The notes below the pieces were generated by a model. The model did not search any database. It was given only the letters and a program-made list of their open reading frames with translations, and had not been told where the DNA came from. Positions 1 to 64,000 of a stretch of 64,000 nucleotides of DNA are shown piece after piece. Numbering within the stretch: position 1 is the stretch's first letter; the number at the start of each line of letters is the position of its first letter. Made by a program: the position numbers and the translations under genes. Source of the DNA: Thiotrichaceae bacterium (GTDB lineage: Bacteria > Pseudomonadota > Gammaproteobacteria > SZUA-140); NCBI GenBank assembly GCA_002401765.2, contig NVTY02000078.1, positions 1 through 64,000 of the forward strand, written 5' to 3'.

Positions 1-86
1 ACTCAATATATTTATATTTCAATATTTAATTGTCGCTTGCGCCTTATATATTGATGCCTGGTCGTTCATGGCCCATATTCGTCTCT

Positions 87-1655
87 CTAATGCCTTAGTT
101 CACCGTAATTCATCAGCTTCTCTATGTTGTGCACCATGCAGTAAAGTTGCCATTGGCCTTGAACCTTCGCTTTGCCTCGCAAGCTAAATCGATTCAAGCC
201 TTTGTTGCTACCCATATTGGCAAAGACGGGTTCGACCACTGACATTCGGTGGCTATAGATTTGTTTTCCTTTGTCGCTATCAACCCGCGCCTTCATCCAG
301 TCGGTGTAGTTGGGTTCAGGTGTGCGTTGTTTGACGATGAACGAAACTTGTCTTCCGTGGCCATTACGCGTGTCGGCTGAGTCGGGCTTCTTCATGCATT
401 GTTGTTTCTGTTCACAGTCTCGGCAGTCAGTTAGCCTTCCTTCAAAATACAGCTTGTCGTTGCCGTATTGGTCTTTCTTTTCATTTTTAAGCCACAGGCT
501 TTTTCCTGCTGGGCATACGCAACTTTTATCATCGCTGTTTAACTCAAATTCGGTCGCGGGATAGCGGCTGTTACCTTTCTTTTTAGTCAATTGATTTCGT
601 TTGCCGTACTTTTTCTTTTGATCGATAAATTTAGGATCGCGGCTACGAAAATGTTTATCGGGAATGTAGGCATCGATGTTGTTTTGGTGCAGGTAAGCCA
701 TGTTGTCTTCATTGGCATAGCCGGTGTCTGCGGTGACGATGATGCCATCCTGGTAGATATCATCACTGATTCCCAGTCGGTTAAAGCGTTCTTTGATGAT
801 GTTAAGAACAGGCTTTAATACATGGTGTTCCTGCCCTTCACCAAAGGCCTGGGCATCGATGATGATTTGATGTTTTTTATCAACCGAGGCGACGCCGTTG
901 AATCCCTGTATGGTGCCTTTACTGGTGGTCATCTTGGCCGACTCGTTGTCGGTAATATTGCTTTTCACTTCAGTTTTTTTCTTGCCCTTTCCTTGTCTCG
1001 GCTCGTTGTGATCGAGAAATCTTTCGATTTTATCGTGGGCTTTGTTGAGTGTGTCGATGGTCTGTGCGGTACGCTTCTCTCTGGCGTCATCATGATCCTC
1101 AACCGGGTCATTGTCCTGATGAAGATTCATCTGGTATTGAATCATGCGTTTTAGTTTGTCACGCTTTTCACCCAGCTCTTTAAAGGTGCCTGACCAGGTT
1201 TTCGCGGCGTCTGAACGCATCTTACAACCGTCAATCGCAAACAGTTCATTGCCCAATAGTCCTTCATCAAAACAGATGAGCAGGATCTGTTCAAAGATCG
1301 CTTCGATGTCACTGGGCTTACTGCTAATAAAGTCGGCAATGGTAGTAAAGTGCGGGTTACTGTTACAGGCAAGTGCTTTGAAGATGATGTTGTATTGGCA
1401 GCACCACTGAATTTCACGGCTGGAGGTAATGCCTTTTGAGTATGCAAACAGGATGATTTTGAGCAACATGGCGGGATCATAGGCGGGACGCCCAACATCA
1501 TCATTTTTATAGCGGGGGTAAAAAACCGACAGGTCGAGTTTTTGATCGATTAAGTAATGCAGCGCGTGCTCAAAGGTGCCCGGCTGTAGTTGATCTTCAA
1601 AATTAAGCGCGATCAACATGTCTTGCTTGTAATTATTGGGAATGAACTTTGGCAT
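87..1655 (-). CDS. IS1182-family transposase
   Basis: This 522-residue protein is a DDE transposase of the IS1182 type, which cuts and moves its own insertion sequence. The N-terminal part (about 1-100) has the usual family opening, and a catalytic region around AIDGCKMRSDAAK (about residue 141) is followed by a charged helical stretch and a Cys-containing segment near the C-terminus (CVCPAG, CRDCEQKQQC). The length is full for the family and the frame is uninterrupted, so the protein could be active. The right end of the element lies against the last attC site, close to 1727, where the expected core GTTAG reads GTTCAAG, so the IS seems to have landed in or next to the cassette recombination core. 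I could not find a matching left inverted repeat in the first 86 bases; that end may be lost or outside the window. Confidence 0.9.
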   Translation of the reverse strand: MPKFIPNNYKQDMLIALNFEDQLQPGTFEHALHYLIDQKLDLSVFYPRYKNDDVGRPAYDPAMLLKIILFAYSKGITSSREIQWCCQYNIIFKALACNSNPHFTTIADFISSKPSDIEAIFEQILLICFDEGLLGNELFAIDGCKMRSDAAKTWSGTFKELGEKRDKLKRMIQYQMNLHQDNDPVEDHDDAREKRTAQTIDTLNKAHDKIERFLDHNEPRQGKGKKKTEVKSNITDNESAKMTTSKGTIQGFNGVASVDKKHQIIIDAQAFGEGQEHHVLKPVLNIIKERFNRLGISDDIYQDGIIVTADTGYANEDNMAYLHQNNIDAYIPDKHFRSRDPKFIDQKKKYGKRNQLTKKKGNSRYPATEFELNSDDKSCVCPAGKSLWLKNEKKDQYGNDKLYFEGRLTDCRDCEQKQQCMKKPDSADTRNGHGRQVSFIVKQRTPEPNYTDWMKARVDSDKGKQIYSHRMSVVEPVFANMGSNKGLNRFSLRGKAKVQGQWQLYCMVHNIEKLMNYGELRH

Positions 1656-1727
1656 CGCATCAATCCTTAATAGTGTGATGCTATTTTAGCTGATTTTAGT
1701 GGTGACTGGGGGTTTTCCTACAGCTTG

Positions 1728-1845
1728 AACGTTGCGCTTAACCGGCATGCCGGAGCGACGCTTTGAATTGTGCAACTATGACCGAAGGGAATGCATAATT
1801 CAAACGTTGTGGAGGCATGTCCGCGTTGAAGCGCCTTGTTAGCTC
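1728..1845 (-). repeat. attC site 1, of the DUF1028 cassette
   Basis: Read on the minus strand, the site opens with AGCTAACAAGGCGCTTCAA and closes with TTAAGCGCAACGTT, two imperfectly complementary arms around a long palindromic centre that includes GCATGCCGG. This is the layout of an integron attC site. The distal core is GTTC rather than GTTAG because the IS1182 element begins there. The stop codon of the DUF1028 gene lies inside the proximal arm, as is common in cassettes. Confidence 0.82.
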
Positions 1846-2480
1846 CATGACTTTCTACGATCCTCAAATAGCCCCCATAACCTAACGAGTTCCTTAACAG
1901 GATTTTTGTGATCATCAACTCTTAAGTTAGGGCACATGTACCACTGGTCCTTATTTTTAGGAGCCATGATCTTTAGGGCTGCTGATTGCTTTCCTCTCTT
2001 ATCTGCGTTCACTCGCTCACCTTCTTGAATAGCCCTAAGAAGCCTCAAAGAAAGTGATTCAGATGAATTTTCTTCGAATATTTCTACCATTCGAGAAATT
2101 ACTTCATTTCTATCAAGTGAATTTCCTGCTGCAACACAGTTTACCCCTACCTCATGGCTATATTCCAATTCGCACTCAGTTCCAGTATGTGCCAACAATT
2201 CATTATCAGTGGTTGCCAGTATTATTTGCCGTTTTCTTACATTTTCATCACTCGCCAATATAGATGCTAATGCTGCTTTTGCACTCTCTCCTTTGCTAAT
2301 TCTTACAAATATGTCATTGGCCAATACCGGTGACGCCATATGCTGCGAATGAATAATAGTATTTTCATGAATATGAATCACTGCACTACCTACAGCTAAT
2401 GCACAACTTGCTGCTGCACCCCCGATTTCACCGGTTTGAGTATCCAAGCCAACTATTGAATATGTAGTATAGTTTTGCAT
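1839..2480 (-). CDS. DUF1028 family protein
   Basis: This 213-residue protein matches the DUF1028 family in its opening (TYSIVGLDTQTGEIGGAAASCALAVG, residues 5-30) and in the motif GVNCVAAGN near residue 110. DUF1028 proteins are relatives of the N-terminal-nucleophile hydrolases; no reaction is firmly assigned. There is no signal peptide. The gene sits alone between two attC sites, so it is a single-gene integron cassette, read leftwards like its neighbours. The C-terminus (RRKSWS) runs into the attC arm. The function in this setting is unknown. Confidence 0.8.
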   Translation of the reverse strand: MQNYTTYSIVGLDTQTGEIGGAAASCALAVGSAVIHIHENTIIHSQHMASPVLANDIFVRISKGESAKAALASILASDENVRKRQIILATTDNELLAHTGTECELEYSHEVGVNCVAAGNSLDRNEVISRMVEIFEENSSESLSLRLLRAIQEGERVNADKRGKQSAALKIMAPKNKDQWYMCPNLRVDDHKNPVKELVRLWGLFEDRRKSWS

Positions 2481-2493
2481 TTATGTTTTTTGA

Positions 2494-2612
2494 GCTAACG
2501 TTTGAGTTAATGGGTTGGCCAGCACTGATTTAAAATGGTGACCAAACCTAAAATCACACAAAAGTTTTAAAAAAACGCGGTAGGCCAATCCCAATTTAAC
2601 GATTTGTTATAC
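2494..2612 (-). repeat. attC site 2
   Basis: On the minus strand the site starts with GTATAACAAATCGTTAAATT and ends with AACTCAAACGTTAGCTC. The inner arms GGATTGGCC and GGCCAACCC pair around a central imperfect palindrome. It belongs to the cassette of the small exported protein that lies immediately upstream on the minus strand. Confidence 0.85.
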
Positions 2613-2618
2613 ATGATT

Positions 2619-2954
2619 TCAGTGAATAGACCCGATATAGACCGGCGCAGGTGCATTTCCATATGTAGGCAATGTGGCGCACGCCCCCTCACCACTATAA
2701 TAAAAAATGGCTTGTTTTGAATTATTTTGTAAACTTTGCAATATACCCACCCACAAAGAACAAGTAACTGTATCTATCCCTTTCCAAGTACCCTTTGTAT
2801 TACATATATTTGTATAATCCCCCCTTCCGCTATGGAGAATATTTACGCTCCCATCACCATAAACTAAAACTCTATTTATAGTTGCATTACATGAAAAACT
2901 AGCAAGTGCATTGGTTGAAAATAGAAGCATTGAAATAAAAATTATTTTTCTCAT
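2619..2954 (-). CDS. small exported protein of unknown function
   Basis: A 111-residue protein with a clear Sec signal peptide (MRKIIFISMLLFSTNALA, cleavage expected after ALA) and a mature part of about 93 residues with five cysteines, consistent with a periplasmic or secreted disulfide-bonded protein. A purine-rich ribosome-binding site (GAGGAATCC) precedes the ATG. It is the only gene between attC sites 2 and 3, so it is a one-gene cassette. I do not recognise a family with certainty. A short exported protein with conserved cysteines could be an envelope factor or a toxin or immunity protein, but nothing in the sequence decides this. Confidence 0.7.
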   Translation of the reverse strand: MRKIIFISMLLFSTNALASFSCNATINRVLVYGDGSVNILHSGRGDYTNICNTKGTWKGIDTVTCSLWVGILQSLQNNSKQAIFYYSGEGACATLPTYGNAPAPVYIGSIH

Positions 2955-2980
2955 GGATTCCTCTTATCACCTTTTTGTAT

Positions 2981-3058
2981 GTATAACGTTTGAGTTAAAG
3001 GGTTTTTTAAAAGCGAAGCGAGAGCGCCGCTTTTAAAAAATCCGTTTTGAACGACTTG
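2981..3058 (-). repeat. attC site 3, split by a group II intron
   Basis: On the minus strand the bulk of the site reads CAAGTCGTTCAAAACGG, a palindrome rich in TTTTAAAAGCGG, then TTTAACTCAAACGTTATAC. Its first bases, GCTAA, lie about 2 kb away at 5072-5076. Joining the two flanks without the intron gives GCTAACAAGTCGTTCAA, a normal attC opening. The intron therefore sits inside the proximal core of this attC site. Confidence 0.85.
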
Positions 3059-5071
3059 GTACGCCCAGCATGGGCGTGAACTTATGAGGTGAAAGTCCTC
3101 TGTAAGAGATTCGCCTGTCTATTTATAGACAGTATAATTACTAGTCGACGGCAACTGCAAGTCCGCGAGGTGTTGTGGGAAGGAAGCCTGAGTACAAAAC
3201 TGCGAGCTTACGTACAGAAACATCATATGAGGCCCAGTCTCAGGGGTGAGTTAGCCAAGCATAACGAAACCCATGAATCGCGAGATAAGGTAAATGATGA
3301 GGCAGTGCAGTGAAAGTTCACGTTCTTATCTGGGGAGATCTGCTTAACGAGCGATCGGTAATTAACCAGTGAGACTCTGGTATAGAAGTGTCTTGGTTCA
3401 TTGATGTCATCGCTCAATGAAAGCGAAAAGATGAAACCCGATAGCGCAGTGCAAAGTAATTTGTGGTGTGTTTAAGCAGAAGTCAGCAGACGGCATACGA
3501 CTGCATGGATGCAGGAGGTAGAGCAACGCAGGAGCAGTTGCCGAGTAGCCAAATGCCCATCGTAATGGTTGGGACATGGTGCCAGCAGTAGGCGCTATAG
3601 GCAAAGGCCTGAACATTTAAGGGGGTAAAAGTCATGTTCGACTGGGTAACTAATTTAACGCCGACCGGTGATTATAGTGATCTGCGTGGGAACATAAAAC
3701 TCGACCCTAATGCGTCATTATTCGACAGAGTACTCGCACCTGAAAATCTCAAAAAAGCATGGCAACGCGTGCGTGCAAATAAAGGGGTGGCGGGTGTGGA
3801 TGGTGTGACGATTGAGCATTTTTTAGACTGGTCACAGCAACACTGGAAACAAGTTGTGACTGATTTGGAAGGCGAAAACTATCGACCCCAACCGGTTAAA
3901 CGCGTTGAGATCGACAAGCCTGACGGCGGTAAGCGCTTATTAGGTATACCTACGGTGCTCGATCGTGTAATTCAACAAGCCATTGTTCAAATGCTGGGCC
4001 CAATACTAGACCCTTTATTTTCAAATGACAGTTATGGATTTAGGCCAAACAGAAATGCTGCACAAGCGATAAAAGAGGTTGCCGGCAACATAAAGCTAAA
4101 CCGTAAAATTGCGGTGGACGTTGATTTGTCTAAGTTCTTTGATCGCGTTAATCATGATTTATTAATGACAAAACTCGGCTTCAATATTAAAGATAAACGG
4201 GTGCTGGCATTAATAGGGCGTTATTTACGTGCCGGCATTATGGATGGAAAACAACTAAAACCCAGCAAAGAAGGTGTGCCACAAGGCGGCCCACTCTCGC
4301 CCTTACTATCAAATGTAATACTTGATAGCTTGGATAGAGAACTGGAAAGTCGAGGCCATAAATTTTCAAGATACGCTGATGATTTTATCATCTTAGTAAA
4401 ATCAAAGCGTGCAGGAAAGCGTGTGCTGAATAGTGTAAGTCACTATTTAAAAACACGTTTAAAATTAATGGTAAACACGGATAAAAGCCAAGTGGTTGAG
4501 GTAAGTCGAAGTAAATTTTTAGGTTTTACCTTTTCACGAGGAAACGTTAAATGGCATGAAAAATCGCTCAAGAAATTTAAACAAAGAGTACGCGAACTTA
4601 CAAACCGAAATTGGGGCGTAAGTATGTCGTATCAATTGTATAAATTAACGCAGTATTTAAGAGGCTGGATCAACTACTACGGTATAGCCAATGTGTACCA
4701 ACAGTGTATGGATCTAGATAATTGGATACGGCGACGGGTGAGGATGTGTTACTGGCGTCAGTGGCGAACCAACAGTAGGCGCTTTTAGGCGAACCGCGAA
4801 CAAAAGTAACTAAATTGTTGCAACTGGGTGCATCTAAAGACTGGGCAGTTACTTGTGGCAGCACAAGAAAAGGTCCGTGGCGTAGTTCAAAAACACCCGG
4901 TATACAACAAGCGCTGAGCAATGACTATTTGAAAGCGGAAGGTCTGTTTTCTTTAAGGGACGGTTGGATAAAGATACATTATCCTAGCGGATAGTTAAAT
5001 GAACCGTCCTGTGCGGAGCCGTATGCAGGGTGGTGTGGGGAGGGCTGATTAGTTGTCAGCCCTTACCCGAT
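3059..5071 (+). mobile_element. group IIC-attC intron
   Basis: The 5' end GTACGCCCAGCATGGGCG, the roughly 570-nt structured leader, the reverse transcriptase gene, and the 3' end (GCGGAGCCGTATGCAGGG, then a hairpin and TTACCCGAT) are typical of the class C group II introns that insert at integron attC sites. Its orientation is opposite to that of the cassettes, as is known for this group. Its insertion point is between CGACTTG and TTAGC in the attC core. Boundaries are inferred from motif similarity and the restored attC and could be off by a base or two. Confidence 0.85.
3634..4994 (+). pseudogene. ltrA: group IIC intron reverse transcriptase/maturase, frameshifted near the C-terminus
   Basis: The intron-encoded protein would copy the intron RNA into DNA and help it splice. 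The reverse transcriptase core is complete: RANKGVAGVDGVTIEHF, the segment SNDSYGFRPNRNA, the GVPQGGPLSPLLSNV motif, and the catalytic RYADDFII. The thumb/X domain follows to WRQWR (about residue 378). The frame then ends after RTNSRRF at 4788. The expected C-terminal tail (EPRTKV, then SKDWAVTCGSTRKGPWR and DGWIKIHYPSG, stop at 4992-4994) continues in another frame. The junction has the octamer GGCGAACC twice, 25 bp apart, suggesting a small insertion or duplication. The last 70 or so residues are therefore lost, and activity is doubtful. The ORF ATG follows GGGGGTAAAAGTC. Confidence 0.85.
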
Positions 5072-5333
5072 TTAGCTTTTTCTTGATGACTAAAAATATA
5101 AAGGTAAAGATAGACACGGCTAAGAAAGAGACTATGAAATTAAGAATAATTTCTAAATCAGCTATATCTTCAGCATTAGCTGTTCCATACAGATCAGACA
5201 CCCAAAGAGCAAAAGGTTTGGGATAAGTAAAACCAAAGTAATAATAATAATTTCCGATAATGTAGGCCAATATAACTGTCCCCGTTATTAACCAAATAAT
5301 TAAATATTTATATCTTAGCATTGGCTTCACCAT
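5049..5333 (-). CDS. small two-span membrane protein, candidate immunity protein of the DUF2778 cassette
   Basis: A 94-residue protein with two hydrophobic segments (about residues 10-30 and 65-85) linked by a roughly 35-residue loop containing GFTYPKPFALWVSDLYG, and a basic C-terminal tail. The first bases overlap the end of the DUF2778 gene by 7 bp, so the two are probably translated together. A small membrane protein directly after a cell-wall-acting protein is the position an immunity protein would take; this is inference from layout only. The last seven residues (NRVRADN) are encoded by the 3' end of the group II intron; before the insertion the frame would have continued into attC site 3 and ended LTSRSKRIF. 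Confidence 0.6.
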   Translation of the reverse strand: MVKPMLRYKYLIIWLITGTVILAYIIGNYYYYFGFTYPKPFALWVSDLYGTANAEDIADLEIILNFIVSFLAVSIFTFIFLVIKKKLNRVRADN

Positions 5334-5788
5334 ACCCTAACCTTACCATAGCACTCTAACCCCACATCCGAAATTTCTATTGTTTTCGTTCCCTTTAACA
5401 GAGAACGTACTACCTGGAAATCCGTCCAGTCGTTAATGGTGATACAACCTTGACTAATACCTAAAATACCACTTGGGTGAAGGCGAAATTGCCCGCGCTT
5501 CACTTGTTCGCAATAGGTTTCGTCGTCTATTTTAGTGTCAATAGCATAGAGCGCAAACCATGCGTCCTTCTCATTTTTATTGAATATGCTTTTAAATCGC
5601 TCCTTTAAGCTAGATTGACGATCAAAAATATAGTAACTCCCCTTCGGGATAGGGCCTTTATTTAGTGAACATTGCGACTTGGAATTGTTTACGTGTTTGT
5701 CTAAACCGGAAAATTCTGGAAATGACGGAGCACCCATTTTAAAAGTGCTCATGGGTTTATTATTCAGTTTAAAACTACAATCAATCAT
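5327..5788 (-). CDS. DUF2778 (Tlde1-like) protein, putative peptidoglycan-targeting effector
   Basis: About 153 residues from the ATG at 5788, which follows a good ribosome-binding site (AAAGGAAAG); a longer frame from a TTG lies inside attC site 4 and is unlikely. The DUF2778 signature is clear: GPIPKGSYYI near residue 44, FRLHPSG near 100 and SQGCITI near 113. In this family, known from the type VI effector Tlde1, the His and the Cys form an L,D-transpeptidase-like active site that attacks or modifies peptidoglycan precursors. There is no signal peptide, as expected for a protein delivered by a secretion machine rather than by Sec. The following gene overlaps it and encodes a two-span membrane protein. 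No secretion genes are in the window, so delivery by a type VI system is inference. Confidence 0.78.
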   Translation of the reverse strand: MIDCSFKLNNKPMSTFKMGAPSFPEFSGLDKHVNNSKSQCSLNKGPIPKGSYYIFDRQSSLKERFKSIFNKNEKDAWFALYAIDTKIDDETYCEQVKRGQFRLHPSGILGISQGCITINDWTDFQVVRSLLKGTKTIEISDVGLECYGKVRVW

Positions 5789-5810
5789 AAGACTTTCCTT
5801 TTTTATTAAA

Positions 5811-5867
5811 GCTAACGCCAAGCTAAGCGGCGCACTTTTTAGCGTCCGCTTAAGCTTTTTGTTATGT
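5811..5867 (-). repeat. attC site 4
   Basis: A short site of about 57 bp. On the minus strand it reads ATAACAAAAAGCTTAAGCGG, a small loop, then CCGCTTAGCTTGGCGTTAGC; the two arms pair almost completely. It closes the Tae4 cassette and precedes the DUF2778 cassette. Confidence 0.88.
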
Positions 5868-6078
5868 GTGTTTTTGCAACTGCCATTAGCACTACAATAA
5901 AAATTGATGCCACAAAATAGCCCAACAACACATAGGAAAATATAATTGGAGCAATATCCATTCGTTGAGATTCGGTTAGATATGGAAATATTATTTTATT
6001 ATATGAGAATAGATAAATACCAAAATTTATTACAAACATAAAAGCAACTAAAGACACATATAAGGATAATGATTTCAT
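5839..6078 (-). CDS. small two-span membrane protein, candidate immunity protein of the Tae4 cassette
   Basis: A 79-residue protein with hydrophobic segments at about 6-27 and 45-68, separated by a short loop (NKIIFPYLTESQRMD). It starts 11 bp after the stop of the Tae4-like gene, inside a five-base tandem repeat with several overlapping ATG and TGA triplets, so reinitiation after the upstream gene is plausible. The C-terminus (HITKSLSGR) lies in attC site 4. Known Tae4 immunity proteins (Tai4) are soluble periplasmic proteins with signal peptides; this one is not of that type. Its immunity role is inferred from position only. Confidence 0.6.
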   Translation of the reverse strand: MKSLSLYVSLVAFMFVINFGIYLFSYNKIIFPYLTESQRMDIAPIIFSYVLLGYFVASIFIVVLMAVAKTHITKSLSGR

Positions 6079-6101
6079 TTCATTTCATTTCATTTCATTT
6101 C
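6072..6101. repeat. five-base tandem repeat, six copies, at a gene junction
   Basis: ATTTC is repeated six times on the plus strand (GAAAT on the coding strand). It covers the last codons of the Tae4-like gene and the start codon of the membrane protein behind it. Such repeats gain and lose units by slippage, which would change the spacing between the two genes. Confidence 0.9.
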
Positions 6102-6602
6102 CCAGAACCAGATTTTCCTGCTGCGATTGAGGTCTGATAACGTGCCAAAAAATTCATATACTGACCTAAAGAACATACTACTGCTTGTAATTTTGTCTTT
6201 ATCCCATAGATCGATGTGGTCTCCGCTTCTAGTCTGTTCAGATTCGCTTCCACGTGGCCAGTAGTCTTTAAAGAATATTACACCAGTCTTATCGGCAAGC
6301 TCCTTTTGAAAGGTTTTAGGGTTTACTTCGATCATTTTTTCGAAACCTCCCGGCGGAGAGGCCCTTAACCCCTTTGCAAGATCCTCGGCTAGTAAAATAT
6401 GTTTTGGCCCTGCTGAATGAGACCAACATTTATTGCCTTTGTAACCAGCAATGCTAATACCAGATTTGATCAGGCATTCACTAAGCATAATTGCACAATA
6501 ATCACTGAAAGGCTTACTGCTATCCTTTTGCTTATTGAAGCATTTTGACGACAACAGCCTTTTATCTGGGTAGTTATTCCATAACGCTTTAAACTTACTC
6601 AT
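6090..6602 (-). CDS. Tae4-type amidase, putative type VI secretion effector
   Basis: A 170-residue protein matching the Tae4 family of peptidoglycan D,L-endopeptidases that type VI systems deliver into the periplasm of rival cells. The catalytic Cys is in DYCAIMLS (Cys36) and the catalytic His in SGDHIDLWD (His129), with GVIFFKDYW (about 107) before it, all in the family order. Cysteines near 21 and 59 could pair. There is no signal peptide. The ATG follows a good ribosome-binding site (AGAGGAAAGTC). The gene starts just downstream of the 3' end of the second group II intron and is followed by a two-span membrane protein and an attC site, so the pair forms one cassette. Confidence 0.82.
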   Translation of the reverse strand: MSKFKALWNNYPDKRLLSSKCFNKQKDSSKPFSDYCAIMLSECLIKSGISIAGYKGNKCWSHSAGPKHILLAEDLAKGLRASPPGGFEKMIEVNPKTFQKELADKTGVIFFKDYWPRGSESEQTRSGDHIDLWDKDKITSSSMFFRSVYEFFGTLSDLNRSRKIWFWEMK

Positions 6603-6639
6603 GACTTTCCTCTATTGATGTTTATCTTGACACACCGGG

Positions 6640-8897
6640 TAGGTCAGGGGCCTCACGACCCCATTCCCCCCTCAGAACCGAGCGTGATAGTTTCCCATCT
6701 TGACGGCTCAAGCATTCCTAAAGGACACCACTGTGGGGTGCCCCAGCTGTTGTACCTCATCAGGCCCATTGCAATTGACACGCCTTCGATCCCAAAATAG
6801 GTAAGAGGCGCGATTCCTTTTTATGCCGTCGTTGCCAAAAATAATAGGCATCTTCTTGCGTATAAGGATTTGCAGTGGCTCTGATTTTAATGTGCCGCCG
6901 TATGCCTATTGCACTTAAGCGGATAACCGAATATTCACGATCACCCTGCTTGGTTTTGCCTTTAACCGAAAAGATATTTCGGCCACCTGAACCCGACCAA
7001 TAGTGACGTGCTAGCCACTTCCTGGACTTGTTCTGATGCCTTCGACATATCATACGCCAAAGCTATTGATAGACATAGGTATCCACTCGAGAAAAGGCCG
7101 CCGATGACACCACGTGGCGGTGGTAATTACCCCAGCCCCGCAGTGTTTGGTTCAGCACTTTTATCAGCACTGTCATCGGTGCGCTTACGTGTTTGCGGCA
7201 TAGAACTCCAACCTTTTGTTTCAGAGCAAGAACGCCCTGTTGCGATGGTGTGATGTGCAGCACATTGCCATGTTTGCGAAAGGTTTGCCCAAGGAATGTA
7301 AAGCCGTCTTTTATGTGCGTGATCGCGGTCTTCTCTTCTGATAGACTGAGACCGCGCGCTTTGAGGAACACTTCTACCGCCGGTTTAACTTGCTCTTCAA
7401 GCAGGCGTTTTGATTTGCCTGTGATGATGAAGTCATCTGCATACCGAACGAAGTTGACACGGGAGCGACGAGGAACAGCGTCTTTCACAACCTGCTCTAA
7501 GCCGTCCAGGGTTATATTCGCCAGGGTGGGACTGATAATCCCGCCTTGCGGCGTTCCTTTTCGCGTTGGATAAAGTCGATTTTCATCGACATACCCACAT
7601 TCAATCCACTTGCGAAGCACGTCGCGATCCATCGGGATGTTCTCGAGCATCCACGAATGGCTGATGTTGTCGTAACATCCCGCAATGTCACCCTCCAGAA
7701 CCCAGCTCGCTGAATTTGGCTTTGCTAGCGCATTAAAACCGGCCGCAATCGCATCGGCACAGCTACGCAGCTCACGAAACCCATACGAGTTTCCGTCAGC
7801 CGTTGTTTCTGCAACCGGTGCTAAGCCGAGTTTATACAATGCTTGCATCGCACGATCAAACATCACCGGGATACTGAGTGGGCGCTTTTTCAAGCTGTTC
7901 TTCTTCGGGATATAGATCCGTCTAAGTGGCTGAGGACGATAGCCACGTTTGCGCAAGCTGCAAGCAGCTCGCCATTTGGCTCGGGCACCTTTCCAACAGA
8001 TGCCGTCTACGCCAGGGGTATTCTTCCCCTTGTTTGAGGTCACTCGCTTCACAGCCAGTAGCTTGGCGTAGAACGAGTGTGAGAGACAATATTGCAAGGC
8101 GCGAACCTTGTTCCATTGACCCTCCTTTACAGCCTTTGCGATACGCATCTGCAGCCTTCTAACAACACGGCGAGCATGGTTCCAGTCGATCTGGTTCCAC
8201 TTCTCCGTGTCGTCGATGAGCGCACCAGCCGAAGCTATCATTTGCTTTCTCATCTTAACAAGGTTCTCCAAATTCTCTCGCAACGGAACACCTGTTGGAC
8301 GTGGGCACGCTGTTTCACCACCACCGAAAGTGATCGCTTTAACGTTGAGTCTTGTTGCAGACTCTATCCACTCCGTTACAGAGTGGCATTCGCTTCTTCC
8401 AACTTCTCATTGTGATGCTTCCATAAGCTTGCCTTACGGTTAGCCTGCCATGCATTGCGACCATGGCGAAATCATCACTTTTCCACGTTCCGCATAATTG
8501 CTCTTATAGACAACTTAGGTGAAGCCTGGACGCCGGTAGCACTGCAATTCCGTGCAAGTACGTTAGAGACTTGCAGCTTGGCTAGGCATGCAAACACTAG
8601 GAAGCATGCCTTTAACCTATTAACACTCGTCGGTTTGTTGCTATTGACGACGCGTGAGACGCTTTAATTAATTTCACTTTATTGTCCGATCCTAGCCCTT
8701 AACCGGAGAGTATTGCCGGAGGGGTTTTCCTGTTACCATTCAAACCCAATTCGGTACATTGTCCGTGAGGCTTCGCACCCCGTCATCAACGCAACGGTAG
8801 CACGCTCACATAGGAGACCGGAGAGAACACTCCGAGTGCATATTCTGTGATGTTCTACAGTAGGCTACACATACAATTATGCGACTTCGTGTCGCAA
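6640..8897 (-). mobile_element. second group II intron (maturase with HNH-type C-terminus)
   Basis: On the minus strand the element opens near TTGCGACACGAAGTCGC (compare the usual GTGCGAC start), has a roughly 600-nt 5' RNA part, a maturase gene and a recognisable domain V (GAGCCGTCAAGATGGGAAAC pairing with CACGCTCGGTTC) followed by a domain VI hairpin and CTGACCTACCC. It is a different class from the intron at 3059-5071: it reads in the direction of the cassettes and its maturase has the extra C-terminal domain. It begins directly after the GCGTTA end of attC site 5. The limits are approximate, above all at the 3' end (about 6635-6660). Confidence 0.78.
6760..8283 (-). pseudogene. ltrA: group II intron maturase interrupted by an in-frame TAG
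   Basis: Reverse transcriptase, X and HNH-type domains of an intron-encoded protein of about 507 residues. The RT core has GVDGICWKG, SYGFRELRSCADAI, GTPQGGIISPTLAN and the catalytic VRYADDFIITG. After VDTYVYQ (residue 406) a single TAG at 7063-7065 stops the frame, but the same frame continues with LWRMICRRHQNKSRKW and the C-terminal SGSGGRNIF, IRRHIKIRATANPY and DAYYFWQRR typical of this family. So one base change separates this from an intact gene. It could be a real amber mutation that inactivates the DNA-binding/endonuclease end, a suppressed codon, or a sequencing error. RT activity without the C-terminal part is possible. Confidence 0.87.
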
Positions 8898-8997
8898 ATA
8901 ACGCAAAGCTAAGCGGCATAGTAACATGGCGATTTTTTTGCGGTTTGTGCAAAACAAGTGCCATGTTACGGAGTCCGGCTTGAGCGTTTTGTTAGAA
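8898..8997 (-). repeat. attC site 5
   Basis: On the minus strand: CTAACAAAACGCTCAAGCCG at the start, CCGCTTAGCTTTGCGTTA at the end, with a long centre whose parts GCCATGTTAC and GTAACATGGC pair. It closes the lysozyme-like cassette. The second group II intron starts within a few bases of its distal core. Confidence 0.9.
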
Positions 8998-9232
8998 CTC
9001 TTTTTTTAAAGTGAAGCAGTAACTTTAAAATATAGATTATGCTTATTTGAACTACAAATGAGGTTATATACCAAGCACTCCAGATGCCAGCTGAATAAAG
9101 ATAATCAATATTGCAATTAACTTCGACTTCTTTACAAAACTCACCCATAGAGTTGTGTTGTAGACCTACATATAGTGCTAAACTAGCGATTATTAATGAA
9201 ACTAAAAGAGGAATTATTAATGTTTTTTTCAT
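8966..9232 (-). CDS. small two-span membrane protein, candidate immunity protein of the lysozyme-like cassette
   Basis: An 88-residue protein with a hydrophobic N-terminal segment (about 5-24) and a second at about 50-73, separated by a Cys-containing loop (EFCKEVEVNCNIDYLY) that would face the periplasm if the first segment is an uncleaved anchor. It starts 14 bp after the end of the lysozyme-like gene and ends inside attC site 5 (tail LTKRSSRTP). The layout repeats that of the two cassettes to its left. Function is inferred from that pattern only. Confidence 0.6.
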   Translation of the reverse strand: MKKTLIIPLLVSLIIASLALYVGLQHNSMGEFCKEVEVNCNIDYLYSAGIWSAWYITSFVVQISIIYILKLLLHFKKRVLTKRSSRTP

Positions 9233-9246
9233 TATTTACATCCCTT

Positions 9247-9760
9247 TTAATTCCATGGCCTTCTTAAATATAATTTTTCTACACGCGCACTATATTCAGT
9301 TACTTTTTCAGCCTCTAAAAAATTATAAATAGATGCGATTTTTTTGACAGATGGATTTTCAATACGGGCTTTGATTCTTGATAATAAAATAGCACCAAAT
9401 TCAATATTATAATATGGACATTCCAGTAGTTCTTTTGTAACGCCAATCTTACGCCAATACTTATAATGTATATTCATGGGTAAAATGGTTTTTTCTAAAT
9501 GGATAGAATATATCATACCATCCATGAGTTGTTTCCATATACATAATTGCCATTACTAAATTTGAATCAATTTTATTTCTTTTTGAAATTTGGATAATTA
9601 AACCACGTCATGTATTAACCTGACTGGCTATTTCAAATTCGTAAAATGGCTCTTCTCCAAATGCATATGGATTATCTTCTATTTCAAACCTAGCTGGAGT
9701 GTTTTCTATGATACTTTTTTTACGTGACTCCATATCATTTAATATTGCTATTGCATCCAT
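9247..9760 (-). pseudogene. lysozyme/transglycosylase-like protein, broken twice
   Basis: The ATG at 9760 follows AAAGGAAATTAAC and gives 50 residues ending QVNT, then an in-frame TGA (9608-9610). The same frame goes on through NKIDSNLVMAIMYMETTHGW, whose Glu in METTHG is a likely catalytic acid of the lysozyme/lytic-transglycosylase fold. At a run of six A (about 9490) the frame shifts by one base; removing one A restores the rest: TILPMNIHYKYW, ECPYYNIEFGAILL, PSVKKIASIYNFL and a terminal LYLRRPW. Repaired, it would be a protein of about 170 residues without a signal peptide, probably acting on the peptidoglycan glycan strand. The family assignment rests on pattern recognition, not on a search. 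As read, it is not functional. Confidence 0.55.
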
Positions 9761-9792
9761 GTTAATTTCCTTTAATTAAAATATTCCAAGTT

Positions 9793-9879
9793 CTAACGAT
9801 GAGCTAACCCGACCGCCCCACAACTTCAAATAAAAATGAAACCAGCTTTATGCGGTCGGGTTGAGCGACGGGTTATGCC
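9793..9879 (-). repeat. attC site 6
   Basis: On the minus strand: GCATAACCCGTCGCTCAACC at the start and GGGTTAGCTCATCGTTAG at the end; the inner arms CCGACCGC and GCGGTCGG pair. It closes the nucleotidyltransferase-HEPN cassette, the rightmost cassette of the cluster. Confidence 0.92.
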
Positions 9880-9890
9880 TTTCTATTCCA

Positions 9891-10775
9891 TCATGACTCA
9901 AAACACTTAATCTTTTCTTGGCAGAGCTTTTTTGTTAAATTTTGTAAAATCTGTACGCGCTCGGCTAACCACACAAGTTCTTCTTCCGTAATTTTGTAAT
10001 GCTCCGAATAACGCGCATCGACATAGGCTTGTTTAAGCAATTGAAAACGGCGGCGATACATTTTTTTATCTTGTGGAAACACCTCGGTAATTTGTTCATT
10101 TTGTAAGATGGCCAACGCATTCAACTGCTTCAAATTATGTGTGTTGGGCTTGTAATTAGTCAAAACGAGTAGCAAACTGGAATAAAAACGTTCTGTGGCT
10201 TGGTGAAGTTGAAACGCCGCTTCTTTTAGAAAACTTTTGGCTAGAGTCATAGCAAAAATTTCATAGAAATTCTGAGCACTCTCAAACCACTGCTCATAGT
10301 GTTTTTCCGCAATAGCTTTGTATTCTCCCGGACTGAGATTGCCCGCCTCCACCAACTCACGTTGATCGGTTTCATATAGCACAATCCCTTCACGTTTGAT
10401 ATCTGTGAAAAAGTATTGGCCCGTGACTAAGGCATCATTCACTTCCTCCAGAGTGTGAACGAGAAGGTTTAAAGGTGGACGAACCTGTAACTCAATTCGG
10501 TCTTCAGCGCGATCCCACAATTTATAGTCTTCAAGCAGTTTTTTGTGACTGACGATCACGAGAATGTCATAATCGCTGACGTAACCGTGGGCAGGATCAT
10601 TCACCCATTTTCCGGTAGCATGACTACCAAATAAGATGATTTTTAATATCCGGCTGTGTTTTCTCTCTCCGGTGGAAAAACCGGTGATTTGCTCCAATTC
10701 ATCGCGCAAGACGGCTACGATATGCGCTAAATGTTTTCGCCTGGAGGCGGATAAATGGTCGAGGTTTTCATTCAT
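9891..10775 (-). CDS. nucleotidyltransferase fused to a HEPN-like domain
   Basis: A 294-residue cytoplasmic protein. The N-terminal half carries a minimal nucleotidyltransferase domain: GSHATGKW (about 49) and the metal-binding SDYDILVIV (about 66). The C-terminal half (about 155-285) is helical with FQLHQATERFYSSLLL, the mark of a HEPN-type domain. In separate form such pairs make MNT/HEPN toxin-antitoxin modules in which the transferase modifies and silences the HEPN ribonuclease; fused forms also exist. The catalytic RxxxxxH of HEPN ribonucleases is not obvious here, so the domain may be structural. The gene ends 12 bp before attC site 6, so it is an integron cassette. Confidence 0.75.
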   Translation of the reverse strand: MNENLDHLSASRRKHLAHIVAVLRDELEQITGFSTGERKHSRILKIILFGSHATGKWVNDPAHGYVSDYDILVIVSHKKLLEDYKLWDRAEDRIELQVRPPLNLLVHTLEEVNDALVTGQYFFTDIKREGIVLYETDQRELVEAGNLSPGEYKAIAEKHYEQWFESAQNFYEIFAMTLAKSFLKEAAFQLHQATERFYSSLLLVLTNYKPNTHNLKQLNALAILQNEQITEVFPQDKKMYRRRFQLLKQAYVDARYSEHYKITEEELVWLAERVQILQNLTKKLCQEKIKCFES

Positions 10776-10880
10776 CCGCTCATATTACGCTGATCAAAGC
10801 CAAGTTCAAAATCGTACAGTAATTTAGGGCCTTGTATCTCACCAGAGAGATGCGTCTAATGTGCAATATGCACAAGCAAG

Positions 10881-11912
10881 CTATGTCGCGACCCGAAACA
10901 ACTCCCTCAGCACCACCGTGGCATAACTGCCTGCTGGCAGCTCAAACTGCAGTTCAATCACTTGCGGCTCAAGCTGTGTACACTGCAAGCCTTTCGGCAT
11001 TAAACGTAATGAACGACGCTGTTGTTTGAGACCGGCTCGCTTCAGGCCATCGCAAAACAGCATTTCACCATCCGCTATCGATTGCTCTAACGCCGCAACA
11101 TCCAGGGTTGGTACTAACTCACCACTGCCCCACATTGCCCCAGTGGGATGAACATCAAACTCATTGATGCGTTGTGCAATCTCATCGTCCGCTGATTCAA
11201 TGGGAAAGATGCTCTGCGTGCCGGCCAGCATCATCACATCACCCGCCATTGCCTGGTTCCATGCACCCGACTCAACACGGGCTGCCAGTATCTGATTAAA
11301 GATCCATGATCGGGCGGCTGAGAGATACATGCCCTTTTCTGGACGACGCACCTTTTTCATTTTCCCTAAGAACATCGCGCTTGCTTTTTCGAGATTTGAG
11401 AAACCGAAACGTTGCTCACCAAAGTAATTAGGCACACCATTAGCGACAATTTCGGCAATACGATCTTCAAGGTGATTAAAGTCACCTTTAATGTCACGTA
11501 CCACTAGTTTAAAGCGGTTTCCCTGCAATGCGCCGCGCTTTAGTTTTCGGCGGTGACGAGTGATCTCGACAAATTCGATGCCCCCTTCTGTCAGTGAATG
11601 CCAGTCCGGTTCTTCTTTACCCGCCAGGTCAACACTAAACCATTGGCGGGTCACGGCTCGGCGATCTTTTAATCCGGCATAGCCGACATCGACCTGCCGT
11701 ACACCGGCAAAGCGCGCGATCTGTTTCGCGACCCATTCGGTATTGGCATTCTTTTTTCTCACGTTAAGAAAGGCGTGGGTGCCATCTCTATCGGCTTCAA
11801 AACCCAGTATTTCGTCCACCTGAAAGTCTTCCGGTGTGGCGCGGATAACGCCCGTGATTAAAGGCTCGCCATCGGCGTAAGGCCAGTTGAGTGGGAATTT
11901 ATCTTCTTTCAT
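10881..11912 (-). CDS. truD: tRNA pseudouridine(13) synthase TruD
   Basis: TruD converts uridine 13 of some tRNAs to pseudouridine. The N-terminal PEDFQVDEIL, the GYAGLKDRRAVTRQWFSV segment with the catalytic Asp (LKD), the RHRRKLKRGALQGNRF stretch and NYFGEQRFGF are all as in the family. About 343 residues from the ATG at 11912. Longer starts at 11933 and 11942 exist, but they lie in a dispersed repeat and have no ribosome-binding site; the choice is uncertain. It is the last gene of the housekeeping block and ends about 100 bp from the start of the cassette cluster. Confidence 0.93.
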   Translation of the reverse strand: MKEDKFPLNWPYADGEPLITGVIRATPEDFQVDEILGFEADRDGTHAFLNVRKKNANTEWVAKQIARFAGVRQVDVGYAGLKDRRAVTRQWFSVDLAGKEEPDWHSLTEGGIEFVEITRHRRKLKRGALQGNRFKLVVRDIKGDFNHLEDRIAEIVANGVPNYFGEQRFGFSNLEKASAMFLGKMKKVRRPEKGMYLSAARSWIFNQILAARVESGAWNQAMAGDVMMLAGTQSIFPIESADDEIAQRINEFDVHPTGAMWGSGELVPTLDVAALEQSIADGEMLFCDGLKRAGLKQQRRSLRLMPKGLQCTQLEPQVIELQFELPAGSYATVVLRELFRVAT

Positions 11913-11931
11913 ATTGAGTACTGTCTCTGTC

Positions 11932-12075
11932 ATTACGAGCAACGCGAAGTAATCTCGAACTTTTGAGTATCATTGAGGGATGGGATTGCTTCGTCGTTCC
12001 ACTCCTCGCAATGACACTGGTGCCACTCCTCGTAATGACACTGGCGCCACTTCTCGCAATGACACTTGCTCGAGA
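11932..12075. repeat. dispersed palindromic repeat with three 24-bp tandem units
   Basis: The left part (ATTACGAGCAACGCGAAG, then TAATCTCG) is complementary to GGGATTGCTTCGTCG and CTCGCAATGAC further right, a common bacterial intergenic palindrome. From 11999 the unit CCACTCCTCGCAATGACACTGG with a 2-bp spacer is repeated three times with a 24-bp period. It fills the gap between ispF and truD. No coding function is seen. Confidence 0.8.
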
Positions 12076-12097
12076 CGTAAGGACATGAATTCAAACA

Positions 12098-12577
12098 TCA
12101 TAACGATTCATTAAGCAGAACAACCGCGTGGGTTGAGATCCCTTCACCGCGCCCGGTATAACCCATTTTTTCAGTGGTGGTCGCCTTAACATTAACCCGC
12201 TCAACGGCAATCTGTAGGTCATCAGCCAGCAACTCGCGCATCTCAGGAATATGCCTCATCATCTTTGGTGCTTGAGCGATAATGGTGATATCGGCATTGG
12301 AGAGCGTATAACCTTTATCGTTTAATAGCGCGACGATGTGGCGCAGTAAAATACGGCTATCGATCCCTTTGTTATCAGGATCGGTATCGGGAAAGTGCTG
12401 ACCGATATCACCGAGGGCGGCGGCACCCAGCAGTGCATCACACAGTGCGTGCACCAGCACGTCACCATCGGAATGTGCTTCTAACCCTTGTTCATATGGG
12501 ATTGAGACGCCGCCAATAATCACCACATCTTTATCGTCAGTAAAACGATGTGCATCAAAACCGTGGCCTATTCTCAT
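12098..12577 (-). CDS. ispF: 2-C-methyl-D-erythritol 2,4-cyclodiphosphate synthase
   Basis: IspF makes the cyclic diphosphate of the non-mevalonate isoprenoid pathway in the cytoplasm. At 159 residues it has normal length. Zinc-binding DAHRF near residue 8, the second zinc-binding His in [13 protein letters not shown] (about 57-69) and the C-terminal [17 protein letters not shown] are present. It overlaps ispD by 4 bp, so the two are translationally coupled, and it follows ftsB and ispD in the standard order. Confidence 0.97.
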
Positions 12578-13302
12578 TTGTTATGCTCGCTTTTTGTCAC
12601 CGTAGATCGCTGCTGTTGTAGATAGAGCTGCGCCAATTCTAAGTCTTGTGGCAGGGTGATTTTAATATTATCGGAATGCCCTGCCACTACCGTTGGTCGA
12701 TACCCCAGTGACTCTACTGCGCTTGCTTCGTCGGTAATGGGGAGGTTTTGTGTCATCGCATGTTCAATCGCTTCAATCAATAGGCGGATGCGAAACATCT
12801 GCGGCGTCAGTGCGCGCCATAGCCCGTCACGATTGACCGTCTCGGTGATGGCGCCATCGGCATTGGCTCGCTTCATGGTGTCATTCACTGGTGCGGCCAG
12901 GATGCCACCAATACCGCTACTCGCCTGGTCGATTAAACGATCAATATCCTCTGCTCGCAGACAAGGGCGTGCGGCGTCATGTACCAATGCCCAGTCATCC
13001 TTGGCGGCAATATCATTGAGTGCCTGCAAGGCATTTAAGACGGAGTGATAACGTTCAGCGCCACCCGTGACCCACGTCACCTCGTCACCAAAGTGCTCTT
13101 CAAGGGCCTGCCAACGATGATCATGCCTGGCCACTGCCACCACCACACCCGCAATACGCGAATGATCAACCATGCGTTCGATGGTGTGTTGTAACAGCGT
13201 TTTGTCATGCAGTGTGAGATATTGCTTGGGCAGTTCACTGCCCATGCGTTTGCCGACGCCGGATGCAGGGATGACGCCCCAATAACGTGGCGGATTATTC
13301 AT
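12574..13302 (-). CDS. ispD: 2-C-methyl-D-erythritol 4-phosphate cytidylyltransferase
   Basis: IspD joins CTP to methylerythritol phosphate in the isoprenoid pathway. The nucleotide-binding opening [18 protein letters not shown] and the VHDAARPC motif are clear. I chose the ATG at 13302 (242 residues), which overlaps the ftsB stop (ATGAATAA), over the upstream ATG at 13326, because [15 protein letters not shown] fits the usual start. The gene lies between ftsB and ispF and overlaps both. Confidence 0.96.
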
Positions 13303-13567
13303 CGACCGTCTGAAAAAAGGTTTCACCCGGTTTGATTAACCCCAGTTCACTGCGGGCACGTTCTTCAATCGCATCGACCCCTTTTTTAAGATCATTGACC
13401 TCAGCCTCAAGTGCCCTGTTACGCTCAGTCAGCACATTGTTTTCCTGCACTTGATGGTCAAGTACCTGTTGCAGTGCTAAGGTATCAACGATACCACCGT
13501 CACCACGCCATAATTTGATTTGCAGTAGTACTAGCAACACAAAAAGAATGGCAAGGATGATCTTCAT
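13295..13567 (-). CDS. ftsB: cell division protein FtsB
   Basis: FtsB is a small bitopic inner-membrane protein of the FtsQLB divisome complex. From the ATG at 13567 it has 90 residues: a membrane helix (IILAILFVLLVLLQIKLW) and then a coiled coil (NNVLTERNRALEAEVNDLKKG) ending in the conserved ARSELGLIKPGETFF. An upstream start would add 18 polar residues before the helix and is less likely. It lies between eno and ispD as in many gammaproteobacteria. Confidence 0.93.
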   Translation of the reverse strand: MKIILAILFVLLVLLQIKLWRGDGGIVDTLALQQVLDHQVQENNVLTERNRALEAEVNDLKKGVDAIEERARSELGLIKPGETFFQTVDE

Positions 13568-13662
13568 GGGTGACGTGGGTCTATCAGAGTGTTCTGGTAA
13601 ACTCATCGCTGCCACCATCATTGATCAGATCAACCTCGCCAAACGACGCTCGAATATTTTTA

Positions 13663-14982
<1,320 letters not shown>

Positions 14983-14999
14983 TTATTTTTAATTTCGAT

Positions 15000-15021
15000 G
15001 AGACCCCTCGTGCAAAGGTCT
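15000..15021. repeat. short remnant of a MITE-like end
   Basis: GAGACC directly joined to a close copy of TCGTGCAAAGGTCT, the two ends of the 139-bp element found at 36781. It looks like a collapsed copy left between eno and pyrG. The assignment rests on about 20 bases only. Confidence 0.4.
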
Positions 15022-15038
15022 TTTTATATCTCTAACAA

Positions 15039-15071
15039 ACATCGCGCCAATCAGTTCTATTGGCGCGATGT
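15039..15071 (-). terminator. rho-independent terminator after pyrG
   Basis: A 13-bp perfect stem (ACATCGCGCCAAT with its complement) with a 7-base loop, followed on the minus strand by TTTGTTAG. It lies 3 bp after the pyrG stop and separates pyrG from eno. Confidence 0.8.
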
Positions 15072-15073
15072 GA

Positions 15074-16705
<1,632 letters not shown>

Positions 16706-16841
16706 CTAAAGAGTAAGAAGTTTGTGTTTAAAAACAACAAACAGGACGGGGGTGTATATTACAAGAGTCGCCTTGTTTGCTCAATCGAATTTTGTTTGAC
16801 AACCCCACTATATTTCTATGGAAATCATTGATAGATGGCAA

Positions 16842-18230
16842 TTAACGCATTGAGATGCTCACACTCGGCTCATGACGCTGGGCTAGAAACGGCGCGCAAC
16901 TGAAATATCCCACGACCGCCGCCAACTGATCGCCAAGGTAGATCAGTGGAATTCGATTTCGCTGCCATGGCGGTACGCCTGCCTGCTGTAAAAGCCCCTT
17001 TAACGCATGGCGGTGGCGGCGCCCCGGTAGTTGGCAGCGCTCTCCTCCCCGGCGAAAGCGGACAGTCATTGGCAGTTGCTGGCACTGTTTGAGATGCAAG
17101 GCCTGGCTAGCATCATCCTCGTCACCCGGTTCCATTAGGCGCGTTTGCAGCGTACCCAAGCCCGCCGGCAGCAGCAGTGCACTTTGATGCCAGGCCCACT
17201 CAATGCGCTGTGAAGTATCAAAAGATACTAGTGGTGGCATCACATAAATATACCCGCGATGTCGACGCAACTCGCCACCCGCCCATGAGACCAGTGGCAT
17301 TGCATCTTCTTTGGCGCTGATCAATGATGTTTCAATCTGATTAATAATGGCTGAAGAAATAATACCAAAACCGATTGCCTTAATCCAAAATCTCAATAGA
17401 TTTTTACGTCGCGGTAGGCTCAACTGCTGCACATAATGAAGCGAAATCCGATCTGGTAACGCCATCTCCCGACGCCACTGCGCAGCCGCTTTCAGGTCTT
17501 CAAGCGCCAATTCATCCAACAAGCCGGCGGCCTCTGCACAGTGAGCGGCTGAGCGAGAAACGGTTTTACTCAACGCTGGCCAGTGCGCCTTAAGCGCTGG
17601 CATCACTTCGTGGCGCAGAAAGTTGCGCTCAAAATTGAGGTCTTGATTACTCGGGTCTGCAAGCCACTCAAGTCGCTTTTCTTGCGCATAGTGATTGATT
17701 AATGCTTGCTCGACAGCCAGCAAAGGGCGCGCCAGATGGCCATTTGAAAAAGCGGTTCTGAGTGGCATGGCCGCCAATCCGTGCGGACCTGCCCCTCGAA
17801 CCAGTTGGAGTAATAATGTCTCGGCCTGATCTTCACGATGGTGCGCGGTTAACAGCACATCCCCTGTTTCAATGAGCTCAGAAAAGGCCTGATAGCGGGC
17901 ATCACGCGCGGCGGCTTCAGGGCTTTCACCACGCTTCGCGCGGGCATCCAGATTGAAAACATGGCAAGGAATATCAAGCGCATCACACACCGACACCGCA
18001 TGCGCGGCCCATTCGGCTGCCTTGGGATTCAAACCGTGGTTAACATGCACGGCATTGAGCGTTGCCAACAGCTGCGGGCGCAGTGTCGCCATGGCGTGAA
18101 GCAATACATGGGAATCGATACCGCCGCTAAAGGCAATCCAATAACGATGAGTGGGGTAACGGTTGAGCGAAATTTGTCGCAACGCCTCGCCCAATTGTGT
18201 TAACAACTGGGGTATCGCGGCAGTGGTCAT
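16842..18230 (-). CDS. tilS: tRNA(Ile)-lysidine synthase
   Basis: TilS adds lysine to C34 of the tRNA that reads AUA codons, an essential modification. The ATP-binding PP-loop motif FSGGIDSHV is at residues 34-42, HHREDQAET near 150, and the C-terminal part (about 360-455) carries the TilS C-terminal domain with RFRRGGERCQLPGRRHRHALKGLLQ. The 462-residue length is normal. It starts 8 bp after the accA stop. Confidence 0.96.
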   Translation of the reverse strand: MTTAAIPQLLTQLGEALRQISLNRYPTHRYWIAFSGGIDSHVLLHAMATLRPQLLATLNAVHVNHGLNPKAAEWAAHAVSVCDALDIPCHVFNLDARAKRGESPEAAARDARYQAFSELIETGDVLLTAHHREDQAETLLLQLVRGAGPHGLAAMPLRTAFSNGHLARPLLAVEQALINHYAQEKRLEWLADPSNQDLNFERNFLRHEVMPALKAHWPALSKTVSRSAAHCAEAAGLLDELALEDLKAAAQWRREMALPDRISLHYVQQLSLPRRKNLLRFWIKAIGFGIISSAIINQIETSLISAKEDAMPLVSWAGGELRRHRGYIYVMPPLVSFDTSQRIEWAWHQSALLLPAGLGTLQTRLMEPGDEDDASQALHLKQCQQLPMTVRFRRGGERCQLPGRRHRHALKGLLQQAGVPPWQRNRIPLIYLGDQLAAVVGYFSCAPFLAQRHEPSVSISMR

Positions 18231-18238
18231 TGATCAAG

Positions 18239-19198
18239 TTACTCGCTTTTGAAGTTGCCGTATCCCATCAGACGCTGGTAACGACGCTCAATCAGCTGGT
18301 CTAGATCCATGCCGTCAAACTCCGCCAGCGCTTTCTTGATTGAGAGTTTAAGACGATAGGCCGTCATTTCGATATTGCGATGGGCAGCACCTAGTGGCTC
18401 AGTGATCACTTCATCGACCAATTCCAGCTCTTTAAGGCGCTCCGAGGTGATCCCCATCGCCTCGGCGGCCTCTTCTGCTTTGTCTGCACTCTTCCATAAA
18501 ATCGAGGCACAACCTTCTGGCGAAATCACCGAATAGGTGCTGTATTGCAACATCATGACCCAGTCACCGACACCGATGGCCAGTGCGCCACCCGAGCCCC
18601 CTTCACCAATCACGGTACAGATAATCGGTGTCCTCAGGGTCGACATCAGCCGTAGGTTGCGCGCAATCGCCTCACTCTGACCACGCTCTTCAGCATCAAC
18701 ACCCGGGTATGCGCCCGGGGTATCAATAAATGTCAGTATAGGCATTTTAAAACGCGCCGCCATTTCCATTAGGCGTTGCGCCTTACGGTAGCCTTCCGGG
18801 CGTGGCATGCCAAAATTACGCCGTACCTTCTCTTTGGTATCACGTCCTTTCTGGTGCCCGATAATCATCACCGGTCGCTCATCAAGACGTGCGATGCCGC
18901 CCACAAGGGCGGCATCGTCGGCAAACATACGATCACCGTGCAGCTCTTCAAAATCGGTGAACATCAACTTGATATAATCAAGCGTGTAAGGGCGCAGCGG
19001 ATGACGTGCCAGTTGTGAAACCTGCCATGGCTTTAGCTTGGAGAAAATCGACTCCGTCATTGAAGTACATTTTTCCTCCAGGCGCACCAACTCATCGGAG
19101 ATGTTGATATCGTTATCGCTACCGACATTACGCAACTCTTCGATCTTCGCCTCCATTTCAGCGATTGGCTGTTCAAATTCCAGGTAATTCAGGTTCAT
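18239..19198 (-). CDS. accA: acetyl-CoA carboxylase carboxyltransferase subunit alpha
   Basis: AccA with AccD forms the carboxyltransferase that makes malonyl-CoA, the first step of fatty acid synthesis. The 319-residue protein begins [16 protein letters not shown] and carries [46 protein letters not shown] and [11 protein letters not shown], all typical. It follows dnaE and precedes tilS in the common gammaproteobacterial order. Confidence 0.98.
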
Positions 19199-19292
19199 AT
19201 CAATCCAAAATCAAAATATTTGCCGTTATTCTAGCAGAATGCTCGGCTGAGTGTGTAGCACGCGGCATCGTTGCGTGCCGCGTATGACTTGT

Positions 19293-22200
19293 TTATTTGT
19301 AAATAACGCGCACATCATTGGCCACTTCACGCAGCCGTTTCAGCAACTCATCGGTTGGCCGCACTCGCCACTCTTCGCCCAGCGCCAGGCGCACGGTGGC
19401 ATCTTGTCGGCGGTAGTTGATCCACACCGTGCAGCGCCCCTCGCGAAATGGCTGCAGTGTATTACTTAATGATGTGACAAAACCATTGCCCGCGCGCGCC
19501 TCATCAATATCGATCTCAAGCCCTTTGGCATGACGTGCGCGAGCCTGATCAATATCGTAGATTGCATCGGCGCTCATTCTAAAGCCACCAGAAAAATCAG
19601 ACTCACTCACCTCCCCACTAACAATCACCAGGCGGTCCTTGGTCAGCAGATCACGATAGCGACTATAGGCATCCGAAAATGCTGCGACTTCAACCCGCCC
19701 CGTACGATCATCAAGGGTTACAAAAGCAATTTTTTCACCGCGACGATCATTACGGGTATTGATGGCGGTAACAAATCCCGCCACCGAAACTTTTTTATTG
19801 GGACGTAGCTCCGCAATGCGGCAGGTAATAAAGTGGCTTAGCTCTTTTTCATAACGCACAATCGGGTGCCCGGTGAGGTAGAGCCCTAGCGTCTCTTTTT
19901 CGCCCAGCAGGCGCTGTTCTTCACTCCACTCAGCCACCTTGATGCCCGTGATCGCTTCATCCGGTTCTGTCGGTTCTGTTGGGTTTGATGAACCAAACAT
20001 GCTGGTTTGCTTTGATGCTACTTCACGCGCATGTTGATCGGCGAGTTGCAATGCACTTGGCAGCAACGCCATGGTACGGGCGCGATTCTTCTCTAATGAG
20101 TCCAGCGCGCCACAGCGAATCAACGCCTCCATCACCCGCTTGTTGGCCTTACGCAGGTCAATGCGACGACAAAAATCGAACAGATCCAGATAACGGCCAT
20201 TCGCCTTACGCTCTTCAATAATGCCTTCAAGCGCCGCTTCACCAACCCCTTTAATGGCCCCCAGCCCATACAGAATTTTTTTATCGTTGGGCACGGTAAA
20301 GGCGATAACACATTCGTTGACATCGGGTGAACGCACCGCGAGTTTCATCGCGCGGCACTCTTCGATTAGCATCACCACCTTGTCGGTGTTGTCCATATCC
20401 GCCGACATCACCGCGGCCATAAAGGCGGCCGGATGGTGGGCCTTGAGCCACGCGGTTTGATAGGCGATCAAGGCGTAAGCGGCGGAATGCGATTTGTTAA
20501 AACCGTAACCGGCAAACTTCTCCATCAGATCAAAGATCCCGCCGGAGGTCTTTTCATCGATCTCTCGTGCGGAGGCACCGCTGACAAAGATCACGCGCTG
20601 CTTCGCCATCTCTTCGGGTTTCTTTTTACCCATCGCGCGACGCAACATATCCGCTTGCCCCAGCGAGTACCCCGCCAGTACCTGTGCAATCTGCATCACC
20701 TGTTCCTGATAGAGAATCACGCCGTAGGTCGGGGACAGGATCGGTTCAAGGTCAGGATGCGGATAGAGTGTTGGCGCACGCCCATGTTTACGGTCGATAA
20801 AATCATCCACCATGCCTGACTGCAGTGGACCAGGGCGAAACAGCGCCACCAAGGCGATAATCTCATCAAAACAGTGCGGCTGCAGGCGGTTAATCAGCTC
20901 TTTCATGCCGCGCGATTCCAGCTGGAATACGGCGGTGGTCTCACACCGCTTTAACAGCGTATAACTTGGCTCATCGTCAATCGGAATCGCCGCAATATCG
21001 ATGTGCTCACTCTCCGGCAAGGTGGCATTCACCGTCTTCAGCGTGTGATCGATAATGGTCAGGGTGCGCAGCCCAAGGAAATCGAACTTCACCAGTCCGA
21101 CCGCCTCCACATCATCTTTATCGAACTGGGTGACGGTACTCTCGGAGCCTTGCTCACAATAGAGCGGGGTAAAATCAGTGAGTGCGGTGGGTGCAATCAC
21201 CACACCACCGGCATGTTTACCGGCATTACGCGCCATCCCTTCAAGAGCTCGCCCCATGTCGATCAAGTCGCGAACTTCATCATCCTCCTGGTAACGCTGA
21301 TTAAGCACCTCTTCCTGTGCCAGCGCCTTTTCAAGGGTGATGCCGATCTCGAATGGAATCAGCTTGGAGATCTGATCAACAAATCCATACGGGTGACCCA
21401 TCACACGCCCCACATCACGGATCACCGCCTTTGCTGCCATCGTACCGTAAGTGATAATCTGAGAGACCCGCTCGCGGCCATAGTTTTGCGCCACATATTC
21501 GATCACACGGTCACGCCCATCCATGCAAAAATCGACATCAAAATCGGGCAGCGAGACACGCTCAGGGTTCAGGAAGCGTTCGAACAGCAGTTCATAGTGA
21601 ATGGGGTCAAGATCGGTAATCGCTAGCACATAGGCCACCAAAGAACCCGCACCCGAACCACGCCCCGGCCCCACCGGTATGCCATTTTCCTTGGCCCATC
21701 GAATAAAGTCGGCAACGATCAAAAAGTAACCGGGGAAGCCCATATCAATGATGACTTTTAGCTCATGATTAAGCCGCTCATCGTAAGGTTTACGGGTTTC
21801 CGCAAAGTCTTCTGCTGAGGTGTCAAACAGAAAGTCCAAACGCTTATTTAGCCCCTCTTCGGCCTCCGCACGAAAAAAGGAATCGGTGGTCATTCCTGCG
21901 GGTACTGGGAACTCTGGCAGCACATTTTTGCCCAGCGTCAATTCAAGATTACAGCGACGTGCAATCTCAACACTATTTTCCAAGGCCTCAGGGATATCCG
22001 AAAAGAGTTCACACATCTCCTCCGGGGTGCGCAGGTATTGTTGCTCGCTATAGAGCTTGGGACGACGCGGATCATCCAGCGTACGACCGCCATGAATACA
22101 AACGCGCACCTCATGTGCCTCAAAATTATCGGCCTTTAAAAAACAGACATCATTGGTCGCCACCACCGCCACATCGGCGTCAACAGCCAAGGCAACCGCG

Positions 22201-22748
22201 GCATGCAGGTAATCTTCTTCATTTTCTCTTCCGGTGCGCTGTAACTCAAGATAGAAGCGATCATCAAAAAGTTGCCTCCATGCACTCAACAACTGTTTTG
22301 CTGCCTCTTCGTTGCCAGCCAATAAGGCCTGGCCGACATCACCATTGCGCCCACCAGAAAGTGCAATCAAGCCTTCGTTTTCACCTGCCAGCCAGGCCTG
22401 CTGAATCATGGGGATGCCGTTATGCTGGCCTTCAATATAACTACGTGAAATCAGCCGCGTCAGGTTGAGGTAGCCCGCATGATTCTGACAAAGCAGCACT
22501 AACTTAGTCGGTTGATTCACATCATCAGGGTTTTGTATCCACAGATCGACCCCGATGATCGGCTTAACGCCCGCTGAGATTGCCGCACGATAAAATTTAA
22601 CCATCGCAAACAGGTTGCTTTGGTCGGTCACTGCCACGGCTGGCATACCCGCCGCAGCGACCGCCTTGACCAGCGGCTTAATGCGAACGCAGCCGTCTAC
22701 CAGCGAATAATCGGTGTGTACATGAAGGTGAACAAAGGAAGGACTCAT
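19293..22748 (-). CDS. dnaE: DNA polymerase III subunit alpha
   Basis: The replicative polymerase catalytic subunit, 1151 residues, full length. The PHP domain is at the N-terminus (HVHTDYSLVDG at residue 7). The polymerase core has PVGPGRGSGAGSLVAY (about 360) and the catalytic PDFDVDFCMDGRD (about 400). GYGFNKSHSAAYALIAYQTAWLK lies in the fingers region. The OB-fold is near 1000 (KVSVAGFVTAINTRNDRRGEKIAFVTLDD). Imperfect inverted repeats (CGCGGCA and TGCCGCG) lie in the gap to accA but lack a T-run. Confidence 0.98.
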   Translation of the reverse strand: MSPSFVHLHVHTDYSLVDGCVRIKPLVKAVAAAGMPAVAVTDQSNLFAMVKFYRAAISAGVKPIIGVDLWIQNPDDVNQPTKLVLLCQNHAGYLNLTRLISRSYIEGQHNGIPMIQQAWLAGENEGLIALSGGRNGDVGQALLAGNEEAAKQLLSAWRQLFDDRFYLELQRTGRENEEDYLHAAVALAVDADVAVVATNDVCFLKADNFEAHEVRVCIHGGRTLDDPRRPKLYSEQQYLRTPEEMCELFSDIPEALENSVEIARRCNLELTLGKNVLPEFPVPAGMTTDSFFRAEAEEGLNKRLDFLFDTSAEDFAETRKPYDERLNHELKVIIDMGFPGYFLIVADFIRWAKENGIPVGPGRGSGAGSLVAYVLAITDLDPIHYELLFERFLNPERVSLPDFDVDFCMDGRDRVIEYVAQNYGRERVSQIITYGTMAAKAVIRDVGRVMGHPYGFVDQISKLIPFEIGITLEKALAQEEVLNQRYQEDDEVRDLIDMGRALEGMARNAGKHAGGVVIAPTALTDFTPLYCEQGSESTVTQFDKDDVEAVGLVKFDFLGLRTLTIIDHTLKTVNATLPESEHIDIAAIPIDDEPSYTLLKRCETTAVFQLESRGMKELINRLQPHCFDEIIALVALFRPGPLQSGMVDDFIDRKHGRAPTLYPHPDLEPILSPTYGVILYQEQVMQIAQVLAGYSLGQADMLRRAMGKKKPEEMAKQRVIFVSGASAREIDEKTSGGIFDLMEKFAGYGFNKSHSAAYALIAYQTAWLKAHHPAAFMAAVMSADMDNTDKVVMLIEECRAMKLAVRSPDVNECVIAFTVPNDKKILYGLGAIKGVGEAALEGIIEERKANGRYLDLFDFCRRIDLRKANKRVMEALIRCGALDSLEKNRARTMALLPSALQLADQHAREVASKQTSMFGSSNPTEPTEPDEAITGIKVAEWSEEQRLLGEKETLGLYLTGHPIVRYEKELSHFITCRIAELRPNKKVSVAGFVTAINTRNDRRGEKIAFVTLDDRTGRVEVAAFSDAYSRYRDLLTKDRLVIVSGEVSESDFSGGFRMSADAIYDIDQARARHAKGLEIDIDEARAGNGFVTSLSNTLQPFREGRCTVWINYRRQDATVRLALGEEWRVRPTDELLKRLREVANDVRVIYK

Positions 22749-22830
22749 AGGCTGATATTCTAGCGCAGGAGGATGATCCCTGCGAGACAGAATTGCGGAT
22801 TAAGCGTGTTTATTTTGAGAAAAAATGAAA

Positions 22831-23412
22831 TTAATGTGAGCCATCACAAAGACGGCGCACCGGTGCAAAAGAACGGCGATGAACAGGTGAGACACCGTGC
22901 GCTTCCAGTGCGGAAAAATGCGCCTTGGTGGGATATCCCTTGTGTTTTGCAAAACCATATTGAGGGTATTGTTCATCGAGTAAAATCAATTCACGGTCTC
23001 GCGCCACCTTGGCAAGAATTGACGCGGCACCGATGGCTGGGATCAACGCATCCCCCTTCACAATCGCTTCAACGGGATAACTGATCGTTGGACATTGATT
23101 GCCATCGACTTGCACGTGACTGGGTTTAACCGGGAGTTGCTCAACTGCGCGACTCATTGCCAGCAGGCTTGCCTGCAGAATATTGATTTCATCGATCTCT
23201 TCCACCTCGGCGCGACCAACGGCCCATGCAATCGCATGTTGCTTGATTTCTAGCTCCAATCGCTCTCGTTTTTTAGCGCTCAATTTTTTAGAGTCTGTCA
23301 CCCCTTCTATTGGAAAAGCAGGGTCAAGAATAACAGCTGCGGCAATCACCGCCCCGGCTAGAGGGCCACGGCCCGCTTCATCAACACCAGCAATTAACAT
23401 TGTTTCATTCAT
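22831..23412 (-). CDS. rnhB: ribonuclease HII
   Basis: RNase HII cuts RNA at RNA-DNA junctions, removing ribonucleotides from [16 protein letters not shown] (residues 8-20) holds the first two catalytic acids, and VDGNQCP and [13 protein letters not shown] the later conserved parts. The 193 residues are complete. lpxB, its usual upstream neighbour, is not here; prfC takes that place. Confidence 0.97.
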
Positions 23413-23450
23413 AGCGTTCCTGCACCTCAGTCTTATAATTTAGCTGAAAA

Positions 23451-25037
23451 TCAATGCTCGCGGGTCGCGAGGAATTGAATCTCCGGCCAACGCTCAATCG
23501 TCAATTCAAGGTTCACGCGGGTCGGTGCAATGTAGGTAAGATCACCACCGCCATCAATCGCCAAGTTCACTTCTGACTTACGCTTAAACTCTTCTAGCAT
23601 CTTTTCATCATCACACATCACCCAGCGCGCGGTAGCAACGGTGACGGCTTCAAAGATACAGTCAACCTTATATTCACTTTTCAGGCGCTCGGCAACCACA
23701 TCAAACTGCAACACACCGACCGCACCAAGGATCAGGTCATTATTGGTGAAGGGTTTAAATAACTGTGTTGCGCCCTCTTCACTCAGCTGCTCTAGCCCTT
23801 TCAATAGCTGCTTACTTTTAAGCGGATCTTTAAGGCGTGCACGACGAAATAGTTCTGGTGCAAAATGAGGAATGCCAGTGTATTTAAGCGCTTCACCCAT
23901 GGTGAAGGTATCACCAATCTGAATCGTGCCGTGATTGTGTAGCCCAATGATGTCACCCGGAAAGGCCTCTTCCACATGCGTGCGATCCTGCGCCATAAAG
24001 GTGATTGCATTTGAGATCATCACTTGTTTGTCGATGCGCACATGGTTGATCTTTTTGCCCTTCTCATAAGAACCCGAGCAGACACGCAGAAAGGCAACTC
24101 GATCACGATGTTTAGGGTCCATATTCGCCTGAATCTTAAAAACAAACCCGGTGAATTTATCTTCAGTGGGATCAACCACCCGTGTTTTAGAGGCGCGTGG
24201 TTGTGGTGCCGGGGCGAATTCAGCGAGCGCATCAAGCAACTCTTTTAAGCCAAAGTTATTGATTGCCGAGCCGAAGTAGACAGGCGTCAATTTGCCCTGC
24301 AAAAACAACTCCAAATTGAACTCATGGCTCGCACCCCGTACCAGCTCAATCTCTTCACGAAAATCATCAATCAAATCCCCAAACAACTCATCCAGACGCG
24401 GGTTATCGAGCCCCTTGATCACCTCGCCTTCGTTGATTTTGCCACCGTGAGTCGAACTAAAAATATGAATCGTATCGCTATATAGGTGAAACACACCCTT
24501 GAAACGTTTGCCCATGCCAATCGGCCAGGTCATCGGCGCACACTGAATATCGAGCACATCCTCCACTTCATCCATCAGGTCTATCGGGTCTTTACCTTCA
24601 CGATCCATCTTATTAATAAAGGTGATAATCGGCGTGGTGCGCAGGCGACAGACCTCCATCAACTTCACCGTGCGTTGCTCAACGCCTTTGGCGACATCGA
24701 TGATCATCAGCGCCGAGTCGACCGCCGTTAGCGTGCGATAGGTGTCTTCCGAGAAATCTTCATGGCCCGGGGTATCGAGCAGATTGATAATGTTGTCGCC
24801 ATACGGAAACTGCATCACCGATGAGGAGACTGAAATACCACGTTCCTGCTCCATCTTCATCCAGTCAGAGGTGGCGTGGCGTGCCGCTTTACGCCCTTTG
24901 ACACTGCCCGCCAACTGAATCGCACCACCAAACAGCAACAGTTTTTCGGTAACGGTGGTCTTGCCCGCATCGGGATGCGAGATGATCGCAAAAGTGCGTC
25001 TGCGGCTTATCTGGTCAGCCAATGGGCCATTGGTCAT
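23451..25037 (-). CDS. prfC: peptide chain release factor 3
   Basis: RF3 is the GTPase that removes RF1 or RF2 from the ribosome after termination. Full length at 528 residues. G1 is SHPDAGKTT (about 20), G3 DTPGHEDF (about 90), G4 NKMDR (about 144). Domain II and III features follow ([29 protein letters not shown]). Upstream of the start lies a pair of TGTACA palindromes. Confidence 0.97.
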
Positions 25038-25054
25038 ATTCTCAATTCCTTCAA

Positions 25055-25076
25055 TGTGTACACAAATATGTACACA
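25055..25076. promoter_or_regulatory. two tandem TGTACA palindromes upstream of prfC
   Basis: TGTGTACACA and, 12 bp on, TGTACACA lie 18-40 bp before the prfC start codon. Two equally oriented palindromes one helical turn apart can be a repressor site. No cognate regulator is visible nearby. Confidence 0.35.
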
Positions 25077-25208
25077 ATCTTTAAACTAACCTGTTGCGAG
25101 GTTGCCTCAAAATCTTTAGATTTAAAACGATGCGGCAGCAGGTATTACAAAAGCGAGGCATTATAGCTTAAGAATGCCCTAGCTCTTAATCTAAAAGTTA
25201 TTCAACCG

Positions 25209-25296
25209 AATAACCTAAATATAGATTGACGCAATAACCTAAATATGGAAATACTTAATAACCTAAATATGGCGTAACACGATAACCTAATTATGG
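25209..25296. repeat. four direct repeats with 24-bp period, probable operator of the fic gene
   Basis: AATAACCTAAATATGG and three near copies begin at 25209, 25233, 25257 and 25281, exactly 24 bp apart (the first has ATAG at its end, the fourth GATAACC and AATTATGG). The last copy ends 6 bp before the fic start codon. Bound protein would cover the promoter and ribosome-binding site. Conserved units with variable spacers argue for protein binding, not for a microsatellite. Confidence 0.8.
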
Positions 25297-25302
25297 ATAG
25301 GC

Positions 25303-26820
25303 ATGGCAACACCATCGGATAAACTGGCACAATCTCTGGCAGAACTGAAAAAGTTACAGGATAGTGGCATTATCGCTATCCGAACGGGAGAGCTGAGCAG
25401 AACACACAGAGAGCGCCTACTCAAAAACGGATTCATACAAGAAGTCATGAAGGGCTGGTATATCCGAGCCCGTCCCGACGAACCTGCTGGCGAGAGCACG
25501 GCGTGGTACGCATCTTTTTGGGGGTTTTGCGCCAACTACCTCAATTCACGTTTTGGTGATGAATGGTGCCTTTCACCGGAACAATCTATCAGTTTGCATA
25601 TTGGCAACAACACCGTACCGCGACAATTATTAGTACGATCCCCCAAGGCTGGAAACAAACCCACTAATCTACTGCATGACACCTCAATTCTCGATCTGAG
25701 GCTGGATATTCCAGAAAATCAAGACATACAGATAATTGAGGGAATGAGAGCAACAAACCTCTATACCGCACTGATTGCCTGCTCTCCTAAGCACTTCACA
25801 TCCAAACCGATAGAAATGCGCGCTGCGTTATCGATGATACCGGATGCATCAGATTTACTTCGGAAGCTTCTGGAGGGAAATCACAGCACGGTGGCTGGAC
25901 GATTGACAGGCGCGTTTAGAAATATTGGCTGCAACAAAGTGGCTGACACTATCGTCGATACTATGAAATCTGCGGGATATACCATCAATGAAGTTGACCC
26001 ATTCGAGGACAAGCCTGCTTTTACGTTTAGCAAATGTGAAACCTCACCCTATGTGAACCGCCTCCGTATGATGTGGGAAAGTTTCAGGGAGCCTATAGTA
26101 GCGAACTTCCCAGCATCACCTGGAAAAATTAGCGACATAGATGTTTATATAAAGCTGATAGACGAACTCTATGTCACCGATGCTTATCACTCCCTCTCTA
26201 TTGAAGGATATCGGGTTAGCGAAGACCTTATCGAGCGTGTTCGTTCAGGCAACTGGAATCCTGATAGCAGCGAAGAAGACAACGAACATAAGAATGCCTT
26301 AGCTGCTAGAGGGTATTGGCAAGCTTTTCAGGCTGTGAAAGAGAGTATCAAAAGAATACTGGATGGAGAAAATGCGGGCATAGTTACTGATGAAGACCAT
26401 GGAAAGTGGGTTCGAGAACTATTTGGGGCAAGCGTAGCTGCCGGTATTATTCAACCCGCCGATCTTGCTGGTTACAGAAACCGTCCGGTTTATATTCGAA
26501 AATCAAGGCACACGCCGCCGAACTACGGAGCGGTGCGTGATTTAATGTCTGCTTTTTTTGAGTTATTACAGAATGAAGGAAATCCTGCTGTACGAGTTGT
26601 CTTAGGCCATTTTATGTTTGTCTATATCCATCCATATATTGATGGTAATGGCCGAACTGGACGGTTCTTAATGAACATCATGCTAGCAGCTGGTGGATAT
26701 TCTTGGACTGTCATCCCAGTTGAAAGACGAGATGAATATATGAACGCGCTTGAAAACGTCAGTGTTAATCAGGATATCATTCCTTTTACAAAATTTCTTG
26801 CCAGCCTTGTTGGTAAGTAG
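25303..26820 (+). CDS. Fic family protein with AbiEi-like N-terminal domain
   Basis: Fic enzymes transfer AMP or related groups to target proteins. The core motif HPYIDGNGRTGR (about 443) keeps the catalytic His and the phosphate-binding Gly, Asn and Arg. The segment SLSIEGYRVS (about 296) fits the inhibitory helix with its Glu, so the enzyme is probably self-inhibited. The first 200 residues resemble the winged-helix part of AbiEi-type antitoxins (RERLLKNGFIQEVMKGWYI), so the protein may bind DNA; four 24-bp repeats directly upstream are the likely site. The gene stands alone between the housekeeping block and a recombinase remnant, consistent with an acquired island. The start ATG at 25303 follows GGATAGGC. 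Confidence 0.85.
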   Translation: MATPSDKLAQSLAELKKLQDSGIIAIRTGELSRTHRERLLKNGFIQEVMKGWYIRARPDEPAGESTAWYASFWGFCANYLNSRFGDEWCLSPEQSISLHIGNNTVPRQLLVRSPKAGNKPTNLLHDTSILDLRLDIPENQDIQIIEGMRATNLYTALIACSPKHFTSKPIEMRAALSMIPDASDLLRKLLEGNHSTVAGRLTGAFRNIGCNKVADTIVDTMKSAGYTINEVDPFEDKPAFTFSKCETSPYVNRLRMMWESFREPIVANFPASPGKISDIDVYIKLIDELYVTDAYHSLSIEGYRVSEDLIERVRSGNWNPDSSEEDNEHKNALAARGYWQAFQAVKESIKRILDGENAGIVTDEDHGKWVRELFGASVAAGIIQPADLAGYRNRPVYIRKSRHTPPNYGAVRDLMSAFFELLQNEGNPAVRVVLGHFMFVYIHPYIDGNGRTGRFLMNIMLAAGGYSWTVIPVERRDEYMNALENVSVNQDIIPFTKFLASLVGK

Positions 26821-26878
26821 CCAATCACCTTCATTTTTTTGGATATAAGGGTATTAAAATAACCCTGATATCGCTACT

Positions 26879-27075
26879 CTAAGTATCTATTTCTATATAG
26901 CTATATTTAATGCTGAGACTGTAAATATTGAGCGTCTTGGCTATAAAAGTTTTCGTTGCTTTTGGGTTATTCTCTAACTCACACTTTGCCCACATAATCT
27001 GCTTATTATTCAATTTCCTTGGGCGACCAATCTTTACGCCTCTTTTCCTGGCCGTCGCCATACCCGGAACGTGTC
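26879..27075 (-). pseudogene. remnant of a serine recombinase (resolvase/invertase) C-terminus
   Basis: About 60 codons: ARKRGVKIGRPRKL followed by a segment that would form the helix-turn-helix of a Tn3-type resolvase or DNA invertase. The catalytic N-terminal domain is missing, and the junction ERxRSG before MATARKRG is out of frame. It marks a past mobile element in this gap (26821-27280), which otherwise holds no gene I can support. Confidence 0.65.
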
Positions 27076-27280
27076 AACTTCAAATGGGCAGTTACGAACA
27101 AAATAAACTCAAGATTGACGTTTCTGCGCCGATAAGTCGCCACTTTATTATTCACAAGCCAATAAATTCAACGGTTTAACAACCTTCAATGTCTGTCACA
27201 TCAATATTTTTGTGTTTAATTCAATGCTTTTTGCTAAAATCACGCTCTCTTGCAAAACTCTGAGGGGGGTTGATGCACCG

Positions 27281-27754
27281 ATGGACATCACAGTTGACTG
27301 TCAACGTCAGGGAATTGACCGCAGATCACACGGATTACGTACCTTTTTGTATAGCTTTAGCAAAAGCCGTCGGCATCAAGCACGCCGCGAAATCTGCCTC
27401 AACACCTCGCACTACGCAGACAACAATCATGCGCCAGTACTGTTTGCATTGACCATTGCGATTATGGGGCTCTCGTGTACCGATGCCTTTTTCACCCTGA
27501 TGCTGATACAGCAAGGCGCACAGGAAATAAACCCGGTGATGAATCACTTGCTTAAAATGAATACACAGCTATTTGTGTCAGCCAAAATGGCCATCACAGC
27601 AACTTGCCTCATCTTTATATTAGCGCATCGGAATTTCTGGTTGTTCAAGCGCGTGGTACGCACACACCATATTCTGCCCGTGCTATTTTTAGGTTACTGC
27701 GCGCTGATTACACACCAGTTAAACATGCTAAACAACATACCTTCTATTTTGTGA
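27281..27754 (+). CDS. small inner-membrane protein (DUF5658-like)
   Basis: From the ATG at 27281 (after GAGGGGGG) this is a 157-residue protein. A basic cytoplasmic opening (CQRQGIDRRSHGLRTFLY, then KSRRHQARRE) is followed by three or four hydrophobic segments, with the LSCTDAFFTLMLIQQGAQEINPVM pattern seen in DUF5658-type proteins. No function is known. It lies 39 bp before a lipoprotein gene and may be co-transcribed with it. An upstream frame from 27212 is possible but lacks a ribosome-binding site. Confidence 0.65.
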   Translation: MDITVDCQRQGIDRRSHGLRTFLYSFSKSRRHQARREICLNTSHYADNNHAPVLFALTIAIMGLSCTDAFFTLMLIQQGAQEINPVMNHLLKMNTQLFVSAKMAITATCLIFILAHRNFWLFKRVVRTHHILPVLFLGYCALITHQLNMLNNIPSIL

Positions 27755-27793
27755 AAAATTACCACCGATCAATACACCGCGGAGCTCTATATC

Positions 27794-28435
27794 ATGTTTA
27801 CAAATAACCAATTACTGCTTGCCACCGCCTGCCTCTTTTCTGTTGCATTGCTGAGTGGCTGTGTTTCAAAAACGACGGTGTCTGACAATAATATCCAGAC
27901 ACCAGCGCCGATGGCCGTTGCTGAAGCGCCTGAAGCAACCACAGCTGTTGAGCCTGAAATTGCTGAAATTATCGACGTTGAAGATGCCATTAAAGCCATC
28001 GATTCAATCAAAACGGTGGGCATCGTGGATGCGACTACCGATGCAGACGCACCCAAGGTCACGACCACAAAAGATGGCGTGGTTGTGATCCCTTTAGATA
28101 CAACTCTTGAAGAGCTTGCTGCGGCAACTGCAACAGCGCTAACACCCGTTGCGCTACCCAACATTCCGAACATAGCCAAGGCGCTGGCGAACCACCAAAA
28201 CAGCATGTGGCATAGTCGTTCATTCACCTATAGCATCTATCTGGGTGGTCACCTCAATGCCGAATATTCACAGGAAAAAAGCGCGCTAACCATTGTTAAT
28301 CATGCCGATGAAGCGAACCAGTTTGCCTGTAATTACTCAACGAAGCATGGCGGTTTAGCCAGCATTAAAGACGATGAAGTATCTGCCTGCCATTCACTTG
28401 CCAATGAATTGCAGAGTTATCTGAACGAAGACTAA
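27794..28435 (+). CDS. putative lipoprotein of unknown function
   Basis: A 213-residue protein with a lipoprotein signal peptide ending in the lipobox LLSGC (Cys22). The first part of the mature chain is a low-complexity, Ala/Glu/Val-rich linker to about residue 105, followed by a compact C-terminal part with three cysteines (NQFACNYSTKHGG, DEVSACHSL). Placement in the inner or outer membrane cannot be told. I recognise no family. A hairpin terminator follows. Confidence 0.75.
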   Translation: MFTNNQLLLATACLFSVALLSGCVSKTTVSDNNIQTPAPMAVAEAPEATTAVEPEIAEIIDVEDAIKAIDSIKTVGIVDATTDADAPKVTTTKDGVVVIPLDTTLEELAAATATALTPVALPNIPNIAKALANHQNSMWHSRSFTYSIYLGGHLNAEYSQEKSALTIVNHADEANQFACNYSTKHGGLASIKDDEVSACHSLANELQSYLNED

Positions 28436-28458
28436 GTAAGCAGCCGTAAAGAAAGAAT

Positions 28459-28495
28459 CAAAAAGCCAGGGAGAGCGATCTTCCTGGCTTTTTTG
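28459..28495. terminator. bidirectional rho-independent terminator
   Basis: AAAAAGCCAGG and CCTGGCTTTTTT pair around a short loop, giving T-runs on both strands. It serves the lipoprotein gene from the left and the convergent Omp85-like gene from the right. Confidence 0.88.
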
Positions 28496-28506
28496 TCGCA
28501 CCGGAG

Positions 28507-29805
28507 TTAGAACATTCCACGCGAACTGAAATAGACAGCAACATCTTTTATGTCAAACGCGTATGCGGCATCAAAACGCAGGTCGACATTCATAAATGAC
28601 TTCACCTTATAACGCAATCCAAACCCTGCGCTTGATTTCAGATCAGTCATATCAATGGTTCTATTGTCATTATAGGCATTACCCAAGTCGACAAATAACA
28701 CACCACGGCTATCAAAATTGCCCCTAATGGGGGATAAATACTCAAGATTCAGCGCGAAGAATGACTCCCCTGTGAACGCCCCCTTTTCGTATCCACGAAG
28801 GGTACTGCTACCACCTACCGTGAAGAAATCACCACTCAGTGGTCGCCTACCACCAGCAAAGCCCATTAAAAACTGTGCATTGAGATTATGGTGCCGCTCA
28901 CCGTTTAAATAGTGGTAACGACGGTAATAAAAGTTATTCTGGGTAAATGTTTCATCAGAACCTAGCGCTCGCGCACCAATCTGAATCGAATAGCCATACT
29001 CAGTCCCTTCTCGGCTATAGAGGTAATCATGGATGCGGCCATAAGTGATCCCCAAGTCTAGCCCGACCGAAACACCATCGCTGTAAAGGTCCGGCTGACC
29101 ACTTTCGTAGTTATATTTAGCCTCTCGCCAAAAAGGCCCCGCATTGACTGCCCAGCCGGCACTCGGGCTATCTTTTCTCAACCAACGATTGATCGAAAAG
29201 TTAAATGCTCGGTAATCTCGACTATAGGTTGAGGTGATGCCTTTTATTGTTTTATCTTCTACCGGCGTATCAGAGTAGCGCATTCCCACGCGCAGGCCAA
29301 AGGGGCTGCCAGCAATCCGCGGGTAATCATAGCTGATGTAGAATTCATTTGATTTACCCAATGTATCACAACAGCCATCGACTTTTTTATAGGTCAGGCG
29401 TAAGCGCTGATTCAAGCCGCCAAGATTGTCCATCTTCAACCGAACACCGTAACTGATATCACCATCAGCCGAACGGTTTAATCTTGGCAAAGGAAAAATA
29501 TAGTATTTTTCACTCACCATAATCTGTAATACCTGCCGGTTTTCTATGTCTATCACATCCGCATAAACAAATTTAAAGAGGCGCAGATCCATAATCGCCT
29601 GGCGATCATTTTCAATCAGCAGAAGATCAACAGGATCACCCGCCTTCACCTGCATTTCTTGCAACATCACAATAGACAGGGTCTTTTCATTACCGACAAA
29701 ACGTATTTCATCAATGATCAGTGCTGCGTTAGCCATCACCGCCGGTGAAATAAAGGCAAGCCCTAGTAGGCAATAGCATAATCTTCGTAATAAAAAAAAC
29801 ATCAT
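28507..29805 (-). CDS. Omp85/BamA-TamA family outer membrane protein
   Basis: A 432-residue protein with a signal peptide (cleaved near VMANA), one POTRA-like repeat (about 28-105, IDEIRFVGNEKTLSIVMLQEMQVKAGD) and a C-terminal beta-barrel ending in Phe, with the Omp85 signature region FTVGGSSTLRGYEKGAFTGE near 330. Such proteins insert or pass proteins across the outer membrane. It has one POTRA rather than the five of BamA, so it is not the housekeeping BamA; it resembles the short surface-antigen D15 group of unknown substrate. It stands alone and reads opposite to its neighbours. Confidence 0.85.
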   Translation of the reverse strand: MMFFLLRRLCYCLLGLAFISPAVMANAALIIDEIRFVGNEKTLSIVMLQEMQVKAGDPVDLLLIENDRQAIMDLRLFKFVYADVIDIENRQVLQIMVSEKYYIFPLPRLNRSADGDISYGVRLKMDNLGGLNQRLRLTYKKVDGCCDTLGKSNEFYISYDYPRIAGSPFGLRVGMRYSDTPVEDKTIKGITSTYSRDYRAFNFSINRWLRKDSPSAGWAVNAGPFWREAKYNYESGQPDLYSDGVSVGLDLGITYGRIHDYLYSREGTEYGYSIQIGARALGSDETFTQNNFYYRRYHYLNGERHHNLNAQFLMGFAGGRRPLSGDFFTVGGSSTLRGYEKGAFTGESFFALNLEYLSPIRGNFDSRGVLFVDLGNAYNDNRTIDMTDLKSSAGFGLRYKVKSFMNVDLRFDAAYAFDIKDVAVYFSSRGMF

Positions 29806-29920
29806 GATATCTTTAACAGAAACCGTGTAGAAGGCGGTTTATTTGTAGTATATTCAGTATTAATATCGGCCAACGAGCAGTTCACGCAAGCCCCTAAATA
29901 CATCATTTACTGGAATAAAA

Positions 29921-31587
29921 ATGGCTCAATACATCTATACAATGAACGGCGTTGGGAAGGTAGTCCCACCCAAGCGTGAAATCCTCAAAGATATCTCTCT
30001 TTCATTCTTTCCAGGGGCAAAAATTGGTGTGTTAGGGCTGAATGGCTCAGGCAAATCAACACTGCTGCGCATTATGGCGGGCATCGATACTGAACACCAT
30101 GGCGAGGCAAGGCCACAGGCCGGAATACGGGTGGGTTACTTGCCACAGGAACCACAACTGGATCCCACTAAAGACGTGCGAGGCAATGTTGAAGAGGCGT
30201 TGGCTGAAATTAAAGAAGCGATGACCCGCCTTGATGAGGTCTATGCGGCATATGCTGAACCCGATGCCAACTTTGATGCGCTTGCCAAAGAGCAGGCAAA
30301 ACTTGAGAACATCATTCAGACGGCTGATGCCCACAATCTTGATCGCAAACTTGAGATCGCCGCCGACGCCCTACGCCTGCCGCCGTGGGATGCCGATGTC
30401 ACAAAACTTTCTGGCGGTGAACGTCGCCGTGTCGCCCTGTGCCGCCTGATTCTGTCGGCACCCGACATGATGCTGCTCGATGAACCGACCAACCATCTCG
30501 ATGCCGAATCTGTCGCCTGGTTGGAGCAGTTTCTGCGTGAATATGAGGGCACCGTGGTTGCGGTAACCCATGATCGTTACTTTCTCGATAATGTCGCAGG
30601 CTGGATCCTGGAACTGGATCGTGGCCACGGCATCCCGTGGGAGGGCAACTACTCCTCCTGGTTAGCGCAAAAAGAGGCTCGCCTGCAACGAGAAGAGAAG
30701 AGTGAAGGTGCACGCTTAAGGCGATAAAAACAGAGCTAGAGTGGGTTCGTAGCAATGCCAAGGGGCGTCACGCCAAGAGCAAGGCGCGTATCGCCCGCTA
30801 TGAAGAGCTGGCTAACCAGAGCTTTGAGAAACGTAACGAGACCAATGAATTGTTTATCCCGCCGGGCCCTCGCCTGGGCGATAACGTGATTGAAGCGATC
30901 GATGTCAAAAAAGGGTTTGGCGATCGTCTATTGATTGATGGGCTCAATTTCAGCCTGCCACCGGGCGGTATTGTCGGCATCATTGGCCCCAATGGCGCGG
31001 GAAAATCGACCCTCTTTAAGATGATTATGGGCATGGAAAAAACGGATAGTGGCACACTGCGTATTGGTGAGACAGTGCAACTCGCTTACGTTGATCAAAG
31101 CCGCGATGCGCTGGATAATAATAAAACCGCGTGGGAAGAGATCTCTAATGGGCAGGATATCATTATCGTTAATGGCATGGAGATTAACTCCCGTGCCTAC
31201 CTCGGTCGTTTTAACTTCAAGGGCTCGGACCAACAAAAGCGCGTCGGCGACCTTTCCGGTGGTGAACGCAATCGCCTGCACCAGGCCAAGCTACTGCAAA
31301 GTGGCGGCAATGTACTGCTACTGGATGAGCCAACCAATGACCTTGATATTGAGACCCTGCGTGCATTGGAAAATGCACTGCTTGAATTCGCTGGCTGCGC
31401 GGTGGTGATCTCCCATGATCGCTGGTTCCTTGATCGTGTTGCGACCCATATACTCGCCTTCGAGGGTGATAGTCATGTTGAATGGTTTGAAGGTAACTTT
31501 GCCGATTATGAAGAAGACAAAAAACGTCGTCTCGGTGATGAAGCAGCATCACAACCCAAGCGGATTACCTATAAGAAATTTGGTTAA
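29921..31587 (+). pseudogene. ettA: energy-dependent translational throttle protein EttA, with a one-base frameshift
   Basis: EttA is an ABC-F ATPase that binds the ribosomal E site and gates translation by energy state. Both ABC domains are there: GLNGSGKST (about 41) and LSGGERRRVALC in the first, and [22 protein letters not shown] and [19 protein letters not shown] in the second. The frame breaks at about 30719 (GCTTAAGG): the first half stops at 30727, while the rest ([23 protein letters not shown] onward) continues in the next frame. One added A (TTAAAGG) restores a full protein of about 555 residues that matches the family throughout. With every domain otherwise intact, a sequencing error in the A-run or a very recent mutation is more likely than old decay. 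Confidence 0.93.
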
Positions 31588-31595
31588 AAATATAG

Positions 31596-31618
31596 CAGGT
31601 GGGTATCCCGCCCACCTG
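31596..31618 (+). terminator. terminator-like hairpin after ettA
   Basis: CAGGTGGG and CCCACCTG form an 8-bp stem with a 7-base loop, then TTTAT. It is 9 bp after the ettA stop. Confidence 0.65.
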
Positions 31619-31698
31619 TTTATCCGCCCGCGACTTTTATATCCGCAAAAAACCCTTTATCATGGTTCGATTCAAATCCAATTGATGGTGTTAACTAA

Positions 31699-32292
31699 AT
31701 GATTAAACAACTATTAAAACGCGCTATTTCCCCCATACTAACAATGGCATTAACCATATCAGTGAGCGCAAATGCCAGCGATAAAATTGAAGTCACCATG
31801 ACAACCAATATGGGTGAAATTTCAATTGTTTTAGATGCGGCAAAAGCACCGGTAACGGTGGAAAACTTTCTGCGTTATGTTGATGAAGGTTACTACAACG
31901 GCACCATTTTTCACCGCGTTATTCCTGACTTCATGGCGCAAGGCGGTGGTTTTGATAAGGATTACAAAAAGAAACCTACCCACGATACCATCAAAAATGA
32001 AGCCGACAATGGCCTTAAAAACAACCGAGGTACCCTGGCGATGGCGCGCACCAATGCTCCGCACTCTGCCAGTGCGCAGTTTTTCATTAACGTAAAGGAC
32101 AACGATTTCCTCAACCACAGCGCTAAAAACTCACGTGGCTGGGGCTATACCGTATTTGGCGAGGTGATCAAAGGAATGAAGATTGTTGACCAAATTCAGC
32201 ATGTCAGAACCGGCCGCGGCGGCCCTTTTCCAGCGAACGTGCCTAAGAAAATGATCGTTATCGAGAAAATGACTCGCCTGATTGCAAAATAA
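31699..32292 (+). CDS. ppiA: periplasmic peptidyl-prolyl cis-trans isomerase (cyclophilin type)
   Basis: A 197-residue cyclophilin that speeds up proline isomerisation during protein folding. The signal peptide (LTMALTISVSANAS) points to the periplasm, so it is the PpiA rather than the cytoplasmic PpiB form. FHRVIPDFMAQGGGF, LAMARTNAPHSASAQFFINV and GYTVFGEVIKGM hold the active-site residues. It is 20 bp ahead of lpxH, a common pairing. Confidence 0.92.
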   Translation: MIKQLLKRAISPILTMALTISVSANASDKIEVTMTTNMGEISIVLDAAKAPVTVENFLRYVDEGYYNGTIFHRVIPDFMAQGGGFDKDYKKKPTHDTIKNEADNGLKNNRGTLAMARTNAPHSASAQFFINVKDNDFLNHSAKNSRGWGYTVFGEVIKGMKIVDQIQHVRTGRGGPFPANVPKKMIVIEKMTRLIAK

Positions 32293-32312
32293 AGAGTGGC
32301 CCGTTATCTAAA

Positions 32313-33032
32313 ATGAAAACCCTCTTTATCTCTGACCTGCACCTCTGTGCAAGTCGCCCGGCGATCACCCAGCTGTTTATTGAATTTCTGCACAAACGCC
32401 TACAAGCCGGTGATCGCCTCTATATCCTTGGCGATCTGTTCGAGACGTGGCTTGGCGATGATGCCATCGACACACAAAATCAGGCGGTGATTGATGCCCT
32501 ACAGGGGTTACATCAAAAGCAGATTCCAGTTTTTATTATGCATGGCAATCGCGATTTTTTACTCGGCGATGCTTTTGCCAGCGCTACGGGTGCCATCTTA
32601 ATTGATGACCCATGCATCGTTGAACTTGACGGCACTGAAGTGCTGCTCATGCATGGTGATACCCTTTGCACTGATGATGTTGATTATCAGGCCTTTCGCT
32701 TGCAGATTCGAAACCCCACATTTTGCACAGAATTTTTAAGTTATGCGATCGAAAAAAGGATTGCCATCGCTAGCCAGTTTCGTCAAGAGAGCCGTCATCG
32801 CGCCAAGCAGAAAAGCGCAGAAATCATGGACGTCAATCAGGCCACCGTTGAGCAGGTGATGAAAAAGTACCACGTGCAACACCTCATTCACGGCCATACC
32901 CATCGCCCAGCACAGCACCACTTTGAGCTTGATGGCTCAACGCTAGAGCGTACCGTGCTCGGTGACTGGTACCATCAAGGCAGCGTGCTGCGTTATAACG
33001 GCCATTTTACCCTGGAAACATTGCCGCTGTAA
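32313..33032 (+). CDS. lpxH: UDP-2,3-diacylglucosamine diphosphatase
   Basis: LpxH cuts UDP-2,3-diacylglucosamine to lipid X in lipid A synthesis, at the inner face of the inner membrane. The metallophosphoesterase motifs are intact: FISDLHLC at the start, GDLFETWLGDD, HGNRDFLLG, MHGDTLC and HGHTHRP. The length of 239 residues is normal for the family. Confidence 0.96.
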   Translation: MKTLFISDLHLCASRPAITQLFIEFLHKRLQAGDRLYILGDLFETWLGDDAIDTQNQAVIDALQGLHQKQIPVFIMHGNRDFLLGDAFASATGAILIDDPCIVELDGTEVLLMHGDTLCTDDVDYQAFRLQIRNPTFCTEFLSYAIEKRIAIASQFRQESRHRAKQKSAEIMDVNQATVEQVMKKYHVQHLIHGHTHRPAQHHFELDGSTLERTVLGDWYHQGSVLRYNGHFTLETLPL

Positions 33033-33151
33033 CTGCTCACGCACGCTAATAAGCAACCGTTACACGCTAAATTATGCGACAATGCTGGCCCAATAAAGGC
33101 CCGTTGGATATGGCCTGTCGTCAATTTAGAGATCGAATCCGCAGAATTTAG

Positions 33152-36100
33152 ATGAGCGCAATCAGCCCCTTTTCACCACCATTACCATCCGCCCAGCAAC
33201 CTGCCATCCAATGGGGGAAACTCTACGGTAACAGCAGCGGGCTTGCGATCAGCCGTGCGGCACAGCAACACGACGGGCCACTACTGGTCATTACCGCCGA
33301 TATTCATGGTGAAGAGACATTGGCGCAGACACTCGGCTTTTATCTCGGCAATGCCCCTGAAATGCCCGTGTCGATCTTCCCGGATAGAGAGACCCTGCCC
33401 TACGATCACTTCTCGCCACATCAGGACATTATATCTGATCGACTCGGTGCACTGTATCAACTGCCAACCATGAGCCGTGGCATTATCATTGTGCCCGTTA
33501 GCACCTTGATGCACCGGCTGCCACCGCGCGAGTACCTTGAAGCCAACACGCTGATGCTTGATGTCGGCCAGAAACTCAACATCGAAGAGATGCGCACCCG
33601 TCTCGATAAGAGCGGATATCGCTACGTTTCACAGGTGATGGAGCATGGTGAGTTTACCGTTCGTGGCGGACTCTTTGATCTCTTTCCAATGGGTTGCAAG
33701 ACTCCATTTCGCATCGACCTGTTTGATGATGAGATCGAAACCATGCGCACCTTTGACCCTGAATCTCAGCGCTCGCTTGAAAACATCGACAAGATTCGTC
33801 TCATGCCTGCGCGCGAGTTCCCGCTGAGTGACGATGGTATCAATCGCTTTCGTCAACAGTACCGGCTACACTTTGAAGGCAATCCACAGAATGGGCTGAT
33901 CTATCGTGACGTTAGCCAGGGCCTTGCCCCTGCGGGCATTGAGTATTACCTGCCGCTCTTTTTTGAACAAACACAGACCTTGTTCGACTACCTGCCAGAC
34001 AACACCCTGATCATATCCGCAGCGGGCGCAAGCGACGCCGCGCGACAGTTTTGGGATGAGAGCCACGAACGTTATGAGTCTGCTCGTCATGACCTTGAAC
34101 GCCCACTATTATCACCCAAAGCGCTCTTTATTGAGCCGCAAGCGCTATTACAGCAGCTCCAGAGACGAAGCAGCATTCAGTTAAACCGCACGGAACTGGA
34201 AGATGCAAACAGTTACAACTTTGCGACCCGCTCGCCACCTAAACTGAGCCTGCCACCGCGCGCGCCTCATCCGCTGGGTCCACTGCTCACATTCATTGAC
34301 TCATTTGAAGGCCGAGTACTGATCGCCGCCGAAACCACTGGCCGACGTGAAACATTACTAGAGATGTTTCGTGATCATGAACATTACCCCAAACAGCTCG
34401 AACACTGGGCTGAATTCATCGAAGGTGATGCGCCACTCGCCATCACCGTTGCACCATTCGATGATGGCATGGTGTTCGATGGCTCAACTGATGGTACAGG
34501 CAAAATAGCGGTCATCAGTGAAGCGCAACTCTTTGGTGAGCAGGTGATGCAACGCCGCCGTCGCAAAAAACGTGGGCGTGATGTTGAAGCGGTGGTTAAA
34601 AACCTCACTGAACTCACCATCGGTTCGCCTGTCGTCCATGAGGAACACGGCGTGGGCCGTTACCTTGGGCTGCAGACACTCGATGCGGGTGGGCAAATGA
34701 ATGAGTACCTGCTGCTCGAATATGCGGGCGGCGATAAACTATACGTACCCGTTTCCTCGCTGCATCTGATCAGCCGTTATGCGGGCGTCTCTGAAGAGCG
34801 CTCGCCACTGCATCGTCTCGGTACCGAGCAGTGGTCTAAGGCCAAGCGGAAAGCCGCTGAGCGTGCGCATGATGTTGCTGCCGAATTGCTCGACATTTAT
34901 GCTCGACGCGCGGCACGCAAAGGCCACGCCTTCCCGCCAATCGATGAACAATACGCGGCCTTTGCTGCGGCTTTCCCTTTTGAAGAGACACCAGACCAAC
35001 AGGAAGCGATCATTCAATTGATCAGTGACATGACCACTGATAAACCGATGGATCGCCTGATCTGCGGTGATGTCGGTTTTGGTAAAACCGAGGTCGCAAT
35101 GCGCGCCGCCTTTGTTGCAATACAAGGGGGTGCCCAGGTGGCAGTACTGGTGCCAACCACCCTCCTCGCACAACAACATTACCAAACCTTCAAGGATCGT
35201 TTTGCCGACTGGCCGGTACAGGTAGAAGTACTGTCTCGCTTTAAGACTAAGAAGCAAACGGATGAAGCACTGAAGAAGATCGAAGATGGCAGAGTCGATA
35301 TCGTTGTTGGTACGCATAAGCTAATCAGTGGCAACATCAAGTTCGATAACCTCGGCCTCTTTATCATCGATGAAGAGCATCGCTTTGGGGTTAAACAGAA
35401 AGAGCAGTTGAAATCACTGCGCACTGATGTTGATACTTTAAGCCTCACCGCAACACCGATTCCACGTTCACTTAACATGGCGCTAACCGGTATTCATGAT
35501 CTCTCGATTATCGCCACGCCTCCGCTACGCCGCATCGCGATCAAGACCTTTGTGCGCCAGTGGAATGACACCCTGATCCGCGAGGCATGCCTGCGTGAGA
35601 TCCGTCGTGGTGGTCAGCTCTATTTTCTGCATAATGAAGTGCGCACCATCGAAAAAATCACTGAAGATTTGAAGAAGCTAGTGCCTGAGGCCGAGATTAA
35701 ATTTGCCCATGGACAGATGAATGAGCGTGATCTAGAGCAAATCATGCTCGACTTCTATCATCAACGTTTTAATATTCTGGTCAGCACCACCATTATTGAA
35801 AGCGGTATCGACGTGCCCAATGCCAACACGATTATTATGAACCGTGCCGATAAACTGGGTATCGCACAGCTTTATCAGCTGCGGGGGCGTGTTGGACGTT
35901 CGCACCATCAGGCCTACGCCTATCTGATCACGCCACCCAAAAATAGCATGACCAAAGACGCCGAAAAACGACTAGAGGCAATTGAATCAATCGAAGAACT
36001 AGGCGCAGGCTTTACCCTCGCCACGCACGACCTTGAGATCCGTGGCGCCGGTGAATTCCTCGGTGATGAGCAGAGTGGCCACATCCACGAAATCGGTTTC

Positions 36101-36625
36101 TCAATGTACACTGACCTGCTTGAGCGCGCCGTTGAGGCACTCAAAGCAGGCAAGCAACCCGAACTACTGCTACCCTTGAATAGCGGCTCTGAGATTGATC
36201 TCGGCGTTCCTGCACGGCTACCAGAAGATTACCTGCCCGACGTGCATAGCCGCCTTGTCTTATACAAGCGTATCTCCAATGCCAAAGACAAGGCTGAACT
36301 GCGCGAGCTACAAGTAGAGATGATCGACCGCTTTGGCCTGCTGCCAGAACCTGCCAAAAACCTGATGGTGGTAACAGCGCTTAAATTGGTTGCCGCCCCC
36401 ATCGGGATTCGTAAAATTGAGGCGGACGCATATGGTGGTCGAATTGTCTTTGGCGACCAACCCAATGTTGACCCACTCAAAATCATCAACCTAATTCAGC
36501 GAAAACCTAATACCTATAAACCAGATGGGCAGGAAAAACTGCGCTTTACCCTGTCGATGCCTGAGTTACAGGATCGTATCGATGCAATCACTGAACTGCT
36601 GGGTTTAATTGCGGCGGATGGCTGA
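33152..36625 (+). CDS. mfd: transcription-repair coupling factor
   Basis: Mfd removes RNA polymerase stalled at DNA damage and recruits UvrABC. The 1157-residue chain has the UvrB-homology N-terminal part, the RNA polymerase-interaction region near 490 (GSPVVHEEHGVGRYLGL), helicase motifs ICGDVGFGKTEVAMRAAF and IIDEEHRFGVKQKE (about 630-750), the RGRVGRSHHQAYAYL motif (about 915) and the C-terminal domain. It is complete. Nothing suggests an operon with its neighbours. Confidence 0.97.
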   Translation: MSAISPFSPPLPSAQQPAIQWGKLYGNSSGLAISRAAQQHDGPLLVITADIHGEETLAQTLGFYLGNAPEMPVSIFPDRETLPYDHFSPHQDIISDRLGALYQLPTMSRGIIIVPVSTLMHRLPPREYLEANTLMLDVGQKLNIEEMRTRLDKSGYRYVSQVMEHGEFTVRGGLFDLFPMGCKTPFRIDLFDDEIETMRTFDPESQRSLENIDKIRLMPAREFPLSDDGINRFRQQYRLHFEGNPQNGLIYRDVSQGLAPAGIEYYLPLFFEQTQTLFDYLPDNTLIISAAGASDAARQFWDESHERYESARHDLERPLLSPKALFIEPQALLQQLQRRSSIQLNRTELEDANSYNFATRSPPKLSLPPRAPHPLGPLLTFIDSFEGRVLIAAETTGRRETLLEMFRDHEHYPKQLEHWAEFIEGDAPLAITVAPFDDGMVFDGSTDGTGKIAVISEAQLFGEQVMQRRRRKKRGRDVEAVVKNLTELTIGSPVVHEEHGVGRYLGLQTLDAGGQMNEYLLLEYAGGDKLYVPVSSLHLISRYAGVSEERSPLHRLGTEQWSKAKRKAAERAHDVAAELLDIYARRAARKGHAFPPIDEQYAAFAAAFPFEETPDQQEAIIQLISDMTTDKPMDRLICGDVGFGKTEVAMRAAFVAIQGGAQVAVLVPTTLLAQQHYQTFKDRFADWPVQVEVLSRFKTKKQTDEALKKIEDGRVDIVVGTHKLISGNIKFDNLGLFIIDEEHRFGVKQKEQLKSLRTDVDTLSLTATPIPRSLNMALTGIHDLSIIATPPLRRIAIKTFVRQWNDTLIREACLREIRRGGQLYFLHNEVRTIEKITEDLKKLVPEAEIKFAHGQMNERDLEQIMLDFYHQRFNILVSTTIIESGIDVPNANTIIMNRADKLGIAQLYQLRGRVGRSHHQAYAYLITPPKNSMTKDAEKRLEAIESIEELGAGFTLATHDLEIRGAGEFLGDEQSGHIHEIGFSMYTDLLERAVEALKAGKQPELLLPLNSGSEIDLGVPARLPEDYLPDVHSRLVLYKRISNAKDKAELRELQVEMIDRFGLLPEPAKNLMVVTALKLVAAPIGIRKIEADAYGGRIVFGDQPNVDPLKIINLIQRKPNTYKPDGQEKLRFTLSMPELQDRIDAITELLGLIAADG

Positions 36626-36780
36626 TTGAACACGATCAGGAAAGATCAACGGATTTGAACACCATACTGACTCCCCCGCAGGGGAGCCGTTCGCATGGTT
36701 TATTACACTTAGTCACACACACCGCATAAAAATGCCATAAATCACTTCAGATTCATAGTGTTTTTTATATTTATTTAAAT

Positions 36781-36919
36781 GAGACCTTTGCACGAGCAGT
36801 GACTTTGCTCTCTGGCAAGGCAAAAGCGCACGGAATGAGGGAGTTTATAACTATAAATGACCGATTGAGTACGCTTTTAACGCCGCCAGAGGGCAAAAGA
36901 ATAATCGTGCAAAGGTCTC
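36781..36919. mobile_element. 139-bp MITE-like element
   Basis: Ends GAGACCTTTGCACGA and TCGTGCAAAGGTCTC are perfect 15-bp inverted repeats; AAAT flanks both sides and may be the target duplication. The ends resemble those of some IS5-family elements. There is no ORF of note inside. It fills the middle of the 354-bp gap between mfd and the DsbA-like gene, which also has a small CTCCCC/GGGGAG hairpin after mfd. Confidence 0.8.
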
Positions 36920-36979
36920 AAATATAGGTATTTTCGCGCCTATATCATGAAAGGCCTCAATATCTGGGTGCTGGCTCGA

Positions 36980-37630
36980 CTAATAATTCGCGCTCACCTC
37001 ACTCTCGACCAGTGATTGCAGTTGCTGATAGCCAAAACTAGGCAGCGGCTTCCCATTCACAAAGAAACTAGGTGTTTTATTGGCGCCAAGCAGTTGGGCA
37101 TCCGCCATGTCTTGTTGAATAATTTTCGCAATGTCAGGGCTATTCATATCTTGCTTAATACGCGCTATATCGACCCCTGCGCGCTCAATAAACCCCATAA
37201 AAATATCAGGTTGTGCCACATGGTTGATCGTCCACTGCGCCTGCGTGGCAAACATCAATTCAAGGACTTCCCAGAACTTATCCTGTTGACGAGCGGCTTC
37301 TAGCATCGCGACCATTCTGTCTGATCCCTGATGAAATGGCAGGTAACGAACCACCAGGTTCATTTTTCCGCCCTGCTGTTGCATCAACTGCTTCACAAAG
37401 GGGTGAAATTGCGCACAGGTACCACAGGCCGGATCCAAAAACTCAACGAGTGTCACTTTGGCATCTGGATTGCCCGCTTTCACTGAATAATCTTGAATCA
37501 ACGCCGCGCTGTTATTACTGACACGCTCATTAATCGCCTTCTCTTCGCCTGAGTTATGAAACATCGCGGCGGCAACAAATGCGACAACCATTAAAAGTAT
37601 GGCGATCAGTGTAAAGTGGCTCTGTTTCAT
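36980..37630 (-). CDS. DsbA-family thiol:disulfide oxidoreductase
   Basis: A 216-residue protein anchored by an N-terminal membrane helix (about 6-24), with a thioredoxin fold in the periplasm. The active site is PACGTCAQF (about 70) and the cis-proline loop KTPSFFVNGK lies near 188. It probably oxidises or isomerises cysteines in exported proteins. It lies 63 bp after a DsbB-type gene, which would re-oxidise it; the pair resembles BdbC/BdbD more than classical DsbA/DsbB. Confidence 0.88.
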   Translation of the reverse strand: MKQSHFTLIAILLMVVAFVAAAMFHNSGEEKAINERVSNNSAALIQDYSVKAGNPDAKVTLVEFLDPACGTCAQFHPFVKQLMQQQGGKMNLVVRYLPFHQGSDRMVAMLEAARQQDKFWEVLELMFATQAQWTINHVAQPDIFMGFIERAGVDIARIKQDMNSPDIAKIIQQDMADAQLLGANKTPSFFVNGKPLPSFGYQQLQSLVESEVSANY

Positions 37631-37693
37631 TGTTTCATCCTGAGTTTACATTTAATATGTTCAAATTTAGACGGCCAATTAGCTCGGCCCCAA

Positions 37694-38149
37694 CTATAAC
37701 TTAGCAAGTAAGCGTATTTTAAGCAGTAAAACGACAATCATACCAAAAGCAGCGAGTGACAATACTGGGATCGGTAACCCCCCCATCAACACCATTCCTT
37801 CATCGGTACAGGAAACACCCGCGCGGCATGGCTGGAGATTCTCCGGAATCAAGCCATAAAAAACCAGGCAATGATAGAGGGTGAAAATCGTGCCGATAAT
37901 GGCTAACGGCAAGGCGTATCTGACAACACCCGTATCCAGTGGATGCAGTGCTAAAAATAATATGAGCGCCAATGAATAGATGAAAATACGCTGGTACCAG
38001 CATAGCTCGCAGGGAATTAGCCCCATTACCTCACTAAAAAAGAGACTGCCCAGGGTCGCCAACATCGCCACCAACCAGCAGGCAAATAACAGCTTCCAGC
38101 AAGTAGCAACTGACGCGGAGCGATACGGTACTTCTCTTTGCTCAACCAT
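37694..38149 (-). CDS. DsbB-type disulfide bond formation protein
   Basis: A 151-residue inner-membrane protein with four hydrophobic helices, an active-site CELC after the first helix (about 47) and a second cysteine pair CRAGVSC in the second periplasmic loop (about 107). It passes electrons from its partner DsbA-like protein to quinone. The short length is as in the BdbC branch. It reads together with the following DsbA-family gene. Confidence 0.88.
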   Translation of the reverse strand: MVEQREVPYRSASVATCWKLLFACWLVAMLATLGSLFFSEVMGLIPCELCWYQRIFIYSLALILFLALHPLDTGVVRYALPLAIIGTIFTLYHCLVFYGLIPENLQPCRAGVSCTDEGMVLMGGLPIPVLSLAAFGMIVVLLLKIRLLAKL

Positions 38150-38171
38150 TCAATACGATCCAGCTTTATAA

Positions 38172-38555
38172 AAAATCAGTGATATTTTACACCAGCAACA
38201 GCAAAAAAAGCAGACTTTTTAGCGCTAAGATGCAATTACGACCACGCCCTTAATCCTGTTATGCTCAGACTTTAGTGACCGACATAAGGAACGTGAAGCA
38301 TGAATACCTAGGCAACGATCAACTATGGCCCTCTCAGATTGAGCACTAAGCGTGATCAAAATATCGATAAACAATCATAAGCGCCAGATTCAGGCTATAA
38401 CCAAAATCACCCAATATTTATCTTGAAATATGAATATTAGTGAGTGAAGATAAGTCAATCGAATTACAAATGGCTGGGAAGATATCCTGAAGTTTTCAAT
38501 GGGGTTCCCACAGACCAGTTATATTTACAAACCTATATTTAATAAGGATGTTATA
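38172..38555. other. intergenic stretch without a recognised gene
   Basis: About 380 bases that become AT-rich towards the right. No ORF, tRNA or terminator stands out. It contains the promoter of the metallo-hydrolase gene and probably that of the dsbB/dsbA-like pair, but I see no clear -35/-10 pair. Confidence 0.5.
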
Positions 38556-39590
38556 TTGCCTAACAAGAAGAACCTTATATATTTATTATCGATAATCATC
38601 TTGGTCATAGTAGGCTGTAGTCCTATGTACAAAGGGCCTATTTCTGATAATTATGATGGCACACGTTTCTTCCATAATGAAAGAGATTACACATTCACTG
38701 AGATGTTAAAGTGGATGTGGACAATGAATCCACCAAAATGGCCAGAATGGATTGAAGACCCCGCATATACACCCCCACCAAAGCAGGTAGGGGAAAATAA
38801 GTTTCGGATTACACACATCAATCAAGCAACTATTCTCATTCAAACAGCTGAAGTAAATATTTTGACTGATCCAATATGGTCAGAACGTTCAAGTCCAGTT
38901 TCATGGATTGGCCCTAAAAGAGTGCGTGCTCCGGGTGTCAAAATGAATGATTTACCTACTATTAATGTAGTATTAATAAGTCACGATCACTATGACCACC
39001 TGGATATTCCAACGTTGAAGACAATTGCGGCAAGAGATAATCCAAAAATAATTGCTGGTTTGGGCGTCGGAGCCTTGCTACGATCTAAAGGACTGAACAA
39101 TGTAGTGGAATTAGACTGGTGGCAAGACCACAGCGTTAGATCCAACAGCATAAAAATCACTTTTGTGCCAGCAAGGCATAATTCTGGTAGAGGATTATTT
39201 GATAAAAATAAAACATTGTGGGGTGGCTTTGTAGTTGAATCTCCTGCAGGTCGTTTGTATTTTTCTGGAGATACCGCGTATGGAGAGTTTCTATCTTCTA
39301 TAAAGAATAAATTTGGAGATTTCAAAGTTGCACTTCTTTCCATCGGGCACTATGAACCGAGGTGGATAATGGAAACACATCACATGAATCCAGATGATGC
39401 TGTAAAATTGCACAAATACATGAATATCGAACAAAGTATTGGCATGCATTTTGGCACATTTGGTGGCCACAATGATGAAAAAGTAAATGACCATGAGAAG
39501 GACTTAAAAGATGCTCTTCAAAAATATGGTGTGCAGACATCTGAGTTTTGGCTATTAGGTTTTGGCGAAGGAAGAGATATTTCAATTTAA
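38556..39590 (+). CDS. metallo-beta-lactamase-fold lipoprotein (NAPE-PLD/UlaG-like)
   Basis: An MBL-fold hydrolase related to the N-acyl-phosphatidylethanolamine phospholipase D group. The zinc motif SHDHYDHLD is near residue 144 and FSGDTAYG and the later His in MHFGTFGG follow. I prefer the TTG at 38556: it has AATAAGGATG ahead of it and gives a proper lipoprotein signal (LPNKKNLIYLLSIIILVIVG, then Cys). The frame from 38499 would put 19 extra residues ahead of it. The protein would sit on the membrane facing the periplasm. Substrate unknown; the NAPE-PLD relatives act on phospholipids. Confidence 0.82.
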   Translation: MPNKKNLIYLLSIIILVIVGCSPMYKGPISDNYDGTRFFHNERDYTFTEMLKWMWTMNPPKWPEWIEDPAYTPPPKQVGENKFRITHINQATILIQTAEVNILTDPIWSERSSPVSWIGPKRVRAPGVKMNDLPTINVVLISHDHYDHLDIPTLKTIAARDNPKIIAGLGVGALLRSKGLNNVVELDWWQDHSVRSNSIKITFVPARHNSGRGLFDKNKTLWGGFVVESPAGRLYFSGDTAYGEFLSSIKNKFGDFKVALLSIGHYEPRWIMETHHMNPDDAVKLHKYMNIEQSIGMHFGTFGGHNDEKVNDHEKDLKDALQKYGVQTSEFWLLGFGEGRDISI

Positions 39591-39668
39591 ACAGCAATAT
39601 AAAAAATGCAATTAACTCGGACAATTTTCTGCGGTATTCTTGTGCCACAAAGTGAGATGCGAAAGCAT

Positions 39669-39955
39669 CTAGCATGCTGTATTTAAAATAAGGGAAGGCT
39701 CATCGATTTCGTCAACCAGATAGAGAAACCAAAGCACCTTGGTTTTCAGATAGCCTTCATAACTGGCGAGTAAGCCGCTGGCGATCGCTCCCATACGACC
39801 GTTCGCATAATGAGGTTCGACCGGAACAAAAGGAATCAGCTGTTGCGTTAGTGAGTGGGTTTTAGCATAAACGCCAAAAATCTTCCACGAGGTAGCGACA
39901 CGGTGGTAATTGCTTGCGGTTTTTTATCTAAATGGCCCCTCACAGTTAATTTCAT
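39669..39955 (-). pseudogene. frameshifted ORF translationally coupled to the phosphopantetheinyl transferase
   Basis: The ATG at 39955 overlaps the TGA of the preceding gene (ATGA), as do most junctions in this operon. The frame reads MKLTVRGHLDKK and then stops early (ending MLKPTH). One added A in the run of six after GAT restores a roughly 95-residue protein: TASNYHRVATSWKIFGVYAK, QQLIPFVPVEPHYANGRMGA, LLASYEGYLKTKVLWFLYLV, DEIDEPS. I do not recognise it. It is either a broken last gene of the biosynthetic operon or the victim of a homopolymer error. The rest of the gap (39591-39668) holds nothing I can support. Confidence 0.55.
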
Positions 39956-40662
39956 GGTATATCCTGTTTCGCAAGCAACGCACAACTCAATAGATAAGTG
40001 CCGCAGTTTTTCCAATGCCCTGTGATCACGGGGTCACGTCCATTGAGCTTTGCACTAAAGCCGCCTGGCGTGATGGTTACAACAATTTCGCGTAGATCTA
40101 AATAACATGAGAGTAACGGTGATAGAATCTTTACAACTGATTCTTTAATGCTAAAAAAAAGCATATACTTCATCTGAAGACTGAATTCACACCCTATGAT
40201 CGTGAGCGTGTCTTGGGGGCTTGTGATGAGCGAAAATAGATTTCTATCACACTCGAAATTGCGCTGGGTATCTACTATATCAATGCCCACCGCGCTATAT
40301 CGATCACTTGTTGAAACAGCCGCAGCGCAAATACGCGATTCATGAGTGATAGAGCCAATGACATTATCAGGCCATAGCGGTTCACCAAACGGCCCTTTTA
40401 AGATGCCATGACTCACAGCTCCAGCGTCAGTCAGTGCCGCATGCGCACACCAACGCCCTCCAATAAACTCGGCCACTCTCTTCGGTACGGAATTTTTAAC
40501 GATATCATGCTCGCATACAGGTGTGGGTAAACTTGCATCAGCATGGTGGGACTCCACCGAAAATTCAACGGGTAATATCTCACGAAAGGCGGCTTCAACC
40601 TGTTCGCAAATCAAATGTGAATCGTTAACCATGTGGTTACGGTTTATAGAGTGGGGAGGCAC
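39952..40662 (-). CDS. 4'-phosphopantetheinyl transferase (EntD/Sfp type)
   Basis: This enzyme loads the phosphopantetheine arm from CoA onto carrier domains, which the PKS and NRPS proteins of the operon need to work. The 236 residues have the family pattern: KRVAEFIGGRWCAHAAL, GSITHES, VGIDIVDTQ (metal-binding Asp) and FSIKESVVKIL (Glu and Lys). The frame opens with GTG at 40662; an ATG at 40632 (MVNDSHLI) is the other choice and I cannot decide. It is the second-to-last gene of the operon. Confidence 0.9.
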   Translation of the reverse strand: MPPHSINRNHMVNDSHLICEQVEAAFREILPVEFSVESHHADASLPTPVCEHDIVKNSVPKRVAEFIGGRWCAHAALTDAGAVSHGILKGPFGEPLWPDNVIGSITHESRICAAAVSTSDRYSAVGIDIVDTQRNFECDRNLFSLITSPQDTLTIIGCEFSLQMKYMLFFSIKESVVKILSPLLSCYLDLREIVVTITPGGFSAKLNGRDPVITGHWKNCGTYLLSCALLAKQDIP

Positions 40663-40680
40663 TGCCGCTATACCTAACTG

Positions 40681-41463
40681 TTAAGACGGCATAAGCAGAT
40701 GGGGGGTGGTCCACTCACGGATTTTCTTTGCCAGCAATTCAAATTGCTCATTGAGGTAGAAATGCCCGCCTTGAAACCAACATGACTCGAAATCCGCTTC
40801 GGTATAATCACCCCAGGCTGCGAGGCTCGAAGGTGACACCTCTGAGTCCGAGTTACCCGCACAAGCGATCAGTGGACAGGCGAAAGGTTTTTGTTTCACT
40901 GCGATGTAGTGGTCCATCACTTCGTAATCCGCACGTACAGCCGGTAACAAAATATCTAGCATTGCTCGATCTTCCAGCAATGCCTGAGGTGTACCTCCCA
41001 GCCGCGAAAGATCACCAATAAAAGCCCCATCTTCAGCGCTGTGATGACATCGGTTACCTGCAGGCGGACTATGAGGCGCTCCATGGCCAGACATGATGAG
41101 TGATAACAATATTCGCGCAAACTTATCACGTATTGCCGTTGCCACTTCATAAGCCACCATCGCCCCCATGCTATGGCCAAAGAAGGCGATTGGAAGATCG
41201 CTAAGTGTGCGGAGGTCTTCTACGACGTGCGATACAATATCTTCCATGCGCTTCAAGGCGGGCTCACCCAAGCGATCTTCTCGCCCTGGCAGTTGCACCA
41301 CCCAAGTCTGAATATAGTCCGGAAGGGCGTGTGATAGCCGTCGGCACTGAGAGGCACCGGAGCCTGCACTTGGAAAGCAAATCAGCCGTAGTTTTCCCGG
41401 TGAACTCGCTTGTTGATAACGCCTTAAACAGCCCAATCGCTCAATTCCGCCTCGCCTGATCAT
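40681..41463 (-). CDS. type II thioesterase
   Basis: A 260-residue alpha/beta hydrolase that clears stalled or wrong groups from carrier domains of the assembly line. LICFPSAGSGAS near 28, LPGREDR and the nucleophile elbow FGHSMGAMVAYE (about 95) are typical, with the C-terminal GGHFYLNEQ supplying the catalytic His. Its ATG overlaps the stop of the GMC gene by 4 bp. It is separate from the type I thioesterase fused to the NRPS at 54968. Confidence 0.92.
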   Translation of the reverse strand: MIRRGGIERLGCLRRYQQASSPGKLRLICFPSAGSGASQCRRLSHALPDYIQTWVVQLPGREDRLGEPALKRMEDIVSHVVEDLRTLSDLPIAFFGHSMGAMVAYEVATAIRDKFARILLSLIMSGHGAPHSPPAGNRCHHSAEDGAFIGDLSRLGGTPQALLEDRAMLDILLPAVRADYEVMDHYIAVKQKPFACPLIACAGNSDSEVSPSSLAAWGDYTEADFESCWFQGGHFYLNEQFELLAKKIREWTTPHLLMPS

Positions 41464-43136
41464 GACTGCATCAATCCTTCCGCAATCACTTCACCAATGA
41501 GTGCACAAGATAGGTAGGTTGGCGCGCTAGGTATCCGGGGCATAATTGAGGCATCGGCCACCCATAAATTACCCACGCCGAAAACCTTGCCATGGCAATC
41601 GACAACATCGCCCTTATCTGGGCAAGTACCCATGCGAGCCGTGCCTACTGCATGCCAACCAGGCCTGACAAAGGTATCAACAGCTTTGCTCAAAGCGGCG
41701 TCTGAAGCAAATATTCCGTCCGTCCACGCTAAAATACGCTTAAATCGTGTGCTGATACGTTGATCTTTAGTCAGCGCCCACGCTAATCGGATCCCCTCCA
41801 TCATGCGTGTTTTATCTTCAGTCTCCGCGAGGCAATTAACGACAATCTCTGGCGCACTTTGTGGGTCTGACGAAAGCAAACGGACATAACCTCTCGAAGT
41901 CGGTTGCATCAAACAAGCCGCCACAGCAACCCCAATTGACGATCCTAACGCACTTTGAAGCATCGGTATCGAACTCGTATTTATTCCACTTAACATGTAA
42001 ACATGCATGTCGTTGCGATACGGTGAGTCTTTGCAGGTGTAGCGTAATAAGGCTTGATGATTCGCCTCCCCTGCCTGGCAGACACCCAGGTTAGGCACGC
42101 CCCATATCGCAACCACAGGATGGTCGATAAGATTGGCGCCAACCCCAGTCAATGCCACCTGGACCTTGATCCGCTGCGCCGCAAGTTGACTAGGATCTCC
42201 GATCCCAGAGTGCATGAGTAACTGGGGCGTATTGAGGGCGCCGGCACACATCACAATACGCTCGGCACTGGTCGTCTGGAGATGTCCAGCCACTTCAACC
42301 TCGACTCCTTGAATCGACTTCATATTATCGTGCCAGCGCAATCGCAGCACCCGTGCATTACTGCAAATGGATAAGTTCGGTCGTCCTCGCGTATTGACCA
42401 GATAAGTGAGTGCGGAAGACATACGATTGCCTGCGGATACATTCTTCGGCACCATACCAATTCCGGTCGAAAAATCATCATTATGATTCAGCGTCTCTGG
42501 AAACTGTTTATCAATACAAACTTGGCGAAAGGCCGCTTGCAACGGCGAAAGTTGCGCCACCGTGTCGCGGTGAATTGGAATAGCCCCTCCCGACTGTGCT
42601 TGATCTTCATTGCACTGAGGGTCATTTTCCATCGCTTCAAAGCGCCGTTTCACTTGAGACCAAGACCAGTGCTGCCCCCCGCACTGTGCCCAAGCATCGT
42701 AATCCTCGGGCAAACCGCGTAATGCAAGAGCGCCATTTATTGATGACGATCCTCCGACCACTTTACCCACGGCGTAGTCAAAGCGGGTTAATGCACGACT
42801 CATCGAACTGGCCGAGCCCATCATCGAGCGCACCATACGAATGCGATCACTGCCTTGTGCATTTAAAAAAGTGCCTCCCGCCGCTTTCAACATCTGCGGG
42901 GTTGATCTCTCACGTATAATGGCGTTGATATGCCAGTTGTGCCCATCCAGCACAGGCTCATTGGCATTGAGCAATGCCGAAGGCGTCGCGCCCAAGGTAG
43001 GATAGTCGTCACCCGCTTCAAGCAACAAGACCCGCCGCTGGGGATCCTCACTTAAGCGGCTGGCGACAATTGATCCTGCGGAACCCGAACCAATCACGAT
43101 GTCATCAAAATGTTGTCCATCAAAATCAAAATGCAT
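41460..43136 (-). CDS. GMC family FAD-dependent oxidoreductase
   Basis: A glucose-methanol-choline type flavoenzyme, about 558 residues from the ATG at 43136, which has GGAGG six bases before it; a longer frame would have no such site. FAD-binding DDIVIGSGSAGSIVASRL, the GMC signatures VVGGSSSINGALALRG and GALNTPQLLMHSG, and the C-terminal GWHAVGTARMGT with the catalytic His are intact. It oxidises an alcohol, and here could act on the alcohol or aldehyde released by the reductase domain of the NRPS at 49179, or on a ring; that is inference. It overlaps the neighbouring genes at both ends, so it is a firm operon member. Confidence 0.9.
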   Translation of the reverse strand: MHFDFDGQHFDDIVIGSGSAGSIVASRLSEDPQRRVLLLEAGDDYPTLGATPSALLNANEPVLDGHNWHINAIIRERSTPQMLKAAGGTFLNAQGSDRIRMVRSMMGSASSMSRALTRFDYAVGKVVGGSSSINGALALRGLPEDYDAWAQCGGQHWSWSQVKRRFEAMENDPQCNEDQAQSGGAIPIHRDTVAQLSPLQAAFRQVCIDKQFPETLNHNDDFSTGIGMVPKNVSAGNRMSSALTYLVNTRGRPNLSICSNARVLRLRWHDNMKSIQGVEVEVAGHLQTTSAERIVMCAGALNTPQLLMHSGIGDPSQLAAQRIKVQVALTGVGANLIDHPVVAIWGVPNLGVCQAGEANHQALLRYTCKDSPYRNDMHVYMLSGINTSSIPMLQSALGSSIGVAVAACLMQPTSRGYVRLLSSDPQSAPEIVVNCLAETEDKTRMMEGIRLAWALTKDQRISTRFKRILAWTDGIFASDAALSKAVDTFVRPGWHAVGTARMGTCPDKGDVVDCHGKVFGVGNLWVADASIMPRIPSAPTYLSCALIGEVIAEGLMQS

Positions 43137-44475
43137 AGATGCCTCCAAAAAAAAGACGGTCATTACGCCGTTGTGGGTAGAGCAGTCCCTCGCGGTCAGA
43201 ACTAAAATAATCAATGTAACCGCCATAAAGACTTACCTCATCGCTGAAATCATATTCAAAGCGAAGCCGTGCTAAGCCACTCTGGGCATCCCACCACTGC
43301 ACCCAAAGCAGCGAAGTGCTCAACTTATCCCGCAGCGTTTCCCAGGCCACATCAACCACACTTGCTGATTGAAGTTGCTGATCGGAAAGTTCGATCTGAT
43401 AATTTCCGATGTACTGACTCAACACCTCAGCGCTGATGCTCAAATCATTTATCCCGCTATAACGAAACCCCAACGCTAAATCATGGCGTGTTTTTTCAAG
43501 GGCTGCCTCAATGGGTTGAACCGCGAGCGAAATTTGTTGTTCGATATCTCCGCGCAAAAATGGCACATCTTCCCGACGTGCATAGTCCACCTTGAATACC
43601 CAGTGGCCATATACATAGTTCGCGGCAAAACCAGCCATAAAACTTCTGGGATACTCAATCACAAAACGCCCATCCGTCAATCCAACAATCGAAGGGGAAT
43701 AAAGGTGAGTCTCGGCGAGGACAAGACTGATATCACCTCGTGGAAAGGAGGCAAAGCCACGCACTATTACATCAGGATTGGCGGAACCTAGTTCAGGATC
43801 AGGATTCTGTATTATTTGGCTAAAACCGCCTAATGGCACGAAGAGATCGAAATCATCCCCGGAATCAGCCAAGCGGTTAGGCCGGAATTCATGCAGGAGC
43901 ACTAAGTCAGTCCCCCAGCGCCGCCCAATATAGCTGAGTCGAGAGGAAAATACAGGAAGCCTTGTTTCATCCAATTCAGCAAGACCAAGTTCACGCTCAT
44001 CCCTTGGATTAACCACGTCAATAACCTGAAAGTAATCCGATTCACCAAACACCACCAGCTGACGACCGAATTTAAAACGCGTACCAAAGCCAGTGTCTAC
44101 ATCAATAAAGATTTCATCAAGCTCCTGCTCTAACTCAGAATCCAGCGCCGCTTTGTCATAACTGGTTCGGCCGCTAATCTGTAAAAATAGTTTGTCATTA
44201 ACTTGGCCTTCCGTCTTCAATCTGAGGACGGTGCGGGAAGAGGTGATTTCTGAATCTTGGCGACGGTATCCTAACCTCTGCAATTGTGCCTTAGGTGCAT
44301 AGTGGAGACGGTATCCCAGCTCACCCCAGAGAGAAAAACGCCCCACCTCCTCTTGTGCGTTAAAAATATTTTCGCCAAATTCTATTTGGCCAAAAAAATC
44401 AGATTCTTCCGCTAACGTGATTCCACCACCTAATAAGTACCTCGCAATTAGGCTCCCCAACAAAAAAAATTTCAC
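43126..44475 (-). CDS. outer-membrane beta-barrel protein (DUF1302-like)
   Basis: A 449-residue protein with a signal peptide (cleavage after LA near 22) and a chain of alternating strands ending in Phe, as outer-membrane barrels do. FKFGRQLVVFGESDYFQVIDVVNPRDERE (about 155) matches the DUF1302 pattern. In many proteobacteria such barrels sit beside an MMPL transporter and a LolA-like protein, as here, and probably form the outer-membrane part of a lipid or lipophile export route. Its stop lies inside the GMC gene start. Confidence 0.8.
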   Translation of the reverse strand: MKFFLLGSLIARYLLGGGITLAEESDFFGQIEFGENIFNAQEEVGRFSLWGELGYRLHYAPKAQLQRLGYRRQDSEITSSRTVLRLKTEGQVNDKLFLQISGRTSYDKAALDSELEQELDEIFIDVDTGFGTRFKFGRQLVVFGESDYFQVIDVVNPRDERELGLAELDETRLPVFSSRLSYIGRRWGTDLVLLHEFRPNRLADSGDDFDLFVPLGGFSQIIQNPDPELGSANPDVIVRGFASFPRGDISLVLAETHLYSPSIVGLTDGRFVIEYPRSFMAGFAANYVYGHWVFKVDYARREDVPFLRGDIEQQISLAVQPIEAALEKTRHDLALGFRYSGINDLSISAEVLSQYIGNYQIELSDQQLQSASVVDVAWETLRDKLSTSLLWVQWWDAQSGLARLRFEYDFSDEVSLYGGYIDYFSSDREGLLYPQRRNDRLFFGGIYAF

Positions 44476-45281
44476 TGTAAGCCCTTTTCCAGCCCGTAAG
44501 TACTAAAGACACTGTCATCCACACTGTTATTCAATTCAATTGAATCCACCATCATCAAGGTGGCATGCACCATCTGATCGTGTTGCGTAAGTATCATCTG
44601 CTCATTTTTAGCGATCCACGCCCCACTGACCTGTTCAATTTTTGATGCGGTGTAATACTTCATCCAACCTTTATCCTTTAGCCAATATTTCGCTTTCATC
44701 ACAAAATTACGTTCTGTATCCACCCAATACCGAATGCGGGTATAACCGGTTTTGTCAATTACGTGATCGAGAATATCAGCACGTGGCAATGCGTCAATGA
44801 TGGCTTCTCCTGCAGCAGGCGTTTCATTCTCTGAAAATTGATAGTCAAAGTCATCAACTTCCAGGCGCTCTAAGTCACCATAGGTAAAGTCACTGCCAAG
44901 AAAATAGTCTGCGCGATTTGAAGCCGATAAACGTGTTACTTTCCTCAAATCAGGTAAATAGATCCATGCCTCATTTTCTCGGGTTTGCAGATTCCAGTCA
45001 TAAGACAAAAACCCCGTTCCTTTGAGTTTTGCGGGATCTAAAATGTAGGTTAAGCTCTTCTCATCTTGGTCATACATTTTGTTAACCGTGCGAATCTTTC
45101 GATAATTTCGATTTTTATCCTTATCAATCAGTACCACTTGGATAATGGTTATACGTGTATCTCCTCGGTAGCTCTCATCAACTGCTTTCATAATGGCGGG
45201 GGCACTTTTGTCTAGTGCCCATGTCGAGGGATGAAAGGACACGAAAAAGAGTAGTAGCACAAAACCTAATGAACGCTCCAT
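44472..45281 (-). CDS. LolA-like outer membrane lipoprotein-sorting protein
   Basis: A 269-residue periplasmic protein with a signal peptide (cleaved near TWA, residue 22) and a LolA-like fold: KIRTVNKMYDQDEKSLTYILDPAKLKGTGFLSYDW, EAWIYLPDLRKVTRLSAS and DFTYGDLERLE are the family marks. Such proteins bind lipophilic cargo between the two membranes. It overlaps the MMPL gene by one base and the barrel gene by four, and probably carries the substrate between them. Confidence 0.87.
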   Translation of the reverse strand: MERSLGFVLLLFFVSFHPSTWALDKSAPAIMKAVDESYRGDTRITIIQVVLIDKDKNRNYRKIRTVNKMYDQDEKSLTYILDPAKLKGTGFLSYDWNLQTRENEAWIYLPDLRKVTRLSASNRADYFLGSDFTYGDLERLEVDDFDYQFSENETPAAGEAIIDALPRADILDHVIDKTGYTRIRYWVDTERNFVMKAKYWLKDKGWMKYYTASKIEQVSGAWIAKNEQMILTQHDQMVHATLMMVDSIELNNSVDDSVFSTYGLEKGLQ

Positions 45282-47890
45282 TACACCTTCTCCACATTAC
45301 GATGCACAGCCGCCGCTCTGGGTACCCGCTCAAGCAAATTAATAAGCGCGGGCGTAATCAACATATCACTGATAAGTGCAAACACCATCACCAAGCCCAG
45401 CAACATACCAAAGCGACTGAGTGCATCCATCGCTGAAAAGCCAAAGATAAGAAAGCCTGAGGCCATCACCGCCGTTGTCACCACCATTGCAGGACCAATA
45501 CGCATCACTGTACTTTGCACCACATCGGCAACACTACGCCCTCCTTTGATTAGCTCACGGTGCACGCCATGAGTCAGGTGCACCGTATCATCAACAGCCA
45601 GCCCTAAAGCAATGCCGCCAAGCAACACAGTAAACATATCGATGGGCATACCCCAATAACCCATAATAGCCAAACCGGTATAAATAGGTAGCAAATTAGG
45701 AATCAGGCACACCAATCCTAATGAAAAGCGTTGCAACAGTGCAATGAGCATCGTGCCGATGAGAAATATTGCAAGCAGATAACTGCTCAGCATACTTTTA
45801 ATGACATCCATCGCCCCGGTTGCAAGGAGGTCAACCGTCCCGGTCACCTTAACCGTCGCGACATCGCCGAAAATAGCATTGGCTTTGGACTCAAGTGCTT
45901 CTCTCACCCCTACATAATCACGCGCATCCGCCCAACTTAATCGCAACGTTATTCTGGCCAGCGAATAAGCACGATTCGTTAACCGCTCAATCTCTTTAGC
46001 ACCGCCACCTTCATAAAGAAGGATTTCTTGATGAATAAGCCCTTCGCTATCAGGTATTGAATTACCTGAATATGGCGCAAGCTGGCTATGTATACGCTGT
46101 AAAGAATCCACCAATGAATTAGCACTGCCAATCTCAATGCCCGCTGCCTGATACGATTTTGCATACGCCTGAAACTGTTGCATACGTTTCATGAAGTCTG
46201 GCGTCAAAATTCCATTTGTGCGCTGCGTATCCAGTACAATCTCCAGCGGCACCGTCGCCCTCATTTTTTTATCGATCGCGTAGGTATTGACTCTTACGGG
46301 TTCATCTGCAGAAAACCATGTCAGCACATCGTGAGAATAATCGAGACGGGCAATACCTGGTGCTCCGACAGCAATAATGACAGCGGTAACTACCAACACC
46401 AAGCAGCTGCGACGAACACCAAAATTTGCCAACGGCACGAGTATTTTTGCATAACGATCCCAACTTACATTGGGGCTAGTTGATACCGATCTTTCACCCA
46501 AAATCTTCAGTAGCGCTGGTAGCAATAAAAAGGTGTACAGCAGCGCCAACATAATTCCCAGCGCTGCCATCCAACCAAAATCTGCCACTGGCTTCAGTCT
46601 CGCAACAGTAAATGAAATGAATCCTGCAGCGGTTGTTATGCTGGTGTAAAAAACCGCGCTACCACTGCTCTCAAAGGCGTTAATAATGGCGCTGTCCAAA
46701 GACTCCCCGCGCTGCCGATTTTGGTAGTAGATGCTCAATAAATGAACTGAGTCAAGCACCCCTGCGGTCAATAAAATAGCCGGTAACGCTTGACTGATGA
46801 CACTCACAGGCATGCCAAGATATCCCATCGTGCCAAGCGTACTCAGCATAGCCAGTACCACAACACTCAATGGAAGCAGGACTGCGGTTACCGTTCTCAG
46901 CAACAAAGCAAGTCCAATCACAATCACCAGCAATGCCATGGCGATTAATACCAGGATATCCGAATGAATCGATTCATTGTGCATCCGATCAATAATCGGG
47001 CCGCCTGCGAGACGAATATCAAGTCCTTCCGTGCGATGACGCTCAACCACTTGGTCAATCGCGTCAAGAAATGCATTAAGCTCCATGCCACTCAAGCCAC
47101 TCAAGCCACTTGTCTGGGTCTGGTCGGCAACACGCTGCGATGACGTCGTTGTAGGCTCAGGTTCAAATAATAGTTCTTGCTCGCCAAAGAATCTGTCAGA
47201 GTCCCTATCAATAGCTTCATCATTGAGGTTTTTCCCCGCCAAATAAGCATCAAACTCATCGTGCCAACGAATTATCTTTTGACCAATACCGGAGAAAAAT
47301 CCTGTATTCTGAGACTCATCAACACGTGCTACAGGTTTTCCTCCGGCCGCTTCACGCGCTTCTTGTGAGGAAAAAGCGACAGCACGCATAATCACCAAGG
47401 TCATGGAGCCATCCGCAGAGAGCAAGCTATTTTTGTAAAGTGAGCTGCTCAGAACATCCGCTTTTAACTTGTCGCTCACCACGCCGGTGATGGGCCATTC
47501 ATCACCCAGCTCGCCTACTTTTAAACCACCATTCTCTTCAACAATCCAGTCTACATTCACGATGCTGGTCACATCATCTAACCAAGGAATCACATCTTCT
47601 AATTCACGATGAAATGCCCGTAACTTCTGCATCATCTCACCCGAGAATAGTTGATCGGATGTCACGGCCGCAATCACGATGTCATCTCGACCAAATTGAT
47701 GCTGAAATTCGCGATAATCCATCAACGTCGGATCACCCTCGTTAAACATCGCATCATTGCTTGAATCAACCTTTAAGTTGCTCATTCCAAGCGCCAACAC
47801 AGCGCTAATCAGCGACACAACTAGAAGTGCGATATACGGCTTCCTAATTACCCATGTCGTCATATGAACAATTGATTTATCTAAAATCAT
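45281..47890 (-). CDS. MMPL/RND family transporter
   Basis: An 869-residue inner-membrane protein with two halves of six membrane helices each (around 20-40 and 310-470; 500-520 and 680-850) and large periplasmic loops, the RND/MMPL plan. The repeated GLAVDDTVHLTHG (second half) and its counterpart TAGVDLDSVHLLS region in the first half hold the proton-relay Asp. Relatives such as HpnN move lipids or hydrophobic products out of the inner membrane. A strong ribosome-binding site (AAAGGAGTTCCGTAA) precedes the ATG. It is part of the biosynthetic operon, 118 bp after the HupE-like gene, and is the likely exporter of the product. Confidence 0.9.
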   Translation of the reverse strand: MILDKSIVHMTTWVIRKPYIALLVVSLISAVLALGMSNLKVDSSNDAMFNEGDPTLMDYREFQHQFGRDDIVIAAVTSDQLFSGEMMQKLRAFHRELEDVIPWLDDVTSIVNVDWIVEENGGLKVGELGDEWPITGVVSDKLKADVLSSSLYKNSLLSADGSMTLVIMRAVAFSSQEAREAAGGKPVARVDESQNTGFFSGIGQKIIRWHDEFDAYLAGKNLNDEAIDRDSDRFFGEQELLFEPEPTTTSSQRVADQTQTSGLSGLSGMELNAFLDAIDQVVERHRTEGLDIRLAGGPIIDRMHNESIHSDILVLIAMALLVIVIGLALLLRTVTAVLLPLSVVVLAMLSTLGTMGYLGMPVSVISQALPAILLTAGVLDSVHLLSIYYQNRQRGESLDSAIINAFESSGSAVFYTSITTAAGFISFTVARLKPVADFGWMAALGIMLALLYTFLLLPALLKILGERSVSTSPNVSWDRYAKILVPLANFGVRRSCLVLVVTAVIIAVGAPGIARLDYSHDVLTWFSADEPVRVNTYAIDKKMRATVPLEIVLDTQRTNGILTPDFMKRMQQFQAYAKSYQAAGIEIGSANSLVDSLQRIHSQLAPYSGNSIPDSEGLIHQEILLYEGGGAKEIERLTNRAYSLARITLRLSWADARDYVGVREALESKANAIFGDVATVKVTGTVDLLATGAMDVIKSMLSSYLLAIFLIGTMLIALLQRFSLGLVCLIPNLLPIYTGLAIMGYWGMPIDMFTVLLGGIALGLAVDDTVHLTHGVHRELIKGGRSVADVVQSTVMRIGPAMVVTTAVMASGFLIFGFSAMDALSRFGMLLGLVMVFALISDMLITPALINLLERVPRAAAVHRNVEKV

Positions 47891-48008
47891 TTACGGAACT
47901 CCTTTCTAAAAAGAATGCCGTCACAAACCACTACCCCCAAGGTATGTAATACCCGAGGAGTAGGTCGCATTTTTTGCAACGATATAGAATATGCTGAATC
48001 AATAAAAA

Positions 48009-48626
48009 TTAAGTAAAGAGAGCGGTGCCTTGCAATAAAATTAATGTTCCAGCACCCGCCATACCCGCCCCAACATAGCGTAATACGGTCACCCAATGCG
48101 TGCGGCGAATGGCCATCTCGCCAATGATCACACCAGTGATATGTAACAATGCAGTACTAGTCAAAAAACCTAACGTATAGAAGGCAGGACTGGCGGAACT
48201 AGGCATTTCTAAACCATGGGCATGGCCATGAAAAATACCAAAGAAAACCACAAAACTGGAAATAACCAAAACACCGGTACCGCGATTAGAATTAATAATG
48301 CTAGCGCCTAGAACAATTACGGATATCGCAATACCCAACTCACCAAATAACAGCGGCATTTGAAGAACCCCTAACACACCGCCAAGCATCATTGAACCCA
48401 TGAAAGCGCAAGGGATGCGCCAAATGTTTTTCCCACCCAGCTGTGCACTCACAATACCCACACTAATCATAGCTAATAAATGATCAATACCAAAAATGGG
48501 GTGGGTTAACCCTGAGAGAAATCCAGTGCTATCCGTTTCTTCATGGGCAAAAACAATACTGGGAAAAAGCGCCAGTGCAATCACTAGAACACGACAAAAT
48601 ATACTATTATTTATTAAAAATCTCAT
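48009..48626 (-). CDS. HupE/UreJ family membrane protein
   Basis: A 205-residue protein with a cleavable signal peptide (IVFAHEE, mature end with His) and about six helices. GLTHPIFGIDHLLAMISVG (about 39) and FHGHAHGLEMP (about 132) are the two His-rich motifs of HupE/UreJ proteins, known or proposed to move nickel or cobalt. There is no hydrogenase or urease gene in the window, so its placement in a thiazoline-type operon suggests a metal connected with the product. That link is inference. Confidence 0.87.
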   Translation of the reverse strand: MRFLINNSIFCRVLVIALALFPSIVFAHEETDSTGFLSGLTHPIFGIDHLLAMISVGIVSAQLGGKNIWRIPCAFMGSMMLGGVLGVLQMPLLFGELGIAISVIVLGASIINSNRGTGVLVISSFVVFFGIFHGHAHGLEMPSSASPAFYTLGFLTSTALLHITGVIIGEMAIRRTHWVTVLRYVGAGMAGAGTLILLQGTALFT

Positions 48627-48693
48627 TGTCTTTATATACTCTGTAAATAGTTAAACGTATATGTTTAGTTCTGCCAGAAACACTTTCAACAGC

Positions 48694-49143
48694 TTAGTCA
48701 CTCAAACGTTCATCGAAATTCTTGGTTTTTTCTTGCACTCCCTCTTTTGCCCATAATGAGGCACTTACCACGACCCACACACCCAGAATGTGATGAGCAA
48801 TATCGAGCAAGTGCATAATCCCAAATGGCTTATCACCTGCGAGTAAATGCGTTGCTTGATGTGCCATGAAGAAAAGTGTGAAGAAAACCGTCACCCCAAC
48901 CACGAGCCAGCGAAACCAACGCCCGCTATAGGATTGAATTAGCATAGGCATAAAAGTGTAAACGCCCATAATCACAATAAGAATAGATAATCCGCCTAAG
49001 CCGGGATCAGTACTCCACTTAGAAAAATCTGTTGTAATCGCACTTTTAGTTAAATCCGTGACAAACATCGCCAAGAAGACAAAGAACATCATTGTCCATC
49101 CTTGTGCAACGATAGATTTATATTTTGATTCAGTTATATTCAT
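48694..49143 (-). CDS. His-rich four-span membrane protein of unknown function
   Basis: A 149-residue protein with four hydrophobic helices (about 16-30, 50-68, 78-95, 112-130). The loop and helix after the third span hold the histidines AHQATHLLAGDK and GIMHLLDIAHHILG (about 94-122), spaced as metal or haem ligands would be. GGAGG precedes the ATG by six bases. It lies 35 bp after the terminal NRPS and 67 bp before the HupE-like gene. I recognise no family; a role in metal handling with HupE is a guess. Confidence 0.7.
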   Translation of the reverse strand: MNITESKYKSIVAQGWTMMFFVFLAMFVTDLTKSAITTDFSKWSTDPGLGGLSILIVIMGVYTFMPMLIQSYSGRWFRWLVVGVTVFFTLFFMAHQATHLLAGDKPFGIMHLLDIAHHILGVWVVVSASLWAKEGVQEKTKNFDERLSD

Positions 49144-49178
49144 AAAGCATCCTCCAGATAGTTTTCTTTTTCAGCGCA

Positions 49179-52100
49179 CTAGGCACTGAGTTGGTGTTTA
49201 AAATAGGCCTGCCAATAATCATCTTCGATGACTTTATGCTGCGTAAATTCACGCCGCATAAACGCATCAAATTTCTTCGTATAGACATGTTCATTACTGA
49301 ATAAGGCTTCAAACAATGAGCCCGCGCTTGTCGATTCGAATAAGCGCGTGACGATGGCACCATTTTCTGTGGGAAGGTTACTCACCACTTCATCGCAGGA
49401 TTTTTTCCACTGTTCATAAGAAATAAGTTCAGCATAATCATCACCGAATTTATTTTTCAGCATTATTCTAATAAGTGATGATAAGCGTGTGGGTTGACTA
49501 TTTTCGATATGCACAACCTCTGAATCACGACGTCCTTGTTGCGAATAACCCACGATAAAACGGGCGATCGTGTCTACGGGTAAGCCATGCATTTCTCCCT
49601 CATGCCAATCTGGAATAGCATCTACAGAATTTGCAATTTGAAATACACTCTCATAAATATAATTAACTTCCGGCTTTCTAAATCCATCATCGTATGCAGG
49701 CAATATATGTGATATTCGAAATATCTTCACCGGAATGTCTCTCTGAGCTGCAGCATGCATTAACACTTGTTCCGCGGCCCACTTAGACTGGGCATAGCCG
49801 ATCAGTAAACCGTCTACCGTATCAGAAACCTCTTCTTCATGCTGAATACTGAAGTGTCCATCAACCAGCTTGATACACACCGCCAATGATGAGCAGAACG
49901 AAATTGACTTAATATGATGACTGGTGGCCAAGCAAACTAATTGTTCAAGCGGGTCAACGTTAAGGGAACGAATATCAGTATAATTAGATAAGGTACTGAC
50001 AGAGGCTGCCAAGTGATAAATCGTATCCACACACTCTGACACGCGCTGCCAAATCGTATCCGATAAACCCAATTTTTGTTTTGTTAGATCACCGACCGTG
50101 GGTATGATACGCAATACCATATCTGCAGAGATACGCAGATTGAAATGCTTAAGATTGGCTAAAATGGCCTCCAAACCTTCAGATTCGTTCACAGCCCGCA
50201 CTAAGCAATAAACAACAGCATCTGAGTGGCAAAGCAATTCACTCAGTGTGTAAGCCCCCAGCCAGCCCGTCGTCCCGGTCAGGAAAACTGAACGAGCTTT
50301 CTCAGCATTATACGCACCAACATCAATGGGCAAAGCATCGATTCGCTCACAAATCCTAGCGACATCATTCACGATCTCCTGCGGGTCACACCGAAGTGCT
50401 GGGAATATTCGCGCCACGTCAGATGTGTCGCTGTTATTTTCTGTGTGATCACTCACTCGTGATACATATAAAATCGCCAACTCTTCAATAGACAGGTATT
50501 CAAAAAATTCGTGCATCTCAAGTTCGAAGGGAAGTCGCAAGTTGATTTCACGCACCAGTTGTGTCGCAATTAATGAGTCACCACCGAGATCGAAAAAGTT
50601 ATCTGTTACACCAATATCTACGGACGAAATAATGTGAGACCAAGCATCGAGTAAGGTCTGCTCAATTTCATTTCTCGGCGCCACAATTTCTCTATCAAAG
50701 AATTCACTATCCTCAGGGATGGCAGGTAACGCCTTGTAATCAATTTTTCCATTTTCGGTGATAGGCATGTGGTCCATTTGAATAAGATGGAGTGGTACCA
50801 TATACTCCGGCAAACGTTGTGATAGATACTCTTTTACTGCTTGCATATCAATATGATTAACTTGTGATGGGCCGCTCGCAACAATGACATTAAAACCCAG
50901 GTATTCTGCCACGGAACCCGCAGGCGCCACCACTGAGACATCGCTGAACCCACAGTCAATCAACACCTCTGACCACTCATCCCCGCTCAATAAACAGTGG
51001 TTTTTACGCAAACCTTCATCGGTATAACCATCGAAACCTTGCTGTAATCCCATGTGTAAGTCGAAGGAACGGAAAAACTTAGTTTCTTCTAACAACAAAA
51101 GCTTGCCCCCCGGCTTAAGCAATGAAATCAAATGCCCAAGTGCCAAACGGATGTCTTGAACATCATGCAACATGCTAGAGGCAATAATTAGATCAAAACT
51201 ATGATGTTTGAGCCCCTGGAATTCTGGACGAATATCCAAGTTGTACAGTTGATAACTGAGCTGCTCAGAATCAGGGCCAAAGAGATTGCGCGCCCGGTCA
51301 AGAAAGAAGGTGGAGATATCAGTAAACAGGTAGTGACAATCCGCATTGAGCAGCGCCGACAACACGTGTTGTGTCGCTGAACCTAGGCCAGCCCCCACTT
51401 CCAAAACATTTAAGCCTTGCGTTTGTTGGCGAGTAATCTCGGCAGTCACTGCGGCCAACTGCGCATGGTTATCAGGAAACAACTTTTGATAAACCTGCGC
51501 AGTCTCTTTGCCCGCGTAAATTTCTGCCGAGTGAATGGTCTCTGTTAATATGTCATGTAAGCGTTCAACAACACCCACAAACCATGCCGCCTCGTCCTGA
51601 TCGAAGCCGAAGCTCGCGATTAGCCCTTGCGACACCTCAGCTGACAGTGCTCGCAAATTTGGCTCAGGCAGTGGTTTTAATAACTCAATTTTACCTGGCC
51701 CATACTCACAAGCGTAGCCTTCTTCAATCAATACATTAAAGGCCCGCTTTAGCCAGCGCTCATAACGCGCGACTATGCCATAGTCGAGCAAACGATCAAT
51801 CACCAACCGCTCGCCTACTTCGCCTTTAACACCAAAATGGTGTAGCGCAACCAGAAGACCATGGAAATAAAAATCATCCAATCGCTGCCAAATCTGCTTA
51901 AGCAATGGTTCAATTTTTTTCGCATCGCGGGCACAAAGTACATCTTTCACTAGTTCTGAGAGCTTGACTTCAACACGGATTATTTCGCTATAACCTAGCG
52001 TCACCAATTTAGTCGACTCAGGCTTAATATAAGCAATCAACTGTGACTGCCCCGCAAGTCCAGGAATCGGCAGTACAACTGCCTCATGAATCTCGGCATG

Positions 52101-54971
52101 CTGACTCAAAGTCGATACAATCTCGCCCAATTCCACACGGTGACCTCTAATTTTTACTTGATCGTCTTCTCTGCCAAGAAAGAGTACATTACCGTTCGCG
52201 GCGTAGCGACCAAGATCACCGGTGTCATAGAGGCGCTCACCGCTATGATGGTGAACGATGAACCGCTCTGAAGTTTTTTTCTCATCACCCCAATAACCTT
52301 TTGCTAGCCCCGAACCCCCGATAAAGACTCGCCCCTTGACGTGATCGGGACACGGGCGAAAAGCATTGTCGTAAATCCAGATTTTCTGATTGGGCAGCGG
52401 CTTACCATAAGGGATGCTCGCCCATGTCGCGCAGACACTGTCAATGGGGTAGTAAATTGACCAAATCGAGCCTTCAGTTGCACCGCCCAAACTGATCACA
52501 TCAGCCTTAGGAAATACATTTAGAACCCGGCCCGGCAAGTCCAACGGAATCCAGTCCCCACTCAACATCACAGTGGTTAGGTGGTCGCCACCTTGGTCAC
52601 TCGCACCCACACTGTCCATGAGCATTCGCATCAGTTGTGGCGCTGAGTTCCACAGGGTGACTTTGTGGTTATTGATAAGCTGATGCCAGTGCAGCGGATC
52701 GTGCTGCTTACTATGTTCAGGGATCACCAAAGTGCCCCCTACTGCCAGCAAACCAAATATGTCATAAACTGACAGATCAAAGCTAAGTGAAGAAACACAC
52801 AGCGCTTTATCGTGAGGCCCAATATTAAACAAGCGATTGATGTGATCGATTGTGTTCACCGCACTACGATGATCAATCATCACGCCTTTAGGTACACCTG
52901 TTGTTCCAGAGGTGAAGATAACATAGGCTAAGTCATCTAAATCAATATCGACTAACGGCAGTATTTTAGCCACTGATAGCGGGACATCACACGATGACAC
53001 AGCAACGATATTCAAACCTTCAGTCACATAAGTATCCGGCAAATCCTCAGTTTGAACCACCGCTTGGCGCACATTGGCAATCACCAGTAATTCTTTCTGC
53101 CGGCGTATCGGCAGACCCGTATCAATCGGTACATACGCACCACCGGCCAACAAAATCCCCAGAACCGTCACCACCTGTTCCCAACCTTTGTGCATCAATA
53201 CAGCAATAAGCTCGGCACGTTCAACACCATATTCGCGCAATGTATTGGCGACGATAAGACTCTCTTGCAGCAGCTCCTCGTAACTGAGTGTGCGTTCAGA
53301 TGATTGAATGGCAATCGCGTTGGGATGGACTTTCGCCTGCTCAACAAAGCCGTCATGTAAATAGCGTAGCGGGATCGCGGCTTGCGTCTGGTTGGTAGCT
53401 TCTCGCAGTTGTGCCATTGCAGGCGGTAACGCAACAACATTGCATTGCGCCCAGGCGTCTTTGCTGGTGGCTAATTTGGTTAAAAGATCGTGGTAAGCGC
53501 TAAACATGGCATCCAGCACCCCCGCCTCAAATACATCATCCACCGCATCCCAGTTAAATACCAGATCGCCATCTATCTCCATGACTTGATGATCCAGCCA
53601 AACCTGAGGTGTTTGGCTAATGCCATGAACCATCGGACCAAAGCACTCGACCAAACCAGCGTCATCGCCAGCTTCCCCGCCTAACACCAAGGCGCTGGTA
53701 AATACCACTGGCATGGAGGCCTGTAGCGGATTATCTCGGCGCCTCGTCCATTCGCGCAGCACTTCTACACCGCTCATTTCGCGATGTTCCAAGTCACTCA
53801 TCAACTGCCGTTGTAACTGCTGAGCACGCTCGTTAAAATTTAATCGCCAGTTTCGATGATCCACTTCGACCAACACCAGCGAGGTAAAGTCTCCCACCAT
53901 CTGCATCACTTCTGGATGCAACGGTAGACGATTAAACAGTGTGAGATTCAACGTATAGTGTGGTGAAGCACTCCAGCGTGTCAGCACTTCAGCGTAGGCC
54001 GCCAACAGGACACCCGAAATCGTCAAACCCGCCTCTCTGGCGTTACGCTTCAGATGATCCCATTGCGTGGCATTCAAATGCTTCCGGCGCCGACTAAACC
54101 GTGGCGGCTGACACGCATCCACTTGGCTGCGAATGGGAAGTTCTGGTGCAGGCGGTAGGCTATCAATTCGTCCCAGCCAATAATCCTGAGCCCGCTGACG
54201 CACCTTGCTATCACCGAGCGCACTTTCAGCCAGAACATAGTCTCGATAAGAGAGTGAGAACGGCGCCAATGCTAAGGCTGGGTTTTGATAAAAATCACGC
54301 CATTCTCGGAATACAATAAACATACTCCAAGCATCCAAAATCAACAGATCCAAACTCACATGCAATCGAGTACTCCCATCTGGCAAACAGGTTGCGCGAA
54401 TATCAAAGAGTGGCCACTGATCAGGATTTAGGACTTGATGCGATAAAATGTTTCGGGTCGTAATAATCTCGTGCTCTGCCACTTCGGCTGTCGCATTAGT
54501 GCAATCGACTACGGCAATTTGATAAGCCGGAACAGAGGGGTAAATTTGTTGCGTGCCATTGTTATTCACCACCGCGCGTAGCATGTCGTGACGTTCAATT
54601 AGCTGGCACAGTGCACGATTCAATCGTGCTAAATCCAAACCCTTCGTATCCAGTTCAAAGTAGAAATGCGTCGCAACGTTGCCGAATTCGACCATGTTAC
54701 CTCGCCCCAGCCAATACGCGTGCTGGACGTCAGTCAGGGGAAACGGCTGCTCCCGACTTTCTTCATCCACAATCAATGGCGGTAAAGTTTCGTTCTCAAA
54801 ATCCAAATTCGCTGTTGCCCGCAAATAGTCCAAAATGCGCAACTTGTGTTGTCGTAATCCCTGACGCAACTCATTTGTCAAAGTGCCGTTCGGTGCAATA
54901 ACTCGCAGTTCATCACCATCTGCTTCTAATCTAACGCCGGCTTGCCTCGCTGCCACCAATACCCGTTTCAT
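49179..54971 (-). CDS. NRPS: docking, cyclisation, adenylation (Cys) with inserted methyltransferase, carrier, terminal reductase
   Basis: A 1930-residue module that adds a cysteine, closes it to a thiazoline and releases the chain by reduction. A TubC-type docking domain (1-52) is followed by a heterocyclisation domain (75-500) with the intact DLLILDAWS (208-216). The adenylation domain has FDLSVYD, TLWNSAP, MLSGDW and SLGGATEGSIWS, giving the pocket DLYNMSLIW, the cysteine type. A full methyltransferase is inserted after the A8 motif, with NVLEVGAGLGSAT (about 1185). The carrier Ser is in DLGGDSLIA (about 1460). The thioester reductase has TGTTGWLGA (about 1566) and YAQSKW (about 1727), and would give an aldehyde or alcohol. 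Whether the inserted domain methylates or epimerises is open; its SAM motif is intact. It overlaps the upstream NRPS by 4 bp. Confidence 0.93.
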   Translation of the reverse strand: MKRVLVAARQAGVRLEADGDELRVIAPNGTLTNELRQGLRQHKLRILDYLRATANLDFENETLPPLIVDEESREQPFPLTDVQHAYWLGRGNMVEFGNVATHFYFELDTKGLDLARLNRALCQLIERHDMLRAVVNNNGTQQIYPSVPAYQIAVVDCTNATAEVAEHEIITTRNILSHQVLNPDQWPLFDIRATCLPDGSTRLHVSLDLLILDAWSMFIVFREWRDFYQNPALALAPFSLSYRDYVLAESALGDSKVRQRAQDYWLGRIDSLPPAPELPIRSQVDACQPPRFSRRRKHLNATQWDHLKRNAREAGLTISGVLLAAYAEVLTRWSASPHYTLNLTLFNRLPLHPEVMQMVGDFTSLVLVEVDHRNWRLNFNERAQQLQRQLMSDLEHREMSGVEVLREWTRRRDNPLQASMPVVFTSALVLGGEAGDDAGLVECFGPMVHGISQTPQVWLDHQVMEIDGDLVFNWDAVDDVFEAGVLDAMFSAYHDLLTKLATSKDAWAQCNVVALPPAMAQLREATNQTQAAIPLRYLHDGFVEQAKVHPNAIAIQSSERTLSYEELLQESLIVANTLREYGVERAELIAVLMHKGWEQVVTVLGILLAGGAYVPIDTGLPIRRQKELLVIANVRQAVVQTEDLPDTYVTEGLNIVAVSSCDVPLSVAKILPLVDIDLDDLAYVIFTSGTTGVPKGVMIDHRSAVNTIDHINRLFNIGPHDKALCVSSLSFDLSVYDIFGLLAVGGTLVIPEHSKQHDPLHWHQLINNHKVTLWNSAPQLMRMLMDSVGASDQGGDHLTTVMLSGDWIPLDLPGRVLNVFPKADVISLGGATEGSIWSIYYPIDSVCATWASIPYGKPLPNQKIWIYDNAFRPCPDHVKGRVFIGGSGLAKGYWGDEKKTSERFIVHHHSGERLYDTGDLGRYAANGNVLFLGREDDQVKIRGHRVELGEIVSTLSQHAEIHEAVVLPIPGLAGQSQLIAYIKPESTKLVTLGYSEIIRVEVKLSELVKDVLCARDAKKIEPLLKQIWQRLDDFYFHGLLVALHHFGVKGEVGERLVIDRLLDYGIVARYERWLKRAFNVLIEEGYACEYGPGKIELLKPLPEPNLRALSAEVSQGLIASFGFDQDEAAWFVGVVERLHDILTETIHSAEIYAGKETAQVYQKLFPDNHAQLAAVTAEITRQQTQGLNVLEVGAGLGSATQHVLSALLNADCHYLFTDISTFFLDRARNLFGPDSEQLSYQLYNLDIRPEFQGLKHHSFDLIIASSMLHDVQDIRLALGHLISLLKPGGKLLLLEETKFFRSFDLHMGLQQGFDGYTDEGLRKNHCLLSGDEWSEVLIDCGFSDVSVVAPAGSVAEYLGFNVIVASGPSQVNHIDMQAVKEYLSQRLPEYMVPLHLIQMDHMPITENGKIDYKALPAIPEDSEFFDREIVAPRNEIEQTLLDAWSHIISSVDIGVTDNFFDLGGDSLIATQLVREINLRLPFELEMHEFFEYLSIEELAILYVSRVSDHTENNSDTSDVARIFPALRCDPQEIVNDVARICERIDALPIDVGAYNAEKARSVFLTGTTGWLGAYTLSELLCHSDAVVYCLVRAVNESEGLEAILANLKHFNLRISADMVLRIIPTVGDLTKQKLGLSDTIWQRVSECVDTIYHLAASVSTLSNYTDIRSLNVDPLEQLVCLATSHHIKSISFCSSLAVCIKLVDGHFSIQHEEEVSDTVDGLLIGYAQSKWAAEQVLMHAAAQRDIPVKIFRISHILPAYDDGFRKPEVNYIYESVFQIANSVDAIPDWHEGEMHGLPVDTIARFIVGYSQQGRRDSEVVHIENSQPTRLSSLIRIMLKNKFGDDYAELISYEQWKKSCDEVVSNLPTENGAIVTRLFESTSAGSLFEALFSNEHVYTKKFDAFMRREFTQHKVIEDDYWQAYFKHQLSA

Positions 54972-57900
54972 ACTTGCATCACTCCTTTGACTCGCATCGA
55001 ATTGGCTATCCCTGCTTTGCTGGTGAGTTGATCCAACTTAATTATCCATTCCTCAATGGCCAATGCCACTGCGCCAACATACTGTTTTTGCAGAACGGTA
55101 TAATGGCTACCCGCCGCTATTTCGCTGTGCACTTTGCCACTTGTTAGTTCATCCCATCCCCAATCCCCACGCTCAGAGAACGGATGTGTCACAAACTCGC
55201 TGACGATGCCATCCCGCGCGCGAATTGAGAGTATTTCATCGCAAATAATTCCGGGCTGATACTCTCGTGTAGCGCTCACTATGCCTTTAAAGACTTGATA
55301 GATGTCGCTTAACTGATTCATGTTAAAGAGCTGGTCATCCATTAGCTGATGCAAAATTTCCAGGCGCTGAGCCTCCGTTAACGTAGCACCGTTACGTGCT
55401 TCAAAACGATCCACAACATGGACGGAAAGATTTAGATCACCCGCAAACCAGTTGAACATGGTTAGATCATCTACCGGGCCATGCACCAAAGGTGCGGGGC
55501 TATCAATCGCCACCACACCACGCACCGTCCAATCGCTTTCTCGCAAACGAGACGCCAACTCAAAAGAAATGGGAGCCCCTGAGGACCATCCGCCTAAATA
55601 AATTTCTCCGCGCCAATCGAGACGTTGAAACTCCGCCAAATAACATTCAACAAAATCATTAACGGTAGAAAGTGGCACACCAAGCCCATCACTCCCAGGC
55701 GCCTGAAATGCAAATACAGGTCGCTTTAGTTGCGCGGACAGTTCGGCATAACAAATGACGTTGCCACCCGCTGGATGGACTAAAAATAGAGGTGTCCCTT
55801 GGCCTTGGTGATCAAGACTGATTAGGTGGCTCTGATCTTTTCCTAGCGTGCTGCTATTAATTCTCTGGGCCAATTTTTCGAGGGTTTTCGCCTGCCAGAC
55901 ATCACCCAATGACAAGGTGTCACCGATGGTTTCTCGAATTAACCCAACCAGTCGAACTGCTTCGAAGGATTGGCCACCAAGCTCAAAAAAATCATCCGTG
56001 GCGCTAATCTTCTCGCGCCCGAGTACCGTTCGCCAAAGCGTTAACAACACCCGTTCAATCTCCCCTTGCGCTGCACGGCCCGGCAACGTCTGCTGCTGCG
56101 GAAGCAGATCCGTGATGACGGGAAGTGCTTTGCGATCGATCTTGCCATTGCTATTGAGTGGGAAATCCGTCAAAAATTGAGCGGCGTTTGGCAACATATA
56201 GGCGGGTAGCTGCTCTGCTAGATATTCCCGAAAAAAGGTAAACGTCTCGCTGTCTTCCGCTGTGGCTCGCACAATGTAGACCACGAGCTGCGGAGATCTT
56301 CCTTCCACTTTCTGTACCGCAGCCACCACTTTACTAACACTCGGATGAGCACACAAAACGGTTTCAATTTCCCCCAGCTCGACGCGGTGTCCTTGGATCT
56401 TAACTTGGTGGTCAGATCGCCCCAGGAACTCGATAATACCGCCAGGTCGGTATCGTCCCACATCACCTGTACGATAAATACGCGCCCCAGTTTCTGGGTG
56501 TTGCACAAAACTGCCTTGGGTCTTTTCCGTATCACACCAATAGCCACTCGCTAAACCAACACCGCCAATGTATAGATCACCCACACTCCAGTCAGGTGTT
56601 GGCCGACCTACCTCATCGAGGATATACCAGGGTTGATTTTTCATGGGGTAGCCATAGGGAATACTTGGCCAATCCGAATCAAGCTCGTCAACTTCGTAAC
56701 AGATAGACCAAATTGATGCTTCTGTGGCCCCGCCCAAGCTCACGACCTTGGCATTAGGCGCAATAGCACGCAGTCGTGCTGGAAGATCCAACGGAATCCA
56801 ATCGCCACTCAATAGCACCAGTCGCAATGCGGGCAGTGTCATATGGCGAAACTCGGCAGCCTCAACCATAAGTTGTGCCAACGGCGGTGCTGAGTTCCAC
56901 ACCGTCACGCCCTGCGTACTCAACAAATCCAGCCAGTGGGCTGGATTCAGTGCCTGATCAGGGTCTGGATAGATTAAAGCGGCGCCAGCCGCGGCACTGC
57001 CGAAAATATCATATACCGAAAGATCGAAACCAAATGAGGATATCCCAAAAAGTTTATCCTTCGACGTCACAGAGAAACGTTGATTTATATCAAGAATGGT
57101 ATTTACAGCAGCACGATGGTCAATCATCACACCCTTGGGATGTCCTGTGGAGCCAGAGGTATAGATGATGTAGGCCAGCTCGTCATCCCGCAGAGGCGCG
57201 ACATCTGCTTTTACCGCTTCACTTTTCACATGAATTTTTACAGTTCCAACACCGTCGGGAAAGGTGAATGAATCACTATAGATCGCTTCTATCAGCACTA
57301 CATGCACATCACTATTTTTAAGTAGATAGTTACGCCGCTCTGGAGGAAGGGCCGGATCAACGGGAATATAGACAGCCCCAACCCTTAATACGCCATATAC
57401 AGCCTGCAGTAGTGCCGCGCCGCGATTGGCAATAATCGCAACGCGATCCCCAGGGACAACACCCCTGTTTTGTAACTGTGTAGCAATCGCATGACTACCA
57501 CGGCTCAATTCACCATAACTAAGCGCCTTTCCACATGCACTCAATGCCAGTGCGCCGGGATTAGCACTCACTGCTTTTTCGAGTAACACCTCTAGTCGTT
57601 GGTCGCTAAGCTGTTCCGCTATTGGCGTCACTGTGGCGCGCTGTTCCAGCACTGACAAGGACACCATCGTGAACGCTTTTGATTGCCAGGCGTCAGCGTG
57701 GCTTGCAAGTTTTTCGATCAGGGCGGCATAAGCCTGCCACATGGCATCAATCATACCCTCAGGAAAAAATTCTTCCAATAAATCCCAGGCATAATAAAAA
57801 CTGCCATCCGATAATTCCCAAAACTGGTGGTCCAACATAACTTGCGATGTTTCAAGGCAGCTAAAATCGGCGCGTTCATAGTTTTCCATAAACAAGCCAC

Positions 57901-59176
57901 TGCCAATGACAAATGGGATAGGAGAAACACCCACTTCACCGCTCAGGCGGTTCAGTGCTTGCATGACGGGCATCCCTCCCCATTGCAAATACTGTGCATC
58001 ACGCATCACCTGATCCTGTATCTGCTGGGCGCGCTCGGCAAAACTATCACCCTGCCGAAGATCAACTTCAAGGGGATAAAGCGAAGCAAAGTTACCTATA
58101 ATGTCGAAAATTTCTGGGTGTATATTCAAACGCCGCGTCATCATATTACTCAGCACAAAGTGACGATTATTGCTCCAGGCCGAAAGCACCTCTGCATACG
58201 CACTAAACACCGCATTAGAGGGCGTAATACCTAAGGCTTTGGCATGTTGTTTAAAGGACTGCCAAGTCGATTGTGAAAATTGATGATCACGGCGCTGCAA
58301 CTTAGAACGACAACGGCGTTCCATAGTAGCGCGTACGGGTAATGCAGGGGGACCTGGCAGATTTACGAGCCGCTCCTCCCAGTATCGCCGCGCCGTCTGC
58401 CCTTGATCAGAGAGCGCTAGTTCATCTAAGGCAATCGCTGCATCACGAAAGCTCAAACTAATATCAGGCAATTTCTGCTGTGGCTCGCGGTAGTAGAGGT
58501 CAATCTCTTGTAGCAACCGAGTGGTGCCATAGCCATCAGAAAAAAAATTATTGTGATTATAGTGTATACGCGCCTTTTCAACCCCAGCTTCTGACCACAA
58601 CGATACCTTTAAATCAACCCATGGCCAACGATCAATAGGTAACTCACTGCGCATCATCTTGTCACGCAAGATGCTCAACGCCGCTTGCCTTTCCGAGGAA
58701 CTTTTATCGCGAAAATCGATCACGTCTATCTGTAAGGGTTGCGGGTTTTTGACAACAGCTTGCTGACCGTCAGCGCGAACAATACTGATCTCGTGAGCGT
58801 GTCGCCGTAAGGCACGATTCCACGCCGCCTCATAACGCACCACATCAAGTCCATCTACATTCTTTTCCATATAGTAGTGTGGCCTCACATGAAATTCCAT
58901 ATAAGGATCAGAGGCCATATAAAAACCAAACTGCAGGTCTGACAATGGAAATGGCTGATACAGGTTTTCCGTATCAGGTATACAAACAGGCAATACTGTT
59001 TCTTCGTGATCGCGTTCTTTTAGCCATGCAAGAATAGCTGCCTTATTCGTCACCAACTCGCTCCGTAACGCCTCAGTTAACGCACCTTTCTTCGCCTTAA
59101 CTTTAAGCTCATCTCCTTCGCAGCTTAACGTCACCCCTTGTTGCTGCAAACGCTGTAAAAAACCTACTAAACTCAT
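54968..59176 (-). CDS. NRPS: docking, cyclisation-like, adenylation (Cys), carrier, thioesterase
   Basis: A 1402-residue module. A TubC-type docking domain (1-53) comes first. The condensation/cyclisation-like domain (75-490) has NNFFSDGYG at about 208 where cyclisation domains have DxxxxDxxS, so its first Asp is Asn. The adenylation domain (about 555-980) has FDLSVYD, TVWNSAP, LLSGDW and SLGGATEASIWS: pocket DLYNLSLIW, cysteine. The carrier Ser is in ELGGQSFEA (about 1063). A type I thioesterase (1130-1390) has HPAGGN, the nucleophile GWSSGA (about 1196) and a late His in AGSHYTV. A releasing domain in mid-line is unusual, because another NRPS with its own release domain follows. Start and stop overlap the neighbours by 4 bp each. 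Confidence 0.92.
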   Translation of the reverse strand: MSLVGFLQRLQQQGVTLSCEGDELKVKAKKGALTEALRSELVTNKAAILAWLKERDHEETVLPVCIPDTENLYQPFPLSDLQFGFYMASDPYMEFHVRPHYYMEKNVDGLDVVRYEAAWNRALRRHAHEISIVRADGQQAVVKNPQPLQIDVIDFRDKSSSERQAALSILRDKMMRSELPIDRWPWVDLKVSLWSEAGVEKARIHYNHNNFFSDGYGTTRLLQEIDLYYREPQQKLPDISLSFRDAAIALDELALSDQGQTARRYWEERLVNLPGPPALPVRATMERRCRSKLQRRDHQFSQSTWQSFKQHAKALGITPSNAVFSAYAEVLSAWSNNRHFVLSNMMTRRLNIHPEIFDIIGNFASLYPLEVDLRQGDSFAERAQQIQDQVMRDAQYLQWGGMPVMQALNRLSGEVGVSPIPFVIGSGLFMENYERADFSCLETSQVMLDHQFWELSDGSFYYAWDLLEEFFPEGMIDAMWQAYAALIEKLASHADAWQSKAFTMVSLSVLEQRATVTPIAEQLSDQRLEVLLEKAVSANPGALALSACGKALSYGELSRGSHAIATQLQNRGVVPGDRVAIIANRGAALLQAVYGVLRVGAVYIPVDPALPPERRNYLLKNSDVHVVLIEAIYSDSFTFPDGVGTVKIHVKSEAVKADVAPLRDDELAYIIYTSGSTGHPKGVMIDHRAAVNTILDINQRFSVTSKDKLFGISSFGFDLSVYDIFGSAAAGAALIYPDPDQALNPAHWLDLLSTQGVTVWNSAPPLAQLMVEAAEFRHMTLPALRLVLLSGDWIPLDLPARLRAIAPNAKVVSLGGATEASIWSICYEVDELDSDWPSIPYGYPMKNQPWYILDEVGRPTPDWSVGDLYIGGVGLASGYWCDTEKTQGSFVQHPETGARIYRTGDVGRYRPGGIIEFLGRSDHQVKIQGHRVELGEIETVLCAHPSVSKVVAAVQKVEGRSPQLVVYIVRATAEDSETFTFFREYLAEQLPAYMLPNAAQFLTDFPLNSNGKIDRKALPVITDLLPQQQTLPGRAAQGEIERVLLTLWRTVLGREKISATDDFFELGGQSFEAVRLVGLIRETIGDTLSLGDVWQAKTLEKLAQRINSSTLGKDQSHLISLDHQGQGTPLFLVHPAGGNVICYAELSAQLKRPVFAFQAPGSDGLGVPLSTVNDFVECYLAEFQRLDWRGEIYLGGWSSGAPISFELASRLRESDWTVRGVVAIDSPAPLVHGPVDDLTMFNWFAGDLNLSVHVVDRFEARNGATLTEAQRLEILHQLMDDQLFNMNQLSDIYQVFKGIVSATREYQPGIICDEILSIRARDGIVSEFVTHPFSERGDWGWDELTSGKVHSEIAAGSHYTVLQKQYVGAVALAIEEWIIKLDQLTSKAGIANSMRVKGVMQV

Positions 59177-62100
59177 AATACAAACACCTCGGTATCTTCA
59201 TCCGCTGTGGCGTCATGTTCCACACTCTGCACGCTTAAACATCGCATCAACATCTTTTGATGAATAAGCTCAGCTGCTGCTGACATTCTGTTATTACCTA
59301 TAAGTATATGGGCAGGAAGTTCGGCATGCGTCCAGGTTCTGATACGATTGCGCAGCTCCATAGCCATCAAGGAATCGATCCCTAATTGCGATAGCTGAAG
59401 TGCAGAAACGCGCTCGTGGTTTTGCAACACGGCATCATCATTAATATGCAATACCTGAGATATTAGTAAACCCAACCCCAGCAGAATTTCCTTCAGCGCT
59501 TCCTCTTCAGGCAATAAAACTAAGGTCTCTGGAAGTGGCAAAGAAAGTACCGCTGCTGAATTCGGACTGTCGCTCGCCGTCGCAACACTTTTCATCAGTT
59601 CCTGTAACAATGCTGGCAACTCAGAGAGAGGTGAGCGCTCACTAAACTGCTGCCAATCAATATCTGCAACCACTGTCTGTCCGTCACCTCGAGTCAGTAC
59701 TTGACCCAAGTTCATCAAGGCTTCGGCGGGTTCCATGGGCGTGATGCCTTGCCGCTTCAGGCGTGCAGACAAATCTGCGCCACTCGCCATCCCAATTTTT
59801 CCCCATGGTCCCCAGTTAATGCAGATACCAGATTCACCTCGGTTGCGCCGTTCGGCCATCAATGCATCCAGCATTGCGTTGGCTGCCGCATAATTACACT
59901 GTCCTGCAGAACCCATTACGGAACTGATAGAGGAAAACGCCACAAAAAAGTCGAGCGACAATGAGCGACTTGACTGATCCAATAAATGAGCAGAAAGTGC
60001 TTTTGCTTCCACAACCCGCTGCCAGCTATCCGGTGTGATATTGGCCAAGGGCTGATCATCAACAAGCCCGGCGCCGTGAATAATTCCGCGCAACGGATAA
60101 TAACGTTCTGCCAAATGCGCGAAAAGTGTTTGCACTTCGTCGAGACATCCTAAATCGGCACGGAAAATTTCAACCTCGACACCGCGCTGACGTAAACGGC
60201 TAATCTTTGCGCTTCTCTCTGAATCAAGAACACCGCGTCGTCCAACTAAAACCAGCTGTTTGGCACCCGCATCAACCAACCATTCTGCCACCGCCACGCC
60301 CAAGCCTCCTGTGCCACCGGTAATCAGGTAACAGCCTTTCTCGCGAATTTCGAAAGGAGTCCCCTCATCAACAGTTCGCTCAGTCGGCATTAGCACTGGG
60401 CTAAAAAATCGCCCCTCGCGCAACACTAATGCGTTAATCAATGAATGGTTTAACCGCGTATAAACGAGTTTCCACTCAGTGACGTCTAGCGTTGCCGGAA
60501 TATCACATTGGCATAGCGGTAAATGGGGATACTCCAGTGCCGCTGAACGCAACATACCGGCAACACCAGACTGAGCAACCGCGCGAAATTCGGCCGAAAT
60601 AACCGACTCCGCTTGACGTGTCAGCAGACAAAGCCGAAAGTCTGCATCAAGCGTTGTCACACTATCCAGCGCGAGCATTAAGCGTTGCATAAACTGGCAG
60701 AGCGCTAAGCCTTTCGAAATCGAATCAACAGTAGTCGTTGAGTCCAGTAGTTCATGATTGATGAGCACCACAACCCGGCTGATCGCCTTGGCTTTAGCAA
60801 GCGCCGACAACAATTGTTCCTGGCTCGCATGCGCCCAACTTTCGAGAGCGATTGGCACAATCGCGTTATTTGACGCTTCTGTGAACAACGTCACCGAAGC
60901 ATCTTGCTGATGGTGAAACACCAACCACTCAGCCGCACACGCCTCACCTGTTTCAGCAGGTACGTCTTCCTCTCGCCATTCAATTTGAAAACGTTGTGCC
61001 TGAGTGTGATTGCCTGGTTGAACGAGTGCGTACGCATCCAGCCAAGTCAGCGACAAGCCCACAACTTGTGCAACGGGCACCCCGTGCCTGTCATACAGTT
61101 CAAGGTCCGCCACAACGCTTGTTGAGTTGGACGCTTCTTCGCGAATTTTTGCACGCACATATAACTCGGTACTGGGCGTTTCAAAAAGTTGCAGCGACTC
61201 GATAGCGGTAGGCAAAGGGACACGGTGATCTACAGTGTCTCGCCCGTAAAGCAATGCACCAAGTGCTTGAAAAGCGCCATCCAATAACGTTGGATGCACC
61301 CCACGCTTTCCCCAAATACCGATATCCACCGTTAAGGATACTTTTCCCTGCACCTCCCCATTAGCACAACTCAGGTCAGTCAACGTCTGAAATGCCGGCC
61401 CGTACTCTAAGCCACGCTCACGCCAAGCCGCATAAAACTCAGTCGTATCGATGGCTTCTGCCATAGATAAATCGGTAACAGGCAGCAATGGTGATTCCAC
61501 CGTGGCGGACTCAATAAATTTGGCGCTGGCGCAGGTGACCCACTTCGCATCCACCAACGACTTTGCACGTACCTGAATTTCCCCACTGTCCGCACCCTCT
61601 TGCCTAACGAGTAGCGTTTGAACCATCACAGGCTCATCGCTCAAATTGAGGTGGCTAATAAAATTAATATCACGAATACACATGCTCTGTGCCTCAGCGA
61701 CCCAACCGGATTTCCGTATTGCTGACGCCATTAATTCTAAATATGCCGCCGCAGGTAACACACTCTCCCCCTCCAGGCGGTGCTCTAACAGAAACGTTCC
61801 CGACGCCCCCGGTAATTGCGTTGAAAAGCTCTCAAATTCATCAGATGCAATATCCAAAGACTCACCGCAAGGCTCTGCTGATGCACTGATCACACCAGAA
61901 TTTACAGTGTTATAAAGCGATTTTTCAAACCAGAACCGCTGTTTTTCAAAAGGATAAAGCGGCAAATCAGGCAATAAGCACGTCGCATGCTTAGCGCGAT
62001 TTTTTGTGAAAGTCGCGGCACCTATCGTGTACAATTCCCCTAAAGAGCTTTGCATTTGCTGGATATCATCAACTCGCGCTCGTAGACTAGGAAGATAACG

Positions 62101-64000
62101 CCCCTTTGCACTCATGCTTCGGCCCAGCGCAGTAAGAATTGGTGCAGGCCCTATCTCAACAAACGTATCAGCCCCCTCTTCAATCAGGTAATTGAGCGCA
62201 TCAGAAAAGCGAACAGGCTGACATAACTGCGCCACCCAGTACTGAGTATCCGAAACGATGCCATCAATCCGCCCACCCGTTGTAATCATCGTTATCACGG
62301 GTGATTTCAGTTCAAGCCCCTCAAAGGCTGATGCAAAATGGGCTTGTGCTGAGACCATAAGACGCGAATGAAATCCGTGACTCACCTTCAGCAGCGTCAC
62401 TTCCACACCGACTGCTTCGAAAATATTTTTTGCACGCAGCACACATTTTTTCGCGCCTGAGAGCACAACTTGATCAGGGGTATTAATTGCCGCCACATCC
62501 AGATCAAGCAGCGTGTTACCCAAATGGGCTTTAGCTCTATCTAGATTGACTGAAACTGAAAGCATCGCACCGTTACCGTGCGATTCCGACATTAACCTGG
62601 CACGCTCAGCCACCAGCTTAAGCACAGAGGCTAAATCCATCACCCCAGCAGCATAGGCGGCACTGTATTCACCGACGCTATGCCCCAGCACAAATTCCGC
62701 CTCAACGCCCCAGTGCTTCCACAGTTCAAATAAAGCGATTTCAGTGGCGACTAGCGCGGGCTGTGCGTATCGCGTTTCGTCAATAAGATCGGAATTATCA
62801 CCATATAAAATCAATTTAAGTGAGCAATCTAAGTCGGATTTCAATAACTCATCACAATGATCAATACAGGCGCGATATACCTCATAATTCTGATACAGCT
62901 CCGATCCCATATTGGTGTATTGCGAACCCTGTCCAGTAAACAGAAATGCAACCCTAGGCGGATGATTAACTTTTCCGCGAGTGACATTTCCCAACTCAGT
63001 CGCTTCATCTTTGGCAACACTCAGTAAGCCGCGACTGATCTCTTCCTGCGTACCCACCACCGCCACACGATAGTGTAAATCGGCGCGTGAGGTGTTCGCG
63101 CTAGCGCAAAATTCATTATTGAAAGTCAGTGCATCCATTGGCTCGACTAAGCTTTCCACATAGCGCCCCGCCAGTTTTCTTAAACTCACTTCGCTGGCAG
63201 CGGATAATATCAGTAATGCGGCATGAGGGACTGTGTTATCCAACGTATTGGGCAAATCGCGAGTCGCGGCATGATGTGATTGCAAAACCACATGCGCATT
63301 TGTGCCACCAAAGCCAAATGAACTTACGCTGGCAAGAAGCGGTTTATCCGTTGTGGTTGGCAGCCCCACCGCTTTGGTCGCTGGCAACAATCGACTGGCA
63401 TCAAGATCGATATGAGGATTTAGCACATTAAAATGCAGATTGGCAGGAATTTTTTTATGCTGAAGAATCAGCGTAGTTTTAATTAAACTGGCAATACCTG
63501 CTGCCGACTCTAAATGACCGATCTTGCTCTTCACGGCGCCCAACCAACAGGGCTTTGATGGCGCCCCATCTCCGACATCAAGAACTGCCTTCAAGGCATT
63601 TACTTCAATCGGATCGCCCAATGGCGTTCCCGTACCATGTGTCTCGACGTAGTCAACATCAGCACCACTAGCACCAGCACTGGCCAGTGCCGCACGAATC
63701 ACGCGCTGCTGTGCCAATCCATTCGGTGCGCTTAGGCCATTACTGCGACCGTCCTGATTAACCGCACTGCCCTTAATCACTGCAAGCACTTGGCTGCCAT
63801 CCTTAAGGGCATCACTGAGCCGCTTAAGCACGACAAAACCACACCCTTCGCCACGCACATAGCCGTCAGCCTCTTCATCAAAGGTGTGGCAACGCCCTGT
63901 CGGTGAGAGCATATTGGCCTGAGAAAAAATCTCGCCGTAATCCGCAGACAGCACTAGATTAACGCCGCCGACCAAGGCTAAATGTGACTCTCTATGTGCC
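59173..64000 (-). CDS. modular type I polyketide synthase (partial, KS-AT-DH-KR-ACP)
   Basis: The frame is open to the window edge, so the N-terminus with the KS active-site Cys is missing. Visible are the KS C-terminal half with ESHLALVGGVN, VETHGTGTPLGDPIE and KIGHLES (both catalytic His), an acyltransferase with GHSVGEYSA (about 430) and SHGFHS, which fits malonyl-CoA, a dehydratase with HRLEGESVLP (about 730) and LLDGAFQ, a ketoreductase with GGTGGLG (about 1221) and the Ser/Tyr/Asn pattern in FSSISSVMG and QCNYAAANA, and a carrier with GIDSLMA (about 1535). No enoyl reductase, so the module should leave a double bond. It is the most upstream visible gene of the operon. Confidence 0.94.
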   Translation of the reverse strand, partial: AHRESHLALVGGVNLVLSADYGEIFSQANMLSPTGRCHTFDEEADGYVRGEGCGFVVLKRLSDALKDGSQVLAVIKGSAVNQDGRSNGLSAPNGLAQQRVIRAALASAGASGADVDYVETHGTGTPLGDPIEVNALKAVLDVGDGAPSKPCWLGAVKSKIGHLESAAGIASLIKTTLILQHKKIPANLHFNVLNPHIDLDASRLLPATKAVGLPTTTDKPLLASVSSFGFGGTNAHVVLQSHHAATRDLPNTLDNTVPHAALLILSAASEVSLRKLAGRYVESLVEPMDALTFNNEFCASANTSRADLHYRVAVVGTQEEISRGLLSVAKDEATELGNVTRGKVNHPPRVAFLFTGQGSQYTNMGSELYQNYEVYRACIDHCDELLKSDLDCSLKLILYGDNSDLIDETRYAQPALVATEIALFELWKHWGVEAEFVLGHSVGEYSAAYAAGVMDLASVLKLVAERARLMSESHGNGAMLSVSVNLDRAKAHLGNTLLDLDVAAINTPDQVVLSGAKKCVLRAKNIFEAVGVEVTLLKVSHGFHSRLMVSAQAHFASAFEGLELKSPVITMITTGGRIDGIVSDTQYWVAQLCQPVRFSDALNYLIEEGADTFVEIGPAPILTALGRSMSAKGRYLPSLRARVDDIQQMQSSLGELYTIGAATFTKNRAKHATCLLPDLPLYPFEKQRFWFEKSLYNTVNSGVISASAEPCGESLDIASDEFESFSTQLPGASGTFLLEHRLEGESVLPAAAYLELMASAIRKSGWVAEAQSMCIRDINFISHLNLSDEPVMVQTLLVRQEGADSGEIQVRAKSLVDAKWVTCASAKFIESATVESPLLPVTDLSMAEAIDTTEFYAAWRERGLEYGPAFQTLTDLSCANGEVQGKVSLTVDIGIWGKRGVHPTLLDGAFQALGALLYGRDTVDHRVPLPTAIESLQLFETPSTELYVRAKIREEASNSTSVVADLELYDRHGVPVAQVVGLSLTWLDAYALVQPGNHTQAQRFQIEWREEDVPAETGEACAAEWLVFHHQQDASVTLFTEASNNAIVPIALESWAHASQEQLLSALAKAKAISRVVVLINHELLDSTTTVDSISKGLALCQFMQRLMLALDSVTTLDADFRLCLLTRQAESVISAEFRAVAQSGVAGMLRSAALEYPHLPLCQCDIPATLDVTEWKLVYTRLNHSLINALVLREGRFFSPVLMPTERTVDEGTPFEIREKGCYLITGGTGGLGVAVAEWLVDAGAKQLVLVGRRGVLDSERSAKISRLRQRGVEVEIFRADLGCLDEVQTLFAHLAERYYPLRGIIHGAGLVDDQPLANITPDSWQRVVEAKALSAHLLDQSSRSLSLDFFVAFSSISSVMGSAGQCNYAAANAMLDALMAERRNRGESGICINWGPWGKIGMASGADLSARLKRQGITPMEPAEALMNLGQVLTRGDGQTVVADIDWQQFSERSPLSELPALLQELMKSVATASDSPNSAAVLSLPLPETLVLLPEEEALKEILLGLGLLISQVLHINDDAVLQNHERVSALQLSQLGIDSLMAMELRNRIRTWTHAELPAHILIGNNRMSAAAELIHQKMLMRCLSVQSVEHDATADEDTEVFVL

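Follow-up and report, generated by a model that had tools for sequence, protein, structure and literature searches.

Integron cassettes pairing cell-wall enzymes with small membrane proteins as candidate mobile effector-immunity modules in a Thiotrichaceae bacterium

How effector-immunity pairs of type VI secretion systems (T6SS) enter genomes and move between them is an open question. A 64,000-nt stretch of a Thiotrichaceae genome (the window) carries an array of integron cassettes. Integrons are gene-capture systems best known for spreading antibiotic resistance. The preliminary description of the window had reported three successive cassettes of one plan, each joining a wall-acting enzyme to a two-span membrane protein. 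We could confirm this attC-bounded plan on the minus strand and the identity of two of the enzymes, Tae4 and Tlde1, while the gene of the first enzyme turned out to be broken and without a recognisable family.

The cassette array of the window

With a covariance model (R1), six attC sites were located on the minus strand, five of them at E<1e-8. R1 was trained on these five (9790-9879, 54.9 bits, following a KNTase/HEPN gene at 9891-10775; 8895-8998, 74.3 bits, E 5.7e-16; 5809-5868, 55.2 bits, with an identical site on contig C42; 2492-2613, 46.3 bits; 1723-1845, 49.3 bits), and it also detects sites elsewhere in the genome that were not used for training. The sixth is an attC split by a group II intron (2980-5085), of which the 2980-3065 part is weakly matched (17.3 bits, E 0.088) and the flanks were read. 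Between 11 and 64 kb of the window no attC was found by R1 at E<=10, and a search with the integron integrase model TIGR02249 gave no match on the window contig, at whose end the array begins. The next cassettes carry a 111-aa protein (2619-2954, minus strand; signal-peptide-like start by eye, no Pfam family) and a DUF1028 protein (1839-2480, minus strand; PF06267, 4.3e-49).

The second enzyme, described as Tae4-type, is a 170-aa amidase (6090-6602, minus strand) which matches PF14113 at 5.5e-23 and 81.8 bits, above the curated cut-off of 27. Its Cys and HIDL regions, which may hold the catalytic Cys-His pair, align with Ssp1 (4bi3) in a weak match (E 0.027). The adjoining 79-aa protein (5839-6078, minus strand), a candidate immunity protein, shows no Tai4- or Rap-type immunity family, its two sub-cut-off Pfam matches being neither. 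The third enzyme is likewise of the proposed DUF2778/Tlde1 type: a 164-aa L,D-transpeptidase-like protein read from TTG (5327-5821, minus strand; an inner ATG begins MIDCSFKL), it matches Tlde1_dom (PF10908) at 5.9e-30 and 104.6 bits, above the curated cut-off of 30.1, and is accompanied by a 94-aa candidate immunity protein (5049-5333, minus strand), whose last codons are intron sequence. A FRLHP..G...GC stretch is conserved in five cassette Tlde1 proteins, the Cys of GC being invariant (5/5). According to PMC9638812, toxicity of Tlde1a is lost in the C131A variant, and we infer that the Cys of the GC stretch is the counterpart of C131. Compared with the window pair, four other cassette Tlde1 pairs show 83, 57, 56 and 60% identity in the enzyme and 72, 28, 14 and 28%, respectively, in the partner, so that the partner varies faster than the enzyme in these four.

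By hydropathy, each of the three small partners has two hydrophobic segments, as had been claimed, and Tae4 and Tlde1 have none, in line with the reported lack of signal peptides as far as these two enzymes are concerned. The partners were said to be unalike, which was borne out for the two pairs compared (88 versus 79 aa and 94 versus 79 aa). Pfam revealed no loading domain on the window enzymes.

The lysozyme-like gene (9247-9760, minus strand) can no longer be regarded as encoding a working lysozyme. It is interrupted by an in-frame stop after ...EFEIASQVNT and by a frame change after ...METTHGWYDI, leaving a 50-aa piece (9608-9760) and a 92-aa piece (9247-9525), neither of which matches an NCBIfam or PHROG family; the sole Pfam match of the pieces is a sub-cut-off one of the 92-aa piece to the winged helix WH_Rok (0.0045). 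Open relatives exist on contig C86 of the same genome (L171:3376-3930) and in Photobacterium (L166:2644-3252). The former has no Pfam match, the latter gave nothing usable against Pfam, PHROGs and PDB sequences apart from one weak PHROG match to a regulator (0.081), and a two-sequence profile of both found no usable match among PDB sequences. A lysozyme identity is therefore unproven, as neither pieces nor intact relatives matched a known lysozyme family; the sole hint is the METTHG motif, by its resemblance to lysozymes. The 88-aa two-span partner (8966-9232, minus strand; hydropathy) is open and constitutes a candidate orphan immunity gene. It is 41% identical to its 81-aa counterpart beside the paralogue on C86 and has no BLAST match to the partner of the Photobacterium relative. 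With the enzyme lost and the partner kept, this module would now act as a shield only.

Two group II introns lie in the array. One (6634-8870, minus strand, 5' end approximate; Rfam RF02012 at 8695-8836, RF00029 at 6634-6711), with a reverse transcriptase gene recognised by eye at 7063-8283 (minus strand), is located between the attC at 8895-8998 and Tae4. The other (about 3058-5071, plus strand; RF02001 at 3159-3324, RF01998 at 3445-3520), with a reverse-transcriptase-like gene at 3634-4788 (plus strand, by eye), interrupts the attC that follows the Tlde1 cassette, its sequence replacing the final codons of the 94-aa protein. Positions 8948-12654 of C42 equal window positions 8584-4878 base for base, and a second long identical overlap joins contigs C72 and C13. 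Since the assembly shows such overlaps, the Tae4-Tlde1 block was counted once, and the order in which cassettes follow each other across the intron is not certain. The stretch from attC crossover to block differs at several bases between C42 and the window; therefore that part at least exists twice.

Cassettes across the genome and its relatives

Genome-wide, R1 gave 33 sense-strand attC sites at E<=1e-3, of which 30 are distinct. These numbers derive from 48 matches at E<=1, after removal of nine above E 1e-3, six reverse-strand hits of near-palindromic sites and finally three exact duplicates, the near-duplicate pairs C14/C49 and C20/C48 being kept. On 87 kb of other loci R1 reported a single, previously known site. 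All attC counts come from this model; a simple scan, which found few sites, some in non-array DNA, and a weight-matrix scan, which performed better yet scored up to 18.6 on control DNA, were dropped. Seven of the 30 distinct sites mark the end of a cassette whose wall enzyme is recognised by Pfam and whose partner is a membrane, lipoprotein-like or secreted-like protein, and five of these seven lie outside the training set; E-values of non-training sites are 7.5e-14 (C72), 3.5e-9 (C44), 8.8e-8 (C6) and 5.6e-5 (C21). Not included in the seven are the intron-interrupted attC that follows Tlde1 in the window, the Tlde1 pair on C43 and the window lysozyme-like pair, which has no Pfam family. The sites on C46 and at C11:58-157 have too little upstream sequence to be judged, and that on C59 has no open reading frame in the stretch examined.

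The pairing seen in the window recurs in further cassettes of this genome and its genus. In the genome these carry Tlde1, Tae4 and Amidase_2 enzymes, with a Rap1a immunity protein beside the Tae4 of C21. None of the seven Tlde1 matches (five distinct) is more than 1.4 kb away from an attC; six of them adjoin it, and on C43 radC intervenes. Tae4 is present at no more than 8 distinct loci, 4 of them by an attC; Tae4 therefore also occurs without one. TIGR02249 gave 25 matches, of which three exceed the cut-off (two with equal scores), whereas all 14 control genomes match only below it. The absence of a T6SS had been named beforehand as counting against the proposed role; the genome encodes one, with Hcp, two different tssC (three matches), TssJ, K, M, A, B, F and G and a ClpB-type ATPase.

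In relatives, M23, VanY, YkuD, DUF6973 and PAAR-AHH nuclease genes were found near attC sites. In one of them (G018, 86% complete) an attC is followed by a VanY gene, yet there is no TssC match; hence, the presence of a cassette-borne wall enzyme is no proof of a T6SS. As to generality outside the genus, 11 loci with cassette-type Tlde1 were found; one of these, L156, duplicates a G015 locus, leaving 10. A clear attC directly follows the Tlde1 pair in L160 (39.9 bits). In L159 the model matches about 200 bases beyond the partner (27.5 bits, E 1.9e-4), and in L161 a strong attC (68.3 bits) immediately precedes a Tlde1 gene split in two frames. L157 shows a weak attC where the pair begins (23.4 bits) and a half-site alone after it, and L158 no model match, with a suggestive fold (-18.3 versus a null 5% of -16.0). 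L155, L162, L163, L164 and L165 gave no match at E<=1.

Insertion points compared with relatives

Two lone cassettes, the Rap1a-Tae4 pair on C21 and an amidase-lipoprotein pair on C72, have no counterpart at the corresponding position in relatives. For C21 the insertion is resolved to the base: three relatives (G012, G011 and G015) have the empty site ..CTCGCG^TTATCAC.., while the filled site reads ..CTCACG^TTAGCC.. [cassette] ..ATGACG^ATATCAC.., the right junction now being GAT and not GTT. The C72 cassette lies inside the T6SS operon, is oriented like the tss genes, and is missing from both relatives compared. At its right end, similarity with G015 begins again at TTATCAAATT, which is the attC crossover point, and the left junction relative to G015 was placed to within a few bases. 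Both sites continue with TATCA after the cut. In addition, C42 and the window have two different attC sites, and beginning with the G^TT of these their sequence is shared. For the C6 cassette no empty site was demonstrable, as no relative has both flanks together.

Interpretation and alternatives

Taken together, we consider it likely that each cassette represents an integrase-mobile effector-immunity module. The enzyme would be carried by the T6SS and would cut the wall of a neighbouring cell, while the small membrane protein would stay in the producer's inner membrane, exposing a loop to the periplasm, and block the same enzyme arriving from sister cells. By virtue of the attC, the integron integrase could excise, store, copy or insert the pair. 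The preliminary description had regarded the array as a store of exchangeable, separately gathered modules of this kind; as far as sequence evidence reaches, the T6SS, the further cassettes, the divergence of the partners and the two absences in relatives support this well. Going one step further, it is conceivable, though in our judgement slightly less likely than not, that in this genus the integron functions as an arming system. The integrase would pick pairs out of cassette arrays and place them singly on the chromosome, one of them within the T6SS operon for co-transcription with the secretion genes, so that weapons and shields could be swapped by means of the integrase, perhaps under SOS.

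It seems unlikely that the array is a passive sample of gene traffic, with enzymes mostly silent or decaying and the reserve of immunity genes being what matters. Such a reserve would fit the broken lysozyme-like enzyme beside its open 88-aa partner, the C42 cassette protein (3933-4452) split over two frames, and the retention of immunity genes after effector loss in Vibrio cholerae, as described in PMC5361080. However, both Tae4 and Tlde1 have intact reading frames in the window and their putative active-site stretches are conserved, the other named cassette enzymes are open too, and one enzyme lies in the T6SS operon co-directionally with the tss genes. Toxin-antitoxin cassettes are thought to stabilise arrays in other chromosomal integrons, and a toxin with its antidote in one cassette has the plan of an addiction unit preventing loss of the array. 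We regard this as very unlikely here, since Tae4 and Tlde1 lack a hydrophobic start and the wall is out of their reach inside their own cell, so that the enzymes would have to be delivered by sister cells for addiction to arise, and since lone cassettes outside arrays have none to stabilise. Also very unlikely are captured phage lysis modules of endolysin and small two-span holin, which share the plan of a small two-span membrane protein beside a wall enzyme, as Tae4 and Tlde1 score above Pfam cut-offs, PHROG gives a single weak match (0.091) on the three partners, pattern scans, sensitive to close relatives only, confirmed no relative of Tae4 or the lysozyme-like protein on viral contigs, the same enzyme families are elsewhere partnered by lipoprotein-like or Rap1a proteins, and one pair is located in a T6SS operon.

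The effector-immunity reading can be placed among known systems. With the T6SS modules of Tae4 (Ssp1) and Tlde1a-Tldi1a, the cassettes share enzyme families, probably catalytic regions, and the order of effector gene followed by small partner gene; they differ in being bounded by attC and in the Tae4 partner, which is a two-span membrane protein in the window and matches Rap1a on C21. Integrons, both mobile and chromosomal, also carry phage defence and other functional modules. They have attC cassettes, an integrase and functional modules as cargo in common with our system, whereas the cargo here would be antibacterial attack and self-protection, and single cassettes lie outside arrays, one of them among the operon genes of the secretion machine it would supply. 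In Vibrio cholerae, effector-immunity modules are replaced by horizontal transfer with displaced immunity genes kept in arrays, which the authors liken to integrons; according to the authors of this 2017 study, there is no evidence of an integrase inserting the pairs (PMC5361080), in contrast to the attC sites and integrase-type junctions present here. Insertion at GNT-type secondary sites outside attI is likewise described in PMC10127599, which cites two reports, both on plasmids; the cargo in our case is an effector-immunity pair. Among the listed results of full-text literature searches, we recognised no paper describing such effector-immunity integron cassettes.

Pairs bounded by attC, one insertion resolved to the base and one cassette within a secretion operon together outline a testable route by which bacteria may swap weapons and shields. 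They further suggest what some integron cassettes without a known function might be used for, and reading cassette arrays could serve as a way to find new effector families.

The cassette array and its three pairs

The cassette array lies on the minus strand of the window, from about 9,880 down to 1,720, where it is adjoined by a KNTase/HEPN gene and has truD, ispF, ispD and eno (identified by eye) among its neighbours. The attC covariance model R1, used for all attC counts, was trained on eleven sites, of which five lie in the window. It recovers these five at E<1e-8 and adds one weak site at 2980-3065 (E 0.088); between 11 and 64 kb it gives no match at E<=10. The plan of the preliminary description, three cassettes each pairing a wall-enzyme-type gene with a two-span membrane protein, was confirmed. 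On the minus strand, the first pair joins a lysozyme-like gene to an 88-aa protein, the second a 170-aa Tae4 (PF14113, 5.5e-23) to a 79-aa protein and the third a 164-aa Tlde1 (PF10908, 5.9e-30) to a 94-aa protein whose gene it overlaps by seven bases; in each the membrane protein comes second. The Pfam matches bear out both named families. Hydropathy gives two hydrophobic segments in each partner and none in Tae4 or Tlde1, in line with the claimed lack of signal peptides for these two enzymes. Likewise, the claim that the partners are unlike holds for the two comparisons made, in which neither the 88-aa nor the 94-aa protein showed similarity to the 79-aa one.

The proposed role of the first enzyme as a lysozyme hitting the glycan strand is not supported: its gene is interrupted by an in-frame stop and by a change of frame, and no usable family match was obtained. 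The only Pfam match of its 92-aa piece is below cut-off, to a winged helix (0.0045), and its intact relatives have no usable match in Pfam, PHROGs or PDB sequences. With the 88-aa partner open, the window thus retains a partner without its enzyme. An open 184-aa paralogue is found on own-genome contig C86, where there is no attC; its 81-aa partner shares 41% identity with the window 88-aa protein. The search match on C86 crosses one TAA, located ahead of the start codon of the frame. Among 369 genomes sampled in the class, the enzyme matched in its own genome only. Photobacterium sp. GJ3 encodes a relative of 202 aa and, downstream of it, a two-span protein of 84 aa, for which no BLAST match to the window 88-aa partner was obtained. 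A match to the attC model was obtained in Vibrio campbellii (NZ_CP050465.1; L167:5930-6032, 32.1 bits, E 3.5e-6), some 2.8 kb away from a fragment akin to the lysozyme-like protein.

The array stretch contains two group II introns. One sits inside the attC 3' of the Tlde1 cassette (left flank ending ..GAACGACTTG, right flank starting TTAGCTTTTTC) and takes the place of the final codons of the 94-aa protein; the second comes after attC 8895-8998. The intron-bearing Tae4 cassette is present in both the window and contig C42, behind two different attC sites, with the common sequence beginning at G^TT of each; further on, this block is identical over 3,707 bases, and an assembly effect is therefore possible there.

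Cassette cargo across the genome

In the whole genome R1 gives 48 attC matches at E<=1; a limit of E<=1e-3 and restriction to the sense strand leave 33 sites, 30 of them distinct. The pairing of the window recurs in these cassettes, as seven of the 30 distinct sites, five of the seven outside the R1 training set, are directly preceded by a pair whose wall enzyme is recognised by Pfam. Before an attC we observed Tae4 with the 79-aa protein (window and C42), Tae4 with a 151-aa secreted-like protein (C42), Amidase_2 with a lipoprotein-like protein (C72), Rap1a with Tae4 (C21), and Tlde1 with a 98-aa (C44, C70), an 89-aa (C6) or a lipoprotein-like protein (C11). Outside this count stand the pair with the broken lysozyme-like gene, the Tlde1 of the window with its split attC, a pair of Tlde1 and an 88-aa protein on C43 that radC separates from the attC, and three loci 3' of an attC, namely a Tae4 pair (C14), a VanY protein (C49) and an M15-like protein (C46; 0.0012, below cut-off). 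None of the seven Tlde1 matches of the genome (five distinct) is more than 1.4 kb away from an attC, and six adjoin one; the 10 Tae4 matches represent no more than 8 separate loci, of which 4 have an attC beside them. There are also cassettes with ordinary cargo (glyoxalase, AraC, GNAT, ADI-family protein, SDR, DUF1028), and several cassette proteins have no Pfam family.

A candidate new effector family is a 188-aa 'AARDL' protein, paired in cassettes with a 104-118-aa membrane-like protein, neither with a Pfam family, on two own-genome contigs (split in one) and in the relative G015 (L083:706-1595, L034:3933-4782, L121:11426-12317). Another possible pair, a 271-aa protein without Pfam family and a 106-aa membrane-like protein, lies directly 3' of an attC on C15 (L081:2312-3417). 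We additionally observed a nearly gene-free, cassette-like repeat, roughly 320-440 bases long, at seven or more positions (C6, C11:69226-69661, C15, C20, C47, C48 and C68:760-1079, all in the own genome, G000), starting at the attC 3' end in C11 and C68. A multi-copy element of two genes, one for a 301-aa tyrosine-recombinase-like protein and one for a 345-aa protein whose start is rich in cysteine, is often found beside cassettes (L034:706-2651, L039:1871-3816, L043:4811-6756, L036:1-1799). On C45 (L091:5471-6619), CRISPR-like repeats translating to 'HPHACGEH' and 'GSSPRMWGT' lie a few hundred bases from an attC.

Insertion sites and relatives

The C21 Rap1a-Tae4 cassette is absent between the same two genes in 6 of 9 relatives, the other three being those in which both flanks were not found together. 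At base level, three of the six show the empty site ..CTCGCGTTATCAC.., which in the own genome is occupied with left junction ..CTCACG^TTAGCC.. and right junction ..ATGACG^ATATCAC... From the sequence, this junction is the integrase cutting place, though the right junction now reads GAT. The C72 Amidase_2-lipoprotein cassette, with an attC outside the training set at E 7.5e-14, is flanked on either side by a tssC gene of the same orientation. Both genes are present without the cassette in G015 and G019, the two of three TssC-bearing relatives compared (the third is G017). Homology to G015 restarts with TTATCAAATTAAAATAAG at the attC crossover, and the left junction is fixed to within a few bases only.

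Across the genus (10 genomes including the own), R1 matches at E<=1e-3 in 7, TssC is found in 4 and Tlde1 in 3; of 20 genomes from genus and family, 4 have Tae4. In G015, Tlde1 with an 87-aa protein and a YkuD-type with a secreted-like protein stand before an attC; a DUF6973 protein and its lipoprotein-like partner are found at a distance of one ORF from an attC, and a PAAR-AHH nuclease one ORF 3' of one. In G017, an M23 peptidase with a secreted-like protein precedes an attC. G018 carries VanY 3' of an attC and has no TssC match, which counts against every such enzyme being cargo of a type VI secretion system (T6SS). As in the window, an attC occurs beside truD in G018 (C68 of that genome, L137:1922-5362), together with a VanY gene; G013, G014 and G016 have no attC match at the truD site. 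Beyond the genus, 11 loci match the cassette Tlde1, one being the G015 locus again. An attC lies 3' of the Tlde1 pair at L160 (clear) and L159 (weaker), and a strong one ahead of a split Tlde1 at L161; at the remaining loci the attC is doubtful or negative.

Secretion system and proposed function

A search for type VI genes elsewhere in the genome, as suggested previously, found a T6SS with Hcp, two different tssC genes among three matches, TssJ, TssK, TssM, TssA, TssB, TssF, TssG and a ClpB-type ATPase; a 644-aa protein 3' of Hcp was recognised by eye as VgrG. Three of 25 integron integrase matches, two scoring equally, exceed the family cut-off, and 14 control genomes gave matches below it only. 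The integrase on C59 (637-1641) is preceded by an attC on the other strand (39-127, E 3.1e-4).

Among the best matches in open-licence PubMed Central full text, we recognised no description of effector-immunity pairs in attC cassettes. PMC5361080 likens effector-immunity arrays to integrons and states that evidence tying an integrase to the insertion of such pairs is lacking. The sequence evidence argues strongly for integron cassettes with candidate effector-immunity pairs as cargo, one of them inside a T6SS operon.

We propose a model in which wall enzymes without signal peptide would be harmless at home and dependent on an injector, such as the T6SS of this genome. The two spans and positively charged end of the partners (by eye) make it likely that a loop lies in the periplasm and faces the target of the enzyme. 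Compared with the window pair, four other Tlde1 pairs show enzyme identities of 83, 57, 56 and 60% and partner identities of 72, 28, 14 and 28%, a divergence that would be expected if pairs must distinguish self from non-self. A cassette inside the T6SS operon could be transcribed along with the secretion genes.

Follow-up and report, generated by a model that had tools for sequence, protein, structure and literature searches.

The window, i.e. the 64,000 nucleotides of DNA that were analysed, carries most of a gene cluster with the order FAAL, type I PKS, NRPS1, NRPS2, small membrane protein, HupE/UreJ, MMPL transporter, LolA-like protein, DUF1302 protein, GMC oxidoreductase, type II thioesterase, and phosphopantetheinyl transferase. 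The following features are needed below:

39952-40662, minus strand: phosphopantetheinyl transferase (Pfam)
40681-41463, minus strand: type II thioesterase (Pfam)
41460-43226, minus strand: GMC oxidoreductase (Pfam)
49179-54971, minus strand: NRPS2, 1930 residues, with TubC_N, ordinary cyclisation (Cy) domain, cysteine A domain with embedded methyltransferase, PCP, and thioester reductase
54324-54350, minus strand: canonical motif DLLILDAWS of the NRPS2 Cy domain
54819-54959: TubC_N dock of NRPS2
54968-59176, minus strand: NRPS1, 1402 residues, with TubC_N dock, modified Cy domain, cysteine A domain, PCP, and TE
55046-55792, minus strand: type I TE of NRPS1, with GWSSG and GSHYT
55859-56050, minus strand: PCP of NRPS1, FFELGGQSF
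56123-57583, minus strand: A domain of NRPS1, code DLYNLSLIW for cysteine (code table PMC3672683)
57662-58951, minus strand: modified Cy domain of NRPS1 (PDB sequence matches, AlphaFold2 fold, tree)
59015-59161, minus strand: TubC_N docking domain of NRPS1 (Pfam PF18563, E 3e-15)
59173-64000, minus strand: type I PKS, KS-AT-DH-KR-ACP, with the C-terminal docking tail DEDTEVFVL; the gene starts beyond the window at contig position 64683
Contig positions 64736-66394: FAAL gene, after the PKS start

The genes for the MMPL transporter, the LolA-like, DUF1302, and HupE/UreJ proteins (43126-48626) accompany the cluster in the window and in G318, a genome from another family of the same class. The G318 cluster has recognisable counterparts of nearly all genes of the window cluster, and genes similar to the GMC oxidoreductase occur in the clusters of G318, L068, L069, and Streptomyces; in both cases open reading frames were read by eye.

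NRPS1 contains the elements of a cysteine-specific terminal module, namely the cysteine code of the A domain, the serine of the PCP, and the Ser and His motifs of the TE. In the ten clusters described below, all A domains have the cysteine code and all modules with a modified Cy domain have the Ser/His motifs of the TE; a script recognised the PCP in NRPS1 of the window and in five of the other proteins, and its pattern missed the PCP in the remaining ones. The thioester reductase of NRPS2 (49323-50288) contains YxxxK, and together with the TE of NRPS1 there are two release domains in one cluster.

As recognised in the earlier note, the C3 motif of the NRPS1 Cy domain reads NNFFSDGYG, where the other NRPS has DLLILDAWS; the position given there (58540-58565) overlaps the true one but is shifted by about 13 bases. 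Alignment with the NRPS2 Cy domain, EpoB Cy, and BmdB Cy puts Asn at the first aspartate (Asp1) and Gly at the serine of DxxxxDxxS. Further exchanges were found by carrying over the residue numbers of HMWP2-Cy2 by residue spacing against the 7JTJ sequence, read by eye:

57824-57835, minus strand: LDHQ, dyad Asp1862 and helper Gln1864 retained
57842-57856, minus strand: latch LETSQ (canonical SQTPQ), Gln1855 to Glu, as in all ten modified domains
57890-57913, minus strand: FVIGSGLF (canonical VxTSAL), catalytic dyad Thr1830 to Gly
58070-58096, minus strand: floor loop GNFASLYPL (canonical GDFTSL), D1770 to Asn and T1772 to Ala
58130-58150, minus strand: SNMMTRR, T1753 to Met and gating F1755 to Thr, R1757 retained
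58526-58552, minus strand: C3 motif NNFFSDGYG (canonical DxxxxDxxS), Asp1 to Asn and Ser to Gly, Asp2 retained
58910-58942, minus strand: helix 1 SDLQFGFYMAS, Tyr1505 to Phe, and Arg1509, the salt-bridge partner of Asp1, to Ser

D1625, R1757, and Q1858 are likewise retained in the window domain. Note that the codons of the C3 motif contain a run of eight A; an assembly or frame error at this run was ruled out, because the 1402-residue frame is uninterrupted across it and because Asn and Gly were found again in nine other genomes.

These genomes possess nine further clusters with the same domain (ten in all), which are distributed over gamma- and betaproteobacteria and Streptomyces. The domain of G318 is 59% identical to that of the window. 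A contig scan added cases in Rhodocyclales, Chromatiaceae, and Oxalobacteraceae MAGs and in Verminephrobacter aporrectodeae At4; Streptomyces sp. NBC_01435 was found in a plasmid collection, and G862, G920, and G794 among genomes of Verminephrobacter's family. The domain is rare: of 369 genomes sampled from the class, the window genome and G318 were the only carriers, and 398 genomes drawn from the phylum gave no additional one. Mutual identities range from 38% to 94%; identity to other Cy domains is at most 36%.

In a tree of 46 rows, the ten domains form a single clade within the Cy family and apart from LCL domains (ultrafast bootstrap 100, SH-aLRT 100), and the LCL rows lie outside the Cy family at 100/100. 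The sister of the clade is unsure; L050 of G052 takes this place at 87/87 on a long branch. The eight best PDB sequence matches are all Cy domains. A fold search with the AlphaFold2 model (pLDDT 93) ranks 19 Cy structures of the PDB first (TM-scores to the query 0.79-0.89); the C and X domains listed after them score 0.69-0.78. The domain is thus derived from Cy domains and constitutes a distinct clade inside their family. An ordinary C domain of the LCL type was ruled out by tree, motif, and fold search, in agreement with the earlier observation that NNxxxDG differs from HHxxxDG: the latter is absent and replaced by NNxxxDG or NAxxxDG. The phylogeny, which had been proposed as a check, did not place the domain in a known active cyclisation clade with the same Asn: the clade has this Asn throughout, and no characterised member was found.

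The exchanges are a property of the whole clade. Asn occupies the Asp1 position in 10 of 10 modified domains, and a residue other than Asp occurs there in one of the 35 other Cy domains (Fisher p about 3e-9); Gly replaces the motif serine in 10 of 10 versus none of 35 (p about 3e-10). Both p values overstate independence, because the rows share kinship. Y1505, R1509, D1620, S1628, T1753, F1755, D1770, and Q1855, all near-universal in other Cy domains, are lost in every modified domain, as is T1830, which is Gly in nine cases and Ser in Verminephrobacter. At D1770, the Chromatiaceae domain has Ser. The second Asn of the motif is Ala in G920 and G794 (NAVFWDGFG); this position is variable, with Asn ranking fourth in frequency (PMC9547227), so the second Asn is not odd in itself. 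D1625, R1757, Q1858, and D1862 are retained throughout, as are Q1864 and T1856. Consequently, NxxxxDGxG stands in place of DxxxxDxxS in all ten domains, and the Asp-Thr dyad has kept its Asp in all and its Thr in none. In addition, about 32 near-invariant residues are specific to the clade, some of them new and charged. The clade-wide conservation rules out isolated decay, and the domain is a real, conserved re-tooling of a Cy domain.

A domain that is dead or purely structural, leaving NRPS1 as a cysteine loading and TE unit in trans, has to be considered here. AngR, of the anguibactin system, has an Asp1-to-Asn change. Its Cy domain was reported to be apparently non-functional with a working A domain, and was judged so next to working Cy domains (AngR/AngN, PMC5577590). 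However, this is a single free-standing case rather than a clade whose members sit in a terminal module with a TE. The new residue set of the modified domain is strictly conserved across two phyla, unlike drift in an unused domain, and in the fused proteins described below it is the sole domain able to link the second module to the first. We therefore hold a dead domain to be very improbable.

What the exchanges may mean for catalysis can be judged from published structures. These do not bear out the designation of Asp1 as the first catalytic Asp in the earlier note: the DXXXXD motif has a structural role, Arg1509 being able to bridge to Asp1, and cyclodehydration is assigned to the dyad T1830-D1862 in HMWP2-Cy2 with a helper Gln; mutation of the gating residue F1755 severely lowers cyclodehydration (PMC9547227). 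With canonical Cy domains (EpoB-Cy, HMWP2-Cy2, BmdB-Cy2, PchE, FmoA3) the modified domain shares the fold (TM-score to the query 0.85-0.89), the sequence family, the Asp2-Arg pair, the dyad Asp, and the cysteine partner, whereas Asp1, Ser, the dyad Thr, the gating Phe, the floor-loop Asp, Arg1509, and the latch Gln are all replaced. Most likely, the domain has preserved its fold and the Asp2-Arg pair, which is structural, and has lost most of the cyclodehydration machinery. It seems quite improbable to us that a thiazoline is still formed, with the dyad Asp and Gln being sufficient and the other changes tuning substrate fit. The retention of D1862, Q1864, and T1856 in all ten domains would agree with this, as would the finding that Asp1 to Ala in PxbG Cy4 merely halved the product, which means that Asp1 is not strictly needed there; but T1830 and F1755, reported as important for cyclodehydration, are gone, plus the floor-loop Asp and Arg1509.

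In all ten clusters, the modified domain is accompanied by an ordinary cysteine Cy module, and the pairwise divergences of the two Cy domains correlate (r 0.75, Mantel p 0.002). In the Rhodocyclales cluster, NRPS2 is absent within 10 kb; a missing gene was ruled out, as NRPS2 is encoded on the opposite strand at a distance of about 13 kb. NRPS2 homologues with a methyltransferase occur in the window, Verminephrobacter, and G862; six clusters, the window among them, have an NRPS2 ending in a thioester reductase, and the homologues of Streptomyces and G862 stop at the PCP. In the clusters with a reductase and no methyltransferase, the partner Cy domains (L066, L068, L069, L076) may also be altered, because Ser replaces the dyad Thr, Ser or Gly the gating Phe, and His the helper Gln. 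The strongest clue to the order of the modules comes from G920 and G794, where one fused protein comprises TubC, Cy, A, PCP, modified Cy, A, PCP, and TE; the first motif is canonical (DMLIIDASS), the second is NAVFWDGFG. This order suggests that the modified domain receives a chain bearing a thiazoline and acts in the last elongation step. In the window, NRPS1 precedes NRPS2, and our initial assumption that NRPS1 acts first was doubted given the fused proteins; we infer that the split NRPSs of the window would follow the fused order, NRPS2 then NRPS1. In split systems, both NRPSs carry a TubC_N dock and the matching acidic tail of the EVFVL type is found on the PKS only; the two tails of a PKS dimer may recruit both NRPSs.

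With a probability of about 0.58, the modified domain condenses cysteine onto an acyl-thiazoline without closing a ring, so that the terminal cysteine thiol is kept and the product is released by the TE. The FAAL-PKS would supply the acyl chain, on which the ordinary Cy module of NRPS2 would make a thiazoline; the modified domain would then join this acyl-thiazoline as an amide to the cysteine on its own PCP and stop, and the open terminal cysteine with its intact thiol would be released by the TE through hydrolysis or ring closure. An open cysteine is thus probably added beside a normal ring, because the ring-closing site is systematically replaced and the domain, so rewired, is conserved both in proteobacteria and in Streptomyces. 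Condensation without cyclisation and a free thiol had already been considered in the earlier note; this is the best-supported reading and gains partial, indirect support, since the Thr of the dyad is lost together with the gating Phe and the floor-loop Asp, the changes are conserved across the clade, and the domain occurs fused to an ordinary Cy module. Several points count against it. Because the dyad Asp and the helper Gln persist and the latch has gained Glu1855, the domain may retain some acid-base chemistry; in six clusters, the reductase of NRPS2 could free the chain ahead of its transfer to NRPS1; and the position of NRPS1 before NRPS2, with docks on both and a matching tail on the PKS only, makes the order in the window uncertain.

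Alternatively, the modified domain might make another bond with the PCP-bound cysteine, for example an S-acyl thioester, a non-thiazoline ring, or a transfer with cysteine as sulfur donor, in which Glu1855 and the new residues His35 and Arg37 (the latter two in P0004 numbering) would take part. The roughly 32 clade-specific residues do look re-tooled rather than only lost, and atypical Cy domains with chemistry of this sort are known. Nearest in published behaviour is PxbG Cy4 of piscibactin/photoxenobactin, a terminal Cy-A(Cys)-PCP adjoining a TE, which is proposed to stop at the thioester, short of the ring (PMC9396620); it belongs, however, to a salicylate siderophore line and not to a FAAL-PKS. 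CaeA2/ColA2 also load cysteine and show non-standard chemistry, the CaeA2 Cy domain making a C-C bond (PMC8149447), but have a flavoprotein partner and a bipyridine product. The thiotetronate PKS-NRPS tethers cysteine beside a TE (PMC5518548), and TlmB/TueB resemble the window in having PKS KS-AT-DH-KR-ACP followed by Cy, A(Cys), PCP, and TE; in contrast to the window, they have KSQ loading, sulfur-transfer genes, and a single cysteine module. A thiotetronate synthase was ruled out by the FAAL start without KSQ loading and by the altered motif; desulfurase or thiouridylase genes were not seen near the window cluster, and thiotetronate producers keep them at a separate locus. All these atypical domains retain DxxxxDxxS, no desulfurase, beta-lyase, or CaeB1-type flavoprotein was recognised among the cluster genes examined, and ordinary condensation takes fewer assumptions; another bond is therefore unlikely, though less so than a domain without function.

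A degenerate terminal Cy domain of a different kind was observed in L009/L090 (G052:C26:25737-30095), within PCP-Cy-A-PCP-TE. In its motif, GGRLIILDGRS, Arg takes the place of Asp1; the dyad Thr has become Ala and the floor Asp has become Asn. It belongs to a different cluster, which contains small ACPs and genes resembling KAS III and acyl-CoA dehydrogenase. It is possibly a second origin of non-cyclising Cy domains.

A text search found no paper describing the cluster or the motif; since it covered few subscription journals, most of them being outside its coverage, novelty is provisional. On balance, we consider it rather probable that the modified domain represents a new functional subtype within the condensation superfamily and carries out a defined non-thiazoline reaction on PCP-bound cysteine, in an uncharacterised FAAL-PKS-bis-cysteine lipid family of proteobacteria and Streptomyces. 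The separation of condensation from cyclodehydration in Cy domains is an unsettled question on which this domain bears: it resembles a natural experiment, the second step having been removed and the first kept, with the ordinary Cy partner as internal control. With its active-site signature (NxxxxDGxG, GNF[AS], VxGxGL, LETxQ), genome-mining tools could avoid predicting a second thiazoline in modules of this kind; the signature also draws attention to lipid thiols as an unexplored family.
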